Below, in pieces: positions 1 to 64,000 of a stretch of DNA of 64,000 nt. This DNA comes from Cordylochernes scorpioides (taxonomy: Eukaryota; Arthropoda; Arachnida; Pseudoscorpiones; Chernetidae): positions 26,414,947 through 26,478,946 of the forward strand of contig CP092865.1 of assembly GCA_030710605.1 (NCBI GenBank), written 5' to 3'. Made by a program: the position numbers and the translations under genes. How positions within the stretch are numbered: position 1 is the first letter of the stretch; each line of letters begins with the position of its first letter. The notes beneath the pieces are model-generated. The model saw nothing but the letters and a program-made list of their open reading frames with translations, did not search any database and was not told the DNA's origin.

Positions 1-56
1 TCTCTGATTTTATATATCAAGGGTGACCAATCAGCAGGTGGGCCAAGTTTCAGCAT

Positions 57-138
57 TACAAGGTTTTCCCAAAAGTTCGTAAACACTTTAAAAAATTTAA
101 ATCATAATATGTTTACGAAATTTTGGGACAACCTTGTA
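57..138. mobile_element. Tiny mariner-type MITE with TA ends
   Basis: Two inverted termini of about 27 bp face each other across a roughly 25-bp AT-rich centre: the left begins ACAAGGTTTTCCCAAAAG and the right ends TTTTGGGACAACCTTGT. TA dinucleotides flank both ends, as expected for Tc1/mariner insertions. The same terminus recurs near 28140-28175 and in degraded form near 35540 and 35885, so this is a dispersed family and not a chance palindrome. No coding capacity. Confidence 0.7.
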
Positions 139-369
139 TCTTCTTCGGAGATACATGAAAGTTTTTGTTCTCCAAGACTTTGAGTTATTTATCATTTCCT
201 ATTCTACAACTGGTGGATAAGCTGGACGCTCAAAGGAAAAGTTTTAAACTCCGTAGTTCAGAACCTTCTCCCGGCTTGTTACCAGAAAGTGAAACTTATA
301 CAGTTAAAAAAGAACAGATAGCTATGAATGTAAAGAACGAAGTAACTACCTAGGTAAGCCACTACTATG

Positions 370-1240
370 TGCAACACCTGCCGAGAAGTCCTTCTGTTTT
401 CTCTGAGGAAGGTGGTGAAGACCTCCAGGATTGGATAAAAGGCTATAAACACGTGACAAGACAATAATTAGAACAAAACCTTGTTGGTCTTACAACGTAT
501 ACTTCTACCTCAGTGGAACTTCTCTCAAGTGGTCTGTGAATAACGAGGAAAGAATAAATACTTGGCGTCTATTAGTAAGTGTATTTGGGGGAAAAAAGTT
601 TTAAAATGCAAGCTGAGAAAAAAATAACTCAAAACTCGGACACAGATAGAAGGTCAAAGCACCGAGTTTTACATACAAGATGTTGTGTGTCTCTGCTGGG
701 AAGTGGATGCCGGAGGAAGAGAGACTATCACATCTGATGAAGGGAGTAGCGGAGGAAGTATACCGGTATCTTATGCTGAGAGACATAGTGATGACGGATC
801 AGTTTATCGCAGAGTGTCGCCGCGTTGGGACGTTCCAAAATTCGAGCGCTTGCCCAATGTTACATCGCTCGGTGACCTGGGAGACGTGACGGATCTACAG
901 TCTTTGATAAGACAGATCGTTAGGAAAGAGGTGCAGCGGGCTCTAGCACCACTACGAGAAAACCAATAACCTTCTTTCTTGAAGAAATTGTAAAGGAGGA
1001 AGTCCTCGTTCCTCTGTCGGGAATAAATACCTTCCCATCGGAAGCGGCTGTGAAGTCAGCACCACGGAACTATGGAAAGCGCATCTAGTATGCACCTAAG
1101 GTCGAAGCAAGACGCTGGAGAAACTTAGTTTGGAACGCTAATGAGTGGAAGACTCCAGACGGTACGCACGTGTGCGTCCCCTGTGGACGGCCCGGCCACG
1201 TTGTCCGCTATTGCCGCGGCAGAAGGAGGTTGTTTGATAA
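370..1240 (+). pseudogene. gag remnant of the Ty3-type element
   Basis: Structural polyprotein remnant. A conceptual reading across frames gives EDLQDWIKGYKHVTR near 405-450, then about 690-970 the MPEEERLSHLMKGVAEEVYRY and SLIRQIVRKEVQRALAPL segments typical of arthropod Ty3 gag. Near 1168-1210 a CX2CX4HX4C zinc knuckle can be read (CVPCGRPGHVVRYC), which in intact elements binds RNA during packaging. Stops and at least two frame changes interrupt it (for example around 480-600 and 880-1000). The upstream boundary is uncertain; gag-like sequence could begin nearer 230. Confidence 0.75.
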
Positions 1241-1299
1241 GAAAATAGACGAAATTCTGTTATATCCGAGCGGTTCAGAGTATAAATAAAAAAACGCTA

Positions 1300-1850
1300 T
1301 TTACCGAAACCGTCGTTGTATTGAAAGTTGCTGACGATAAAGTGATTGAAACCAAAGGACGCTGTACATTGAAGTTGGAAGTGAATGGACATCTCGAAAA
1401 CTTTGAATTCGTCGTTTTGGAAAATTGCAGTCATGATGCGATTCTGGACTGGGATTTATTTAAGGCGACCAACGCGGTTATCGACTGCGGTCTGGGCGAA
1501 CTACAACTGGACGACCTCCCAGACCTAGACACCGAGGGTAGAGATGACGGAGTGTACGCTGTCCAAGACTTCGTTATCCCCGGGAGATCTTCTCAGAGGA
1601 TAAGCGTCGTCTATAGATCTATCGTAGGAATTATAAGTATGGAGGTTAGATGTCCTAAAGAACTATTAATTCGTAAAGAACTGATATTTCCTTCTTCGTT
1701 TATTGGAAATATTTGGATAACTAACGGCGGACTTCTACCTCAAATGATCCCGAAAGGAATGAACTTGGGTAGAATGTGCGATGTTGAGTCGGGACACGTG
1801 TGCCCATTGAATGTCGAACCGGGAAGTTCCTCGAGGGAGAGAAGATTATG
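1300..1850 (+). pseudogene. Retropepsin-region remnant
   Basis: An open stretch from about 1321 to 1851 contains ENCSHDAILDWDLF, matching the C-terminal half of Ty3-type aspartic proteases (usual form: C-x-DAILGWDFL). The catalytic D-T/S-G triad should lie just upstream, but the sequence near 1260-1310 is interrupted and I cannot read it. The following 100 codons are the variable linker before reverse transcriptase. Non-functional. Confidence 0.65.
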
Positions 1851-2054
1851 AAAGCGACTGCCTGTCCTCCCTGATCAACTCCGATCTGCCCAAGGAAAAG
1901 AAAGAAGATTTAATGGGGCTGCTGTGGTTTTTTAAAGACGTTTTACTTCCCAAGATGAAAAACGTAAACAAGGTACAGAACAGAGTAAAACACCGGCGAC
2001 CAGCCCCCTATAAAGCAGCGCCCATATCGGGTATCTAATAGAGAGAGAGAAATA

Positions 2055-3235
2055 ATGCAGAAGGAAGTCGAGACCATGCTAGAGAGAAAGGTAATTCAGC
2101 CATCTGAGAGTCCCTGGTCGGCCCCTGTCAAGAAGAAGGAGGGCACATGGAGATTCTGCGTGGACTTCTGGCGGCTTAATCACATCACCAGGAAGGACGC
2201 TTACCCATTGCCCCGCATTGATGACGTCCTGGATCATCTGTCCTATGCCAGGTATTACTCGACCACGGACCTGAAGACGGATACTGGCAGGTAGAGGTGG
2301 ACGAGCGAGACCGCGAGAAGACGGCGTTTGTTACTCCGGATGGATTGTACGAGTTCATGGGGATGCCTTTCGGACTGTGCAATGCGCCGGAAACATTCGA
2401 AAGGATGATAAACAATGTGCTCGTGGGCCTCAAGTGGAACATTTGTTCGTGTTATTTGGACGACATTGTGGTCTACTCTTAGAACGTCTGTCTAAGGTTC
2501 TGAGCTGTCTTCAGCAAGCGAGGCTGACTATAAATCCAGAGAAATGTCTGTTTGGATCAACAAGAATAAAAATCCTTGGTCATGTGGTAGATAAGAGCGG
2601 CATACAACCCAAATCGGAAAAGATCGAAGCCATAAAGTAGTTCCCTGTAACCAAGTCCGTCGGTGATATTAAAAGCTATCTAGGATTGTGCTTCTACTAC
2701 AGAAAGTTTATCAAAGATTTCTCCAAAATATTTCTGCTCCTCTATACACAATCTCCTGAAAAAGATAAAACATTTATATGGACACAATTTCAAAAAGATT
2801 CATTCGAGTCCCTGAAGGAAGCTCTAATGCAGAATCCGGTATTAGGGCATATTAAAGAAAGTGCCATCACTAAACTTCATACTGACGCCAGTAGATATGG
2901 TTTGGGTGATGTTCTGGTACAGATTCAGGAAAATCTATAGAACACTCACTGGCGGAAAAGAACTACTCCATCATCGAACGAGAGTGCTTCGCAGTCATTT
3001 AGGCAATTGGAAAGTTTCGTCTATATTATATGGAAGTCCTTTTGAGGTTATTTCGGACCATCATTCTTTGCGCTGGTTGGCTGGTCTGAAGGACACTTCT
3101 AGAATATTATCAAAATGGGCCCTCAAACTACAAGATATGTCGAAGTAACCATCGGCTATAAAAGCGGGGTCAAGCACAAGAACGCGGACAGCCTATCGAC
3201 ATACCCACTACCAGACTCGCCTGGATTGACGTAGC
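2055..3235 (+). pseudogene. Reverse transcriptase / RNase H remnant
   Basis: RNA-dependent DNA polymerase remnant of the Ty3 pol. Recognisable motifs: PWSAPVKKKEGTWRFCVDFWRLN (2115-2180), KDAYPLPRIDDVLDHLSYARYYSTTDLK, then GLYEFMGMPFGLCNAPETFER and the catalytic YLDDIVVYS box near 2455-2480. The first catalytic Asp in TTDLK is present but is followed by a damaged segment (TDTGR, then a stop at 2292). RNase H homology resumes at HTDASRYGLGDVLVQ near 2878. At least four stops or frame changes occur (2292, 2480, 2638, 2938). Confidence 0.85.
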
Positions 3236-4045
3236 TTACATTAGTAAAAGAACAGCACATAGTATAGATCCTGATATAATAAAAATTTCAAATGCCGTAG
3301 ACCAAGGTGAAGGAGCCAAGAGATTCGAAATGAAAAACGGCCTACTCTATAAGCGTAATTTCGATCCTTTGGGTAGACGTCTGCCATTGGTTATACCGAA
3401 GTGTATGAGATCAGATATCCTGAAGGAGTTCCATGAAGTGCCGACCACCTAGGTTTTACAAGGACCTACGACAGAATAAGGAAAATATAATTCTGGCCGG
3501 GAAAACAGCGTTCGACGTTATGTAGCCCATTGCAAGGAATGCCAGCGAAGAAAGGGAGAAAACAAACTGCCTGCTGGAAAATTGGTCCCCATTCAACCCC
3601 CATCACTTCCCTTCCATAAAATAGGCATGGACCTGCTTGGGAGGTTCCCCTTATCTGACAAAGAAAATCGATGGCTAATTGTGTGTACAGATTATCTGAC
3701 TAAGTATGTAATTGCCAAAGCCCTGTCATCTGGTACTGCTGCAAAAATCGCGACTTTCATACTTGAGGAAGTAATTTTGAAGCATGGCGCTCCACACGAA
3801 ATAATAACTGAGAGAGGTCAGGCCTTCATGTCTCATATGGTCAAAGAAGTCACTTCCCGTTGCAAGATAAGCCGCCTTTTCACCACGGCACCCTCAAACA
3901 AACAGAATGGGTGACATGCTTTCCATGTATGTGGACGCCGCGCAGAGGGATTGGGACAGCGTTTTGCCGTACGTCACCTTTGCTTACAACACGGCCCTAC
4001 AAGGAAACAATGCATTTTCTACTCTTTTTTGGGGTCGCGATCAAT
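3236..4045 (+). pseudogene. Integrase remnant
   Basis: The zinc-binding region survives as HCKECQRRKGENK near 3530-3565, then the catalytic core: GMDLLGRFPLSDKENRWLIVCTDYLTKYV (first catalytic Asp in GMD), HGAPHEIITERGQAF (the family has ITDRG; the second Asp is Glu here), and a frameshift at about 3905 before TSPLLTTRPYKETMHFLLFFG. The GPY/F tail is absent. The catalytic substitution plus the frameshift show it is inactive. Confidence 0.8.
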
Positions 4046-4198
4046 AAAAAGTTTTTAAAAACTTCATAAATATATAATAAATTATCGCTTTGTAACATTT
4101 TGTATTGAATCATTTAATTCTTGAATAAAACCTGATATGTGATTTATTTTGATAATTCACGCGAAAGTGAGGTAGTTTGAAGAACGAATGGACTGTAC

Positions 4199-4328
4199 CT
4201 CCAGTGAGGAAGATCTCGACGTAGTTGGTAGCTAGAGTCCCAAGGTCTTGGCTGACTTGTCCCAGCTGGAGTAGCAGCCCGGACATAAGGACCATCAGTA
4301 GGAAGCTACACAGGATGCAGATCCACAC
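4199..4328 (-). CDS. IR-like exon D: M1 helix and pore approach
   Basis: Acceptor ..TAG|GTGTGG and donor GGAG|GTACAG bound a 130-bp exon of 43 codons plus one base. It starts VWICILCSFLL, a hydrophobic run of about 20 residues that fits M1, then a linker ending NYVEIFLTG. The Val-Trp start directly follows the FDYK end of the previous exon, matching the conserved VW at the start of M1 in IRs. The next exon should carry the pore but is not visible below 4199. Confidence 0.7.
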
Positions 4329-7300
4329 CTACACACCCTATGTTTCATATCCACAACTTCACACTCAGAAATAATCCAATCATAAATTTGAAGTCATATT
4401 TGCATCTAACTCCTTTCAAATGTATTATGGACCAATATCGGCTTTACCACAGTATCAGCTGGAATAACCTTTTGGCAGATACGGTCAATTTCACGATTCC
4501 TCAGTAGGATATCGTAACCGCTACTATACCAATAATTACACAGTCCAAAACCATGGTATATTGGTATTTTATTCATATTTTTCAAATCTAGAAAATATTG
4601 AGAATTTATTTATTTAACGCGTTTTTACAAAGGGATCCTTCATTTACACATGAATAAACATAAAGGTACAGAACTAATACTGAACTAGTTAATGAGATAT
4701 TTTATAAAGTAAATCTTAAAAAGGAAGGACCTTACATATTTTATTTTGTGTAAATTAATATAATACATCCACCCTAACCGCAATGACATTGTGATTTTAA
4801 ATTTCTCCCGAGGTTCAAAAGAACGATGAAGAATTACACAGCCGCTAACTTTGGATTTTCTCACCATTTACATTAGGGATTTTTAAAGTAAATTATACGG
4901 GAAATATTTTCTTATAAACCAATGAATAAAAGAGGATGAGAAAAAAGAAACTCTGAAGATCTATGGAGAATCTTAGATGGTAGTTAAAACTTCAAAAATA
5001 TATTAAAGAAAGTACCTTGAAATTTCTAAAGTTTAATACTGTATTCGAAATCGTAAATTATGCCAAATGTTGAGACCATTGATATGCAGAAAGTTCAACA
5101 GCATAGTTTGAAGGGTAGACTAAGTTAAGGAAGAGAATAGGGATTTACAGAAAGTCTCACCTTATAGTCGAAGGCGTGGACGAGGCCAAAGACAGACATT
5201 GGGGGTCTACAGGGAGTCTCACCTTATAGTCGAAGGCGTGGACGAGGCCAAAGACAGACACTGGGGTGTAGGGGTTGTAGCTGGAGAGCAGCGAGAGCTC
5301 AAAGACGTCGAGGATAGGTTCAGACATGTCAAAATGGCGGAAGGCCTGCTCCTCGGTGTAGTAGGGGAAGAACATGAGGTCGGTGTCCTTCACCCACGTC
5401 AGCTCTTACTTCACGTGTTTCCATACAAATCAACAAAGGCTGGTGGATTTAAAAGTCCTGCTTTCTGAATTGACCTTGAAGACATTTTAAAAAAACTCTT
5501 CAAAGTAGCGTAATCTCTTCTTATACTTGTAAAAGTCCAACTCCATCAATGCATGCAAATAACCAAATGGAGTCTATGGCAGCATATAAATGCAAAGGCC
5601 TGCATAGATCTACATGTGTAGATGTGTGGTGTACTTACAATAAAAGAAATCACCGTACACTATAAATATTGTGCTTTTTACTGAGTTTATTTGAATATTT
5701 TTAAAATACACAGAACAATTTAGGATATAAAAAAGCTAGCGATTAAATCAGTTACCAACGAATGCCATTTGTTTAAAGGGCCAGCTCACGATTGTAAGTC
5801 CTTCTAGAATGGTTCCTCTAGCATAGTTATTCTAAAATGTTCTTCTATAATGGTTGATCTAGAATTGAACCTCTAGAATTGTTCTTCTAGAATGGTGCAT
5901 TTAGAATGGTTCCTCTAGAATTCTTTTGCTAGAACGGTTTTTCAAGACTGGTTATTCGAGAATGGTTCTTCTAGAAATATTCTTCTAGAATGGTTCTTCA
6001 AGAATGGTTCTTTTAGAATGGTGCATTTAGAATGGCTCCTCTAGAATTCTTTTGCTAGAACGGTTATTCAAAAATGGTTATTCGAGAATGGTTCTTCTAG
6101 AAATATTCTTCTAGAATGGTTCTTCTAGAATGGTGCATTTAGAATGGTTCCTCTAGAATTCTTTTTATAGAATGGTTATTCGAGAATAATTATTCTAGAA
6201 TGGTATTCTATGTATAATGGTTTGTTCTAGAATTTATGTTTAAAACTAGTGCAAAATGATAAGTACACATTATTGAAACACTTTGTTATTTAACAATTAA
6301 TTTTCAACTTAAAAGCATCTTCAATTTAAAAAGTGGCACCAAATTTTTCCTCAATCCTGTATGACTTTTCTAATAATTATTTCTAGCTTTATCAACAAGT
6401 TCCGTAAAACGGATCAAGTTTGGAGATTTTAACGCAGTTCAACGTGCCTCTAAATATATTCGCTGTACTTCAGTCAACACTGCATATAGGCCAATCTCTC
6501 TCTTCACTTCTTAGATATAATGTATATTACAATTAAATCTAATATTTGCATTGGTTAATCTGACTTTGAATATATGCTCCTCCTCCTTCAATGCCTTCCT
6601 CTACTGAGGGTGGGCCACATGGTTACTCCATACTTCCTCCTTCAATGCCTTCCTCTACTGAGGATGGGCCACATGGTCTCTCCATATCTCCCTCCGCCAG
6701 CCTCTTCATCTCCTCGTGTCGTCCAGTCCATTGTTTTAGATCGTCTGTGTATCCCCGTCGTCGTTTCCTTCCCCTGGAGCTTTCCCTCCCATGCTATGAT
6801 ATATATATATATATTAAATACTATAACACAAGTTGATATAGTCTAATGGTGACGTGCGCTATATGGAGCTACTCACATTGTTCTGCAGTCTTCCAAGACT
6901 TCCGTAGAAAGAGCCGTTAGGCAAAAATCCTCCGAGATGTTCATTGGGGTAGTATTCCATATCATACCTACAACATTCCCTTCAAGGAATTATACAATCA
7001 TTTAACAGGTAATTTTACACACACATATATTTTAATGAAAAGTATTGCGAATATTTTAGAATAGACATTATTTACTTGTAGAGAGTGTTCAGGTGTTCTA
7101 GTGTAATGGTGTAGAATAGAAAGTTTCACAATTATATAAAGGAATAAAGAACATCTCTGTGAATATATACTCTTTTTCTCGAAATCTTCTCTCTTTCTAT
7201 CGTCCTGAGTGCTTCACAACGTCCATTAACCTCCTCACCAGCCAGAGCGCCGGGTACTGTATTCGGCATGGCTGCAGGCGCATCCTGTTGAAGAGCTGGT

Positions 7301-10300
7301 GGCGAGCTGGACTACCACCGTGGACAGGACTTCTTGGGCTGGCCTCCGTCACAACCGTTTCTTGGGCTGGCCTCCGTCACAACTGCTTCTTGGGCTGGCC
7401 TCCGTCACAACTGTTTCTTGGGCTGGCCTCCGTCACAACTGCTTCTTGGGCTAGCCTCCGTCACAACCGTTTCTTGGGCTGGCCTCCGTCACAACTGCTT
7501 CTTGGGCTAGCCTCCGTCACAACTGTTTCTTGGGCTGGCCTCCGTCACAACTGCTTCTTGGGCTAGCCTCCGTCACAACCGTTTCTTGGGCTGGCCTCCG
7601 TCACAACTGCTTCTTGGGCTGGCCTCCGTTATAACTGTTTCTTGGGCTGGCCTCCGTCACAACTGCTTCTTGGGCTGGCCTCCGTCACAACTGTTTCTTG
7701 GGCTGGCCTCCGTCACAACTGCTTCTTGGGCTGGCCTCCGTCACAACTGCTTCTTGGGCTGGCCTCCGTCACAACTGTTTCTTGGGCTGGCCTCCGTCAC
7801 AACTGCTTCTTGGGCTGGCCTCCGTCACAACTGCTTCTTGGGCTGGCCTCCGTCACAACTGCTTCTTGGGCTGGCCTCCGTCACAACCGTTTCTTGGGCT
7901 GGCCTCCGTCACAACTGCTTCTTGGGCTGGCCTCCGTCACAACCGTTTCTTGGGCTGGCCTCCGTCACAACCGTTTCTTGGGCTGGCCTCCGTCACAACC
8001 GTTTCTTGGGCTGGCCTCCGTCACAACTGCTTCTTGGGCTGGCCTCCGTCACAACTGCTTCTTGGGCTGGCCTCCGTCACAACTGTTTCTTGGGCTGGCC
8101 TCCGTCACAACTGCTTCTTGGGCTGGCCTCCGTCACAACTGCTTCTTGGGCTGGCCTCCGTCACAACTGTTTCTTGGGCTGGCCTCCGTCACAACTGCTT
8201 CTTGGGCTGGCCTCCGTCACAACTGCTTCTTGGGCTGGCCTCCGTCACAACTGCTTCTTGGGCTGGCCTCCGTCACAACTGTTTCTTGGGCTGGCCTCCG
8301 TCACAACCGTTTCTTGGGCTGGCCTCCGTCACAACTGTTTCTTGGGCTGGCCTCCGTCACAACTGCTTTTGGGCTGGCCTCCGTCACAACTGCTTCTTGG
8401 ACTGGCCTCCGTCACAACTGCTTCTTGGGCTGGCCTCCGTCACAACTGCTTCTTGGGATGGCCTCCGTTACAACTGCTTCTTGGGCTGGCCTCCGTCACA
8501 ACCGTTTCTTGGGCTGGCCTCCGTCACAACTGCTTCTTGGGCTGGCCTCCGTCACAACTGTTTCTTGGGCTGGCCTCCGTCACAACCGTTTCTTGGGCTG
8601 GCCTCCGTCACAACCGTTTCTTGGGCTGGCCTCCGTCACAACTGCTTCTTGGGCTGGCCTCCGTCACAACTGCTTCTTGGGCTGGCCTCCGTCACAACTG
8701 TTTCTTGGGCTGGCCTCCGTCACAACCGTTTCTTGGGCTGGCCTCCGTCACAACTGTTTCTTGGGCTGGCCTCCGTCACAACCGTTTCTTGGGCTGGCCT
8801 CCGTCACAACTGTTTCTTGGGCTGGCCTCCGTCACAACTGCTTCTTGGGCTGGCCTCCGTCACAACCGTTTCTTGGGCTGGCCTCCGTCACAACCGTTTC
8901 TTGGGCTGGCCTCCGTCACAACCGTTTCTTGGGCTGGCCTCCGTCACAACCGCTTCTTGGGCTGGCCTCCGTCACAACCGCTTCTTGGGCTGGCCTCCGT
9001 CACAACTGCTTCTTGGGCTGGCCTCCGTCACAACTGCTTTTTGGGCTGGCCTCCGTCACAACTGCTTCTTGGGCTGGCCTCCGTCACAACTGCTTTTTGG
9101 GCTGGCCTCCGTCACAACTGCTTCTTGGGCTGGCCTCCGTCACAACTGTTTCTTGGGCTGGCCTCCGTCACAACCGTTTCTTGGGCTGGCCTCCGTCACA
9201 ACCGCTTCTTGGGCTGGCCTCCGTCACAACCGTTTCTTGGGCTGGCCTCCGTCACAACTGCTTTTTGGGCTGGCCTCCGTCACAACTGCTTCTTGGGCTG
9301 GCCTCCGTCACAACTGTTTCTTGGGCTGGCCTCCGTCACAACCGTTTCTTGGGCTGGCCTCCGTCACAACCGCTTCTTGGGCTGGCCTCCGTCACAACCG
9401 TTTCTTGGGCTGGCCTCCGTCACAACTGCTTCTTGGGCTGGCCTCCGTCACAACTGCTTTTTGGGCTGGCCTCCGTCACAACTGCTTCTTGGGCTGGCCT
9501 CCGTCACAACTGCTTTTTGGGCTGGCCTTTGGACTTTGACGCGATTTTTTTTTCATTTTTAAATTAAACAATTTAATCTTTATGATGCATTAGCGCGCCA
9601 TCTGTTATCAAAATTCAAAACTATTATAGACGCGTATGATTATTTTTAAAAATAAACCATTTCTAATGTCCTTACTGCAATGGAAAAATTAATGGAAGGG
9701 CCTGGCTCATCAGTGGTGAACCCTCCCAGCGGTTTAGCCAGTTTAATCTACCATAAATGCAATAATTATTAAATTAAAATATTAATTAATTTTTAAAAAT
9801 TAAATTTAATATAAAAAAAATTCCACCACTGCGGCTTTGCCTGGACAAACAATGCTATCGACTATGAGACCATTCAAAACGAATTACCAGGGATATTTTG
9901 TACTAAAACTGAACAATTAATTCAGCAGGACTTAGCAAAAATGGATCATACAAGATTATATTCTAATTATAAATTATTATATAAGTATTTAATGCCTGAA
10001 TAATGTTTATTCTGGTACCTATCATTAGACATAAAAGGTTACATTACCCAAACAAGAATCACTTGAACCCTACTAAGAGAAAGTCACATTCGAATAATTA
10101 GAAAGGAAGATGTAATTTGTAAATTCTGAAAAATTGAAAGCATAGAATAAATTACCCACTACATCTCTGATTGCACTATTGTTAACGAGGAACGGAATAA
10201 GATTTTAAAGAACATTATCCAAGTCTACGTGAACCATTTCCGCTAATCAGAATAATGTCCGAGAAAAAATATATAGCGATAGAATTATTTAACTTTCATA

Positions 10301-11713
10301 AAGCGTTAGAGAACAAGGTAATCTCTAAGAACTAAAATTACAGAACAATTTCCTTCCATAGTTAATTTGTATAGTTATGTTGAATAGTTTGATTTCCTTT
10401 TCATTTTTCCTTCTCTCCTTTGATTATGTTTCTTCTTTACTTTTCTCCATGAAAATGATGTATGTCCTTACAGGACTGAAATGTTCTAATAAAGCTGTTG
10501 TTGTTGTATATTGGAGTTATTTATGTAGCGACGTTACAGAGACTCACTGACACCTCATTCTTCTGAGGAGTCAACAAGAAATAAATATATTGTTGAGCCA
10601 TCTATTATCCTTTTGAAACAATCGCGTAGTTTTAAAAACTTGAAAAAAAAATCATCTGAAAGAAGTCATATCCTTTTTATTAGAGATTTTTGATATGCGA
10701 ATCATTAAGTTACGTTAAATATTGTGTACTACTGGATAAAGCCCCTATAAAATGGCTAGGTTTTCCCTTAGTTTATTTTATCCGAGTCTATATAAAATAT
10801 AAAGCTCTTTTTTCTCTCAAATAGACTACTTGATTTATAAATTATATAACTTGTAATTATATATCTTGTATATAATTGTGGTAGGGGGTTTCGCCCCCTA
10901 CATAACCAACAAAGCGAATTGTGACTTTTACATTTGTACATACTCGTACACAGATACACAGATGAAGAAATACCTGTTCTAAACACAGATCTAGAGTGGA
11001 AGCAAGTCCAATGGCTTATTGAAGTTTTGCCTTAATGAGTTTTCATCATAATCATCATTTGCTTCTCAGATTGACGCGAAAAGACAGAATATTATCTAGC
11101 TCTGTGTAATAACAAGAATTCAAACCACTTCGTCTTTGCCAGTCCCAAGCCGGAATGAAAAAAGACCTGGGTGATCAGTAACAAGTTCGCAGAAAAAATA
11201 ATCCTGACTGATAGTTCCCTGTAAGAGCTCCTGATCCAGGGATACAGGATGTACTCCATGTTAGGAGCGACTGTACATGGCGTTTGTTCCTCATGTCAGA
11301 GGCGGCCATTTCATATTGGAGCTAAGCCTGCTACTGAGTAGTGCTCCCAGTCTTAATGACAAAGGCAGATACATTTTGCTTCTTTAAATCCTGATCTACA
11401 GTCATGACATCTTTACTCGATTGTGGGAAGATAGACAAGAAAACGAATTCAGACATTCATAGCGTGTTGAATTTAAAAAATACATTCAATTGTTTGAATT
11501 ATTATTCATAGCAATATTATATGTAAATTAGAATATTTCTGTTCTAAATTTTGCTACATTTTTTCTTCAAATTTTCAAATATTAAGGTATGACTACGTAA
11601 CTTACGTAAAGTTGAGGTATTGATGCAAAGTTCTGAAGAGTGTGCTCATGAAGCCTCCTTCAAGTTGGGTTGATCCGTCAGGGTATTTGTGATATTGGGA
11701 CATGCTGCCCATT
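4199..11713 (-). CDS. Ionotropic-receptor-like gene, partial (4 exons seen)
   Basis: Four minus-strand exons join in phase into one protein segment. It reads as the C-terminal part of ligand-binding lobe S1 (EGGFMSTLFRTLHQYLNFT|YDMEYYP, then LPNGSFYGSLGRLQNN), the S1/pre-M1 segment (FFPYYTEEQAFRHFDMSEP) and a membrane helix M1 (VWICILCSFLLMVLMSGLLL). This order is that of ionotropic receptors, the iGluR-derived cation channels used by protostomes mainly as chemoreceptors. The iGluR ligand-binding pattern I-T-x-x-R aligns with Y-T-E-E-Q, so the amino-acid-binding Arg is replaced, as in many divergent IRs. The N-terminus, pore, M2, M3 and S2 were not found; they should lie below position 1 and above 11713. 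Subfamily unknown. A divergent glutamate receptor is the alternative. Confidence 0.72.
4330..5140. other. IR-like intron, nothing recognised
   Basis: AT-rich sequence between exons D and C. I see no coding segment, structured repeat or transposon motif here. Confidence 0.5.
5141..5266 (-). repeat. 62-bp tandem duplication of the exon C end and splice donor
   Basis: ACCTTATAGTCGAAGGCG occurs at 5159 and again at 5221, inside two near-identical 62-bp copies. On the minus strand each copy carries the last codons of exon C (HAFDYK) and the donor AAG|GTGAGACT. Only the proximal donor (exon end at 5223) keeps phase with exon D. Using the distal copy adds 62 bp and shifts the frame by two. Confidence 0.85.
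5223..5402 (-). CDS. IR-like exon C: end of S1 to pre-M1
   Basis: An exon of exactly 60 codons, phase 0 at both ends. Acceptor AAGAG|CTGACG, donor AAG|GTGAGA. The protein begins LTWVKDTDLMFFPYYTEEQ and ends SVFGLVHAFDYK. The E-E-Q-x-x-x-x-F-D-M-S-E-P stretch aligns with the R-x-x-x-(V/I)DFSxP segment of iGluR/IR proteins. The start was set by phase with exon B. Confidence 0.75.
5800..6235. repeat. TCTAGA-rich short tandem repeat
   Basis: Degenerate units of about 16-20 bp built around TTCTAGAATGGTTC, with TCTAGA recurring many times. A larger unit of roughly 125 bp also seems repeated: the phrase with GGTGCATTTAGAATGG occurs three times. It lies in the intron between IR-like exons B and C. 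Confidence 0.85.
6580..6690. repeat. Two tandem 56-bp copies
   Basis: TCCTTCAATGCCTTCCTC occurs at 6583 and 6639, inside two copies that differ by a few bases and end in CCACATGGT(T/C). The stretch is open in two plus frames, but nothing recognisable is encoded. Confidence 0.75.
6877..6967 (-). CDS. IR-like exon B
   Basis: A 91-bp exon: acceptor TTGTAG|GTATGAT, donor AACAAT|GTGAGT. Joined to exon A it completes a Thr codon (AC|G) and gives LNFT-YDMEYYP, the canonical end of the first S1 helix in ionotropic receptors. The rest, GGFLPNGSFYGSLGRLQNN, matches the x-(D/N)G-x-(W/F)-x-G-x-x-G-x-L-x-x-(G/N) segment of S1. Confidence 0.75.
7328..9532. repeat. 28-bp GC-rich minisatellite, about 79 copies
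   Basis: The unit TTCTTGGGCTGGCCTCCG plus TCACAACYGY recurs every 28 bp over 2.2 kb. Variation is almost confined to two C/T sites near the unit end (AACCGT, AACTGC, AACTGT, AACCGC), with rare other changes (GGCTAG early, GGGATG at 8456, one copy short by two bases near 8368). Because 28 is not a multiple of three and the plus unit lacks stops, all three plus frames stay open for more than 600 codons with the same 28-residue repeat. That is a by-product, not evidence of a protein. It lies inside the IR-like intron between exons A and B. Confidence 0.97.
9575..9770 (+). mobile_element. Long-TIR MITE family A, one arm
   Basis: One terminal arm of the dispersed family best seen complete at 29131-29560. 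It runs from TGCATTAGCGCGCCATCTG through ATTATAGACGCG and CTAATGTCCTTACTGC to the conserved core GGCTCATCAGTGGTGAACC and CCAGTTTAATCTACC. It begins some 45 bp after the end of the minisatellite. Confidence 0.75.
9850..10515 (+). pseudogene. LINE 3'-end remnant
   Basis: A conceptual reading gives TKTEQLIQQDLAKMDHTRLY then YKLLYKYLMPE, which aligns with the C-terminal part of the LINE protein at 33543-35519 (EQSIQTDQSRITNSKLHTHYKYL). A broken zinc-knuckle-like segment (CKF..., HYISDC, NEERNKI) follows near 10110-10200. The element ends with TAATAAAGCTGTTGTTGTTG at about 10490-10510, a polyadenylation-like signal plus short tandem tail typical of non-LTR retrotransposon 3' ends. Many stops; inactive. 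Confidence 0.7.
10515..11105. other. IR-like intron, nothing recognised
   Basis: AT-rich sequence with no motif or repeat I can identify. Confidence 0.4.
11110..11385 (+). repeat. Dispersed repeat, inverted copy at 46140-46425
   Basis: About 270 bp, from CGTCTTTGCCAGTCCCAAGC to AGTGCTCCCAGTCTTAATGACAAAG. The reverse complement of 46140-46425 carries the same blocks in the same order, including CCAGGGATACAGGATG and ACTCCATGTTAGGAGCG. Class unknown; the GTCTTTGCCxGTCCCAAGCC phrase suggests a retroelement untranslated region, but that is only an impression. Confidence 0.75.
11606..11713 (-). CDS. IR-like exon A: first part of S1
   Basis: Reads MGSMSQYHKYPDGSTQLEGG then FMSTLFRTLHQYLNF plus AC, with donor TTTAC|GTAAGT. 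Acceptor is either CCAG|AATGGG (start 11713) or GGCAG|CATG (start 11704); both give the same frame. The L-E-G-G-(F/Y)-x-x-x-L-(F/L)-x-x-L-x-x-x-LNFT pattern is the signature opening of the IR/iGluR ligand-binding domain. The acceptor lies within the first unit of the 34-bp array that follows it. Confidence 0.72.
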
Positions 11714-11945
11714 CTGGAACATCAGGGCATATGGCCATGTTATTCATCCTAAACATCAGGGCATATGGCCATGTTATTCATTATAAACATCAGGGTATAT
11801 GGCCATGTTATTTATTATAAACATCAGGGCATATGGCCATGTTATTAATAATAAACATCAGGGCATATGGCCATGTTAGTCATTCTGGAACATCAAGGCA
11901 TGCGGTCATCTTATTCAATATAAACCTCAGGGCATATCTGTCCGA
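11706..11945. repeat. 34-bp minisatellite on the exon A acceptor
   Basis: AACATCAGGGCATATGGCC recurs at 11718, 11752, 11786, 11820, 11854, 11889 and (degenerate) 11923, with spacing 34-35 bp: seven copies. The minus-strand acceptor (TTCCAG, plus CTGGAA) of exon A is part of the first unit and appears again in the sixth. Confidence 0.9.
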
Positions 11946-11989
11946 ACTTTGCAGAAGTGAGACATTTATTGTTCCCTGATCTAAATAAT

Positions 11990-12955
11990 TTAACTCTCTT
12001 ACATCAGCCACTTTGTCTATATAAATTTTATGAACTCTGTCGAATAATACATTTAAATTTGTAAATATTTAATTATACGTTTTGTTTGTTTCCTCTGTAA
12101 TAGGCGCAAATATTTCAATATATTGCGCCTGGTTGATTAATAAAATGATTTTTTTTAAATGTAATGCGGAAAAAAATGCAAATACACCACATTCCGATTC
12201 CCTGGCAACAAAAACAAACCTATTACAGAATAAACGGCATTTTCTGTACTTTTTCGATATTGGGGAACAGGTAAACACATTCAACATTGAAATATAAAAA
12301 ACTGCTAACATAGTGTTGTTAAACAGATTGTAAATATATAATTAATCGATGTATTTCCTGATTAAAAAGTACAGAAATATTACTTACCTAATACCAAGAA
12401 CTCGGAGATGCATTTCTCAACCAAGAAAATCCTGTACATACAGTATTTGAATACTATATATTGTAAACATTGGCAAACCATCTCTTATAAATACAGCGTC
12501 ATATATACATCTCCTAGTATAAACTGTCTTCAAATGTAAAACATTTAAAATAATTTCACTTATTCAATATACAGTTACGATCGTCATGCGTTCTTCATCT
12601 CTTAATCAGTTTTCATCTCTGTCACCGTTTGCTTTTTTTTTTTGGAATGGCGCTCTCCTATTGGTTGGCTACGATCACGCCACCTTTGCCCCCCCCCCCC
12701 CCCCCCCATCATGCCCCCCCCCACTCGCTTTTTCGTTTTTGTAACTATTGTGTTGGAGCGGGTCGCTCCTTAAATAAATGCATATATTAGTTATTAACTA
12801 AATGGAATCCTCTCTTTCTTTTTCCCAGTAAGAGACGCCTACGGAAGCCAACAGTACATAGACAGATAAATCACATAGGCTATAGTTATTAACTAACATA
12901 TGCATTTATATAAGGCGCCAGTTTATAATTGTAACAAATAGTATTTGAATAAAAA
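11990..12955. other. Gene-free, low-complexity stretch
   Basis: AT-rich. It contains a poly-C run near 12690-12722 just after CTATTGGTTGGCTACGATCA (an inverted CCAAT box). I see no gene. A donor-like site near 12384 is discussed among the rejected items. Confidence 0.4.
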
Positions 12956-13003
12956 CATTCAATCGGGGGTAAAACACGGGCGTTGCCCGGGTCATTCGGC
13001 TAG
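12955..13003 (+). mobile_element. Helitron 3' terminus
   Basis: ACGGGCGTTGCCCGGGTCAT forms a short GC hairpin (CGGGC/GCCCG), followed about 10 bp later by CTAG and a host T. A hairpin then CTRR is the hallmark of Helitron 3' ends. The same terminus occurs near 53020-53047. The 5' end of this copy was not located. Confidence 0.6.
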
Positions 13004-13035
13004 TTAAGAAATATGAACAATTATCTCAAATACAA

Positions 13036-13124
13036 ATGAAAACACCAAGACGCGAATGTTTCTTTTCATAAATGAATCCAACTTATACTGTCCTTACTGG
13101 AATGAAAAAAATATATTGGGAGGG

Positions 13125-13125
<1 letters not shown>
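13036..13125 (+). mobile_element. MITE family A, left arm split by later insertions
   Basis: ATGAAAACACCAAGACGCG through CTGTCCTTACTGGAATG is the reverse complement of 19366-19437. The two arms now lie 6.2 kb apart, with an AT microsatellite, a palindrome and a complete LTR element between them. Confidence 0.75.

Positions 13126-13126
<1 letters not shown>

Positions 13127-13193
<67 letters not shown>
13127..13193. repeat. (AT)n microsatellite
   Basis: About 66 bp of near-perfect AT dinucleotide. A similar AT tract touches the LTR element at both ends (13608-13621 and 19342-19354). Confidence 0.95.
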
Positions 13194-13196
<3 letters not shown>

Positions 13197-13316
13197 TAAA
13201 AACTATATAATAAAAATATAACAGTGATTCTACATTTAAAACTTAAGGAGCAAACTTATAAGAATGATAAATCATATCAAGTAGATTTGGTTAGATTAGC
13301 AAGCTAAATCTAAATT

Positions 13317-13610
13317 AATTATAAAAATAAATAGTTGTATAGTTTTATAGTTAAGTATTCTATTAAAATTATCTTAATTATTTTGATTATTTAAATTCAA
13401 ATTATAAAATTAGTAAATTGTTATTATTTAGTATAGATAGAGAGAGAAAAAAAAAATATTTTTATTTTTATTTTTTTTTTCTCTCTCTATCTATACTAAA
13501 TAATAACAATTTACTAATTTTATAATTTGAATTTAAATAATCAAAATAATTAAGATAATTTTAATAGAATACTTAACTATAAAACTATACAACTATTTAT
13601 TTTTATAATT
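13317..13610. repeat. Near-perfect 294-bp palindrome
   Basis: The left arm, from AATTATAAAAATAAATAG, is mirrored by a right arm ending CTATTTATTTTTATAATT. The arms are about 140 bp each, with a roughly 15-bp AT loop near 13463. I found no mismatch in the arms when reading them against each other. It may be a foldback element, or an inverted-duplication assembly artefact. It lies directly upstream of the 5' LTR. Confidence 0.9.
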
Positions 13611-13621
13611 ATATATATATA

Positions 13622-14121
13622 TGTAGTATATTTTGAGTTATATGGTTCACAACCTTCTTCTGATATTCATTATATAACCCCATATCTATATATTAAAATA
13701 TGTATCGAACAATGGAAGCAAATAAAACAAAGAAAGAGGTAGACCAGAGATGACAAAGGCCAGACGAAAAACAACCTGGCGCCATAAAGTAACGTGATTA
13801 CAGTAGCCAATGAGGAATCGCCACATATGCGAGCGTCCCAGAGTATATAAAGAGGCCAGCAATGGGACAAAGAGGGTTATTCAGTCAGTTGTTTTCAGAG
13901 CGACGCCGTTATATTGTCAGTGGGATCTCCACCCCCCTTCTATCCGCGATGTAGGGCATCCGTGACGCCCATGGTCCGACTGCCTTCGTCCGTGGTCTAC
14001 CTCTTCCCCTTGAAGTTACCATCTAGACCTGCCTCTGTTTCTTGCTGTCCCAGTGCGGGAATCCCACATCACGCACCCACTACCACGACTGCCCAGCACA
14101 TTCCACATCGGGTTTACTACA
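13622..14121 (+). repeat. 5' LTR, 500 bp
   Basis: Identical by eye to 18842-19341. TG...CA ends. It contains CCAAT at 13807 and a TATA box at 13844. Confidence 0.92.
13804..13885 (+). promoter_or_regulatory. LTR promoter (CCAAT and TATA)
   Basis: AGCCAATGAGG lies about 37 bp upstream of GTATATAAAGAGG. Transcription would start roughly 30 bp further on, near 13875-13885, putting the remaining 240 bp of the LTR into the R/U5 part. The same block recurs in the 3' LTR. Confidence 0.6.
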
Positions 14122-14142
14122 GAATCCGTTAAAGTCGACAGG

Positions 14143-14394
14143 ATGACTGAGGACAAGCAGAGGATGACGAAGGTCGAAGACGAACACGTCGCGGATGCCC
14201 TCACCAACATGCAGCCCCACTGCGACGAACTAGTAAGCCGCCTAGCAGACGCCATTCGGGGACTAGCCGTGCCTCGTGTGGAGGAAGCCATCATCTCCCT
14301 TTTCGACGTATCCCACGCAACAATCAGCCTTCTTCCATACAGCCATCTCCAGAGATCAACTCCAGCCAGCATCAGCCATTTCAAGGTACTTTAA
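14143..14394 (+). CDS. Short gag-like fragment after the 5' LTR
   Basis: An 83-codon frame starts at the first ATG after the LTR (MTEDKQRMTKVEDEHVADAL) and is acidic with heptad-like spacing (ELVSRLADAIRGLAVPRVEE). It is GC-rich against an AT-rich interior, as expected for a coding remnant. I cannot match it to a named gag; position is the main argument. It ends at a stop and the next 760 bp have no coding signal. Confidence 0.4.
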   Translation: MTEDKQRMTKVEDEHVADALTNMQPHCDELVSRLADAIRGLAVPRVEEAIISLFDVSHATISLLPYSHLQRSTPASISHFKVL

Positions 14395-14399
14395 ACTTT

Positions 14400-15160
14400 G
14401 TTTCTACCATTTTCCCCATAAATTTTATTCTTATATTTTCACCTTAAGCATTTTAAAATCAATTATAACCTTTTTATAGCATTTTTATTCAAGTTTTAAA
14501 ACTTTCACACTCTCATTTATCATTTTTACCTTATTTTAATCAAATTATAAACTTTAATTAATCATTTTCAACTTTATTATTAAAAATATTCAATCACGCA
14601 TTTTTGCCAATTTACTAATCTTACATACCTTTCTTAAATTCACCTAAAATGGCATTATCCAAATATGCAACTTTAAATTTTACATAAAAAATCATATTAT
14701 ATTTTAATTACTCGAATCATATTTTCTAAACTCATTTGTGTTATTTTTTTAATACCTTATTTGTGGCCATAGTATTAATAATTAAATTTATTACACTCTT
14801 TATTTTACTTGACTTATTACTATTCCAATTGATATTTCTCAATATTTAAAAGTTTTAAAAACTAGTCCTAGATTTGTATTTTTATAAATATCAATTTTAA
14901 ATCATCTCATCTCAAAATGTGCCTCCCATTTTTCCCACAATTACAAATACAACTATAAATGTAATATGCGAAAACTAAATATCATACCTTAAGATTTCCA
15001 TACCCCATCGCATTTCATTCCTACCTGCGTTAAACTGTTATTTACGAAACTCTATCGTATTTTGTACCCATTCCATAACCTTTTCTCTTAAAAAAATTCG
15101 TAAATTCATTATTTTATAATTTTTCTAAACCTAATCACCGCTAATAATCCCCTCAGACTT
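14400..15160. other. Interior of LTR element, no coding signal
   Basis: Strongly AT-rich with many TTTTA and TTTAAA runs. No pol motif is visible, although pol should lie here in a complete element. Confidence 0.5.
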
Positions 15161-15162
15161 AA

Positions 15163-15633
15163 ATGACCACCTATCCCAATATAATAGAAAGTAGAAAACT
15201 AGCAATACAACGTACAAATGACAGACACGACAAAGAGAAACTTAAATATGATGACAAACATAAAAATCCACACTTTGATACAGGAGATTTAGTATTAGTA
15301 AAGGTGTATCATCATCCAAATAGCGGTAAGTTAGTACCCTACTTTACAGGTCCATATAAAATTACTGAAATAATTTCTGATAATGTCGTACGTATAAATA
15401 GACCCAAAAGGATTACAGGTAATGATAGCGATACTGTGCATGTAAATAAATTACAATATTATAATGAAGAGGTCCTCTATATTTCACCACCCAAATTAGA
15501 ACCCCTAAAAATAAATAAAATAATAGAGCCTTTCCGACATTTAGACCCCAACTTGTTTAGTCCAATAGAAAAAAGTATAGCTCATCGGTTTTCCGAACCT
15601 TTTAATCATTTGTCCCCCCAACTATTCGCATAG
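15163..15633 (+). pseudogene. Integrase C-terminal (GPY/F) fragment
   Basis: A 156-codon open frame. RKLAIQRTNDRHDKEKLKYD then FDTGDLVLVKVYHH and VPYFTGPYKITEIISDNVV is the C-terminal domain of Ty3/gypsy integrases: a basic helix, the GDLVLVK strand and the GPY/F module (TGPYKI), which binds DNA in intact enzymes. The zinc finger and DDE core are absent upstream, so this is a truncated relic, although it is uninterrupted. Confidence 0.8.
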
Positions 15634-15639
15634 AATTAG

Positions 15640-18600
15640 TGGAATCTAGGCCCTGAAAGACTGGCAAACAATCCATGTTATATAAATAGCTATCATATTA
15701 CTGTCCTCCCGCCACAGCGGTGTCATCTCCTGTTTGTTTTCATTGCCGGCAACAAAGGATTAGCGCGGCCATGTTGACCTCTCCAGTTTCAGTTCACCTG
15801 TACTTGAAACACGTGCAATTGGCACATCGGTATTCTAGACTTCGTGTCCACCAAACAACCTGCCAGATTAAAGCGGATAGGAAAATTATATAAAATCCCT
15901 TTTATGGCAAATCTTATTTTTATAATGTTAGGATAGTTTATTGTTTTGTCAACCCGTTTAAAAATTAAATCCCCAAAATGGCGTCCATCGCCACGACACT
16001 ATTCCAAACATCGTCTAATTTGCGTTTATAAGTATTGCATCACGTGGGGAACACACTAACCTAAATACTTAATATATTTTAAAATCTTATTCATTTATAT
16101 TTTTACGATCCTTGATGTGTGCCATTTTATATTTTAGAATCAATCCATATATTTTAGGATATTTATTTTACATTAAGATATTTCTTTTCCTTCCATCCCT
16201 AAACAATTAGCCAACCTATATAAATATAATCTGAAACCTTATATTCTTTGACATCATTTGTTTTTATTTTCCATGGCCTACGTCTAAGCTAATTTAATTT
16301 AAACATTTTGTTTTAACAGTGACGCCTTATACCAACTATCCCTTCTTATATCTTGATCCTTCCAATTCTGCCTTCCATACTTCTCTCGTCTCTTGATCAT
16401 TCTCCATTGGCCTTCTTTGCCTTCGTTCTAACCACCCCTCGTCCATCGCAAAGTTCCTGTTTGCCGACTTTTTTTAATTTACACCCAGGTCGCCGTCCCA
16501 GCATTCTTTATTTCATTATTTTTTCCTCAAACTCGGGTTCAATCAATCAATGGCAACAGTACCCTTTACCTTCCTTACCTTCCATATTTCCCGCAGTCAA
16601 GAGTCTCCTGATCGCCAAACAAACTTTTATTTTTTTTATTTTGATTCAACCAGCTGGCTCTAACTTCCTCACTGTACATTTCCCAACAATGAGTTCAGGC
16701 GACCAGTTCGAGTTTTTTTTTTTTTCTCAACGCTCGGATCATCATCACAACCATCATTTTACCATTTTATTACTTTTTTTTCAAACTTTTAATCCGAGCT
16801 CAATCATCATTGGCAACAGACAACTCTTGACTCCACCTTTCCCATTTCTACTCTTTCAACTTACCTACCTTCCCCATCTGATCTAATGCTACTTACTGAG
16901 CATCTTGAGATTGCTGAACCCTGAAAACAATACTTCGCTTCTAAGCTCGTATTGCAGGGCAGGACTCCTGATATGTCCTTTGCAGAAACCAATTCAGACC
17001 TTCTTCCTTTATTCCTCACTGCGTCACTACCTATCGCAAACCTTTTGCTTAAGTCAATTTTCTTTTATATTTTATTTTACTTTATTATCTCTACTTCCCC
17101 TCCTTCCTGTATTACATCCCTGAAACTATGTTGTAAATACTTAAGGCACCTTAAGTAACAAAAAACTGAAACTAGTATACCAACTTTCCCAAATATTTAT
17201 TCTCGCTATTGTGTGTGTTTACTTTAAATTTATCCTTCCTATGTACTCCTCTTATATTTTTTTTGTAGTTTTATAATATTATATCAATGTGTCACCACTA
17301 CTCCCCTTTATCTTTATTTTTATTCTAGTAACTAATTTTTGTGCCCCAAATTATTTCCCATTTAATAGATTTGCTAACTTTTCTCTCATTTATTTGTGAA
17401 TAGACTTACAGTTTACCTAGTTTTGTGGTGTTGGACTTTGTTTTTTTTTTTTTTTTTACTTACAGATGTGGATAAAACATTTCACTATTAATCGATAATA
17501 TCATTTTTATACTAATGCCTTCAACTACCAACCAACCCTTTATATATTATTACCTTTAATATTTTTATTTTTAGACTTAGCATTTTACAACTTCAACTAT
17601 TTTAGGCACCATTTTTAAAAAAAACCTACAACTAACAATATTTATAATATTTCATAAACAGGTAAAACATTTATCATTTTTATTTTTCTTAATAGATTTT
17701 CAAAATGTTATTTTTTGACGCTTCCCTTACAACCTCTTAACTCTATCCCATGAACCTTTCCTCCCAACCTTTTACATCCATCAAGAGTTTATTGTTCGTC
17801 AGCCATTTTCTTTTTTTTTTTATTGATTAAACTAACTAGAAGACCCTTCCTCGCTGTACATTTCCCCACAGTGAGCTCAGGAGACCCTGTTAGATTTTTA
17901 TTTTTTTTTTCCTCTCATCGTCCGGCTCATCATTTTTTCATTTTTCAACATTTCTTTTCATCACACAAGCCGGACACAATCAAAATGACAGCAATAAATC
18001 TCTTACATCCACCTCTCCTTTCCCACATCCTTCAAACCTCCAACTACCTTCCAAGGGATTCCAGTTTGCCGAACATTTTTGTTTTTTTCATTGATTAATC
18101 CGACTGGAACAATCCTTCCTCGTTATACCCATTCCCCATAATGAGTTCAGGATATCCAGCGCGATATATTTTTTTTTTCTCATCGCCCGACTCATCATAT
18201 CAATTCACCATTTTTTCAACTTTTCATTTTTTTTTCTCATAATTCAACCGGGCACAATCATTATGGACAACAGGGATCCCTCTTACCCTCCTACCTCTAC
18301 CTTTTACCCCATCAATCTTCCCACTTCTTCTCACTGTCTGAGCTAACGATGCAGACGGAATATCTTGGGCCTTCTGTTAATGAAAACAATGCCTCACTTA
18401 AACAAGTTCGCATTGCATTGCAGAATGCTTGGGATTCTACCTTGCAGAAACATGCTCAGATACCCCCTTTCCCTTTTTCAACCTTAGCGTCACATTATAT
18501 GTTCAACCAATAAACTAACTTTTTCTCCGCTCACATTTTATGCAATAAGATATTATTTTACTTGTACGAATCCTTTTACCATATTTACCATGTTGTATTA

Positions 18601-18841
18601 TATACTTTTTCTTAATCTTTTATCATTCATTTTGTGCGTTTTTATTTTTATAACCTTGATTTTTTTTTCTCATTGATACACCACCATTACAACATATTTC
18701 TCTTTTTAACTTGTAACTTTATAATAATTTTAACTAATTTGTATACAAATTATTTCTTTTATTTTTTATAATAGGTTTGTTAGGTTATCATTTATTACAT
18801 GTCATTCCCCCAACCAAACCTTCATCACCGGGGGCACATTC
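15640..18841. repeat. 3' interior with three diverged long repeats
   Basis: No gene seen. A module recurs at about 16600-16790, 17790-17960 and 18070-18250: T-rich run, a GATT(A/C)A(A/T) phrase, CTTCCTC(A/G)CTGTACATTTC or a variant, (A/C)AATGAGTTCAGG, then another long T run and TCTCATCG. Copies are clearly diverged. A GGGGGCAC purine-rich segment just before 18842 may be the polypurine tract. Confidence 0.6.
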
Positions 18842-19341
18842 TGTAGTATATTTTGAGTTATATGGTTCACAACCTTCTTCTGATATTCATTATATAACCC
18901 CATATCTATATATTAAAATATGTATCGAACAATGGAAGCAAATAAAACAAAGAAAGAGGTAGACCAGAGATGACAAAGGCCAGACGAAAAACAACCTGGC
19001 GCCATAAAGTAACGTGATTACAGTAGCCAATGAGGAATCGCCACATATGCGAGCGTCCCAGAGTATATAAAGAGGCCAGCAATGGGACAAAGAGGGTTAT
19101 TCAGTCAGTTGTTTTCAGAGCGACGCCGTTATATTGTCAGTGGGATCTCCACCCCCCTTCTATCCGCGATGTAGGGCATCCGTGACGCCCATGGTCCGAC
19201 TGCCTTCGTCCGTGGTCTACCTCTTCCCCTTGAAGTTACCATCTAGACCTGCCTCTGTTTCTTGCTGTCCCAGTGCGGGAATCCCACATCACGCACCCAC
19301 TACCACGACTGCCCAGCACATTCCACATCGGGTTTACTACA
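18842..19341 (+). repeat. 3' LTR, 500 bp
   Basis: Matches the 5' LTR base for base as far as I could compare. Followed directly by an AT tract and then the right arm of MITE family A. Confidence 0.92.
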
Positions 19342-19365
19342 TATATATATATATAATGTTTAATC

Positions 19366-19440
19366 GCAGTAAGAACAGTAGAAGTTGAATTTATTTGTGA
19401 AAAGAAACATTCGCGTCTTGGTGTTTTCATTTGAATTATA
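19366..19440 (-). mobile_element. MITE family A, right arm
   Basis: The reverse complement matches 13036-13125 (ATGAAAACACCAAGACGCG through CTACTGTTCTTACTGCG). It restores the other end of the MITE into which the AT tract, palindrome and LTR element are nested. Confidence 0.75.
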
Positions 19441-19659
19441 TAGATGACGTGTTTTTGCTGTGTATTAATTATCTCAAATATGGATATAATTCACTATATT
19501 GTGACAAATATCTAAAGACAATAATGATTCATTTATTTCTGCCTTTAGGCACACCAATCAATATACACTCATGGACAATGAAATTTGCCAACTTAAAAGG
19601 AAACATAAGATTGAAATCAAATTTTATGCATTTACTCATAGATTAATACAAAGCAATAA

Positions 19660-19800
19660 CGTACCATCTATATATAACGAATGGAGACATTAAGACGCGA
19701 ATATATTTTCATCGCAGTAAAGACAGTAGAAGTTTGATATATTTGTGAAAAGAAACATTCGTGTCTTAATGTCTTCATTCGTTATATATATTCATAGAAT
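19660..19800. mobile_element. Compact palindromic MITE, family A
   Basis: CGAATGGAGACATTAAGACG on the left is mirrored by CGTGTCTTAATGTCTTCATTCG on the right around a centre containing AAAGACAGTAGAAG. It is a shortened copy without the conserved CTGATGA core. Confidence 0.75.
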
Positions 19801-20039
19801 CGAAGTAAAAACATGATTAAAGAATTAAATGGTTCAAACCACCTTTTGCTGAATCACCTTTGCACGACGTCTTGATTCTTGAAAACTCTGGCTGCTTTGA
19901 TGGAAATTTAACACGTAACGTAAATTTACGTGTCGATGAATGGTTTATCAATAAGGACAATATTTCATGATTGGGAATATTTTACATGATTCGGTTTCAT
20001 TCCCGAGAATTAACAAAACGGTCCTGTACCACACATTAG

Positions 20040-20140
20040 AGCTGTATGGGAAATTAAACTAGCGAAACTGCCGGAAGAGTTCACCACTGATGAGCCAGGT
20101 CCTCCCAATATTTATACCATTGCAGTAAGGACAGTTTTAA
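20040..20140 (-). mobile_element. MITE family A core fragment
   Basis: Contains ATTAAACTAGCGAAACTGCC, the invariant TTCACCACTGATGA, GCCAGGTCCTCCCAATATT and GCAGTAAGGACAG. Confidence 0.7.
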
Positions 20141-20965
20141 AATTATTTTATTTGTTTAGTTTTAAAAAACGACCGCTTATTAATCATTTACATATTCAAA
20201 TATTTAGATATTAAAACAGCATATATTGGATTGAATTCAATTATTCAATTCAATATAGGCCTTTTTCAATATCTAAAGATCTAAATATGAATTAATCTCT
20301 CTCTCTATTTACATATTCAAATATATAATTTAATTCTGGACTCTTAAAAAATCTCTCTTGATCCTAAATACAGTTTTATTGAATTTTTACCAATTATTAT
20401 TGTTAAAATTGAAATTGGAGATTTCAGAATGGAAGAATATCGGTCTTAAATATTGTCTGGTCACCAAGAAATTAGGAATTGAGAGTAGAATTGGCTGTAG
20501 TGTGAAAAATTCGACAAACTGGTGAGTAGAATCCTAGAAGAAGTCATTTACTGACAACTCACCTCAAACTCCAACGAAAGCTGAAGATTTACTTCCAACC
20601 AATAGCATCACTTCTATATAAATATAGATAGATAGCGTGTCTATCATTTTAATGATGATAATCATTGTAAGATATCATAGAATACGTACATTAAGTGAGT
20701 CAATCTTTTTTTTTTTTTTTTCTGAACACAATTTCCAAGTCGTGGCTTATCAGGAAAAATTTACGGCAATTTTCTAAATTGTCTTTAAACATCTGTATCC
20801 ACATTTACAATACAATAACTTAATCTTTTGATAGAATATTTGTTTTTCAAGGTAGCCTGGCTTTTGATTTTTTTCTTTAGCGGAACCCTATCACAATATT
20901 GATCGTATTCAGATTTATATTATTTTATATATATAAAAATGATGTTTTTTTTTTAAATAAGTGGT
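20140..20965. other. Gene-free stretch
   Basis: AT-rich, with a short inverted pair near 20216-20300 (AATATAGGCC and related) and a T run at 20709. Nothing coding recognised. Confidence 0.4.
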
Positions 20966-21238
20966 ATGGTTGCGCGCGCGCGCGCGTGGTGGTGTGACTT
21001 GTGGAAAGGCCGCTGATAAGATTATATTTTTTTAAATAAAATAAATTGATTTATTTAAAGCCAGAAATATATAAAGAGAAAAGAAGTAACGGCCGTTGGA
21101 AGCAAACTTTGTTGTTCGAGCAACGCGCGAGGCAAGAGTCCCGGATGCCGCCCGCGCATGCACATACGCGTACTGCCCGTATGTGTAGTAAGGCTTTGTC
21201 CCAGTTCGCGCTCGCTGAAACAAAATGTTGTCGCCACA
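20966..21238 (+). repeat. Dispersed repeat D, copy 1 (LTR-like ends)
   Basis: It shares with 27388-27716 the blocks TTGTGGAAAGGCCGCTGATAAG, AAAGCCAGAAATATATAAAG and CCAGTTCGCGCTCGCTGAA, and ends GTCGCCACA. The outer TGTG(A/G)C and GCCACA are inverted, and an internal TATATAAAG is present, so a solo LTR is possible. I found no target duplication. A (CG)n run precedes it. Confidence 0.65.
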
Positions 21239-21239
21239 A

Positions 21240-22140
21240 ATATAAGACAAAACTCTTTCTTACGGCGTCAACTTGAAGATCAGGGTAGGTGGAATATTGA
21301 CAGGGATTTAAACATAGCAGGTGTGTGTTTCGAGCGTCATAATGGACTCACCCTCATGATTGAGGGATGGATCATCCCCTCCTCCGTTCACTTCTATTTA
21401 TATACTACGTTTGAAAGTGGTAGTGGTGGTGTCTTGTCCAGATTTTGTTGCTCCATGGAAAGGGGGCGTCATTGCCCCCCCCTAGTCAGCCACATTTCAG
21501 AGTTCCCTGTTCACGGTTACCGTAGCGGCTCGGGGCTCACGACACTGTACTTCGATTTACAGGGCAATCCTTACTTGTGCTGCTTCTCGCCCGCCATGTA
21601 GAGGAGGACTTCTGGGCAGGACATTTGAAAGTATAAAACGTGATACTTGCTATTTGTTTTAGCTCACCTGGGTAATTTTAATCTACTTCTTGTAAGCTGT
21701 TTGTCAACTTATGATGACAGTTTATCAGTACATGGGTTCGGAATGAAAAAAAAATATATATATTTTTTAATGATTTAGTTTTTTCAACATAGTTTTCCCT
21801 TCTAGGGATATGCACTTCTCCCAACGTCCTAACAATTTTCTCAACCTAACCAAACACAGGAATTGTCGAGGTCTCCGTCTCAGAGTTTGACAAGAGAGAT
21901 CAAGGTCGGGGTAGGTTTTCGGACAGTTCTATAGAGTCTCATGTTGTGTGTATGCGAATATCATATATAACTATAACAAAATATTTAATATAATATTCTA
22001 TGTTAGTATCTAACGGCGTTTATTATTATTCGTTCTATGTACTCCTGTAGAAGGGCAGAGCTTGAGACTACATTAATTAAATGAAAAGAAACTCATCTCA
22101 AGAAAACTGTTGTATTATTTAATTTATCCAATTGGTCGTC
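21240..22140. other. Gene-free stretch
   Basis: A plus-strand frame is open from about 21158 to 21601, but it starts inside repeat D and nothing in it is recognisable. No other signal. Confidence 0.4.
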
Positions 22141-22144
22141 TTTC

Positions 22145-22275
22145 CTATCAAAATAGGGACCGCCAAAACTAGGTGCCATCTATTGACCATCTCCGAAAAC
22201 TGAAGGACTCGGGTTTGTGGGGAAGGTCAATAGATGGCGCCTAGTTTTGACGTCTATTTTGACGATAGAGATGAC
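22145..22275. mobile_element. Foldback MITE, family B
   Basis: Inverted arms of about 40 bp: left CAAAACTAGGTGCCATCTATTG, right CAATAGATGGCGCCTAGTTTTG, around a 35-bp centre. Related arms recur singly at 35770-35860 and 54150-54210. Confidence 0.8.
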
Positions 22276-22322
22276 CATTCTTTTTATAGATCATTATCCT
22301 CCAGTAAAATTTCCATAATGTA

Positions 22323-23644
22323 CAAGGTGCGTTCATTAATTTCCAGGACTGCTCTGTATCTTTGAAAAAATAAAACAAATAAAAAAACTAATTTAATATT
22401 TTTCAAAATATGCCTCTCCTGCCTCAATACACCTGTTTCATTTTTTTTTCCAATTGTCGAAGCAGGAGATAAAATCGCTTTTTGAGAGGTTCCTCAAGGT
22501 TGCCTTCGATTCAGCTTGTATCATATCAACGTTGTCAAATTTCCTTCCTTTTAACTTCATTTTCAATATAGAATAGAGGAAAAAGTCATTGGGAGCTAAG
22601 TCGGGGGAATAGGGTGGATGAGGGATATGTATGGTTGAATGCTTGGCCAAGAACTGCAAAACAACATGGGCTGTGTGCGGCCGCGCATTATCGACGTGAA
22701 GTATCCAGTCATTGTTTTGCCATCTTTCAGGTCTTTTAAGGCGCCCTGCCTCCCTTAAGCGCCTCATTATCCCCAAATAAACCTCTTGATTAATTGTACG
22801 TCCGAAGGGAATAAATTCATGGTGAACCAAACCATTAATATCAAAAAAATTAACAAGCAATGTCTTGACTTTGGATTTTGCAAATCTTGCCTTTTTGGGT
22901 TTCGGTTCCCCTCTTTCAATCCATTGGCTGGATTGACGTTTGGTTTCCGGGTCATACTGATACACCCATGTCTCATCCCCGGTAATGATTTTTTGCATCC
23001 ATTCTGGATCGGTCCGAGTCATTTCAATCATGTTTTTGCAGACATCCATTCTAACCTCCTTTTGTTCCACTGTTAGAATCCGGGGAACAAATTTTGAAGA
23101 GGTCCGGATCATGTCCAAATCTTTTGTTACTATTTGATGACACAGTCCTACAGATAGTCCAGTCTCTGAAGATAAGTCTTTAATAGAAATTCTTCTGTTA
23201 GATTTAATTAATTCCTTTATTTTGAGCTTGTTTTCCTCGCAACGTAATGATCTTGGACTCCCAGTATGCTGATCATCGTTTACCTTTTCCCGACCTTTTA
23301 GGAAGCGTGAAAACCATTCAAAAGTACTTGAACAGGATAAAGCTGCATCGCCAAAAGCTTCTTTAATCAATTCATACGTCTCAGTAGCACTTTATTTCAA
23401 TTTAAAACAAAACTTAATGCAGATTATCTGCTTTTCGAAAATGGCCATTTTAAAATTAGAAATACGAACCTTACAAGGAAGTTATTTTGTTCTATTTTTA
23501 GATCGGCGCGTGCGCCACGAGACTCGTGCTTTCAGTCAGGTGTGGTCGAATGTCCAATATTTAACTCTGTATAAAAAATTTTTCTTTAGCTTTTTTATTT
23601 ATTTTGTTTTTTAACCAGTCCTGGAAATTAATGAACGCACCTTG
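22323..23644 (-). mobile_element. mariner transposon, nearly intact
   Basis: The termini CAAGGTGCGTTCATTAATTT (left) and its exact complement (right) bound 1322 bp, flanked by TA on both sides. The inverted repeats are perfect over about 30 bp. Transposase is on the minus strand. A single in-frame stop near the N-terminus is the only defect I see. Confidence 0.93.
22438..23448 (-). pseudogene. mariner transposase with one premature stop
   Basis: Cut-and-paste transposase of Tc1/mariner type. Counted from the probable ATG at 23448 (MAIFEKQIICIKF), the frame reads on to FKLK, hits TAA at 23392-23394, and continues without interruption for over 310 codons to WKKK-stop. The N-terminal helix-turn-helix half is present (TFEWFSRFLKGREKVNDDQH). 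Catalytic region: IITGDETWVYQYDPETKRQS (first Asp), LHVDNARPHTA (second Asp) and PYSPDLAPNDFFLYS (third Asp, the mariner DD34D type). Length matches the usual 340-350 residues. One point change appears to have silenced it. Confidence 0.9.
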
Positions 23645-23924
23645 TATATTGGATTAATGATATTTGTATCCTGATAAAGTTATGAATATTACTTCTTGAA
23701 TAGGTAGTAATTGTGATTAGGCTGGATTATGCGATGTCGTCCAGATTGGTGTCCACTCATTGTATCTCTTCCTGTAAAATTGGTGACTTCTCTAGATGTG
23801 TCTGTGTAGAAATCATTGAATACCAAATATTTCTACTTGTCAATATAGATTTGATCCAACGATATCTCTGCACAGAACTCTTAGCCGTGACGCCACAATG
23901 ATCAATTCTTTAAACTTTAGAAAT

Positions 23925-25395
23925 GGGTGGCCTTCTAAAACCATCGGCCAGATCTTGCAGCCATGGTGCAGCATTGATCAATTACTTGAGAATTTTCAAC
24001 GGGCAGCCTCTAAAACCCTCGGCCAGATCTTGCAGCCGTGGTGCAGCATTGGTCAATTTCTTGAGAATTTGAAACGTGCGGCCTCTAAAACTATCGGCCA
24101 GATCTTGCAGCCGTGGTGCAGCATTGGTCAATTTCTTGAGAATTTGAAACGTGCGGCCTCTAAAACTATCGGCCAGATCTTGCAGCCGTGGTGCAGCATT
24201 GGTCAATTTCTTGAGAATTTGAAACGTGCGGCCTCTAAAACTATCGGCCAGATCTTGTAGCCGTGGTGCAGCATTGGTCAATTTCTTGAGAATTTGAAAC
24301 GTGCGGCCTCTAAAACTAGCGGACACATCTTGTAGCCGTGGTGCAGCATTGATCAATTTCTTGAGAATTTGAAACGTGCGGCCTCTAAAACTATCGGCCA
24401 GATCTTGCAGCCGTGGTGCAGCATTGATCAATTTCTTGAGAATTTGAAACGTGCGGCCTCTAAAACTATCGGCCAGATCTTGTAGCCGTGGTGCAGCATT
24501 GGTAAATTTCTTGAGAATTTGAAACGTGCGGCCTCTAAAACTAGCGGCCACATCTTGTAGCCATGGTGCAGCATTGGTCAATTTCTTGAGAATTTGAAAC
24601 GTGCGGCCTCTAAAACTAGCGGCCAGATCTTGTAGCCATGGTGCAGCATTGGTCAATTTCTTGAGAATTTGAAACGTGCGATATCTAAAACCATCGGCCA
24701 GATCTTGCAGCCATAGTGCAGCATTGATCAATTTCTTGAGAATTTGAAACGTGCGGCCTCTAAAACTATCGGCCAGATCTTGTAGTCATGGTGCAGCATT
24801 GATCAATTTCTTGAGAACTTGAAACGTGCGACCTCTAAAACTATCGGCCAGATCTTGCAGTCATGGTGCAGCATTGATCAATTTCTTGAGAATTTGAAAC
24901 GTGCGACCTCTAAAACTATCGGCCAGATCTTGCAGCCGTGGTGCAGCATTGATCAATTTCTTGAGAATTTGAAACGTGCGGCCTCTAAAACTATCGGCCA
25001 GATCTTGCAGTCATGGCGCAGCATTGATCAATTTCTTGAGAATTTGAAATACGGCTTCTAAAACCATCGGCCAGATCATGTAGCCGTGGTGCAGCATTGG
25101 TCAATTTCTTGAGAATTTGAAAGGTGCGGATTATAAAACCATCGGCCAGATCTTGTAGCTGTGTGCAGCATTGATCAATTTCTTGAGAATTTGAAACGTG
25201 CGGCTTCTAAAACCATCGGCCAGATCTTGTAGCTGTGGTGCAGCATTGATCAATTTCTTGAGAATTTGAAACGTGCGGATTATAAAACCATCGGCCAGAT
25301 CTTGTAGTCGTGGTGCAGCATTGATCAATTTCTTGAGAATCTTCAACGGGCAGCCTCTAAAACCAGCGGCCAGATCTTGCAGTCATCGTGACGCT
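23925..25395. repeat. 75-bp tandem array, about 20 copies
   Basis: GGCCAGATCTTG recurs every 75 bp (for example 24021, 24096, 24171). Since 75 is 25 codons, long frames stay open on both strands. The minus frame gives a repeating RLQDLADSFRGRTFQILKK unit of 25 residues, uninterrupted from 24731 to 23982. Frames break at small indels near 25050 and 25155. Variants fall at few sites; the change in the Leu codon is silent on the minus strand, but Arg/Trp, Asp/Ala and Thr/Ile changes are not. A decayed protein-repeat gene is possible; a non-coding satellite is equally possible. Confidence 0.9.
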
Positions 25396-25720
25396 CTAAT
25401 CAAATCCTTGAGTCTTCGTCACGGGTGCTCTCTGAAACCAAGAGGCGATATCTTGTGGTTATTGAACCAATCTGATCAATTCCTTTAGCCTTCCCAAAGT
25501 GCAGCCATAAAGCAAGTCGCGAGATCTTGTAGCGCCGCTGTGGCCTTGATGATTTCTTTAAGCCTTCAGAACATGGGGCTTCCAAATCAGCCAGATCTTG
25601 TAGCAATGATGCTGCCCTGATCTATTTATTGAACCACCTCGACGTGCAGAATATAAAACCTGATCTTGCATCTTCGGCGTTGCTCCATCATTTCATTGGA
25701 CCTTCTCAAAGTACGACTTT
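25395..25720. repeat. Decayed edge of the 75-bp array
   Basis: At least four strongly diverged units are recognisable by AGATCTTGTAGC-like phrases followed by TGATC(A/T)ATT. Divergence rises away from the array, the usual pattern of an old array edge. Confidence 0.7.
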
Positions 25721-27000
25721 TATTATATTGGGTGAATACTTTTGAAAACTTTGTCAAGGCTTTGAATTTAACTTTCAATATCTATATACATTCTCTCTAA
25801 AATCGAGGTTTCAAGCCCAATAGCTCTTCAATATAACTATCTGAGAAAGTTGTAAATCTATATAGCCCCATTGTTGCTAGGTTCGTTCTAATAATCCAAA
25901 ATTTTCAAATATTTTTATTTTTAACTGTTAAATAAAAGTCTGTCCCCTAAACATCTTATCCATTTTATAAACAGTTTTCTATCGAAGTAGAGATCCTAAT
26001 TTATAACATCAATTCTCTCGATAAATTCCCACAAAGCGCAGCACCACACAATTTCAGATCTATTGTTTAGAATAAGAAAACTTCACACTTAGAAAATGTC
26101 ACACAGCTTAATATAATTTTCCAAATTATTTTCAATTTTTGAGAAAAGATAGGATTCGTGTGTTCTTTATTTTCAAAAATACATTAAAGTTAATCTCTGC
26201 GAAAAGCGCGTAGACTCAGCTCGATGCCACAACAGAAGTTTTAACAAATTCAAACAAGGTTCAAACACAGGGTAATTTTTTTAAATTTGTCACAGCTGGT
26301 GTTTTGTTACAATTTTTTATCTGAGTTAGCGGGCTTTGCACAGAAAGATCGAGAAAATAAAGTTTGATAATTTTTATAAATGGAGAGGTGATCACAGACA
26401 TATACTCTAGCTATAGAGCCGACTTCCTGATATATTTCTAGTAGCAATTAATAGGTGCAATGTTTAATACTGTAAATATAAATCATATTTACAATGTATA
26501 CTTGAGACAAAGTTAAAGTGTTATGACTTTCTTATATCTTGACGGGAGGATGCTTGTGCAGCAAACCTCCCTTGAGCGACTCATCTGATCCACCTCCCTG
26601 AACGACCACCTTTGAAAAACACAATATTGTCAAATATAATCCAATTTTTAATGAGAGATCGCCTCCAAGATATCCATGTTTTGGACGGTCTTTCATAAAA
26701 GGCTCTGTGTGCTGTACTAAGGCCTACTAGGATACATTAGACATTGGAATCCTTGGTTTAGAGGTTTGGGTGAAAATTTGCAATTCCCTGCTAACTACAA
26801 CTTTTGTCGGAATCGTGTTTAGTTCTTCAAAATAAAACCCACCCTGCGGGATGAATTGATGTAAACATTATTAATAAAGTTTTTTTTTTAATTCTTACGT
26901 ACAACAGGTCTCCTTTTTTCAATTAGCTATCACAGTGTTGCGGCGACGTCGAAAGAAAGATAAAGAAAGATCCAGAAAGGTGGCAGGGATCGTTGGAGGT
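25720..27000. other. Gene-free, AT-rich
   Basis: No coding segment, transposon terminus or clear repeat recognised. Confidence 0.4.
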
Positions 27001-27004
27001 TACG

Positions 27005-27130
27005 TGTGCGCCAGAGAGATCCGACCAATCAGAGAGCGCACGTGACGGGTGACGCCAATCAGCTTCATGGTTTCCATCGAGTTCCATCGAACAGTACTCG
27101 TTGTTTACGTTGTTCTTTGTTTACATGTAA
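27005..27130 (+). promoter_or_regulatory. CCAAT-rich, GC-richer patch
   Basis: ACCAATCAGAGAGCGCACGTGAC is followed 25 bp later by GCCAATCAGC: two CCAAT boxes and a CACGTG E-box in a patch richer in G+C than its neighbours. No TATA box and no gene follows, so this is only promoter-like; it could come from a lost retroelement. Confidence 0.25.
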
Positions 27131-27387
27131 TGGATGAAGTTGAATTAAACTGTTTTTAAAACAAATATTTTCATCGATGCGACATTCTGACCATCCAACA
27201 CACCTGGAAGACAGACGGGGTGCGACGCCGTCCAAACAACAATTATAAAACTCTATTCAGCACTGGAAAATATTGGTCCTTCAGATGCTATTTGGTTTTA
27301 AATTCAGGCCGTACTAAATCGGCTTTAGATAGACTGATGGGTGGTGAATTTTTAAACCGTGATGCTAAATTGAAAAATAGATATGTG

Positions 27388-27716
27388 GGATGGTTGTGTG
27401 CGTGTTGGTGTGGCTTGTGGAAAGGCCGCTGATAAGATTATAATTGTTTTTTTTTATAATTAAAATTAATTTATTTAAAGCCAGAAATATATAAAGAGAA
27501 AAGAAGTAAAGGCCGAAGTAACGGCCGTTCGAAGCAAGCCTTGTTGTTGACGACGCCAGTGACCAGAAAAGTCCCGGATGACGCCCCGCGCGCATGCGTA
27601 GTGTGTTCTCCCAGCTCGCGCTTGCCGAGGCGTAGTGAGGTCGCCACACTACCGCCCGTATGTGTATTGAAGCTTTGTCCCAGTTCGCGCTCGCTGAAGC
27701 AAAGTGTAGTCGCCAC
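27388..27716 (+). repeat. Dispersed repeat D, copy 2
   Basis: Longer copy of 20966-21238, in the same orientation. It carries an internal near-duplication near its end: GTGAGGTCGCCACAC, then about 65 bp later GTAGTCGCCACAG, with TTCTCCCAGCTCGCGCTTGCC and TTGTCCCAGTTCGCGCTCGC as the paired blocks. Confidence 0.65.
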
Positions 27717-27829
27717 AGATTTATAGACGTGATTTAATATAGTAACAGAACTGACCAGATCAGAAACAGAACTGGAAAGAGTTCTGCCAAACCCAGCCTA
27801 CACTGTGCTCCCTCAGATTACGGCCGCTC

Positions 27830-28175
27830 AATGCAACAACACTATCTGAAGGCCGCCGATTCGAATCGTTTAATGAAGTCGAGGAAGCGTGTCAAGAATT
27901 CTTTGATTCGAAGCTGGTTGAATGGTACTTTGACCGTAAGCTTGCAGATCGATGGAAGAAAGTCATGAAAAATGGTCTTTATTTTGAGGAATAAATTTTG
28001 TTTTTCTCAAAACGTTGTTTTATTATTTTGCGAATAATATTATTACGGCGAATACCTAATAATACAATTACTTTATACATAATACAAAGACATTATACAT
28101 AATGGCGAATAATATGGGTATTTCAATTTTTTTTTGCAAGTGTTTACGAAATTTTGGGACAAAAAAACCTTGTAA
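27830..28175 (+). pseudogene. mariner 3' remnant with TIR
   Basis: 27855-27993 encodes FNEVEEACQEFFDSKLVEW then WKKVMKNGLYFEE and a stop, the usual C-terminus of a mariner transposase (F-x-S-x-E-E...W-x-K-V-x-x-x-x-G-x-YF). About 150 bp later comes the terminus GTTTACGAAATTTTGGGACA...CCTTGTA, the same TIR as the MITE at 57-138. The catalytic part is missing. The tail (28010-28140) recurs in reverse at 35540-35690. Confidence 0.75.
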
Positions 28176-28401
28176 TACCAAAACCATCCAGGGTTGAGTT
28201 TTTTTGTACAATTTAATTTTCATAGCTTTCGGGCAAACATGCCCTTTAACAGGAGATAATCTCTAGTAGTATAACTTCTAGGTAACTATTCACTCTAAAA
28301 AGAAATAAAATTGTGCAAGAACACTTTGCCCTGGATATTTTTGTTATTAGATTATAAGCCAGGGGTTTTAAAATAGACGTGATTGCCGGGGAAAGTACAC
28401 A

Positions 28402-28778
28402 TGTTGTGGGCAGAAGACACTGAGGACCACTATAGCGGGTGGAAGAAGCTTTGCTGCGACGCAAAGTCTCGGGATCCTGTCAAATTATATTGACAAATTT
28501 TGCACTTTTACCTTATCTTAGGTTTTAGTGGGAAGAATTTTTTTTCGTTTGTTAGTGAACCAATCTCTCCTTCCTTCTCATTGAACGAATGTGGCCATGT
28601 TTGTATATAAAAGGGGGGCTATGGTATTGCGAGAGGTCGTGGAGTGGTGTTCGAGTGGAGACGCTTAAAGCGTTCTCTGTGTGCTTGTCTGGTGATCTCC
28701 TCGCATACCTGTGTAACCCCGGTCCGTTCCTTATCAACGCTGCAAATAAAAGATAAGTAGTTTTTATTTTATTTAACA
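28402..28778 (+). repeat. Probable solo LTR
   Basis: Begins TGTTGTGGGCAG and ends ATTTAACA, so TGTT/AACA ends are inverted. It contains GTATATAAAAGGGG near 28600 and AATAAAAG near 28745 in the order expected of an LTR (TATA, R region, poly-A signal). I could not find a target duplication or an internal region beside it. Confidence 0.5.
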
Positions 28779-28799
28779 AATCGTTTTTTTTTACCCCCA

Positions 28800-29130
28800 T
28801 TTTTTTTTTGTTGGTGTTGTACTCTTGAGTGTACCTTTTTCTTAGTTTAAATTACTCTTACTGTAGGCCCTAGCTTATTGCTTTTTGTGTGATAACCCAT
28901 AATAGTAACTTTTGTCAATCCAAAGAAGAGATGGTTGTGAAGAAGAGACGGAGGCTTACCATCAGGTTTATTAAACGGACACAGAGAGGAGAAGCGCTAG
29001 CGTCTATTCTCGGAGCAGGGAAAGAGGGGCCGGTGATTAGGGGTGATCATGTGATGTACGGGGGAATTGGAATCACTGCTGTCTTGTTATTATCTCGTGG
29101 TTGTCTTTTTTTCAACAGCGATTTTTTTAT
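28800..29130. other. Unrecognised stretch with a short open frame
   Basis: A plus frame of about 115 codons (28889-29236) is basic at its start (VVKKRRRLTIRFIKRTQRGE), but it runs into MITE family A and matches nothing I know. Not called as a gene. Confidence 0.35.
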
Positions 29131-29560
29131 AAGGCGCCATCTATATATAGGAAATGAAATCTTTAAAGAACGAATGCATATTTTACATATAAAACAAACT
29201 TCTACTGTCCTTAATGCGATGAAAAAATATTGGTAGGACTTGGCATCAGTGATGAATCCTCCAATTTACCCAATTTATCTACCAGACCGATTCTCAGAGC
29301 TCTAATACTGTATTGAACGATTCTGCTTATATATGCTACACTGAAGAGTGGAATATTAGAAATGGTATTTAAGCAAACTATGGACATAAGTTATTAGAGG
29401 TCTGAGAAGCAGTCTGGTAGATTGAATTGGCGAAACCGCTGGGAGGGTTCACCACTGATGAGACGGGCCCTTCCAATATTTTTTCATCGCAGTAAGGATA
29501 GTAGAATTTTGTTTTATTTATAAAAGAAACTTTCATGCTTTAAAGATTTCATTTCCCAAC
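29131..29560. mobile_element. MITE family A, complete long-TIR copy
   Basis: Best copy of the family. The left arm runs from GGCGCCATCTATATATAGG through TTCTACTGTCCTTAATGCG to TTTATCTACCAGA; the right arm returns from TCTGGTAGATTGAATTGG through the core (TTCACCACTGATGAG) and CGCAGTAAGGATAGTAG to GATTTCATTTCC. The arms are about 150 bp, with about 115 bp between them. No coding capacity. Confidence 0.85.
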
Positions 29561-30147
29561 GATCTTTTTATTTAGAATGAATGCTCACAAATGCATTAAA
29601 ATTCTTTCTTTTTGGGGATGTTAAAATATTTAAAAAAGCGGGTTCTTAGGGGTTAGTGAACTAATTGATTTCTAAAGAAAGAATTCTCCATAGGTAGCGT
29701 CTCCATAATGCGTAAATTGAAAACCTTTTCCTCCCCCTTCATTTTACTTTACGCTGTTCTTCTAAAAATATTTGTGTTCGAAAATTTATATTTCTTAATT
29801 AAAAAAAATACTTTTATTTATAAGAGCTTAAGATTAAATGACGTCAAAAAAAAAAAACTCTTGTTTTTGAAAAAAAAAAAAACATATATATATAGATAAA
29901 TATGATTTTTACGATATGTTGAAATATTTTAGAATATAAAATGTAAGTTATTTCCATAAAACTTCAATATATAGAGGTTCTACATATAATATGTCGACAT
30001 ATAAAGGTGTTCCTGTAGTTTTATTTGAATAAAATTTAAAAAAACAAAAGACGATTAAGTCAGCTTTATGGACCAAACATTACCTCGACTGTGGCGCTTG
30101 AGTGGTTGGAAAAAACTAAAATAAGTTTTAAAATACTGTATGTATGA

Positions 30148-30292
30148 AAATTCGAAACTATTATAGACGCGTATGATTCTTTTAAAAATTAAACAATTTC
30201 TACTGCAGTAGTAATTGTTTAATTTTTAAAAGAATCAAACGCGTCTATAATAGTTTCGAATTTTCATAACAGATGGCGCGCTAATGCATCAT
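30148..30292. mobile_element. MITE family A, centre-deleted palindrome
   Basis: Arms meet at CTACTGCAGTAGTAATTG. They run out to TTCGAAACTATTATAGACGC on the left and GCGTCTATAATAGTTTCGAA on the right, with CAGATGGCGCGCTAATGCAT at the right end. The core is absent. Confidence 0.85.
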
Positions 30293-30294
30293 AA

Positions 30295-30405
30295 AATTAT
30301 GTATTTAATTAAAAATGCATATATTGGTAAAATAAATGATATTTTGATCCAATAAACGCCTTTTTAATTAAAGATTTATTTATGGATTGCTCTATTTTCA
30401 AAAAA
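30295..30405. mobile_element. Fragment of foldback family C
   Basis: ATGCATATATTGGTAAAATAAATG to ATGGATTGCTCTATTTTC matches, in reverse, the outer part of the element at 60040-60290. It lacks the GGTTGGCGTT arms. Confidence 0.55.
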
Positions 30406-30770
30406 ATTATGTACGTCCTGTTTTTTTTTTTTAAGTGAAACTTAAATAAAATAACTTTTATAATTATTTAGGGGAGAAAACACACTCACGTGACTTCACT
30501 TTAAACAGAAAGTAAAAAATTATAATAAGCTAATATTAGTTCATTTTTCTGCCACTCGAGCGCCACCGTCGAGCTGATATTTGGTCCATAAACGTCGCTG
30601 GATTCAATTTATTTCGTTCCTATTTTAAAAATAATTTTCTATCGTCATTTCTATAGAGTTCCTAATGTATAGTTTTTAATTCATTTACTTTTTTTTTTAA
30701 ATTTTAACAATGATATAATTTTTTTCAAGTCCAATATCATTAACGTTATTTCTTATAGTTAAGGTATAAT

Positions 30771-31060
30771 TATGATGCATTAGCGCGCCATCTGTTATGA
30801 AAATTCGAAACTATTATAGACGCGTATGATTCTTTTTAAAAATTAAACTATTTCTACTGTCCTTACTCCTATCGAAAAATTAATGGGAGGGCCTGGCTCA
30901 TCAGTGGTGAACCCTCCCTGCGGTTTCACCAGTTTAATCTACAATGCCGCTGTTATATTGCATTTTTAGATTTTCCTTTTATAGTGATACTGATTCTAAA
31001 CTCTTGGAATGGGTATTTTAGATGAACTATGGACATAATCTTTGAGGACAGCAGAATTAC
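30771..31060 (+). mobile_element. MITE family A, left arm plus centre
   Basis: TGCATTAGCGCGCCATCTG through TTTCTACTGTCCTTAC, the core in reverse (CTCATCAGTGGTGAACC) and CCAGTTTAATCTAC, then a centre related to 29330-29400 (AACTATGGACATAA). The right arm is missing. Confidence 0.75.
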
Positions 31061-31333
31061 ATACAATTATAAATATAGAATATGCTTCGAGCAATCGCTC
31101 TTGCGCAAACATCAAATTGAGTTATATTTAGGGGGAGGATTTTTAGAGGCATACTTTTTGTTCTAACATAAATTTAAGAAACTGTAAGTTGAAAAATGTC
31201 TAGAACAGCGTTTAAATTTGTCCTAGTATATATAAAAGTATTTATACTTTCAAACATTTATTTGTTTATTTCTTACTTTTTGTTTCTATTTAATTAATTG
31301 GGTTAAGATTATAGCTTCTTATATATAGTTTAT

Positions 31334-32325
31334 AGTTTAGTTTTAAAACTAGAAAATGAGGGGGGATTGGATATCTTAAACTATTCTGTAACCTATAAAT
31401 TTAAAAAGAAACACCTTTTCTATGACGAGTTTTCTTTTATTGTTTCCCCTCCCTCCCTCCCTCCCCCCCCCCCCCCCCCCTCCCCCCGATATACTTTTTA
31501 TTTTATTTTCTCATAGAGTGCGCCTTAATTATAAACTTTATTAACATCCTATAACGCGATATCCCAAACTCAGGGATATTTGCGTCATTTCTAACATCAT
31601 AACAAATTGCTATATACAAGAAGAAAAAAGACAAACATACAAAAGCAATTCTCTCAAAATTTCCTTCCTTCTCTTTCCCAGTTCAAAAGATAGTTGTATA
31701 TATATCTACAAAATTGATTAAAATGTTTATATGTTCTTTTCTCATCTACGAATTCATGTCCGAGAATGCGCGCTAATGCACTTTCTTTGTCTTCCAAGCA
31801 AACACAACGACCTCTGTTACAAAGACTTTGGAAAAGAATAAATTTACTTTTATAAAGAAAAGATAGAGTTCTCTACAAAAAAAAGTTTATTTTTAACAAT
31901 AAAATGTATATTAATTAATATAAATATAATATTACAATTATATTTATATAGAATACATTTACTTAATAAAATATATATATAAATAAATATATATATATAT
32001 AAATATATATATTGTATGTTTGTCTTTTTTCTTCTTGTATATAGCAATTTGTTATGATGTTAGAAATGACGCAAATATCCCTGAGTTTGGGATATCGCGT
32101 TATAGGATGTTAATAAAGTTTATAATTAAGGCGCACTCTATGAGAAAATAAAATAAAAAGTATATCGGGGGGAGGGGGGGGGGGGGGGAGGGAGGGAGGG
32201 AGGGAGGGAGGGGGAACAATAAAAGAAAACTCGTCATAGAAAAGGTGTTTCTTTTTAAATTTATAGGTTACAGAATAGTTTAAGATATCCAATCCCCCCT
32301 CATTTTCTAGTTTTAAAACTAAACT
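31334..32325. repeat. Large inverted repeat with about 310-bp arms
   Basis: 31334-31642 (GTTTAGTTTTAAAACTAG to AGACAAACATACAA) is mirrored by 32012-32325. The arms differ mainly in the length of a poly-C/poly-G tract with CCCT units (31450-31487 versus 32165-32213). The 370-bp spacer is AT-rich and unrelated to the arms. Either a long-arm foldback element or an inverted-duplication artefact at a difficult homopolymer. Confidence 0.85.
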
Positions 32326-32489
32326 CCAGGAATCCAGTGGTGAGAAAGGTTCCAGAGAAGTACTCCTTGAATATTAGCCGGGACAGATGATGGAATATAC
32401 CAATATAATAGGCGAGATCCACACAACAATAAGATTTTCATCAATAATTCTATATTAAATCTAAAGGATAATATATCTTAATACAAAGC

Positions 32490-32585
32490 AATATCGCGCC
32501 ATCTATATATAACAAATGAAAACATTAAGACGCGAATGTTTTTTCACAATAAATCAAACTTCTAATGTCCTTATTGGAAAGCTGT
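32490..32585 (+). mobile_element. MITE family A arm
   Basis: GCGCCATCTATATATAACAA, AACATTAAGACGCGAATG and CTTCTAATGTCCTTATTGG, then the match ends before the core. Confidence 0.7.
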
Positions 32586-33077
32586 GTTGGTTGTATTCAG
32601 GCGGTTTTCTAAAGATAATTAAAACGACTCTAGTTTTCAGTCCTGAATGGATGATTTATAGTTTATTATCATTTTATCCAGTAGAAGGGCTTTCAGGGTA
32701 GAGAGAGCGCTAAATAATCTCATGGCCTATTTTTAAAGTAGTGAATACGTGGACGCCAGAAATTTAAGCCCTAAAATTGTCTTCTCAACCCAAAAAGAAC
32801 AAAACCACCTAAAAACCAACATGGTGAACTATAAACCCCAATAGATAAATGGAGGCAGTTTATGATCCCCTTCAGAGTCCACACGCCTGAACTTTCCAAT
32901 TTTACTCCTTCAGCTAATAATGGGAAGTTCCTTCGGGGAATTAAATAAATTAGTTAATTTGGGGAACACAAAAATGTGAAGACCTCAATATTCAGTTTGC
33001 TGAATTAGGGAGGTAATAAACTGGAGGGTTGAGGGGTAAAACTGCTCTCTTTAAATCATCACTAATATATAAGTTAA
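32585..33077. other. Gene-free stretch
   Basis: No recognisable signal. Confidence 0.35.
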
Positions 33078-33095
33078 TAGTAATAGTAATATCAC
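33078..33095. repeat. LINE target-site duplication, left copy
   Basis: TAGTAATAGTAATATCAC, repeated exactly at 35520-35537. These 18 bp bracket the LINE. Confidence 0.85.
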
Positions 33096-35519
33096 ACACA
33101 CACACACACACAAAAGCCTTTATTAAGACACACAGGTCTTACAGAGGATTCTCCTTGGGGTTACAAAACGGAGAAACCTATGAAAGTGGGAAATAAAAAA
33201 TGGAGAAAGATTATATACATTTGGTAAATATATACAGATTATAAGAAAGAATAAAAAAATAAGAAGAATAAAAAAATCAATAAAAAAAAAAAATTTGGAA
33301 ATATGGATGGGAGAAGTGGAGAGCGAAAAGAGGAAAGAAAACAGGTATTTACATATGGAACAAGACAATTTAAGCTCTCACACAGCACAGGTGGGCCATG
33401 TATTTTTTAAGAAATCTTTAAGAGATTTCCCAGGAAAATCCGCGTGTTCAGGGTTGTAAGGTAATCACCGTTTTATCAGTGTGGGGGTTAACTTATCGTA
33501 TCTGCCTAAACAAATAATTGGATGTTGGTTCTGTCTTTCTCATCAAACAGAAATTTTTGGTATGTTTGAATGTTCGGTTAAGTCTTTCTTTTTTACAGCA
33601 TTTTTATGGAAGTTATATAGATTTAGAGCTACTGAACTATTGTCTATAAAGTTGGATAATAAAGAATATAATGTGAAGTGTGTATGGCCTATCTTAGAGA
33701 AGAGTATTTTTCTTTCCGTGTCAAGAGGCAAGCATTCAAATATATAATGTTCTAATTCATTTTCGGTTCTATTTTTGCATAGTTGGCAATACAAGTCTTC
33801 TGTCCTTAGATATTTTATATGGTCTTCTCGATATAAAACAAATAGAATTCTCAATTGCGCAATGAGGCGTTTAGCCGGCAGTGGGAGTTCACTTAGTAGA
33901 TAGTTCTCTGCTGCGAATGTTTTATGTAAATATTTGTAGTGTGTGTGTAGCTTCGAATTGGTTATTCTTGATTGATCGGTTTGGATAGACTGTTCTATAG
34001 TGATTCTGATAATTTGAGGTATTGCTTTCTGTAGAATATTGGGGTCTGAACAATTCTTTAACCACATGAATCCAGTTGAGTTTAGGATATTCATTAAATT
34101 TTCTGTAAAACCTATAAAGGCATTCGTCAGAGTGGACGTTTCCCATAATTGGGCTAGACAGATTGCGGGCAATCTGGATTTTTCCATTTTTAATATTCTT
34201 AACCAGAACTTTAGAATTAGTTTGGTTGCTGTGACTCCTAGTGAGAAGCGTCCGGTTTCCATGCGTAGTATGTAGCCTGGTGTGTTACTCGGCAAGTTCA
34301 ATAGTCGTCGGAGATAGTTATTCTGAATTTGGTCCAAGATTTTGTACTTTTCGTTTGCCCAAATTGGAGCAGAATACAGCAGAGTTGACAGGATAATCGA
34401 GTCTAATAGTTTCATTGATGAACCAAATGAATTCAACCTGGATTTCTCCATAATTTTCCATACTTCGCCGGTAGCTGCAAGCGCTTTGCCTTTAAAGTAT
34501 GAAGCCACTTGACTAAACGAGATTGTTGTTGTGAGGGGATAGCCAAGATAGAGATATTTCGATGTCACTGTCAACAGTTGGTCTCCCCAGAACCATTTGT
34601 CCGATTTTGCAGGGCGGCCACCATTTCGGAAAACCATTATCTTGGATTTTGATTCGTTCAGGGTTAGATGATTTGTTTCGAAGTATTTTTTCAACATGTT
34701 GATTTTTATTTGTAGATTGATTTTTGATTCTCCTATGAGAATTATGTCGTCGGCATACATCAAAAGGTGGACCGTTCCAAAATTAGGGAGGTATATGCCT
34801 GGTAGAGTAGAGTCATTAAAAATGTTGATTAAATCAGTTACAAAGAGTATAAATAGGTAGGGTGATAAGGGTTCTCCTTGTAACACTCCCGATCGGATTT
34901 TGATGGGTTCAGTAAATAGTCCATTCCATCTCACCGTCGTTGTCATTTGTTCGAAGTAGTTCCTGATAAGGTTAACAAAGCGGAAATCCAGACCTAATTC
35001 ACCCAATTTTGACCACAGAAGTGAGTGGGGAACAGTGTCAAAAGCCTTTTTTAGGTCCACAAAAAAAGCATAGAGTTTTCTTCTTTTACGTCTGAGAGTC
35101 AGCTGTATCAAGGACAACAGTGTGAATATGTGATCTTGACAGGAGTAGCCTTTTCTGAATCCGGCCTGGTTTTCTGGAATAATTGATCTACCTTCAATCC
35201 AGTTGCGTAATCGCGATTTTAGTATTGATGTGAAAAGTTTTGACAGATTACTAATAAGGGCAATTCCGCGGTAGTTTGATGGATTATCCCGGTCACCGCT
35301 TTTAAAAATAGGATGGATGATAGATTTAGACCATATTAAGGGATATGAACCAGAATTAATGATTCTGTTGAATATATTTTTTAGAGTAACAAGGTGTTCG
35401 AAAGGTAGGGTCTTTAATGCTTCATTCGGAATTTCGTCAGCGCCACAAGCTTTTTCAATTGCCAGACTGGAGATTTCTCTAGTTATTTCTGTTATGGAGA
35501 TTTCACAGTAGAGTTCAGG
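33096..35519 (-). mobile_element. 5'-truncated non-LTR retrotransposon (LINE)
   Basis: Minus-strand insertion with an exact 18-bp target duplication. It starts inside the reverse transcriptase region, so the endonuclease and ORF1 are missing, the usual result of incomplete reverse transcription. It ends with a 3' UTR of about 440 bp, TAATAAAGGCTTTTGTG and a (TG)n tail. The same 3' end is seen at 40185-40215 in another copy. Confidence 0.93.
33543..35519 (-). CDS. LINE reverse transcriptase, N-terminally truncated
   Basis: One uninterrupted frame of about 658 codons within the element. The open frame extends 20 codons upstream, but those lie in flanking DNA; LINE sequence begins at ELYCEISITEITREI. 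RT motifs: FKSGDRDNPSNYRGIALIS, AGFRKGYSCQDHIF, FFVDLKKAFDTV (first catalytic Asp), GVLQGEPLSPYLF and the MYADDIILI catalytic box. Near the C-terminus a CX2C-x-H-x-C knuckle (CQLCKN...HYIFEC) is typical of several LINE clades. Clade not assigned. The absence of stops implies a fairly young copy. Confidence 0.92.
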   Translation of the reverse strand, partial: PELYCEISITEITREISSLAIEKACGADEIPNEALKTLPFEHLVTLKNIFNRIINSGSYPLIWSKSIIHPIFKSGDRDNPSNYRGIALISNLSKLFTSILKSRLRNWIEGRSIIPENQAGFRKGYSCQDHIFTLLSLIQLTLRRKRRKLYAFFVDLKKAFDTVPHSLLWSKLGELGLDFRFVNLIRNYFEQMTTTVRWNGLFTEPIKIRSGVLQGEPLSPYLFILFVTDLINIFNDSTLPGIYLPNFGTVHLLMYADDIILIGESKINLQIKINMLKKYFETNHLTLNESKSKIMVFRNGGRPAKSDKWFWGDQLLTVTSKYLYLGYPLTTTISFSQVASYFKGKALAATGEVWKIMEKSRLNSFGSSMKLLDSIILSTLLYSAPIWANEKYKILDQIQNNYLRRLLNLPSNTPGYILRMETGRFSLGVTATKLILKFWLRILKMEKSRLPAICLAQLWETSTLTNAFIGFTENLMNILNSTGFMWLKNCSDPNILQKAIPQIIRITIEQSIQTDQSRITNSKLHTHYKYLHKTFAAENYLLSELPLPAKRLIAQLRILFVLYREDHIKYLRTEDLYCQLCKNRTENELEHYIFECLPLDTERKILFSKIGHTHFTLYSLLSNFIDNSSVALNLYNFHKNAVKKKDLTEHSNIPKISV

Positions 35520-35537
35520 TAGTAATAGTAATATCAC
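35520..35537. repeat. LINE target-site duplication, right copy
   Basis: TAGTAATAGTAATATCAC, identical to 33078-33095. Confidence 0.85.
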
Positions 35538-35539
35538 TA

Positions 35540-35908
35540 ATAAAAGTTCGCAAACACTTGCAAAAAATTGAAATACCAATATTATTCACTGTTATGTATA
35601 ATGTCTTTGTATTATGTATAAAGTAATTGTAATATGTATTATTATGTATTCTCCGTAATAATATTATCGCCGAATAATAAGAAAAATAAAGTCCGTGCTA
35701 GGCTGACGAAACCATGGTCTCTAGGTGGACGCTTTTCAGTTTTCCAAAGCTGAGTGTCGTGGCTTTGTCACCGACCCGAGGCCGCTAGTTTGTGGCGACG
35801 GTCAATAGATGGCGTCTAGCTTAGATGTCTATTTTGACGGGAGAGGTCACCTTTGTCTTTAGAGAAAAAAAGGTTTTAAGAAAAAAACACGAACTTTTGG
35901 GATAACCT
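35540..35908. mobile_element. mariner-tail MITE with a family B segment
   Basis: AAAGTTCGCAAACACTTGC and the following 130 bp match, in reverse, the mariner tail at 28010-28170. The right end AACTTTTGGGATAACCTTA resembles the same TIR. Between them 35700-35870 matches family B/54150-54350, with GTCACCGACCCGAGGCCGCT and TCAATAGATGGCGTC. A composite of two families. Confidence 0.6.
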
Positions 35909-35912
35909 TATA

Positions 35913-37155
35913 CGAGGGCCATCCAATAAATAAGTTTCCCTATTTTTTTCAGCGAACGAAACGTAAAAATTAGTTAGTAGTGTAAGAAATGGTCACTAGG
36001 ATGCGTTGGAAGCGCGTGACCTTCAAAACCACGCTACTCGTACGCGCAAGTCCGTAGCGCTTCAGTTTCCAATGGTGAACGTGTCCACTTGCGAAACTTC
36101 GTTCTGTAATTCGTTTTTTTCGCGGCGAAAAAATGAAACTGCGGTCAATATTCATCGCAATTTAGTGTCAGTGTATGGTGAAGGATGTATGAGCATCCAA
36201 ATGGTTCGCCGATGGCGTTCATGGTTCTTGGAAGGACGGCAAAACGTGCATGATGAGGAGCGAAGCGGCAGGCCCGTTACTGCTACGGACAATGCAGCCG
36301 TTGCTGCTGTTCGGAATGTGGTGGAAGCAGATTGCCGCGTCACCATTGACGAAATAATGATTCGACTGCCTCCTGGAATCGAAATTGGACGCTCTTCGAT
36401 TGGAACAATCATGTCAGATGTTTGAATCTTCGCAAAATCTGCGCAAAATGGGTCCCGCATTTGCTCTCGGAAAATCACAAGCAACAACGGATTGAGGCAG
36501 CCCGAGCTTTCCTGGAAATGCATCGAAGAGATGGAGATCAACTGTTTTCCCGTATTGTCACTGGAGATGAAAGCTGGGTGCATCATTCAACTCCAGAAAC
36601 AAAACGACAAAGCATAGTGTGGAAGAAGCCTGAGGAAAGTGCACCAAAAAAAGCGGAAGGTCACAATTCTGCAGGCAAAGTTATGGCTATCGTCTTTTGG
36701 GACTGTAAGGGTGTTTTATTGGTTGACTACCTGCCCCCAAACCTACGGTTAATGCTGCGAGGTACTGCGAAGTCCTCACTAAATCAGAGCTGCAATAAAA
36801 CGGAAACGTCTTGGACTTTTGTCTTGGAAAGTGTTACTCGTCCATGACAATGCTCGCCTTCACGCAGCTCGAACGACCCAAACGTTGCTGGAAAACTTCA
36901 AATGGGAAATTTTCACTCATCCACCTTATTCTCCGGATCTTGCCCCAAGCGACTTCCATCTTTTTCCAGCACTCAAGTTGCACCTTGGAGGCAAGCACTT
37001 TGCGAATGATGACGAAGTGCAGGCGGAGGCGAACCACTGGCTACGAAGACAGGACACGGCTTGGTACAACAGTGGTATCAAAAAATTGCTACAACGGTAC
37101 CAAAAATGTTTGGACAGTAATGGTGATTATGAACTTATTTATTGGATGGCCCTCG
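35913..37155 (+). mobile_element. mariner transposon, frameshifted
   Basis: CGAGGGCCATCCAATAAATAAG on the left is mirrored by CTTATTTATTGGATGGCCCTCG on the right, 1243 bp in all, with TA at both ends (35911-35912 and 37156-37157). The inner transposase is broken. It belongs to a different mariner lineage from the one at 22323, judging by its TIR. Confidence 0.92.
36072..37150 (+). pseudogene. mariner transposase, at least two frame breaks
   Basis: Transposase in three pieces. Piece 1 (to 36425) has the N-terminal DNA-binding half: HRNLVSVYGEGCMSIQMVRR and DEERSGRPVTA. A stop and frame change near 36422 lead to piece 2 with SRIVTGDESWVHHSTPETKR (first catalytic Asp). Another shift near 36770-36820 leads to piece 3 with LLVHDNARLHAARTTQTL (second Asp) and PPYSPDLAPSDFHLFPALK (third). 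It ends with WLRRQDTAWYNSGIKKLLQR. All three Asp residues survive, but the frame does not. Confidence 0.9.
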
Positions 37156-37159
37156 TATA

Positions 37160-39289
37160 CAGTGTACTCCGCTTATAACGAAGTCGCATTATCCATGACA
37201 ATCACTTTGTTATATCCGAAGTTTGTTATATCCGCAGTTGGAAAAAAAAAATGTTTTGTACCAATAATTTTATTTACTATTCAACTCAAAAGAGCAACAC
37301 AAAGATCAATAACAACCTCATCAGGTGTTTTTGGAGAAGTAGTTTGTGATTTTCTTTTGACATTTAGAAGTCAGTAACAAGTGCTGAACACTCTTTTCGA
37401 TGTTGTCCAAGTCTGACATATGCCTATGAAGAGACTTGGACTCATCCTGACATTGAAGAAACAATCGCAGAGTTTGAATGCTCTCCAAGACCTCTTTTGG
37501 ATGCGGAATGTGGACAATTGGGTCTACTTCTTCATCAACTTGGTCCGTTTCTTCTTCTTCTTTTGCTTGAAGAATGCTCTCGACAATTTCTACATCGGAT
37601 AACATGGCATTTGTAACGACGTCATTGTCAGCGTCAGCATAAGAATCGAAATCCATCTCTAACGGTATTTTTAAAACTTCTTTCATGCGATCGAAGAGGC
37701 TTTGTTGCTCCCACATTTGTGTTGCAGGCTGTGGTGTATCCAATGGAGAACTGACATCGGACTTAATAATTCCACTATGATGCCAACAGTTGGTAATTGT
37801 CGCTGGAAGCACATCATTCCATGCTACAGATATAATATCCACAGCTTGCTTAAGATTGATTGTTAATGCTGTTCCAGCATCGTATGCCGTCAAATATTTC
37901 CTCATTAAACGCGTTCGATAAATCATCTTGAAATTGCGAATAATGCCTTGGTCGCATGGTTGCAGCATTGAAGTGGTATTTGGCGGCAAGAATGCTATAC
38001 GAGTATTTGTGAGGCCCTGCATGTCTGGGGGATGAGCGCCGCAATTGTCAAGCAGGAGGATAATTTGTCGATGTTGTCCAGCCATCTTCTTGTCGATGTG
38101 CCGAACCCAGGATTCGAAGAGTAGTCCAGTCATCCAGGCCTTCTGATTTGCTTCGTACTGAACAGGAAGGTGCTTGATTCCTCGGAAGCATCTCGGCTGT
38201 TTCGCCTTTCCAATGACCAAAGGTTGCATCTTTTCAGAACCATCCATATTGCAGCATAGAAGGATTGTGATCCGTTCCTTACTAGCCTTTCCGCCGGTGC
38301 AAGTTTCTCCCTTAAAGTGAAGTGTCTTGTCAGGAAGAAGACGCCAGAAGAGACCGGTTTCATCGGCGTTGAAGATGTCTTTGCAAGCATAGTTACTAAT
38401 TATATTAGGCATTACATCGGTCAACCAGTTCGTCATTGTCTCACGATTGACATCAGCTGATTCTCCACAAATGTTGCGCAGCTTGATGCCATGCCTTGCC
38501 TTCCAACGCTCGATCCATCCACCACTCCCAGTAAAATCCTTTAATCCAAATTCAAGAGCCAGGGTCTTCGCCTTTTCGGAAAGCAATGGACCATTAACTG
38601 GAAGCGCTGCACTTCTTGCCTGCTTGAACCACTGCAGCAGAGCCTCATCAACATCAGCATATGTAGATCCACGTGCTCGTTTCCGACTGCTTTCTCCCGC
38701 ATGCAGAGCTTGTTGGTGGATCTTCTCAGAGTTCTTTATTATGGTGCTGAGCGACGACTGTGGGATATTATGTTTCTGGGCAACATCTGTCTTTTTCTTC
38801 TTCTCCACTTCAATCTCTCTTAGGATTTGCAGCTTGACTGACAGAGATAGTGAGTTTCTTGTTTGTTTTCGTTCTCCTGCCATGGTAAACGTTAATAAAA
38901 TATAAGCGTTTATTAAACAATTTAATTTTGTTTAAATAATGTAAAAAAATACTTATAATATGTTTGCATATTTTAAAATTGTATATTATTAACTTATTTG
39001 TTGTGTATCATTAAATTTGTGTCATTCATACGTTGTAATTTGATGTATATTATGCATAATATTATTAGTCAATTATAATGGTAAATGAGAAAACTTCGTT
39101 ATAAACGGATAAAATAAAAATTTATACATGCAAATCACTTCGTTATAAGCGAAAATTCTTTATATCCGACTTCGCAATATCCAGAGTTCTTTTAATGGTT
39201 TAAGCCCTTCTTTTCTTTCGTGCAGACAATTTCATTCGCTATATGCGGAATTTCGCTATAACCGACTTTGTTATAAGCGGAGTACACTG
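37160..39289 (-). mobile_element. Tigger (pogo-type) transposon, apparently intact
   Basis: The termini CAGTGTACTCCGCTTATAAC and its near-complement GTTATAAGCGGAGTACACTG bound 2130 bp, with TA at both ends. Subterminal copies of TTCGTTATAA(A/G)CG occur inside. Its left TA is immediately next to the right TA of the mariner at 35913-37155, so the two elements abut. The transposase frame is complete. Confidence 0.93.
37321..38883 (-). CDS. Tigger/pogo transposase, full length
   Basis: 520 codons without interruption, the normal length for this family. N-terminal CENP-B-like DNA-binding half: a psq-type helix-turn-helix (residues about 10-55, LSVKLQILREIEVEKKKKTD) and a second helix-turn-helix near 75-135 (GGWIERWKARHGI). 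DDE catalytic domain: FNADETGLFW (Asp174), ILLLDNCGAHP (Asp279), MLQPCDQGIIRNFK (Asp311). The C-terminal tail is acidic. The start ATG follows GTTTACC. It binds the element ends and cuts and pastes them in intact relatives. All visible key residues are present, so it may be active or only recently dead; domesticated copies exist in other animals, but the TIRs here argue for a transposon. Confidence 0.95.
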   Translation of the reverse strand: MAGERKQTRNSLSLSVKLQILREIEVEKKKKTDVAQKHNIPQSSLSTIIKNSEKIHQQALHAGESSRKRARGSTYADVDEALLQWFKQARSAALPVNGPLLSEKAKTLALEFGLKDFTGSGGWIERWKARHGIKLRNICGESADVNRETMTNWLTDVMPNIISNYACKDIFNADETGLFWRLLPDKTLHFKGETCTGGKASKERITILLCCNMDGSEKMQPLVIGKAKQPRCFRGIKHLPVQYEANQKAWMTGLLFESWVRHIDKKMAGQHRQIILLLDNCGAHPPDMQGLTNTRIAFLPPNTTSMLQPCDQGIIRNFKMIYRTRLMRKYLTAYDAGTALTINLKQAVDIISVAWNDVLPATITNCWHHSGIIKSDVSSPLDTPQPATQMWEQQSLFDRMKEVLKIPLEMDFDSYADADNDVVTNAMLSDVEIVESILQAKEEEETDQVDEEVDPIVHIPHPKEVLESIQTLRLFLQCQDESKSLHRHMSDLDNIEKSVQHLLLTSKCQKKITNYFSKNT

Positions 39290-39715
39290 TATATAGAAAA
39301 TATGGAAGACATGTTTGTAAATATGTAAATAAAGATTATCTTATTTATGCAACTAACCTCTATAGGATTACATATCACTTGAACGTTATCTAAAGGTGTA
39401 AATAATTGGTTGAGACTCATTTTATTTATAAAGTCTGAGGACCAGCAATCATGTACTCTTTTGAGGAATTGTAGGAAAAATAAAATGAAAGAAACTGTAC
39501 CACGCTGATGAAAGCTAAGGTGTGAAAGGTGTGTTGGTTGACTTTTTTATTTATTAAGAAAAAAAAAAGTATTTGACTAATATTTCGGATTTAAAAAAAA
39601 ATAGTTTTTCATATTTAATACGATTGATGACACAAGTCATCGACACATGAAATCAAGTTAAAATCTCTTTTTAATATGTTCTAATCTATTTTATGACGAA
39701 ATTTCATGCTACTAA
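39290..39715. other. Gene-free AT-rich stretch
   Basis: Nothing recognised. Confidence 0.35.
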
Positions 39716-39719
39716 ATGT

Positions 39720-40215
39720 TGTTGTATTCCAAATTCCTTCGTTCAAAATAGTACGCTGCATCGTTAATCCATCTAAAGTCCATAGCGGTGTTATTGATAC
39801 CGTTAAGAAGAGGCGTTGTTATAGAGATCATTAAAGGAAATTGTACCATTTTACTGCAGGCAAAAGGTTTGGTGACAAGGAAATTACTGAAGAACTCCCC
39901 CATTACCTGCTTAATTGTACAGCCCTTGATGCAGAGAGGAAGGCCCTATATCAACAAATTGAATGTACCGACACTTCATTCTACGTATTGCTTTCAAAAA
40001 TATCAGCAAACAAATCTAATGCAATAGCTTATTATAATTTTTTAGACCATCATTATGTAAGGACCAGTCAACAAGTGAATGACTTTGAGACGAAGAGTAA
40101 AGCCAGTTCAATTTCAATTTACTACCTATGTAAATAACACAAGATAATTATTACCTTACCCAATTGGGAGAATCTGTATGGGGCAAGTCCCTAATAAAGG
40201 CTTTTGTGTGTTGTG
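39720..40215 (+). pseudogene. LINE 3'-end remnant, same family as 33096-35519
   Basis: EELPHYLLNCTALDAERKAL then FYVLLSKISANKSNAIAYYN aligns with ELEHYIFECLPLDTERKILF...LYSLLSNFIDNSSVALNLYN of the longer LINE. The element ends at TAATAAAGGCTTTTGTGTG (about 40192-40211), also shared. Only the final 100 codons remain, with disrupted sequence upstream. Confidence 0.8.
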
Positions 40216-40324
40216 TGATTCTAAAGGTTTGTAGCAAAAATCGAAAAGCAAGACCTGCAACTATGAAAGAAAATAAAGCCCATGGGGGACTCCCCGTTTC
40301 GCAGCTTCCCAGAAAAAAAAAAGA

Positions 40325-40905
40325 AAAATGACCGCAGAAGAACTTCTTGCTGAAAATCAAAATGACCCAGAGTTGTTGGAACAGATCATTGCTGTTGATG
40401 AAACCAGGTGTTTTATGCATAAACTCTCCAGCATACAATGCAGCATGGAATAAGGGACAAATTGAAAGCTTACGTCAAAATAGTCTCATAAAGATCCATT
40501 TTGGGCGAAACTCGCATTCACTGTCTTCTTCAACTACAAGAATATACTGTTGATGGTATTCCTACCAAAGGTGCAACGACCACAGCTGGAGACTACTGCC
40601 AGACTCTAACCCGTTAATGTAAGGCAATCAAAAACAAACATCCAAGATTTCTGTCTTTGCTGATGCTGCTGTATTGCTCTTATCTTTTGTTGCTTTGCTT
40701 GATACTGTTGCAGGAGAGATGCTGTTGCAGGAAGAGGCTAGACTTCTCACGGCCACTGCTACGATCCACAGACTGTCCATTTTACCATATCGACTCTACA
40801 ATCCCGACTTAAGTTCATATGACAATTGCTTAATCAGGCTGTTAAAGAGGAGAATACAAGGACGATGGGAAGAAGTAGGCTGATGGAGCCTTCATCGCCA
40901 ATCTT
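40325..40905 (+). pseudogene. Strongly decayed mariner transposase
   Basis: Pieces in order: ENQNDPELLEQIIAVDET (first Asp region), CINSPAYNAAWN, then VDGIPTKGATTTAGDYCQTL, then near 40790 ILPYRLYNPDLSSYDNCLIRLLKR, which matches the PPYSPDLAPSD-x-x-LF-x-x-LK block of mariners. Several stops and shifts. No TIRs found. Much older than the other two mariners. Confidence 0.65.
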
Positions 40906-40909
40906 TTTT

Positions 40910-41445
40910 TAATGCTCGAATTAGGCTCTACCCCGACATTTGCTACTGTTAACTGTATATTTACTCTTCCCTTTTTTAACTTATATCCCAAGTACACGTG
41001 GTATACAGGTTATAATAATCATAGCGAGTAGATAGCGACTGCTTTTTACTGCAAGTGCACCGCATGTCTACACATATAGAAAGAGAGCTCTTCTCGGTGA
41101 GGTTATCAAACATATTGACTTAACCAAATAGTTCTTTATTATTCATTGGAAAGATTAAAGATACGGTGCATCCTTATGAAGGAAGGGATTCTAAACAAAA
41201 CGGTTATGTTAGCACCAAACTAATATTGACCTTAAGGTAGAGAAGAACACTATTATCCTAATTTCTTACCGTGAGGGCACGTAGAGCTCGGGGGGAGTTC
41301 GAGGAGCAGGGTGCTGAATCTACTTATTGACCATCAAATCTATCGAAAAGACAAATAATATACATATATGTATTGGGAGAGATCCTCCTTCTTTCTCAAC
41401 TTATATCCTTATATACATATAGGATACAAATTAAAATACAATTTT
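40910..41445. other. Gene-free stretch
   Basis: No coding signal or recognised repeat. Confidence 0.35.
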
Positions 41446-41448
41446 TTT

Positions 41449-41625
41449 TCTATGAAAAATAGACACTTAGGCCAGTTAGAGTTTTTTATTTTCTCAACGT
41501 TTCGACAAAAATATTTTGTCTTCGTCAGAAGAAATATAAAAATAAAGCATTTGGCAAGGCGTTAACGCCTTGAGAAAATAAAAAACTCTCTAACTGGCCG
41601 AAGTGTCTATTTTTCACAGAAATAT
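41449..41625. mobile_element. Foldback MITE beside the Copia element
   Basis: Left GGCCAGTTAGAGTTTTTTAT, right ATAAAAAACTCTCTAACTGG; outer parts AATAGACACTTAGG and GAAGTGTCTATT. The centre has a smaller palindrome, CAAAAATATTTTGTCTTCG. Confidence 0.8.
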
Positions 41626-41677
41626 GAATGCCGGCCAGGCAGCCTCTATCTTTACGATAAATGATATTTTATATAGA

Positions 41678-41682
41678 TACAG
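41678..41682. repeat. Copia target duplication TACAG, left
   Basis: TACAG precedes the LTR here and follows the other LTR at 45709-45713: a 5-bp duplication, as made by LTR-element integrases. Confidence 0.85.
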
Positions 41683-41885
41683 TGTAAGAATAAAACAGAG
41701 GTTGGATCTCAGAAAGTATGTTTAATTATCAAAAAGATTATATTAAGATGACAAACATAGAGAGTTAAAAGAAGGTAAGCCCAGTGAGTCAACAAACAAA
41801 ACTGAAAACCTATATACAGTTACGTAATGTCTGGGGGAAGTGGCCGTTGCTAAGCGACAGCCGAGGTGCGAGTCACTTTTCAACA
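41683..41885 (-). repeat. Copia 3' LTR, 203 bp
   Basis: Identical by eye to 45506-45708. The gag-pol stop codon lies just inside it (41873). Confidence 0.93.
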
Positions 41886-44800
41886 CTCCCACCTGACGAG
41901 CACTCCGTTGTTTCAAACAGTCCAAGTTGGCTCCTTAGTCTTTTATGCCTTTCTGGAGGTAGAGCTTTCGTAAATATGTCTGCAGCAAAATCAGCATCGG
42001 AAAAACCTATCAGGGTTGAAGTGCAGGAACTCCCACCAAAACAAATACCGATGTTTTTCGTAGCTTTTAAGTATCCAAATATTTTCTTTACTGCGGTCCA
42101 ATGTGAAGGTCCTGGGTTGTTCATAAATTGGCTAACCCTGCTGACTGCGTAGGCAATATCAGGTCTAGTTCCAGTCATGAGGTACATTAAACTACCAATT
42201 GTCTGTCTGTATGGAATCTTGTTCATTTCTTCAATTTCCTGATCATCCTTTGGGCACATCTCTTTTGTTAGTTTTGAGTAAGGATCAGAAGGTACAGATT
42301 GTAACTTAATATCAAGAAGGTTGTAATGTTCAAGTGTTCTTTCAATGTATGAGGCTTGATGCAGAAATAACATTTTAGTTGTTCTATCTCGATATATTTG
42401 TAGGCCAAGGAAATAATCGGCAGTAAAAGTTTTTATTTCAAAATTGGAATTTAAGTACTGTACTATATCATCTAAATGTTGTTTATTTACACTGCAGATT
42501 AAGCAATCATCTACATATATTGCAAGTAATATGTAAGCCTGTTTACATTTCATTGTATAGACACATGAATCTGATATGCTAGGTTTGAGATCAAACTTAA
42601 TTAAAAACTCATGAAATTTCTTGTTCCACATTCTGGGGGATTGCTTAAGACCATAGATGCTTTTCTGAAGAGAGCAAACATGATTTGGAAAATCTGGGTT
42701 TTCATAACCTTGGGGTTGTTCCATGTAAAGTTCTTCTTCCAAATCACCATTCAAGAAGGCAGATTTTACATCTAACTGAATCATTTCCATATCAAGTGAT
42801 GCACAAAGTGATAAGATTGTTCTAATTGAATCGAATTTTACTACTGGAGAAAAAGTTTCACCATAATCAAGTCCTGGTTTTTGTGAATAACCTTTCGCAA
42901 CTAGTCTAGCCTTAAACATTTTATTTGATCCATCTGCATTTTGCTTTATTTTGTATACCCACTTGCATGCAATAGCTTTTCTGTCTGATGGTAGTGTCAC
43001 ATACGTCCATGTTTGATTTTTCATCAAGGAATTGAATTCATCGTCCATAGCTAGTTTCCACTGTTTTGAGTTTTGTCCTACAATTGCATCTTCATAGTTC
43101 AATGGTTCTTGGTCATGGACATAACAAGCATATGAAATAGCTCTTGTACAGCTGGTTGATGTTTGTTCATTGTCTCTTATTCTATTCCTGAGAGGGTATC
43201 GACATGATTCTTCTGGTTTGGAACTGGTATTTGTGTTATCAACACTTTCTTCACTGTATATAGTTACCTGCTCTTGTTGGTTATCCTGAATATTTTCTGA
43301 TGTATTAGCTTCAGTAAATATTACATCTCTGCTTATGATAATTTTTCTAGCAATAGGATCCCACATTCTATAATTTTTGTTAGTTTCAGTATATCCAACA
43401 AAAAATGTACGAATACTCTTTTTGTCTAATTTCTTTCTGTTATCTTTTGGTATATGCACATAAGCGTTACATCCAAAAGTTTTCAAATGTAAGATGGAGG
43501 GTTTTCTCTTGTACCATATTTCATAAGGTGTAGAATTTCCCAATACTTTAGTAGTACATCTATTTAAGAGATAGACTGCTGTGTTTACGGCTTCAGCCCA
43601 CAGTTCAAGCGGCATTTTTCTTCCAAGTAACATGCATTTAGCTGATTCAACTATTGTTCTGTTATCTCTTTCAGAAATTCCATTCTGTTCTGGGGTATAT
43701 GGAGCAGTGAGTTCATGAACAATTCCTAGAGATTTTAGATAATCAGAAAAATTCTTATTTAAGAATTCTGTGCCATTATCTGTTCTGAATCTTTTTATTT
43801 TATTTCCAGTTTCAGTCCTAACTCTTTTTACAAATTCTTTAAATTTCTCAAGAACATCTGATTTATGCCTAATGAAGTAGGCCACTCTAAATCTTGAAAA
43901 ATCATCCTTGAATGATACAAAATATAATGATCCACCTGGTGATCTTTTACTCATTGGTCCACAAACATCTGAATAGATCAGCTCTCCTGGATAGGTCGAA
44001 TTTGGACTTGTTGACGCGTGAAAAACCTTTCTATTTTGTTTTCCATAGATGCATGCTTCACATAGTAAAGAATCAGGCTTTTCTCTAATTTTAATGTCGT
44101 CTTCAAAAACATTATTTTCAAACATTTGGGTTAATTTTATAGGATTTACATGACCCATTCTTTGATGCCATATATCTAGACTTAACTGAGCAACATGAGT
44201 TTGTGAAGATTGCTTTGCTTTAATAAAAATTCTATAAAGATTTGAATTGTCCTTTATTCCAGTAACTAGCACTTTCGAATTTTTAGTCAATTTTATCTGA
44301 TTTCCTTTACAAATGAGCGTCAAACCATGTTTTGTTGCAGTAGATATTGAGAAAAGATTAGTCTCCAATTCAGGTACATAGAGAACATCCAAAAGAGTTG
44401 CATTAATTTTCTGACTATCAACATAAGAGAGAATATCAATATTTCCCTTACCTTTTGCATAGATCTTCTTTCCATCTCCAAGGCACACAGGATGAACACC
44501 TTCTGGTATTTCTTCGAACGTAGAGAACCATTCTCTTCTGGAAGTCATGTGATCCGTTGCTCCAGAATCTGCAATCCAGGAATCCTTTGTTTCAGCGAGG
44601 AAGGCACTTGTCTCAGCTGAAAAAGCACAGCTATCATCTCTGGATGAAGAACTTGGCTGTTGTCCTTTTTGTTCTTCCTTTCTTTTATAGCATTCTTTCC
44701 ACCAATGTCCTTTCTTCTTGCAATATCCACAGTGTGTGTTCTTCTTTTTATCTTTAATGGATTGTTGATGCTGCTGTTGTTTGTTGGAAGCTGTTGAATT

Positions 44801-45436
44801 TCTGTTGAACTTTGAAAAAGTCATCAAGGCATTATCTGGTTTAGAATTTCCTGAAGAATCCCAATGATCCTGTAAGCTTTCTTCTTTCAGTAATCTTGCC
44901 GTCAAGTTTTCTAGTGTCTTTTCTTCTGATGAAACTGAATCCCATGCTGTTATGAAATTCTTGTATTTATCAGGCAAGCTGCAAATTATCTTTGTAATTA
45001 GGGCAACATCAGAGATTGGCTCACCTAGATCTTTCATTTGTTGTGCCAGAGTTTCAACTTTGGAAATATGAGTAGCAATGTTATCATTTGGATTCATTTT
45101 ATATTCGAAAAATCTTTGTTGCAGCAAATATTTGTTTGTTTCAGATTTCAGTTCATATATTGTTGATAATTTCTTCCACATTTCTGCTGAAGTCTGGCAA
45201 TTAACAATCTGTTGAAGATATTTAAACTCTAGAGCAGTAGTGATCAGCATTTTGGATTTTGCATCTTTCTTTTTCCAGTTAGAGAATTTTGCAATATCCT
45301 CTATTTCAGGTTTTACCTCAGAGCCATCAGTTATACTGAGAAGATCTTTTGCTTCTAGAATAATCTTCATTTGAAATTTCCATAGATGAAAATTATCGCC
45401 GTTGAATTTTTGAATTTGTGGAAGTTCAGTTGTCAT
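41873..45436 (-). CDS. Copia gag-pol polyprotein, RNase H core deleted
   Basis: One open frame; the start is taken at ATG 45436 (MTTELPQIQKFNG), because gag homology begins there, although the frame is open to 45493. Order: gag (LWKFQMKIILEAKDLL), zinc knuckle CGYCKKKGHWWKEC, protease WIADSGATDHMT, integrase HQRMGHVNP...CEAC then IYSDVCGPM, FRTDNGTEF and PEQNGISERDNRT (DDE), reverse transcriptase LARLVAKGYSQ-like block and IYVDDCLICS. It then runs IGFSDADFA directly into ADIFTKALPPERHKRL: about 100 residues of RNase H, including later catalytic residues, are missing without a frame change. Gag packages RNA; pol processes, copies and inserts it. Confidence 0.93.
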   Translation of the reverse strand: MTTELPQIQKFNGDNFHLWKFQMKIILEAKDLLSITDGSEVKPEIEDIAKFSNWKKKDAKSKMLITTALEFKYLQQIVNCQTSAEMWKKLSTIYELKSETNKYLLQQRFFEYKMNPNDNIATHISKVETLAQQMKDLGEPISDVALITKIICSLPDKYKNFITAWDSVSSEEKTLENLTARLLKEESLQDHWDSSGNSKPDNALMTFSKFNRNSTASNKQQQHQQSIKDKKKNTHCGYCKKKGHWWKECYKRKEEQKGQQPSSSSRDDSCAFSAETSAFLAETKDSWIADSGATDHMTSRREWFSTFEEIPEGVHPVCLGDGKKIYAKGKGNIDILSYVDSQKINATLLDVLYVPELETNLFSISTATKHGLTLICKGNQIKLTKNSKVLVTGIKDNSNLYRIFIKAKQSSQTHVAQLSLDIWHQRMGHVNPIKLTQMFENNVFEDDIKIREKPDSLLCEACIYGKQNRKVFHASTSPNSTYPGELIYSDVCGPMSKRSPGGSLYFVSFKDDFSRFRVAYFIRHKSDVLEKFKEFVKRVRTETGNKIKRFRTDNGTEFLNKNFSDYLKSLGIVHELTAPYTPEQNGISERDNRTIVESAKCMLLGRKMPLELWAEAVNTAVYLLNRCTTKVLGNSTPYEIWYKRKPSILHLKTFGCNAYVHIPKDNRKKLDKKSIRTFFVGYTETNKNYRMWDPIARKIIISRDVIFTEANTSENIQDNQQEQVTIYSEESVDNTNTSSKPEESCRYPLRNRIRDNEQTSTSCTRAISYACYVHDQEPLNYEDAIVGQNSKQWKLAMDDEFNSLMKNQTWTYVTLPSDRKAIACKWVYKIKQNADGSNKMFKARLVAKGYSQKPGLDYGETFSPVVKFDSIRTILSLCASLDMEMIQLDVKSAFLNGDLEEELYMEQPQGYENPDFPNHVCSLQKSIYGLKQSPRMWNKKFHEFLIKFDLKPSISDSCVYTMKCKQAYILLAIYVDDCLICSVNKQHLDDIVQYLNSNFEIKTFTADYFLGLQIYRDRTTKMLFLHQASYIERTLEHYNLLDIKLQSVPSDPYSKLTKEMCPKDDQEIEEMNKIPYRQTIGSLMYLMTGTRPDIAYAVSRVSQFMNNPGPSHWTAVKKIFGYLKATKNIGICFGGSSCTSTLIGFSDADFAADIFTKALPPERHKRLRSQLGLFETTECSSGGSVEK

Positions 45437-45469
45437 CTTGAGCAAGCAAACGAATTTCAGCTTAGATAA

Positions 45470-45505
45470 ACAAAAATATTTGATACCAACCAAGCTCTGC
45501 TGCCA
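45470..45505 (-). promoter_or_regulatory. Copia primer-binding site
   Basis: Directly after the minus-strand 5' LTR comes TGGCAGCAGAGCTTGG. It agrees, with one difference in the first 11 bases, with the complement of animal initiator-tRNA 3' ends (TGGTAGCAGAG). Confidence 0.6.
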
Positions 45506-45708
45506 TGTAAGAATAAAACAGAGGTTGGATCTCAGAAAGTATGTTTAATTATCAAAAAGATTATATTAAGATGACAAACATAGAGAGTTAAAAGAAGGTA
45601 AGCCCAGTGAGTCAACAAACAAAACTGAAAACCTATATACAGTTACGTAATGTCTGGGGGAAGTGGCCGTTGCTAAGCGACAGCCGAGGTGCGAGTCACT
45701 TTTCAACA
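45506..45708 (-). repeat. Copia 5' LTR, 203 bp
   Basis: First LTR in the direction of transcription. Followed on the plus strand by TACAG (45709-45713). Confidence 0.93.
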
Positions 45709-45954
45709 TACAGATATACACTTTCTTTACTATCCTTTGATGTGTGTTATAATAAATTTTACCTAAACAAGCTTGTGTTATGTCTCTTTTTGTCATCAAG
45801 TTAGCTCAGCCCTAAGCTAAAATGTAAATAGTTTCTACAATCACACACACACACACACACAAAAAAGAAAATCTTCATATTCAAATATATTTCTAATTGA
45901 ATGCAAAAATGTAAATCATTTAGGAAAAATCGAAAACTCAATAAAGGCATTTGT

Positions 45955-46020
45955 ATAATAGATTAAATTAACGAAATCACTGTAAGGTTCACCACTGATG
46001 ACCCAGGCCCTCCCATTTTT
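45955..46020 (-). mobile_element. MITE family A core fragment
   Basis: AGATTAAATTAACGAAATC, then the invariant TTCACCACTGATGA and CCCAGGCCCTCCCA. Confidence 0.65.
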
Positions 46021-46139
46021 CCGTTTTTTGGATATGGAAATTTCAACTTTCATTAAAGTAAAGTAAAATAATTAGCACTGAAATAGTCAAAAAAATTTTT
46101 TTCACTTGATGAATGTGATCTTCTTTCTTATTTCCACAC

Positions 46140-46425
46140 TGGGTGAAGTAGAATGCGTCTGCCTTTGTCATTAAGACTGGGAGCACTACTCAGTGGCAGG
46201 CCGACTTAGCTCCAAAAGAAATGGCCATCTCTGACATAAGGAACATACGTCATGTGCAGCCGCTCCTAACATGGAGTACAGATGCTGCTCATCCTGTATC
46301 CCTGGATTAGGAGCCCTTACAGGGTACTATCAGCCGGGCCAGCTGAGCCCAGGTTTTTTAGTGAGCTTGTTACTGCTCCCCCTCCTTGGGCTTGGGACCG
46401 GCAAAGACGGAGTTATGAATGTGAT
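46140..46425 (-). repeat. Dispersed repeat, inverted copy of 11110-11385
   Basis: Read in reverse it shows CGTCTTTGCCGGTCCCAAGC, CCAGGGATACAGGATG, ACTCCATGTTAGGAGCG and GTGCTCCCAGTCTTAATGAC. It has small insertions relative to the other copy. Confidence 0.75.
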
Positions 46426-46429
46426 AAAG

Positions 46430-49145
46430 TGTGGTAAATAATCGAGGCATACACACCATAAATAATAATAATAGTATATTTATATAAAAGTGTGTGGAAC
46501 ACTATTTACATTTTCTTAGTACTTTGCATATCGCATACTTTTTTAATATATATATTTAAAAGAAAGAGAAAATATTCAAAACGCACAAAAAAGAATCCTG
46601 ATTGCATACCAATGTTTGAGCAATCTCAGTATGTGATGAGCTGATTTTTTGAAAAAAAAGAGGCAAATTTATTTTAGGAAAAAAATCAATAGGATATATT
46701 TCAAAGTAATCTAAAAAATTTTTTTTTTTTTCGAATCATTGAGAAACGGATAAAATGTTTGAAAAACACTTTTTTAAATGATGATCGGGATTAGCTAGGT
46801 ACAGAAAGTGATATCGTGAGAGGGTAGATCTATTTCTTAGAAATGGTCCCAAAGTTTTGTCTTTGAGAAATATCCGAAAGTCTTTAACAAAAAAGAGAAA
46901 AAGTTCTTCAGATTTAAGATCAGACCTGTGGAAGACTTTTAGAAAATTATTTCTTTCTAAAGGGGATATTTAAATTAAAAAATATGTGGATAATGATAAT
47001 TAGATATGGTATATGAATTAATGTATAGAAAGGATTTTTAAAATGCAAATTAATCATATAAAGAAATGATTCTTGCATCAGAATGCAATAGCATTCTGTA
47101 ATTTAAAAAAAAATCGTGTCCCATAAAAAATTCCTAAACATTCTTTAACCCTTAATTTAAGGGCATTTACAATGAACCTAATGGTATCAGATTCCAACAT
47201 CTATGCTTAAATAAGCTTGGTATAAAACAGCTTCAACTACATTTTCCCCTTGTTGATAAACAGGGTTCGTATCAAAAAAGCAGCTTTCAACAAGAAACAT
47301 AAAGCTGCAGTATTTAACTCCATCTAAATTTGCACATATGTGAATTTGCTAAGCATACATTTCTTTAAATATACATTATGTATTTTTTCATCGTTTTCAA
47401 AGTTTCATTTATAAATGTATGAGCAACTTTGATAATCGAAAGCAAAAATGATTAGAAAGTGTTTTTCAATGTATATATATAATCAAAAGAGTTAAAACAA
47501 AGTATTAACAAAACGATATTTTAGTAAAAATAATATGAACAAAATTTTTAATATTTTTTAGGAGCAAAATAATTAAATGTTAGTTCCCAATTTAAAATAT
47601 TTTTAAATACATTAAATTTTAAAACTTAATGTACACATCATATAGCTTTATATAATACAAAATATTATTAAGAATTTGTTAAAAAATTTCAATGTATATA
47701 ATATATATTTTAAATATATAATAATTAAGGAATATAGAGTATATAGCATGAATTTTATTAGGTGTATGTGGGATTATAAAAAAAATTGACTAATAAAATA
47801 TAAATCTTATATTACAAACAAAAACATAGTTTAGTTATGATAATGAAATAAAATATTTTTAAGTGCAGAATATATTTTAAAACAGTCGAAGAAATAGTTT
47901 AAAGTTATCCTATCTTTTTTAGCAAAATTACAAATTATTATTTTTTTAATTAATAAAATTATATATATATCATATTTTAAAATAAATACATGTATTTAGC
48001 AGTGCATTAAGATAATGATAATAATGAAAATGATAATAATAATAATAAAACATGTTTAAAATAATAGCAAAAGAAAAATTTAATCATTTAGCATTGCCGA
48101 AAAAGAGGGCTGAAAAATCAATTTATAAAAACAATATATATATAAAATTGAATAATCATTTGCTAACATTTTAAAAGTTTCAATAAAACTTGTTAAATTT
48201 ATTAAAAAAAGCATGATATTTTAATACGTAAAAATTTCTAAATAAAATTGAATAGTATTTGTTAATCTTGACAAATTGGCAGTTAAAACATAGCGCGCAG
48301 AAAACTGATACTTCTAAATATTTCAAAAATTCAATTTGTACAACAAAATTTAGTAATTAAAAGTAATAAAAAAATAAGTACAATTATTTTAAATATATCA
48401 TTGGTTTAAAATAAATATTAAGAAAATATGTAATAAAAAATAAATAGATATTTAACTAACATTAATATATCGAAAACATTATATAAATATTGAAATGGAC
48501 TTTTCGATTAAAATTGTGTTAAATTTTAAAAACATAGAATATAAGGAAAAATTATTAAAAAATAACCATTAAGAATCATTAGGTTATAAGCTCACATTTT
48601 TGTTTTATGAAATTTGTTTTAAGGGGAAAAATTGTCATAATATCTTGCACTAAAAAATGCAACATTTCACTATATCTTTTCCACATTCAACCTCTTGGCA
48701 CGTATTAATATTTTTTATTTAACATTTTTTTCTATTATAAGAAATAACACTATTGCTAAAATATTTCATAATCAAAACATATATTCTTTGGTAATAATTT
48801 TAACCGTTTTTATTTTGAAAGGTACAAAACAGTTCGTATTTAAATTGTATTAGTCTAAAAAAGTCATATACTTATTTCAAATTAAACATAATCAAAGTCA
48901 TATTAATTGAATTTGTTTTTTGGAATCATATAAAGAATATACACATTTATTGAACCTTTTAAACAATGCTTCCTTATTTAGAATATTTGATAACTCCAGT
49001 TAAAAAGAAAAATAAACGAGGAAACAAATACAATAATAAGACATTATTCATAACTAACCAATAAGCAAATACATATTGTATTGTTACTTCTGCAATTTAA
49101 CAATTGTTATAGCGCTTATCATTTAATAAACAAACACTTTTCAAT
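46430..49145. other. 2.7-kb AT-rich gene-free stretch
   Basis: Extremely AT-rich, with no coding segment, no recognised terminus and only short simple repeats (for example AATAATAATAAT near 48040). It follows the 3' end of the phosphatase gene. Confidence 0.5.
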
Positions 49146-49146
49146 T

Positions 49147-49153
49147 GTTTATT
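49147..49153 (-). terminator. Possible poly-A signal of the phosphatase gene
   Basis: AATAAA on the minus strand, about 240 bp past the stop codon. Many such hexamers occur by chance in this AT-rich region. Confidence 0.3.
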
Positions 49154-49389
49154 TAGTTTAATATTTGCTGACGTCAAAATATTACAGAATAATTATTTTT
49201 TAATAATACAACATGTTGCGCTGGATTTTCTCAAATAAAAAGTGAATCAAACAAGAATTACAACCAACCAACTTACTCTCAACAAGCGGACATCTCTATG
49301 AATAATAAGTCCTTAACGTAACTTTATATTTGGTATCAATGGGTAAAAGACATGGTAGAGGTTGAAGATGGAACACTCATAGAGTGCGG

Positions 49390-49473
49390 CTAGAGCAGAG
49401 TGTCCCCCATGTTACCTATGTGTCTATCCTCTATGTACTCTAGCAGGGTACGATACAGGAATTCGTACTGGCC
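49390..49473 (-). CDS. PTP exon 11: C-terminus
   Basis: Acceptor TGTTTAG|GGCCAG. Reads [18 protein letters not shown] then IGNMGDTLL and TAG (49390-49392). The QYEFLYR phrase is the last helix of a PTP domain. Confidence 0.92.
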   Translation of the reverse strand, partial: GQYEFLYRTLLEYIEDRHIGNMGDTLL

Positions 49474-52400
49474 CTAAACACACACAAACTTTTGGTTAGC
49501 CATTCATTTCACATTCTAAAAGTTGTTTTAACAAAGGTAAAACCCAAATATTTCAGATACAAATAGCGCAATTCTACAAAAATTGGTTAGGTCGGCAAAC
49601 TGTGGCTCGTGAGCCACATGTGGCTCTTTGGATGTGAAGCTGTGGCTCTTTATATAGTTCCATACGTAAATATTATTTATGCGAATACTATTTATTGTTG
49701 GCAAGAAAAATAAGGTTGTGGCTCTTTAAAAATTGTAAATTGTAATTTTTGACTCTTCCGACCCAAAAGTTTGCCGACCCCTGGGTTAGGTGTGGTTATT
49801 AATGTGTTTATAGGAAAGACTATAAATTCAAGGAAAGGCCCAAGTAGGATAGATTCTCTAATAAAATGCTATTTTCTCCAGGAAGAGGGTCTGAATCACT
49901 AGAGCCTATTGCAATAAAGTGTAAACCATAAATGCCAAAAAGAATCAAAATATTTGTTCAAGAATAGGAAAGGCCTTCACCAGAGTCTGCTGTAAGAAAG
50001 CTATAACCCAAGTAAGTAAGATACGTAGAGAGAGATGATTTCTTCAATTGTCCAAGAAGAATACATACCACAGTCTGATGTAAAAAAAGACCAAGAATGG
50101 TATCCCAGATATTCCCCAATCATCCAAAAAGTAAGGCATACATACCAACGTCTTCTGTAAGAAGCTAAGACCCAGGATTTTAATATACCAAATTTATCGT
50201 CCAAGAGGCATACATACCCGAGGTCTGTTGTAAGGAACAAAAACCCAGATTGCTATACCAAATTAATAGGTCAAAAGGCATACATACTAACGCTTTTGTA
50301 TGAAGCTAAGACCCAGGATTGCAATATACCAAATTTATCGTCCAAGAGGCATACATACCAACGTCTTTTGTAAGAAGCTAAGACCCAGGATTGCAATATA
50401 CCAAATTTATCGTCCAAGAGGCATACATACCGAAGTCCGATGTAAGGAGATAAGAATGCTACACCAGATTCCCCAAGAAGCCTACATACCAGAGCCTGCA
50501 GCATGCAGGGCCGCTGTGACCGCGTGTGCCGGGCGGACTGGAAGACGTCCACGCGGCTCTCCGCCCGCAGCTGCTGCAGCAGCACGTAGAGGGTGACGAA
50601 GACGGACGACCGCTCCCCACCGCCGCTGCAGTGGACACAGATGGGCGATGTCTCTAAGTTGTCCGGCGCCAGGGACGCCGTCTCCTCGATGAGGGCGACA
50701 AGGGACAGAGGCTGCACGGGCACCTGGACTCCGACCCAGCTCTGGAAGTGGAGTTGGACTAGATGGTGCTCCTCCCCGCCCTGGTACACACCACAGTTCT
50801 GGGGCCGGGCGGTAACGGGAGTATGATACGGGACTACAGGGTACAAATATCTAGTGGACACGATGACGGCAAGCTACAATGATGAAACTGAAGTATACAA
50901 TGCCTGAACGGGAAAATACAATGAGTAAACTTTAGGGTACAATGACAAAATTGCAGGATAGAATGACGAAGCTGCATGAAACAATAACAAAGCCAGGATA
51001 CAATGCCTGAAATGCTGGATACAATTATGAAACTATAGGATACGATCACATAAAACTGTAGGACACAATAACAAAACTGTAGGATATAATGATAAAATTG
51101 TAGGATACAAAGACAAAACCTCAGAGTAAAATGAAAACCTGTAGGGCATACATTGATTAAATAGCATTTCATTATAAAATCCATTATAGAAGAAAGAAGA
51201 GAAAGTCACCAAGAGAGAGAATTATGGGCAGGTAGGTGGTACCTTTGTGTTCTTGACGGTGAAGTCGCGGCGGACAAAGTGCGGAGACTCTGTGGCCACC
51301 GACGTGGCGGTGACCTGGACGTAGTCCCACTCCCGGGACTCCCCGGGGTCCGGCCAGAAGGGCTGGCACCGCAACTGTCCCTCGCCCAGCTCGCTCAGTG
51401 TCACCAGCACGGTCACGTTCTGCTCCAGCAACATGCGCCACAGCTCTACGACCGTGTGTTCCAGCGGGTCCTGGGTGATGATGAACTTGCTCCACCGGTC
51501 GTAGCCCTGCACAGCCCACACATATATATTGTTGCACCAAGTTGCAGCTTTGCAGGGTCGTCGACCTTGGTTTCCTCCTTCTTGGTGTTATACACGTTTT
51601 CCGAGCGAGTTTCCATACTCAAAGCAAATATAGAAAAGTAAATAAAAATAAATTATCTTTGAAAGTTATTGTGTTTATTTATTCGTTGTCTTCCTCGTAG
51701 GTCGCGATCCGCAGTCTTGGTCTGGGTCCTCTCTCGCTCCAATAGGCAATCAAGATATATGTACAATAAAATATTATAAAAGGAATGATGATAATCTAAA
51801 TAATATGTTTTAAATAAATATTAAATATCATAGAATATTTTGAATAAATGTAGCGCGCATTAAAATTGATGCAACAATATATTGTTCTGAAAATCCATAC
51901 TTAAATCACTAGATAATATAAAGGCATAAATGGAATTGAATAAAATATTTATTTTTCAATATTTGGCTGGCTGAACGCCAACCTTTATCAAGGCATTACA
52001 TTTTTGTATAAACAAACTCAGCGCCGCATAGTGTTATAATATAACAGTTGAAATGATTGTTCTTGCTAGGCGAAGCGCGTCGGTACCAAAATTATTTCAA
52101 CTGTGATATTATAACACTATGCGGCGCTGAGTTTGTTTATACAAAAATGTAATCTCTTGATAAAGGTTGGCGTTTAGCCAACCGAAATATTAGCAATAAA
52201 ATCTTTTATTCAATCCAATATATACCGTTATATAAAAATATTATCTTATTTAAAATTATATTTCATAGATACAAATACTCTGTTTAAATCGACCGCCAGA
52301 GGTCACGCTCCCCTATAAAAACTCATTGTTGTTATTTCCCGATGGCCGGCTCAAACCTTTTGTACATTATGTAAATAAGTTTTCTTTTTTTTTTTATTCT

Positions 52401-55400
52401 TATGCCTTAAGCCAGGCAGTAGTTTCATCAAATTGTTTTTTTAATGTATATTCCTTAGCTCAATTAAAGAAATCTCTGATCAAAATTATTTTATTATTCC
52501 CACAACTGCAAAACATTATCGTAACATACTCATGTATACCAAAATCAAGCAACAGCTAATCTATATATATAAAAATGGATGTTTGTTGGTCCGTCCGTCC
52601 GTTTGTCAGTGATAATCTTCTACATCGCTCAACCAATCGTGATGAAACTTTGGGAAGATGTTTAGTATACTACCGGGATGGTTTATGGCTAATTACTCTT
52701 TAGAAATAACCTTTCGTTGCATTTTTATTTACAATAAAACGTAAATTCACTCGCAATCTGCGCCCCTCTCGCGGCAGACGGGGGATGGCGGCGCGCGACG
52801 ATTGGCTGCCGGCGCAGCACGTGACCTCCCTGCCTCCCCCCGCCGAGTAAATGAGATCTCCCGGCTGACGGCCGAGCAGCGCCCTCTAGAACGCGTTACG
52901 ATTTTGACGGCGCGGGGCGCTCCCGGTTGGACAGTTGCGCGGGGGCAGAGTGACCTCGCGGGTGCCCTCCGGGAACTACGTCCATCTTCCATATGTAATA
53001 TACATTTAATCGTGTAAACCCGGGCGTTGCCCGGGTCATTCGTCTACAAATTCGCAGTAGTTCACTAATTCAAACCAAAATATCCATACATAGGTAAAAG
53101 AATACTGGGAAGACTGACATTTATTAATGCAGTGATTATAATCAATGATTACAATGAAGGGCTATATTGTCTATATATATAAAAATCACTTTCAAATATT
53201 AACGTAACGTTCCATTCTCAATCCCGTTGGGCTTTAGATCGGCTAAAACATTTTTATCTTTATTAGTGAATATTAACTTTACTGTACTGAATAGTTTAGT
53301 ATAATGTTAATTCAACATATTACAATTTAGCCACTGCAACGCGTGGCCGGGTTCGCTGTGTAGTATACTATCAGGACGATTTCTGGCGAATTATTTTAGA
53401 ATAATATTTATAGCAATAAATATAGCGAAATTAAGACGTAGTGATAATATTCTGTGTTTGTGCATATATAAATATTTTACAGAAAATGTGAGAACGTTCT
53501 ATTAGAATATCTCGAAAACAAAAAACAATACATATAATAACATATACAATATACAATACATATACATTTTATCTTTATAAGTGAATATTGACTTTACTGT
53601 ACTGAATAGTTTAGTATAATGTTAATTTAACATATTACAATTTAGCCACAGCAAGGCGTGGCCGGGTCCACTAGTAATATATAAATAACAATAAAAATAG
53701 CAGGAAATCTCATTCATCTTTATTTATAACATATATATGGTAAAATATTTTGTTGAGATGAGAGATTAATTGTTGGTTCTTTTGATACATGAGCATTTCA
53801 TGTTGGTGTAGTCGTGGCATCTTGAAAAAAAAAAACATTTTCTATTATTATTTGTTTTAATTGAGCGATTATGAAATATATAAGAATAGAATGCCTGATT
53901 TAAGGCGTAAAGAAGAAAATAAAAGATTACATATTTACATATCTACAAAAATATTTGAGCCGGTCAACGGGAATCCACAACAAGGAGTTTACAAAGGGAA
54001 AGTCGCGACATCTGGCGGTCGACTTAACAGAGTAGTTTGTTTTTATAACAATATAATTTTTATTTAGAATAAGTTTTTATATAACACCTATATGTAGATG
54101 TAAATTTTGCCGGGAGGAAATTGACCTATAAAAGCAATGGTCGCCTCTTCCGTCAAATTAAACGTTCAAACTAGGTGCCATCTATTGACCGTCGCCACAA
54201 ACTAGCGGCCTCGGGTCGGTGACAAAGCCACAGCACTAGCTTTGGCAAACTGAGGAGCATTCATCTGGAGACCATGGTTTCGGAATAATGTCCCTTTTCA
54301 GCCCAGGACGGACCTTATTAATCTGCCAAAGAGGTTCTTTAGCTGGCAAAGTGGCTAGGCCAAATCTATGGCCAAAATATAGATGGAAATATATTGTCAG
54401 GAGAAAAATCACCAATGCAAATGCATTTTAAATTTTATGGTTAACAAATAAAACAGCATTTAAACCAATGATGTTATAATATTTAAAATATGAAGCTAAA
54501 AACATAAAGAATAAAATAAACATATCTTAAAGGTTTTCCTGGTCTGCATTCATAGTTTTTTTTTAGAAAGGAGGAGTCCAGAGCAGTTTTCTATATTGAA
54601 CATTTGGCAGACAGGGTTGACAAACGTATTTGAGGTGGTTGCGCGGATGCTCGCGGGATGTTTCACAATTACCTCAAACATGTTTGTAGATCCTGTCTAC
54701 CTGTCTGTCTGTTATATGTTTCACTTTATCTTGACGACAATAAAGATTTGGGTCGAAACATTGAGAAAACCATAAAAAAAAACTTTCTCTGGCCGAAATG
54801 TTCTCATCCCTAAAGAAATTCCAGTTTCCTCCAGCTTACCTGGATGAAGGAAGCGTTGATGTACGTCGATTGGTTCCTGTACGGTGACGGGGGTAGGATC
54901 ACCCGGTTGGCGTCATCTGGACAGGTCACGTGTTAGCGTGTGTCATGGGACAGGAGGTTGGTAGCTCTCACATGGGATGATGAAGTCATATCTGTTCTTG
55001 TTCATGTTGAACTCCATCGTGCCCACACAGGCGGACTTTGGGTCTTCGATCACCTCGCTCAGTTTCTGACACAACACCATAGCGCCGATATAATAACCCA
55101 TTTTTATAAAGTTTTGACGATTACAATTTTCCAACATAGCATTTTTCCCTGAATGAATGGGTCAATAGGAAGATGATACAAGATCATGAACTTGACATAC
55201 GACGGATATTTTTTAAATTATAAAACTTTTGTAATCTGAAACAAACCGAACTGTCTTTGCAAATATTATGGGAGGGACAGGTGCCATCTCAGGATTAGAT
55301 CGTTTAGAAAATTTTAATGCCGTTTTTGCGCTCTTTTTATGTAAAAATGAAGATAGTATAATATAAAGACATACATAAATAGAAAATATAGACAGACAAT

Positions 55401-58400
55401 ACTCGCCCTCTGTTTGAAGCTAAGTTAGGGTTTCCAGTCGGTGCCGCAATACGTAGAGGTGATACCAGAAAAGAAGTAAGGGACTCACCTCAAACTCCAT
55501 CTGGAACCCAGTCTTGTTGGCCTGTGGAGAGGTCTCCCGTAGAGCCAGGCAGTGGTCCCGGATGTGCTGGACCTCGAGTTCTGTGTCGCCGAACTGGGCG
55601 GCTTCTAGCAGGGCGCGGTACACGAACATGTACTGTTTCTGTACCACGCACAGCACAGAACATTACAGTAGGTAATAAATATGGTACACGGGGGCATGTA
55701 CTGTTTCTGTACCATGCACAGCACAGAACATTACAGTAGGTAATAAATATGGTACACGGACATGTACTGTTTATGTACCACGCACAGCACAGAACATTAC
55801 AGTAGGTAATAAATATGGTACACGGGCATGTACTGTTTCTGTACCATGCACAGCACAGAACATTACAGTAGGTAATAAATATGGTACACGGGGGCATGTA
55901 CTGTTTCTGTACCATGCACAGCACAGAACATTACAGTAGGTAATAAATATGGTACACGGACATGTACTGTTTCTGTACCACGCACAGCACAGAACATTAC
56001 AGTAGGTAATAAATATGGTACACGGGGGCATGTACTGTTTCTGTACCACACATAGTACAGTACATTATAGTAGGTAATATATACGGTACAAGGAAGATGT
56101 ACTGTTTCTGTACCACGCGCAGCACAGAACATTACAGCTGGTAATAAATAACGGAGAACAGGTGCTTATTCAATAGTATAACACAAAGCCCATTGAATGT
56201 AATAAGGGCATCTTTTGTACCATAGAAGTTATGAACATAAAAACATGTACTGTTTCTGTACCACACACAGTACATTGTCAGAACATTACAACAGGTAATA
56301 AATAACGGAGAACACGTGATGATTTAATAGGATACACAAAGCCCATAGAATGTCGGCATCTTGTACCATAGAAGTTATGAACACAAGAACATGTACTGTT
56401 TCTGTACAACGGTAACACAGTACATTGGCAGAACATTGCAACAGGCAATAAATAACGGAGAACACGTGATGATTTAATAGGATACACAAAGCCCATAGAA
56501 TGTCGGCATCTTGTACCATAGAAGTTATGAACACAAGAACATATACGTTTATGTTCAAGATAGAGCCTGACAATGTCAGATTATCTTGTATCACAGATGG
56601 TGTAAGCAAAGCATGTACTGTATCAGTACAATACATGGTTCAAGGAATCTCAGACCAGACTACGTGACTGTATTATCGTTCACTGCATAAACAAGATTAC
56701 AAGAGGCGGAATCGTAGAGTATTATTTCTAAGAAGGGATAAAAACTAACGGCAAAAATTTGTAATTCTTTATTAACGAAGTATAAGCTTGGCGTTATATC
56801 TGGTTAATAGAGAATCTCGTCGTTGTTAACTTTTATCCCTTTTCATAAACAAGATTTACACTGGCAAAAAACATGGTAAAAAGTATCAGAATGATTGGAT
56901 TTCCTATCCCCAACGTCGGTCATTATTTATCGTTATCTCTGTTACGAAGATATTGGATAAGTGACATCCAGTTGACGTCTCTTCCAACATTTAGTTCATG
57001 ATCAGGTGATAACGTCACACCATCAATGATTGCGACACTTTAGGATGTCAAATCACTGTAGCCTTCGCATAGAGCATCACCTATGCAATATTTACACAAG
57101 TAGTGAACAACATTTGTCTTTATACATAATTGAGTATTTGTAGCATTTTGTATCCGCTATATCAATTAAAAGAAATCGACGGCGGAATGTCGATGAACTT
57201 TCACCATTTATCGAGTAATTGGAAAATTCACGACTCGTAGAAGGCTTTGGCTTTGTTGAGGAAGAATCCATCGAGGAGAGTTTTGACAACTTCCGAAGAA
57301 TATAACTCCACGCCGTTAAGAAACGTTTTAAGGAGAAAGGTCAGGGGAGTATGTATCAAAACATCAGGGCAAGTAGGACTGAAGTAAACTATGTCATCAT
57401 CATGGAATAAGTACAAACAACAACAACAAGGATGGTATATCATCACCACCACAAAGAGTTTGTACCAGAGATTGAACGAGGAAGTTCCGCTGTCTCCTCA
57501 GGCTGGCCACGGCCTCGTAGACGTCGACCTGCCCCTCCTCCTCCAGCTGCTGCAGGAGCGTGTCGACCGCCACCAGGGTCCCCGTGCGGCCCACACCGGC
57601 GCTAGACCCACAGACGTCACAGCCAGTCCATCACTACACAGGCGTCTTCAACAGACCTGCAGTGCACCAGCAGAGGTCCGCGGTCCGAGCAGTAGTGCTG
57701 GTTGACCCTCTTGATGAATCGGAGCAGCCAGGAGGGTTGTTCGGGGGCCAGGAAGTCCCTCCACTGGGTGTAGTGGAAGTGGAGGACCTCGCGTTCATTG
57801 CCTCCTCCTTCCTGGTTGGGTCCGGCGGGCTGCGACCACAGTTTGTTCCTTCAACAATTTCTACATCTGCTGTGAGAGCTGTTTAGGATCATTACACTTC
57901 TAAACACCTTACTAGCCTTCTTTCATCCGAGAGACGTCATATATTTGTAGCAAATGAGGACAAAGACATTAAATAGTAAGTAACAGTGTGTAATTATAAA
58001 CATTTATATTTGAAAACTGTGGTCTTGAGTGACTCTGTGATCATGCGAATGTATCAGTTCCATCTGGGCTGATTTAGAATAAGCCACACACACAGCATAC
58101 ACACATATACATCACACACAGGATTCCAATGTGTTTAAATCATCCGTTACTCATTCGTCGCGACGCGGAAGAAGTATTCCCCGATTGATATTCATAAGAT
58201 CTCTGCAAATGTTTGCAAAACCTCTAGAAATAATCGTTAAATTTTGGAAAGAAATCCTTAACCTCTAAATCTCTAGAATTTCGATCCTTTTAAAAGTAGA
58301 CGAACTTTGCCTTCTTATCTCTCCAAGCTAAATCATTCATGGAGAAGTTCAGGAATCTTGCAGAGACGTTTTTTTTTTAAAGTCTAGAGCTATATGGGGG

Positions 58401-61400
58401 GGTCTTTCGAAGGTAAAGCCGCATTGCTCTTAACTTTCCAAACTCTAGAGGGATAGAGAACATTGAAAAGTACAGTAGATTGTACGTACCCCGACATGTT
58501 TGATGTGGAATCTCCGCATGACGTGGTCCGAGTAGGTCTTACAGCTGGCCTGGGAGATGACAAACATCTTCTCCACCTCGAGGGGATCGTCTTCACTCCA
58601 GTACTCCGCGCATTTCATCTGGAAACACATCTTGGTGAGATACATTGTGGCATTATAGCAGAGGGAATTAGATCCTTCAAACATCAATTTTAGCTTTGTC
58701 AGGTAAAGATAAGATGTTATGAAACATTTTATATAATGTTTTATGTATAAAAATAAAGTTGCATAGATATTTTTTTCTATGTTCAATGAAACTTACAGGC
58801 CATAGACTTGCGTCGTTCCAAAAGTGAACAGGTTTCACACTTAACCTCTCACATTGCACACGAAAACGTAAAATTTACACAATTTGGAAACATTCATCAA
58901 TGCTAAAATTCAGCGAGGATAACCATGTAAAGGAAGTTTCACGTATCATTTCTATTCTACCGGACAAATCCCAAGGATATCAACAGTTTTCCCTTTCACA
59001 TTACAAGACAACGTATAAATAAACTCCGTCATGTTAATAAATACTCAATGTGAAAACCTGTGTTAGGACAGTTGCATATACTTTATTCTTCTTTGCAAAT
59101 TGAACTGATCACAACAGTGAATATGTTTTCACGATAATTTCATTTTGCATTTATAACAAAAAAGATATATTTGAACTTTTCAAAAGTATTGCAATTACAC
59201 GAATATACATTTCTATTTTACGAGGCGCAGTTAAAATTTACAACAATCCTTTTATAGGTTCGATATTTCAACAAGCAGCAGCCGCTAATCTCTGCATAAA
59301 TTCGACCCGGAATCCAAGAAGGATAAAAGACCAAACAAGAATATAAAGTATCAATAAGCAAATTGGCAATCAGCTACACCCAGTCTTGGAGGTGATACAT
59401 AGCAGATACTGAGTGGCTTCTACAGTGTCATCTTCTCTTTCATTTGTTTATCGATAATCTCAACTTTTGTGCTGAATTGTATAACTGTAAGCATCAAAGT
59501 GGTCTAGTTTATGTCAATTTACATTAAAATTCATAAAGAAATTGGTGCAATGAGGCACATACCTTCCCGTGTTCCTCCGTGCAGGTGAGCATCACCACCA
59601 CCGTGACTTGATGTTCCCAGATCATTCTCCAGAAGTCTCCGATAGTCCTGGGAAGTGGTCCCTGAGCGCAGATGAAAGTCTTCCTTCCTTTGTAGCCCTG
59701 GACCACAGCCATCAGTGGAGGAGCAGATAATGAAGCTTTTAGAATACTGATCTACTTGAATTTAAAATATGCACCCCATTCTAATCAACCGCTGACTTTT
59801 TCATCATTTACCTTTAATGATCAATTAGGGGAAAAAATGGAAAAAGATTTTAATTATAGATAAGAGATCGTTTAAACAAATTAGAAGGAACTTGGCGGAG
59901 ATTTCATTTGGAAGACTGTTTTCTTTTTGATAGATGTAAAAATACGATGAAAACTGATTGTAATAAGGTTCTTTTGATTATATGAAAACCTTTTATAACT
60001 CTTTTAGAAATATATATATATATAAAGAACCTTTTGAAAATAGAGCAATCCATAAATAAATCTTTAAATAAAAAGACATATATTGGATCAAAATTTATTT
60101 ATTTTACCAATATATATATTTCAGTTGGGTGAACGCCCACCTTTATCAAGGTATTATAACATTTTGTGGTAATATAAGGAATTATAACATTAAATGTTAT
60201 AATACCTTGATAAAGGTTGGCGTTCAGTCAACTGAAATATTGGTGAAATAAATAAAATTTTGATCCAATATATGCATTTTTATTTAAATATAAAGAACTA
60301 TAACAATTCACGGAAACACTCTCTAGCTAAGCTATTCATTAGGGGAAAAAGTTCTATAACAAAAACCTTTATTATAGGAGAGATTATTTATATAACAAAC
60401 TCTCTCTGTAACGTCCCTCCTTATTGCGAAAAACCTCTTTATAACGAAAAATTCTATAAAAATACTTTATAACGCCAAATTTCCCCTCTATAACGAAAAA
60501 CATCTATAACAAAAATTGCCCTGTTTCTTTCAACTCTTTTAATTAGAGTTAAGAATGTTTTATTGGATATATTACATAAAATTCCGCAATGTTTTTTTAC
60601 TTATAATAATAATAATAATAATAATAAGGCCTTGTTTATCAGTTATAAACTATACACGAAAGTGTTTTTTTTTAAATCAAAATATTTCACTAAATAGTAA
60701 GACTTTAATGTTACAGTGTTGCCCTTCATTAATCGTAAATTTAACAAATATTAATATTCTGTGATTATTATTTTTTCTATCTTTCTAAAATAAAAACGTC
60801 ACAGAAGAATAAAATGATCGCAGGAGTTAGTAAGTTAAGTAATTAAAACTAAATATTTCAATTAATTATACAATATTTAAAAAATTATTTAAATAATTGG
60901 AGCTATTTTTAATCAATAGATATACCATTTTAAAATACGAAAACTAGAGAGAAAAAAAAGAGAATTCTCTTTAATCCAATTATAGGTTTTATAAGAAATT
61001 CTCTAAACAAAAAATAATCCTTTTTTAAAATTGTGTTCCAAATATTTATCATTTTATGGATGTTTTGTTATATGTGTTCATTATTTCAACAATGAAAATA
61101 TCTATTAAATGTATTTAGGAATATGTTACGATTGATATTTTTGAAATTTGTATTTTAAATCTTTTTAATGATAAATATATATAAATACATCATTATAAAA
61201 TTTAGAGCTCTATTATAGAATGTATTTAATAGATATCAAATATTTGGGTTTATCTTTACATAAAATTTATAATTTAAAACATAAATTTCTACTTTTCGGG
61301 AGGTGATTGGGGTATTGTGAATATACGTTCAATAAATTTGATGTTTTTTGAATGACAAACTTATTTATTAAGAAAAAAGGCATCTCCTTAACATGCAACT

Positions 61401-62572
61401 GAAAGTTGCTGATGGCTTACGCCATCTATCGGAATAAATATAAGCTATTCTCGTTGATTTTTGATTATTCCAAAATTGGCCAATGGCGTAAGCCATCAGA
61501 AACTTTCAGTTGCACGTTAAGGAGATGCCTTTTTTCTTAATTTATGCACCTTATCCCAGTACAATATCACATTTGTACTATTTTTTCACAAACTTATTTA
61601 TATTCATATATGTTATATATTTTTGTGATAGATATTATTTGCTTGTTTTATAAATACAAGAGTATTATACCAATGGTATGCAGTCGTTATAGCTTGAAAA
61701 TATAATGAAACAACTTTAAATCACAATTTGATTTAATTGAGCTCTGATATAATACCTGACTTGAGACGTAAAGAAGGAATAATATAAAATACTTGATAAC
61801 GTATTAACATATTTACCATAAAGTTACATAAAACCAAATGAAAACAACAACAGTAGGTTTATATAGTTTAAAGCCGCGCTATCTGGTGGTCGGCTTCACA
61901 GAGTTTGTTTTAGAGAAAATATAATTTAAAATATTTTTATATAACATATATATTTGGGGTCTTGTGACCTTTTAAAACTTAAATATAATATAAAAAAATA
62001 CATGACAGGGATATAAAAGACTTTCCTCTTCTTTAAATTTTGTCCAAGAATGTATACTTTAGATGGAGAAAGGTGTCTGTAATCTCCCTGTTTGAAGTTT
62101 ATATGTTAATTTTGTAATTATTCTTATTTTTTAATTCATAGAAGCATTTTTCTGGCAGACATATTCAATTTTTATCATCATTTTAAAAATTAATATTGTT
62201 TTTTTAGCTATCAAAATATTTGCAATTGTAGTTTCTTTTTTGTTTTGTCGTGTTCTTTTTTAAGCAATAAAATATATAGAACTAAGGTGTAATATTCAAT
62301 TCAAGCATATGGAACCAACATCGATTCATTTTTAAAACAAAGCAAAATCATAAGCTTATACAACTTTCACTTTTTCATACACTCCCAATTACATTTTTTA
62401 TAAAAAAAAACGCTGCGAATCTTCACACAGTGTGAGTCATAAAGAGAGATATGAAAGTATCAAGAAAGGTCACAAAGAGACTATGGCGAACTCACCTCGA
62501 CAAAGTTGGCGTTGATATAGTCCGACCCCGTCATCCCGTCAATGGTCTGGAGTGTCACTCGGGTCTGGTCGT
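49390..62572 (-). CDS. Receptor-type protein tyrosine phosphatase, D1-D2 part
   Basis: Eleven exons (77, 135, 129, 173, 136, 150, 94, 77, 264, 309 and 84 bp) join through GT-AG introns into 541 codons plus a stop, without any frame break. They encode two tandem PTP domains, the cytosolic half of a receptor PTP, which removes phosphate from tyrosine. D1 has PQGPL-like AQGPLP, the loop [10 protein letters not shown] (nucleophile Cys, CX5R) and a Q-loop region, but TQWRDF in place of WPD. D2 has [20 protein letters not shown] (CX5R kept) and SWVGVQVP where WPD is expected, so D2 is probably regulatory. The KNRY start of D1, the membrane helix and the ectodomain lie beyond 62572 and were not found. 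Subfamily not assigned. Confidence 0.95.
49585..49791. mobile_element. hAT-type MITE with 8-bp target duplication
   Basis: GGTTAGGT stands at 49585-49592 and 49784-49791. Inside, the left end CGGCAAACTGTGGCTC and the right end GTTTGCCGACCCCTG are imperfect inverted termini of the CAGGGGTCGGCAAAC type. GTGGCTCTTT recurs internally. The left end lacks the first bases of the terminus. It lies in the last intron of the phosphatase gene. Confidence 0.8.
49980..50490. repeat. ~71-bp minisatellite carrying the exon 10 donor
   Basis: CATACATACC or CATACC, the complement of the donor GGTATGTATG, recurs at 50064, 50141, 50213, 50283, 50354, 50426 and 50485, mostly 70-77 bp apart, with AAGCTAAGACCCAGGATT and CAAATTTATCGTCCAAGAGG between. 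The last unit is the genuine donor of the exon ending at 50490. Degenerate units continue towards 49860. Confidence 0.9.
50490..50798 (-). CDS. PTP exon 10: D2 catalytic-loop half
   Basis: 103 codons, phase 0. Acceptor CCCCAG|AACTGT, donor GCTCTG|GTATGT. Contains [20 protein letters not shown] (WPD position degenerate), [19 protein letters not shown] (CX5R loop) and [20 protein letters not shown]-rich. Confidence 0.93.
50826..51150. repeat. ~23-bp minisatellite upstream of exon 10
   Basis: Degenerate copies of GATACAATGACAAAACTGTAG, about 13 of them, from just upstream (in transcription) of the exon 10 acceptor for over 300 bp. Together with the 71-bp array, exon 10 has a tandem array on both sides. 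Confidence 0.8.
51243..51506 (-). CDS. PTP exon 9: D2 first half
   Basis: 88 codons, phase 0. Acceptor GTGCAG|GGCTAC, donor ACAAAG|GTACCA. Starts [19 protein letters not shown], then [20 protein letters not shown] and ends [14 protein letters not shown] replaces the QGPL of active domains. Confidence 0.94.
51510..51910. other. PTP intron, nothing recognised
   Basis: No motif identified apart from a GC-richer segment near 51690-51740. Confidence 0.35.
51915..52225. mobile_element. Foldback element, family C (long arms)
   Basis: Arms of about 130 bp: GAACGCCAACCTTTATCAAGG, AAACAAACTCAGCGCCGCAT on the left; ATGCGGCGCTGAGTTTGTTT, TTGATAAAGGTTGGCGTTTAG on the right, around GTTCTTGCTAGGCGAAGCG. 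The outer termini match the element at 60040-60290. Confidence 0.85.
52230..52558. other. PTP intron, nothing recognised
   Basis: AT-rich with one T run. No signal. Confidence 0.35.
52560..53047 (+). mobile_element. Non-autonomous Helitron
   Basis: Starts TC at an A|T site with TCTATATATATAAAAATGG and ends with the hairpin CCCGGGCGTTGCCCGGG, then CATTCGTCTAC (CTAC where CTRR is usual). The interior includes a GC-rich block (52760-52980) unlike its surroundings, possibly captured. The 3' terminus is shared with 12955-13003. Confidence 0.7.
53170..53674 (+). mobile_element. Second Helitron-like element with repeated 3' end
   Basis: The 5' end TCTATATATATAAAAATCAC resembles the first Helitron; the 3' end AGGCGTGGCCGGGTCCACTAG is followed by T. 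A 100-bp segment with ACTTTACTGTACTGAATAG and ATTACAATTTAGCCAC occurs twice (53265-53365 and 53572-53674), so two 3' termini are present, as in tandem or nested insertion. Confidence 0.7.
53850..54095 (+). repeat. Dispersed repeat E, copy 1
   Basis: Shares with 61725-61955 the blocks CCTGA(T/C)TT(A/G)AG(G/A)CGTAAAGAAG, TTACATATTTAC(A/C)AT and the phrase with C(G/T)(A/C)(C/T)ATCTGG(C/T)GGTCG(A/G)CTT. Class unknown. Confidence 0.6.
54150..54350 (-). mobile_element. Family B segment
   Basis: AAACTAGGTGCCATCTATTG, CGGCCTCGGGTCGGTGACAA and GACCATGGTTTCGG match 35700-35860 in reverse. Confidence 0.65.
54560..54810. other. Possible decayed MITE in PTP intron
   Basis: TCTTGACGACAATAAAGA followed by GGGTCGAAACATTGAGAAA resembles the GACGAAGAC...GTCGAAACGTTGAGAAA phrase of the foldback element near 41500. 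No complete arms seen. Confidence 0.3.
54840..54916 (-). CDS. PTP exon 8: D2 YINA segment
   Basis: 77 bp. Acceptor TGTCCAG|ATGACG completes a Tyr codon from the previous exon; donor ATCCAG|GTAAGC. Reads [20 protein letters not shown] then ASFIQ. Same length and phase as the D1 exon at 62496-62572. Confidence 0.95.
54972..55065 (-). CDS. PTP exon 7: D2 start
   Basis: 94 bp. Acceptor GTGTCAG|AAACTG, donor CCCAT|GTGAGA. Reads [15 protein letters not shown] then [11 protein letters not shown] plus T. The KNRY motif is the phosphotyrosine-recognition loop region. Confidence 0.94.
55489..55638 (-). CDS. PTP exon 6: end of D1 and linker
   Basis: 50 codons, phase 0. Acceptor GGTACAG|AAACAG, donor TTTGAG|GTGAGT. 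Reads [20 protein letters not shown] and ends KTGFQMEFE. The acceptor and first codons are amplified in the adjacent minisatellite. Confidence 0.93.
55628..56640. repeat. ~67-bp then ~147-bp array amplifying the exon 6 acceptor
   Basis: TACTGTTTCTGTACC (minus: GGTACAG|AAACAGTA, the exon 6 acceptor) recurs at 55631, 55699, 55765, 55831, 55899, 55965, 56033 and 56100 with 66-68 bp spacing. It recurs again inside longer units near 56246 and 56393 that add a segment with AAGCCCATAGAATGTCGGC. The first unit is the real acceptor. The unit stays open in several minus frames, giving repeated [12 protein letters not shown] peptides that are artefacts. Confidence 0.93.
56645..57460. other. PTP intron 5, nothing recognised
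   Basis: No repeat or coding signal identified apart from short open frames. Confidence 0.35.
57466..57601 (-). CDS. PTP exon 5: D1 after the catalytic Cys
   Basis: 136 bp. Begins with the last base of the Ser codon in HC-S, then [20 protein letters not shown] and ends [11 protein letters not shown]. Donor TCTCTG|GTACAA. It contains the catalytic Arg and the Q-loop segment. Confidence 0.95.
57602..57656 (-). other. 55-bp intron splitting the catalytic loop codon
   Basis: GTCTGT...GTCTAG, only 55 bp, between CTGCAG and CGCCGG. Removing it restores [10 protein letters not shown] exactly. It is by far the shortest intron of the gene. Confidence 0.9.
57657..57829 (-). CDS. PTP exon 4: D1 WPD-loop region
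   Basis: 173 bp. Acceptor GTCGCAG|CCCGCC, donor CTGCAG|GTCTGT. Reads [20 protein letters not shown], then [20 protein letters not shown] and PLLVHC. The WPD loop reads WRD: the acidic Asp is kept but the Pro is Arg. Confidence 0.93.
57840..58485. other. PTP intron, nothing recognised
   Basis: No structured repeat or coding segment seen. Confidence 0.35.
58490..58618 (-). CDS. PTP exon 3
   Basis: 43 codons, phase 0. Acceptor TTTCCAG|ATGAAA, donor GTCGGG|GTACGT. Reads [20 protein letters not shown] and ends [12 protein letters not shown]-x-x-YW is the usual mid-domain motif. The Met is not a start codon. Confidence 0.95.
58865..59555. other. PTP intron, nothing recognised
   Basis: AT-rich; no feature identified. 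Confidence 0.35.
59563..59697 (-). CDS. PTP exon 2
   Basis: 45 codons, phase 0. Acceptor GGTCCAG|GGCTAC, donor GGGAAG|GTATGT. Reads [20 protein letters not shown], then [18 protein letters not shown] and ends EEHGK. The AQGPL and DFWRM-x-WE motifs are diagnostic. Confidence 0.96.
60040..60290. mobile_element. Foldback element, family C
   Basis: Arms: GACATATATTGGATCAAAAT, CCACCTTTATCAAGGTATT on the left; AATACCTTGATAAAGGTTGG, ATTTTGATCCAATATATGC on the right. The centre has a second small palindrome (TTATAACATTAAATGTTATAA). Confidence 0.85.
60320..60520. repeat. Repeated CTATAACGAAAAA motif
   Basis: (C/T)TATAAC(A/G)(A/C)AAA recurs about ten times. The phrase resembles the subterminal TTCGTTATAA repeats of the Tigger at 37160-39289, so a decayed pogo-type end is possible. 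Confidence 0.45.
60520..61360. other. PTP intron, AT-rich, nothing recognised
   Basis: One (AAT)n run near 60607 and no other feature. Confidence 0.35.
61365..61545. mobile_element. Foldback MITE
   Basis: Left AAGGCATCTCCTTAACATGC, AACTGAAAGTTGCTGATGGC; right CCATCAGAAACTTTCAGTTGC and ACGTTAAGGAGATGCC. The centre has GCCATCTATCGG. Confidence 0.85.
61725..61955 (+). repeat. Dispersed repeat E, copy 2
   Basis: Same orientation as 53850-54095, about 75 percent similar by eye, with CTATCTGGTGGTCGGCTTC as the clearest shared block. Confidence 0.6.
62496..62572 (-). CDS. PTP exon 1 seen: D1 YINA segment
   Basis: 77 bp. Acceptor TGTCCAG|ACGACC, needing T from the previous exon to complete a Tyr codon; donor GTCGAG|GTGAGT. 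Reads [20 protein letters not shown] then ANFVE. The upstream exon with the KNRY motif was not found up to 64000. Confidence 0.95.
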
Positions 62573-62779
62573 CTGGACACCGGGGGTTGACAGAAACATT
62601 GGAAACATCAGATTCCCACATAAGACACGCCATGAGATTCTCAAAATATTCTTACCAAGAAATGTGTTTAAACTACATGATATATGAGCTACAGTCTGGT
62701 GGAATTGACAAGTCTGCTAGGAAGGTTTACCAAATATATGAGCTAGGCATTCCCAATATTTAGTTATCCTATTACAGAA

Positions 62780-62870
62780 AAGAGAAAATTGTTTAATTTT
62801 TGAAAGAATCATACACGTCTATAATAGTTTCGAATTTTCATAACAGATGGCGCGCTAATGTATCATATAT
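62780..62870 (-). mobile_element. MITE family A arm
   Basis: AATCATACACGTCTATAATAG through CAGATGGCGCGCTAATG, the outer half of one arm. Confidence 0.7.
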
Positions 62871-63580
62871 AATAGAAAAGAGAACTGAAAAATGTTAAAT
62901 AAAATAATGTCTTAAAGAATTTATTTTGATATTGACCTATATTTTTAAAATAAAAAAAAAACCTTTAATATTTTAAAAGTAACTATAATATTTGATAATA
63001 GTTTTAAATAGTCTTAAAATTTATTCTAATTATCAACAATAGAAGACGCTGATGATGTTCAACATGTTACCCAACAGGTTTGTTTTTCGGAAGAGCAATG
63101 CGCGATACATTGAATCGTTAATTTAGGAATATTATTCTACAGTCCTAGAACCTAATGTCAACAGACTCCTTAAACACCATTTCCATGTATAACTTTATAT
63201 AATCAGCCGGGTACAATAGTTTTGGTCTGGAGAGGATTTGCCATTGATGATCCAAGTTCTCCCTTTTTAATTTTCTGGGACAAGAAAAAAAATTGCATTA
63301 TAAGGTCTGTGTGTTGAAATATTATGTAAATATAACGTTAACATGTTGCAAATTTCAGCGAAAGAAGCCGCTAAATTGATTAAATGATATTTGAAATATA
63401 GAGCAAGTTCTGTTCAAGGGGGTTGTCATTGTCCAGTCAAAAATTACAATAATATATTTCATTGAATAGAAATATTAGCAGCCTACAATAAATACTGTTT
63501 CCCAGAGTCTCGCAAGAGAACCTTTAAGTTCAATTTTTATTTGAATAAATAAATCAAAAACAAAACAGCCCAATACAATA
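62870..63580. other. Upstream PTP intron, nothing firm
   Basis: AT-rich. A degraded family A core may lie near 63225-63260 (GCCATTGATGATCCAAG). No exon recognised. Confidence 0.35.
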
Positions 63581-63584
63581 TTAC

Positions 63585-63720
63585 AGCGGTATGGTAAATC
63601 AAACTGGCGAAATCGCTTGGAGGGTTCACCACTGATGAACAGGGCCTTACCATTAATTTATCATTGCAATAAGGACATTAGAGAATTGTTATATTAAAAA
63701 AGAATCATACACGTTAAAAG
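63585..63720 (-). mobile_element. MITE family A core and arm
   Basis: ATCAAACTGGCGAAATCGC, the invariant TTCACCACTGATGA, then GCAATAAGGACATTAG and AAAGAATCATACACG. Confidence 0.7.
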
Positions 63721-63849
63721 TAGCTTAAATTTCTTATTAAATAAATAATGTCGTAATCTTGGACTGCGTGCTAGGTCCGCGCACAGTGATTTTTTTAATA
63801 ATAACGTCTTTCCAATATCCAGGTTAGATGGCATTTATAGTGACTGTGT

Positions 63850-63955
63850 GGGGGGTCAGCAGAAGGATGGTCTAAACCGTTGGTTTTCGATCGCTACGAC
63901 CCGTGATCGAATCCCGCATTGGACACTTTTTAATAATTGAAAAAAAAAAGAAGCT
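63850..63955 (+). repeat. Possible tRNA-derived SINE
   Basis: GGATGGTCTAAACCGTTGG resembles a degenerate A box region of a tRNA, and CGTGATCGAATCCCGC a B box (GGTTCGANTCC with two differences). A short spacer leads to AATTGAAAAAAAAAAG. The tRNA fold is poor, so a functional tRNA is unlikely. Confidence 0.35.
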
Positions 63956-64000
63956 CAAATTGCCCCGATTTTTGCAAAAGTCGAACTGCTTTTCACATGT

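Follow-up and report, generated by a model that had tools for sequence, protein, structure and literature searches.

Mirages, as described in amphioxus, are minisatellite-like tandem duplications that lie across an intron–exon boundary, either donor or acceptor, with units of 10–160 bp; AG or GT is present in many, not all, of their copies, copy number is unstable, also somatically, and splicing is undisturbed (PMC3087553, PMC3902484). A study on human genes in segmental duplications reports internal tandem repeats at exon–intron boundaries, with units that average 30-bp and altered splicing backed by transcripts (PMC2812944). Accounts of intron gain describe tandem duplication of AGGT-bearing exon sequence as its route (PMC3443670, PMC2891723, PMC4974935).

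The arrays analyzed here match amphioxus mirages in their anatomy and are of a known kind in a new host, the pseudoscorpion Cordylochernes scorpioides; the host is a 2.6-Gb genome and not amphioxus. As in mirages, the unit spans the exon–intron boundary, both in the window (the whole 64,000-nucleotide stretch that was analyzed), at the acceptor of exon 6 of a phosphatase (PTP) gene and the donor of exon C of an IR-like (receptor) gene, and at four borders sampled outside it (L085, L102, L136 and L099). Either a donor (exon C, L085) or an acceptor (exon 6, L102, L136, L099) is duplicated. With the human repeats, the arrays share that they are boundary minisatellites whose copy number varies between recent gene copies, but the former have transcript support whereas ours are read from DNA. 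Extra splice signals are common to our arrays and to intron gain by tandem duplication, although here the copies sit in existing introns. From ordinary intronic minisatellites, the border arrays differ by including the exon edge. A paper by Canestro et al. in NAR, from 2002 (PMC117041), is cited in the amphioxus mirage literature.

Arrays at exon edges in the window

The two genes, and all window features given below, are on the minus strand, and Tandem Repeats Finder (TRF), run on the whole window, found again every array that an earlier note had named. Exon ends were set by GT-AG and phase for ten exons (IR-like A–D and PTP 6–11), and those of five upstream PTP exons are approximate. PTP exons 6 (55489..55638, 150 nt, phase 0 to 0), 7 (54972..55065), 8 (54840..54916), 9 (51243..51506), 10 (50490..50780, second phosphatase domain) and 11 (49393..49473, the last coding exon) join in phase to give 319 aa that match PF00102 with an E-value of 3.5e-63 and have PTPRA as top solved relative (4.9e-101). 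PF00102 is also matched by 51225–51587 (4.9e-18), at exon 9, and by 50490–50789 (1.3e-20), at exon 10; exon 6 is supported, besides phase, by the alignment to PTPRA (6uzt).

At the exon 6 acceptor, the unit of a 66-bp array (55617..56150; TRF, 66 bp × 8, and unit stack) comprises the intron end, the acceptor and the first ~22 nt of exon 6, and upstream of it lies a 150-bp array (56125..56558; TRF, 150 bp × 2.9) with acceptor motif copies at 56255 and 56401. Nine extra ~66-bp copies of the acceptor are present, two of them held by the 150-bp array, and 8 of the 9 keep the AG, followed by the exon start AAACAGTACAT; this agrees with the retention in many, not all, copies of mirages. In the alignment to PTPRA (6uzt), QYVFIYQALLE is the counterpart of the copied exon start, and the exon 6 edge inside the unit is, as judged from the predicted protein, conserved coding sequence. 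A mobile origin of the unit was considered and rejected: a three-unit query matched this place alone in the genome, in a search that skips very common words.

In the IR-like gene, exons A (11606..11713), B (6877..6967) and D (4199..4328, its 3′ end being a GT picked by eye) were set by phase, and exon C (5223..5402, 180 nt, phase 0 to 0) by GT-AG and by phase with the other three. The joined A–D protein matches PF10613 with an E-value of 0.012 only, below the cut-off, and the individual exons gave no match in Pfam. A 62-bp tandem duplication (5146..5269; TRF 5146–5266, 62 bp × 2, and unit stack) copies the 3′ edge of exon C and its donor. Its units are 95% identical and carry the last ~44–47 nt of the exon plus the GT; the proximal (5222–5221) and duplicate (5160–5159) donors have identical local sequence and both score 5.1. 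At the acceptor of exon A, a 34-bp array of intron end (11718..11937; TRF, 34 bp × 6.4, and unit stack) begins 5 bp away from the exon, and CCAG, with which the unit would span the boundary, is retained in one of six extra copies.

The two remaining arrays flank or approach PTP exon 10. A decayed, donor-type array of ~71 bp (50061..50489; TRF 50133–50431, 72 bp × 4.2, and unit stack) accompanies the true donor at 50489, with five further donor-like GGTATGTA sites at 50430, 50358, 50217, 50145 and 50068; little exon sequence is held in common, the array end given by TRF is 59 bp off the exon, and the likeness to a boundary-spanning unit is weak. Exons 9 and 10 are separated by a 462-bp intron, in which there is a degenerate 21-bp array (50875..51145; TRF 50875–51119, 21 bp × 11.7 with 67% matches, and 51050–51145, 42 bp × 2.3). 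Measured to the ends of exon 10 (50780) and exon 9 (51243), its distances are ~95 and 98 bp, and it is therefore intronic and not at a border. The proposal that five exon borders carry an adjacent array thus holds clearly for the exon C donor and the exon 6 acceptor; the exon A array abuts its exon, the exon 10 donor is marginal and the 21-bp array drops out. To say that four units hold the splice site was too generous, two being clear (exons 6 and C) and two weak (exon A and exon 10 donor). Several short arrays of this large animal genome either start at an exon edge or copy it, along with its splice site.

Placement of arrays in the window and in a genome sample

When 10 arrays of at least 100 bp were placed freely in the window, with preliminary exon ends, 3.27 of 30 borders were expected to have an array within 50 bp, and 3 have one (p 0.53). 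Free placement thus gives no enrichment; placement that avoids exons (exon overlap of at most 60 bp) does give one. In the latter case three borders lie within 5 bp, with 0.27 expected in the whole window (P 0.003) or 0.76 in its genic part (P 0.037), and four within 60 bp, with 0.52 (P 0.004) or 1.42 (P 0.054) expected, respectively. These window tests are post hoc, and the verdict on enrichment at exon borders hinges on whether the null allows arrays over exons.

Outside the window, we sampled 144 exons (288 borders) of the same genome from three protein families. From 311 listed exon matches (109 + 76 + 126), 147 were analyzed, 144 of them outside the window; the matches not among the 147 were near-identical copies or fell outside the analysis. 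Eleven near-identical partner segments (BLAST, first 60 loci) were removed ahead of the counts, and 80 shorter regions were picked by hand, without clustering, to avoid obvious copies. The three sampled exons of the window are excluded from the 288 borders and are still inside the figures for 30-mer probes and for coverage of 127 exons. Sampled exon ends may be some bases off, because each is the best-scoring GT/AG near a profile match. Kinase exons were rejected as an extra sample, since 134 scored candidates (of 1619) were mostly full-length in one open frame, and L123 was discarded as a partner of L102, no BLAST match being obtained between them.

Arrays cross the splice site at four of the 288 borders: the donor of L085, with a 39-bp unit that includes 31 nt of exon, and the acceptors of L102, L136 and L099. 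Arrays at exon edges thus recur outside the window, but the splice sites themselves are not clearly over-covered, as 12.4 or 10.2 crossings are expected if arrays ignore exons; under exon avoidance, arrays that cross or abut are near expectation (4 versus 2.8, P 0.31, or 6.4). In a comparison based on 127 exons, array coverage was 0.13% for exon and 4.9% for non-exon sequence, a difference that may reflect selection against arrays covering exons. Nearby repeats of 30-mer probes were rarer for borders than for introns (4/378 versus 79/1260).

Array ends were analyzed with exposure. In 13 of the 28 arrays, where 5.1 were expected (P 0.00025), the exon-side end lay less than 60 bp from an exon, and the other 15 ended at least 60 bp from the nearest sampled exon; with stricter array thresholds, the count within 60 bp was 12 of 23 versus 4.4. 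The rate ratio within 60 bp is 3.4 (bootstrap 1.5–10.8), and weaker on long segments alone (3.05, bootstrap 0.95–13). Placement on any segment yields 13 versus 5.2 (P 0.001), whereas the stricter, exon-avoiding placement within the same segment yields 13 versus 9.9 (P 0.12), and we judge this null over-constrained because an array truncated by a short segment has no place other than beside the exon. Proximity to exons is therefore supported by the 13 arrays against 5.1 expected, with the small numbers of 28 arrays and three protein families. In this small sample, then, repeats seem to begin next to exons with unusual frequency.

It is doubtful that chance accounts for these data, that is, that intronic minisatellites are many and some land on exon ends while borders are nothing special. 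Free placement in the window, the ~5% of sampled non-exon sequence under arrays, the four crossings among expectations of 2.8–12.4 and the same-segment placement all agree with chance, but the 13 arrays that end within 60 bp where 5.1 or, on any segment, 5.2 were expected, the rate ratio of 3.4, and the three window borders within 5 bp under exon avoidance, argue against it.

Origin of the arrays

We consider that the arrays are probably minisatellites derived from short tandem duplications in the intron beside exons, which at times straddle the splice junction. A short tandem duplication would arise in intron sequence next to an exon, the duplicated segment sometimes spanning the junction; the exon would go on using its original edge and one splice site, and the extra edge copies would land in the intron as decoys. 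The array would then grow, shrink and homogenize as any minisatellite does. The mutation may plausibly be slippage or unequal exchange, and we infer that copying runs from exon to intron. The exon-proximal splice site would be kept in use, because the phases require it. The observations behind this origin are the anatomy at two window and four sampled borders, the clustering of ends in the 28 arrays and the difference in copy number between gene copies. L085 has 3.9 copies and its neighbor L122/L124 has 16.9, with flanks 94% identical, which reproduces the copy-number instability of mirages in a gene pair outside the window arrays. Among 11 segment pairs compared, two have arrays, of which one differs in length (1092 versus 844 bp) and one does not.

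An unlikely alternative to such duplications is that transposons break or dilute old arrays in the deeper intron, the few tens of bases beside exons being free of insertions. Array ends fall to the background rate past 60 bp, and the window holds sequence that, by reading, resembles mobile elements; against dilution, the fall looks abrupt rather than graded, although arrays are few. Quite improbable is the mechanism proposed in the earlier note, in which breaks or slippage at transitions from GC-rich exon to AT-rich intron actively duplicate exon edges. Mean GC does drop, from 0.553 in sampled exons to 0.371 in intron more than 150 bp away, and array ends do cluster near exons, but borders of the array group show no larger GC step (0.124, n 20; with several exons in some of its segments, the group exceeds the 13 array borders) than the others (0.148, n 268), which gives the mechanism no support, nor is crossing of the splice site itself clearly enriched. 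A role in regulated alternative splicing, for which the arrays would be retained with a tandem splice site in each unit, would fit the 39-bp unit of L085, in frame and read as a 13-residue repeat, and the AG retained in exon 6 copies, but is very improbable indeed given that not every one of the 62-bp and 66/68-bp units has a length divisible by three, that an in-frame stop stands just upstream of exon 6 and that the reading frame through the L122 array breaks after few copies.

Possible decoy splice sites and intron growth

More tentatively, and rather against our expectation, the ~60 bp beside exons could be a genome-wide birthplace of minisatellites, by a duplication tied to the exon edge (through, e.g., transcription, splicing or chromatin). 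If this is true, roughly every second array near a sampled exon would start there, some with the splice site, and these arrays would be a steady source of decoy splice sites as well as of material from which new exon ends and introns could form. Mirages are described, in the portions of that literature at hand, for a handful of amphioxus genes, and the same anatomy is now found in an unrelated, large genome; together with the array density around exon ends and the gene pair of 3.9 and 16.9 copies, this suggests a general route for intron growth and the multiplication of splice sites.

Tandem arrays at exon borders of the two host genes

The window belongs to an assembly of 24 contigs (2.62 Gb), and both host genes lie on its minus strand. 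In-phase joining of exons 6–11 of the receptor-type tyrosine phosphatase gene (PTP) gives a protein of 319 aa that matches PF00102 (E 3.5e-63), PTPRA being its best solved relative (4.9e-101). A putative 55-bp intron (57602–57656, GT...AG) interrupts the first phosphatase domain within its signature motif. The in-phase join of exons A–D of the receptor-like gene (IR) gives 169 aa. Because its sole Pfam hint (PF10613, E 0.012) is under the cut-off, the label of ionotropic receptor given to this gene in the earlier note is likely rather than proven.

It had been claimed that arrays lie directly at five exon borders of these genes. All five arrays were recovered by Tandem Repeats Finder (TRF), and the claim holds clearly for the PTP exon 6 acceptor and the IR exon C donor. 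Upstream of exon 6 there are nine additional copies of a ~66-bp unit that runs from the intron end through the acceptor into ~22 nt of exon; the AG is kept in eight of them, and two sit within an upstream 150-bp array. Since the exon start as copied in the units aligns with QYVFIYQALLE of PTPRA, the coding sequence at the exon 6 edge appears to be old, and the copies in the intron appear secondary. A three-unit query of this array found no match elsewhere in the genome. At IR exon C, the exon end and donor are inside a 62-bp duplication, and phase with exon D is preserved only by the proximal donor. The array at IR exon A abuts the exon, beginning 5 bp from it, and the acceptor is kept in one of six extra copies. 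PTP exon 10 is a marginal case: 59 bp separate the end of the TRF array from the donor, and the copies have GGTATGTA in common and little exon sequence. The 21-bp array, located 95–98 bp from each neighbouring exon, is not a border array. As judged by reading, the introns that hold the arrays of exon 6 (acceptor) and exon 10 (donor) occupy a matching place in the two paralogous phosphatase domains (..VQSL|KQYMF.., ..LQAL|GQYEF..).

Placement tests within the window, which are post hoc because it had been picked for its arrays, included ten arrays of at least 100 bp and 30 borders. Under free placement, which permits arrays over exons and was run with preliminary exon ends, three of the 30 borders are within 50 bp of an array and 3.27 are expected (p 0.53). 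When exon overlap is capped at 60 bp, three borders are within 5 bp vs 0.27 expected for the whole window (P 0.003) and 0.76 for its genic part (P 0.037), and four are within 60 bp vs 0.52 (P 0.004) and 1.42 (P 0.054), respectively.

Arrays around exons in an independent sample

We sampled exons from three families in the same genome (phosphatase, 109 matches; myosin head, 76; kinesin, 126), in regions picked blind to repeats. We analyzed 147 of the 311 matches; 144 lie outside the window and provide 288 borders. Including those of the window, there are 114 segments (212.5 kb). By default, arrays were defined by a TRF period of at least 15, a length of at least 50 and a score of at least 60.

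At the 288 sampled borders, splice sites are not covered by arrays more than other intron sequence is. Four borders are inside an array, vs 12.4 expected when intron points are drawn at random within the same segment (P(≤) 0.001) and 10.2 with arrays rotated per segment (P(≤) 0.02); counting intron-only sequence, there are eight vs 12.4 expected (P(≤) 0.21). Borders within 50 bp of an array number 20, with 17.3 expected (P(≥) 0.34). The coverage result is borne out by 30-mer probes from the first 63 exons: a nearby copy at ≥24/30 was found for 4 of 378 border probes vs 79 of 1260 intron probes. Taking into account that arrays cover 0.13% of exon vs 4.9% of non-exon sequence, those over exons have probably been removed, leaving no extra splice-site coverage. 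Four arrays cross or abut a border (within 5 bp), no clear excess over random placement kept from covering exons, either in any segment (2.8 expected, P 0.31) or in the same segment (6.4 expected).

A different picture is obtained from the array ends. Between −35 and 60 bp from exons, an exposure of 27.2 kb holds 13 exon-side ends, and between 100 and 1440 bp, 143 kb holds 20; the near/far rate ratio is 3.4 (segment bootstrap 1.5–10.8, p 0.001), or 3.05 for long segments alone (0.95–13, p 0.027). Conditional on each array's own gap, 13 of 28 arrays are within 60 bp of an exon vs 5.1 expected (P 0.00025), an expected number that unrecognised exons in the flanks could raise; long segments account for 6 of 18 (2.8 expected, P 0.04) and short ones for 7 of 10 (2.3 expected, P 0.003). 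Exon-avoiding placement predicts 5.2 such arrays in any segment (P 0.001) and 9.9 in the same segment (P 0.12). In our view the latter null is over-constrained, since an array truncated at the end of a short segment has no place to go other than beside the exon. On these 28 arrays, proximity to exons is supported.

One of the four sampled arrays that cross a splice site is a donor array in a phosphatase exon (L085, C5:27.99 Mb), with 3.9 copies of an in-frame 39-bp unit made of the last 31–33 nt of the exon plus GTAGGTGA. At a distance of 50 kb, a stretch with 94% identity (L122/L124; L122 at C5:28.04 Mb) carries 16.9 copies, showing that copy number changed between recent gene copies. Read-through of the donor array would give a phosphatase domain an additional 13-residue repeat (VGDVMLSELGNEK); in L122 the reading frame is lost after a few copies. 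The other three crossing arrays are at acceptors, of a myosin exon (L102, 74-bp period × 5.4, ~12 nt of exon), a kinesin exon (L136, 82 bp × 4.3, ~6 nt of exon) and a phosphatase exon (L099, 37 bp × 12.2, CAG at the unit end). Among 11 segment pairs compared, two contain arrays, unequal in length in one pair (1092 vs 844 bp) and equal in the other.

Other repeats and duplicated stretches

Within IR, the intron that separates exon A from exon B contains a 28-bp × 78.6 array (7330–9528, 95% matches), the plus-strand frames of which stay open for >600 codons and look like repeat periodicity rather than a gene. A 75-bp × 19.8 minisatellite (23899–25382, 92% matches) is distant from the exons seen. 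At 600–4040 on the plus strand, frames resembling reverse transcriptase and integrase, interrupted by stops and frame breaks, suggest a decayed retroelement. One PTP intron has both a long inverted repeat (51950–52200), which we take to resemble a foldback element or MITE, and a candidate non-autonomous mobile element (52560–53040), with a putative resemblance to Helitron-like elements.

On contigs C1, C4, C9, C10, C15 and C18, many exon-bearing stretches occur in 95–99% identical copies ~18–142 kb apart, some on opposite strands; these would be recent segmental duplications or unpurged haplotypes. The kinase-domain matches listed number at least 135, with 134 of 1619 candidates scored. In most of them a single open frame holds the full length of the domain, so that their genes are apparently intronless; many are clustered, among others on C5, C7, C13, C20, C21 and C23.

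Origin of the arrays and known systems

The sample and window data are compatible with minisatellite birth of the ordinary kind beside exons. Local duplications would arise more often beside exons and sometimes span the exon–intron junction, and selection would act against arrays invading exons. Alternatively, transposon insertions diluting the deeper intron could generate the near-exon excess. The GC-step mechanism proposed in the earlier note is unsupported, the exon–intron GC difference being 0.124 at array-group borders vs 0.148 elsewhere.

Amphioxus mirages, as described in PMC3087553, are tandem duplications across intron–exon boundaries, at donors and acceptors, with AG/GT in many, not all, units and unstable copy number; RT-PCR data cited there are without sign of disturbed splicing. 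PMC3902484 names more amphioxus genes with mirages, and PMC2812944 deals with human minisatellites at exon–intron boundaries. In anatomy, the border arrays reported here match the amphioxus mirages. Among the titles listed, mostly of open-access papers, none announces a profile of how array ends are distributed around exons. By analogy, the border arrays would be of a kind already known from amphioxus mirages, and the near-exon excess of array ends is possibly a new quantitative finding.
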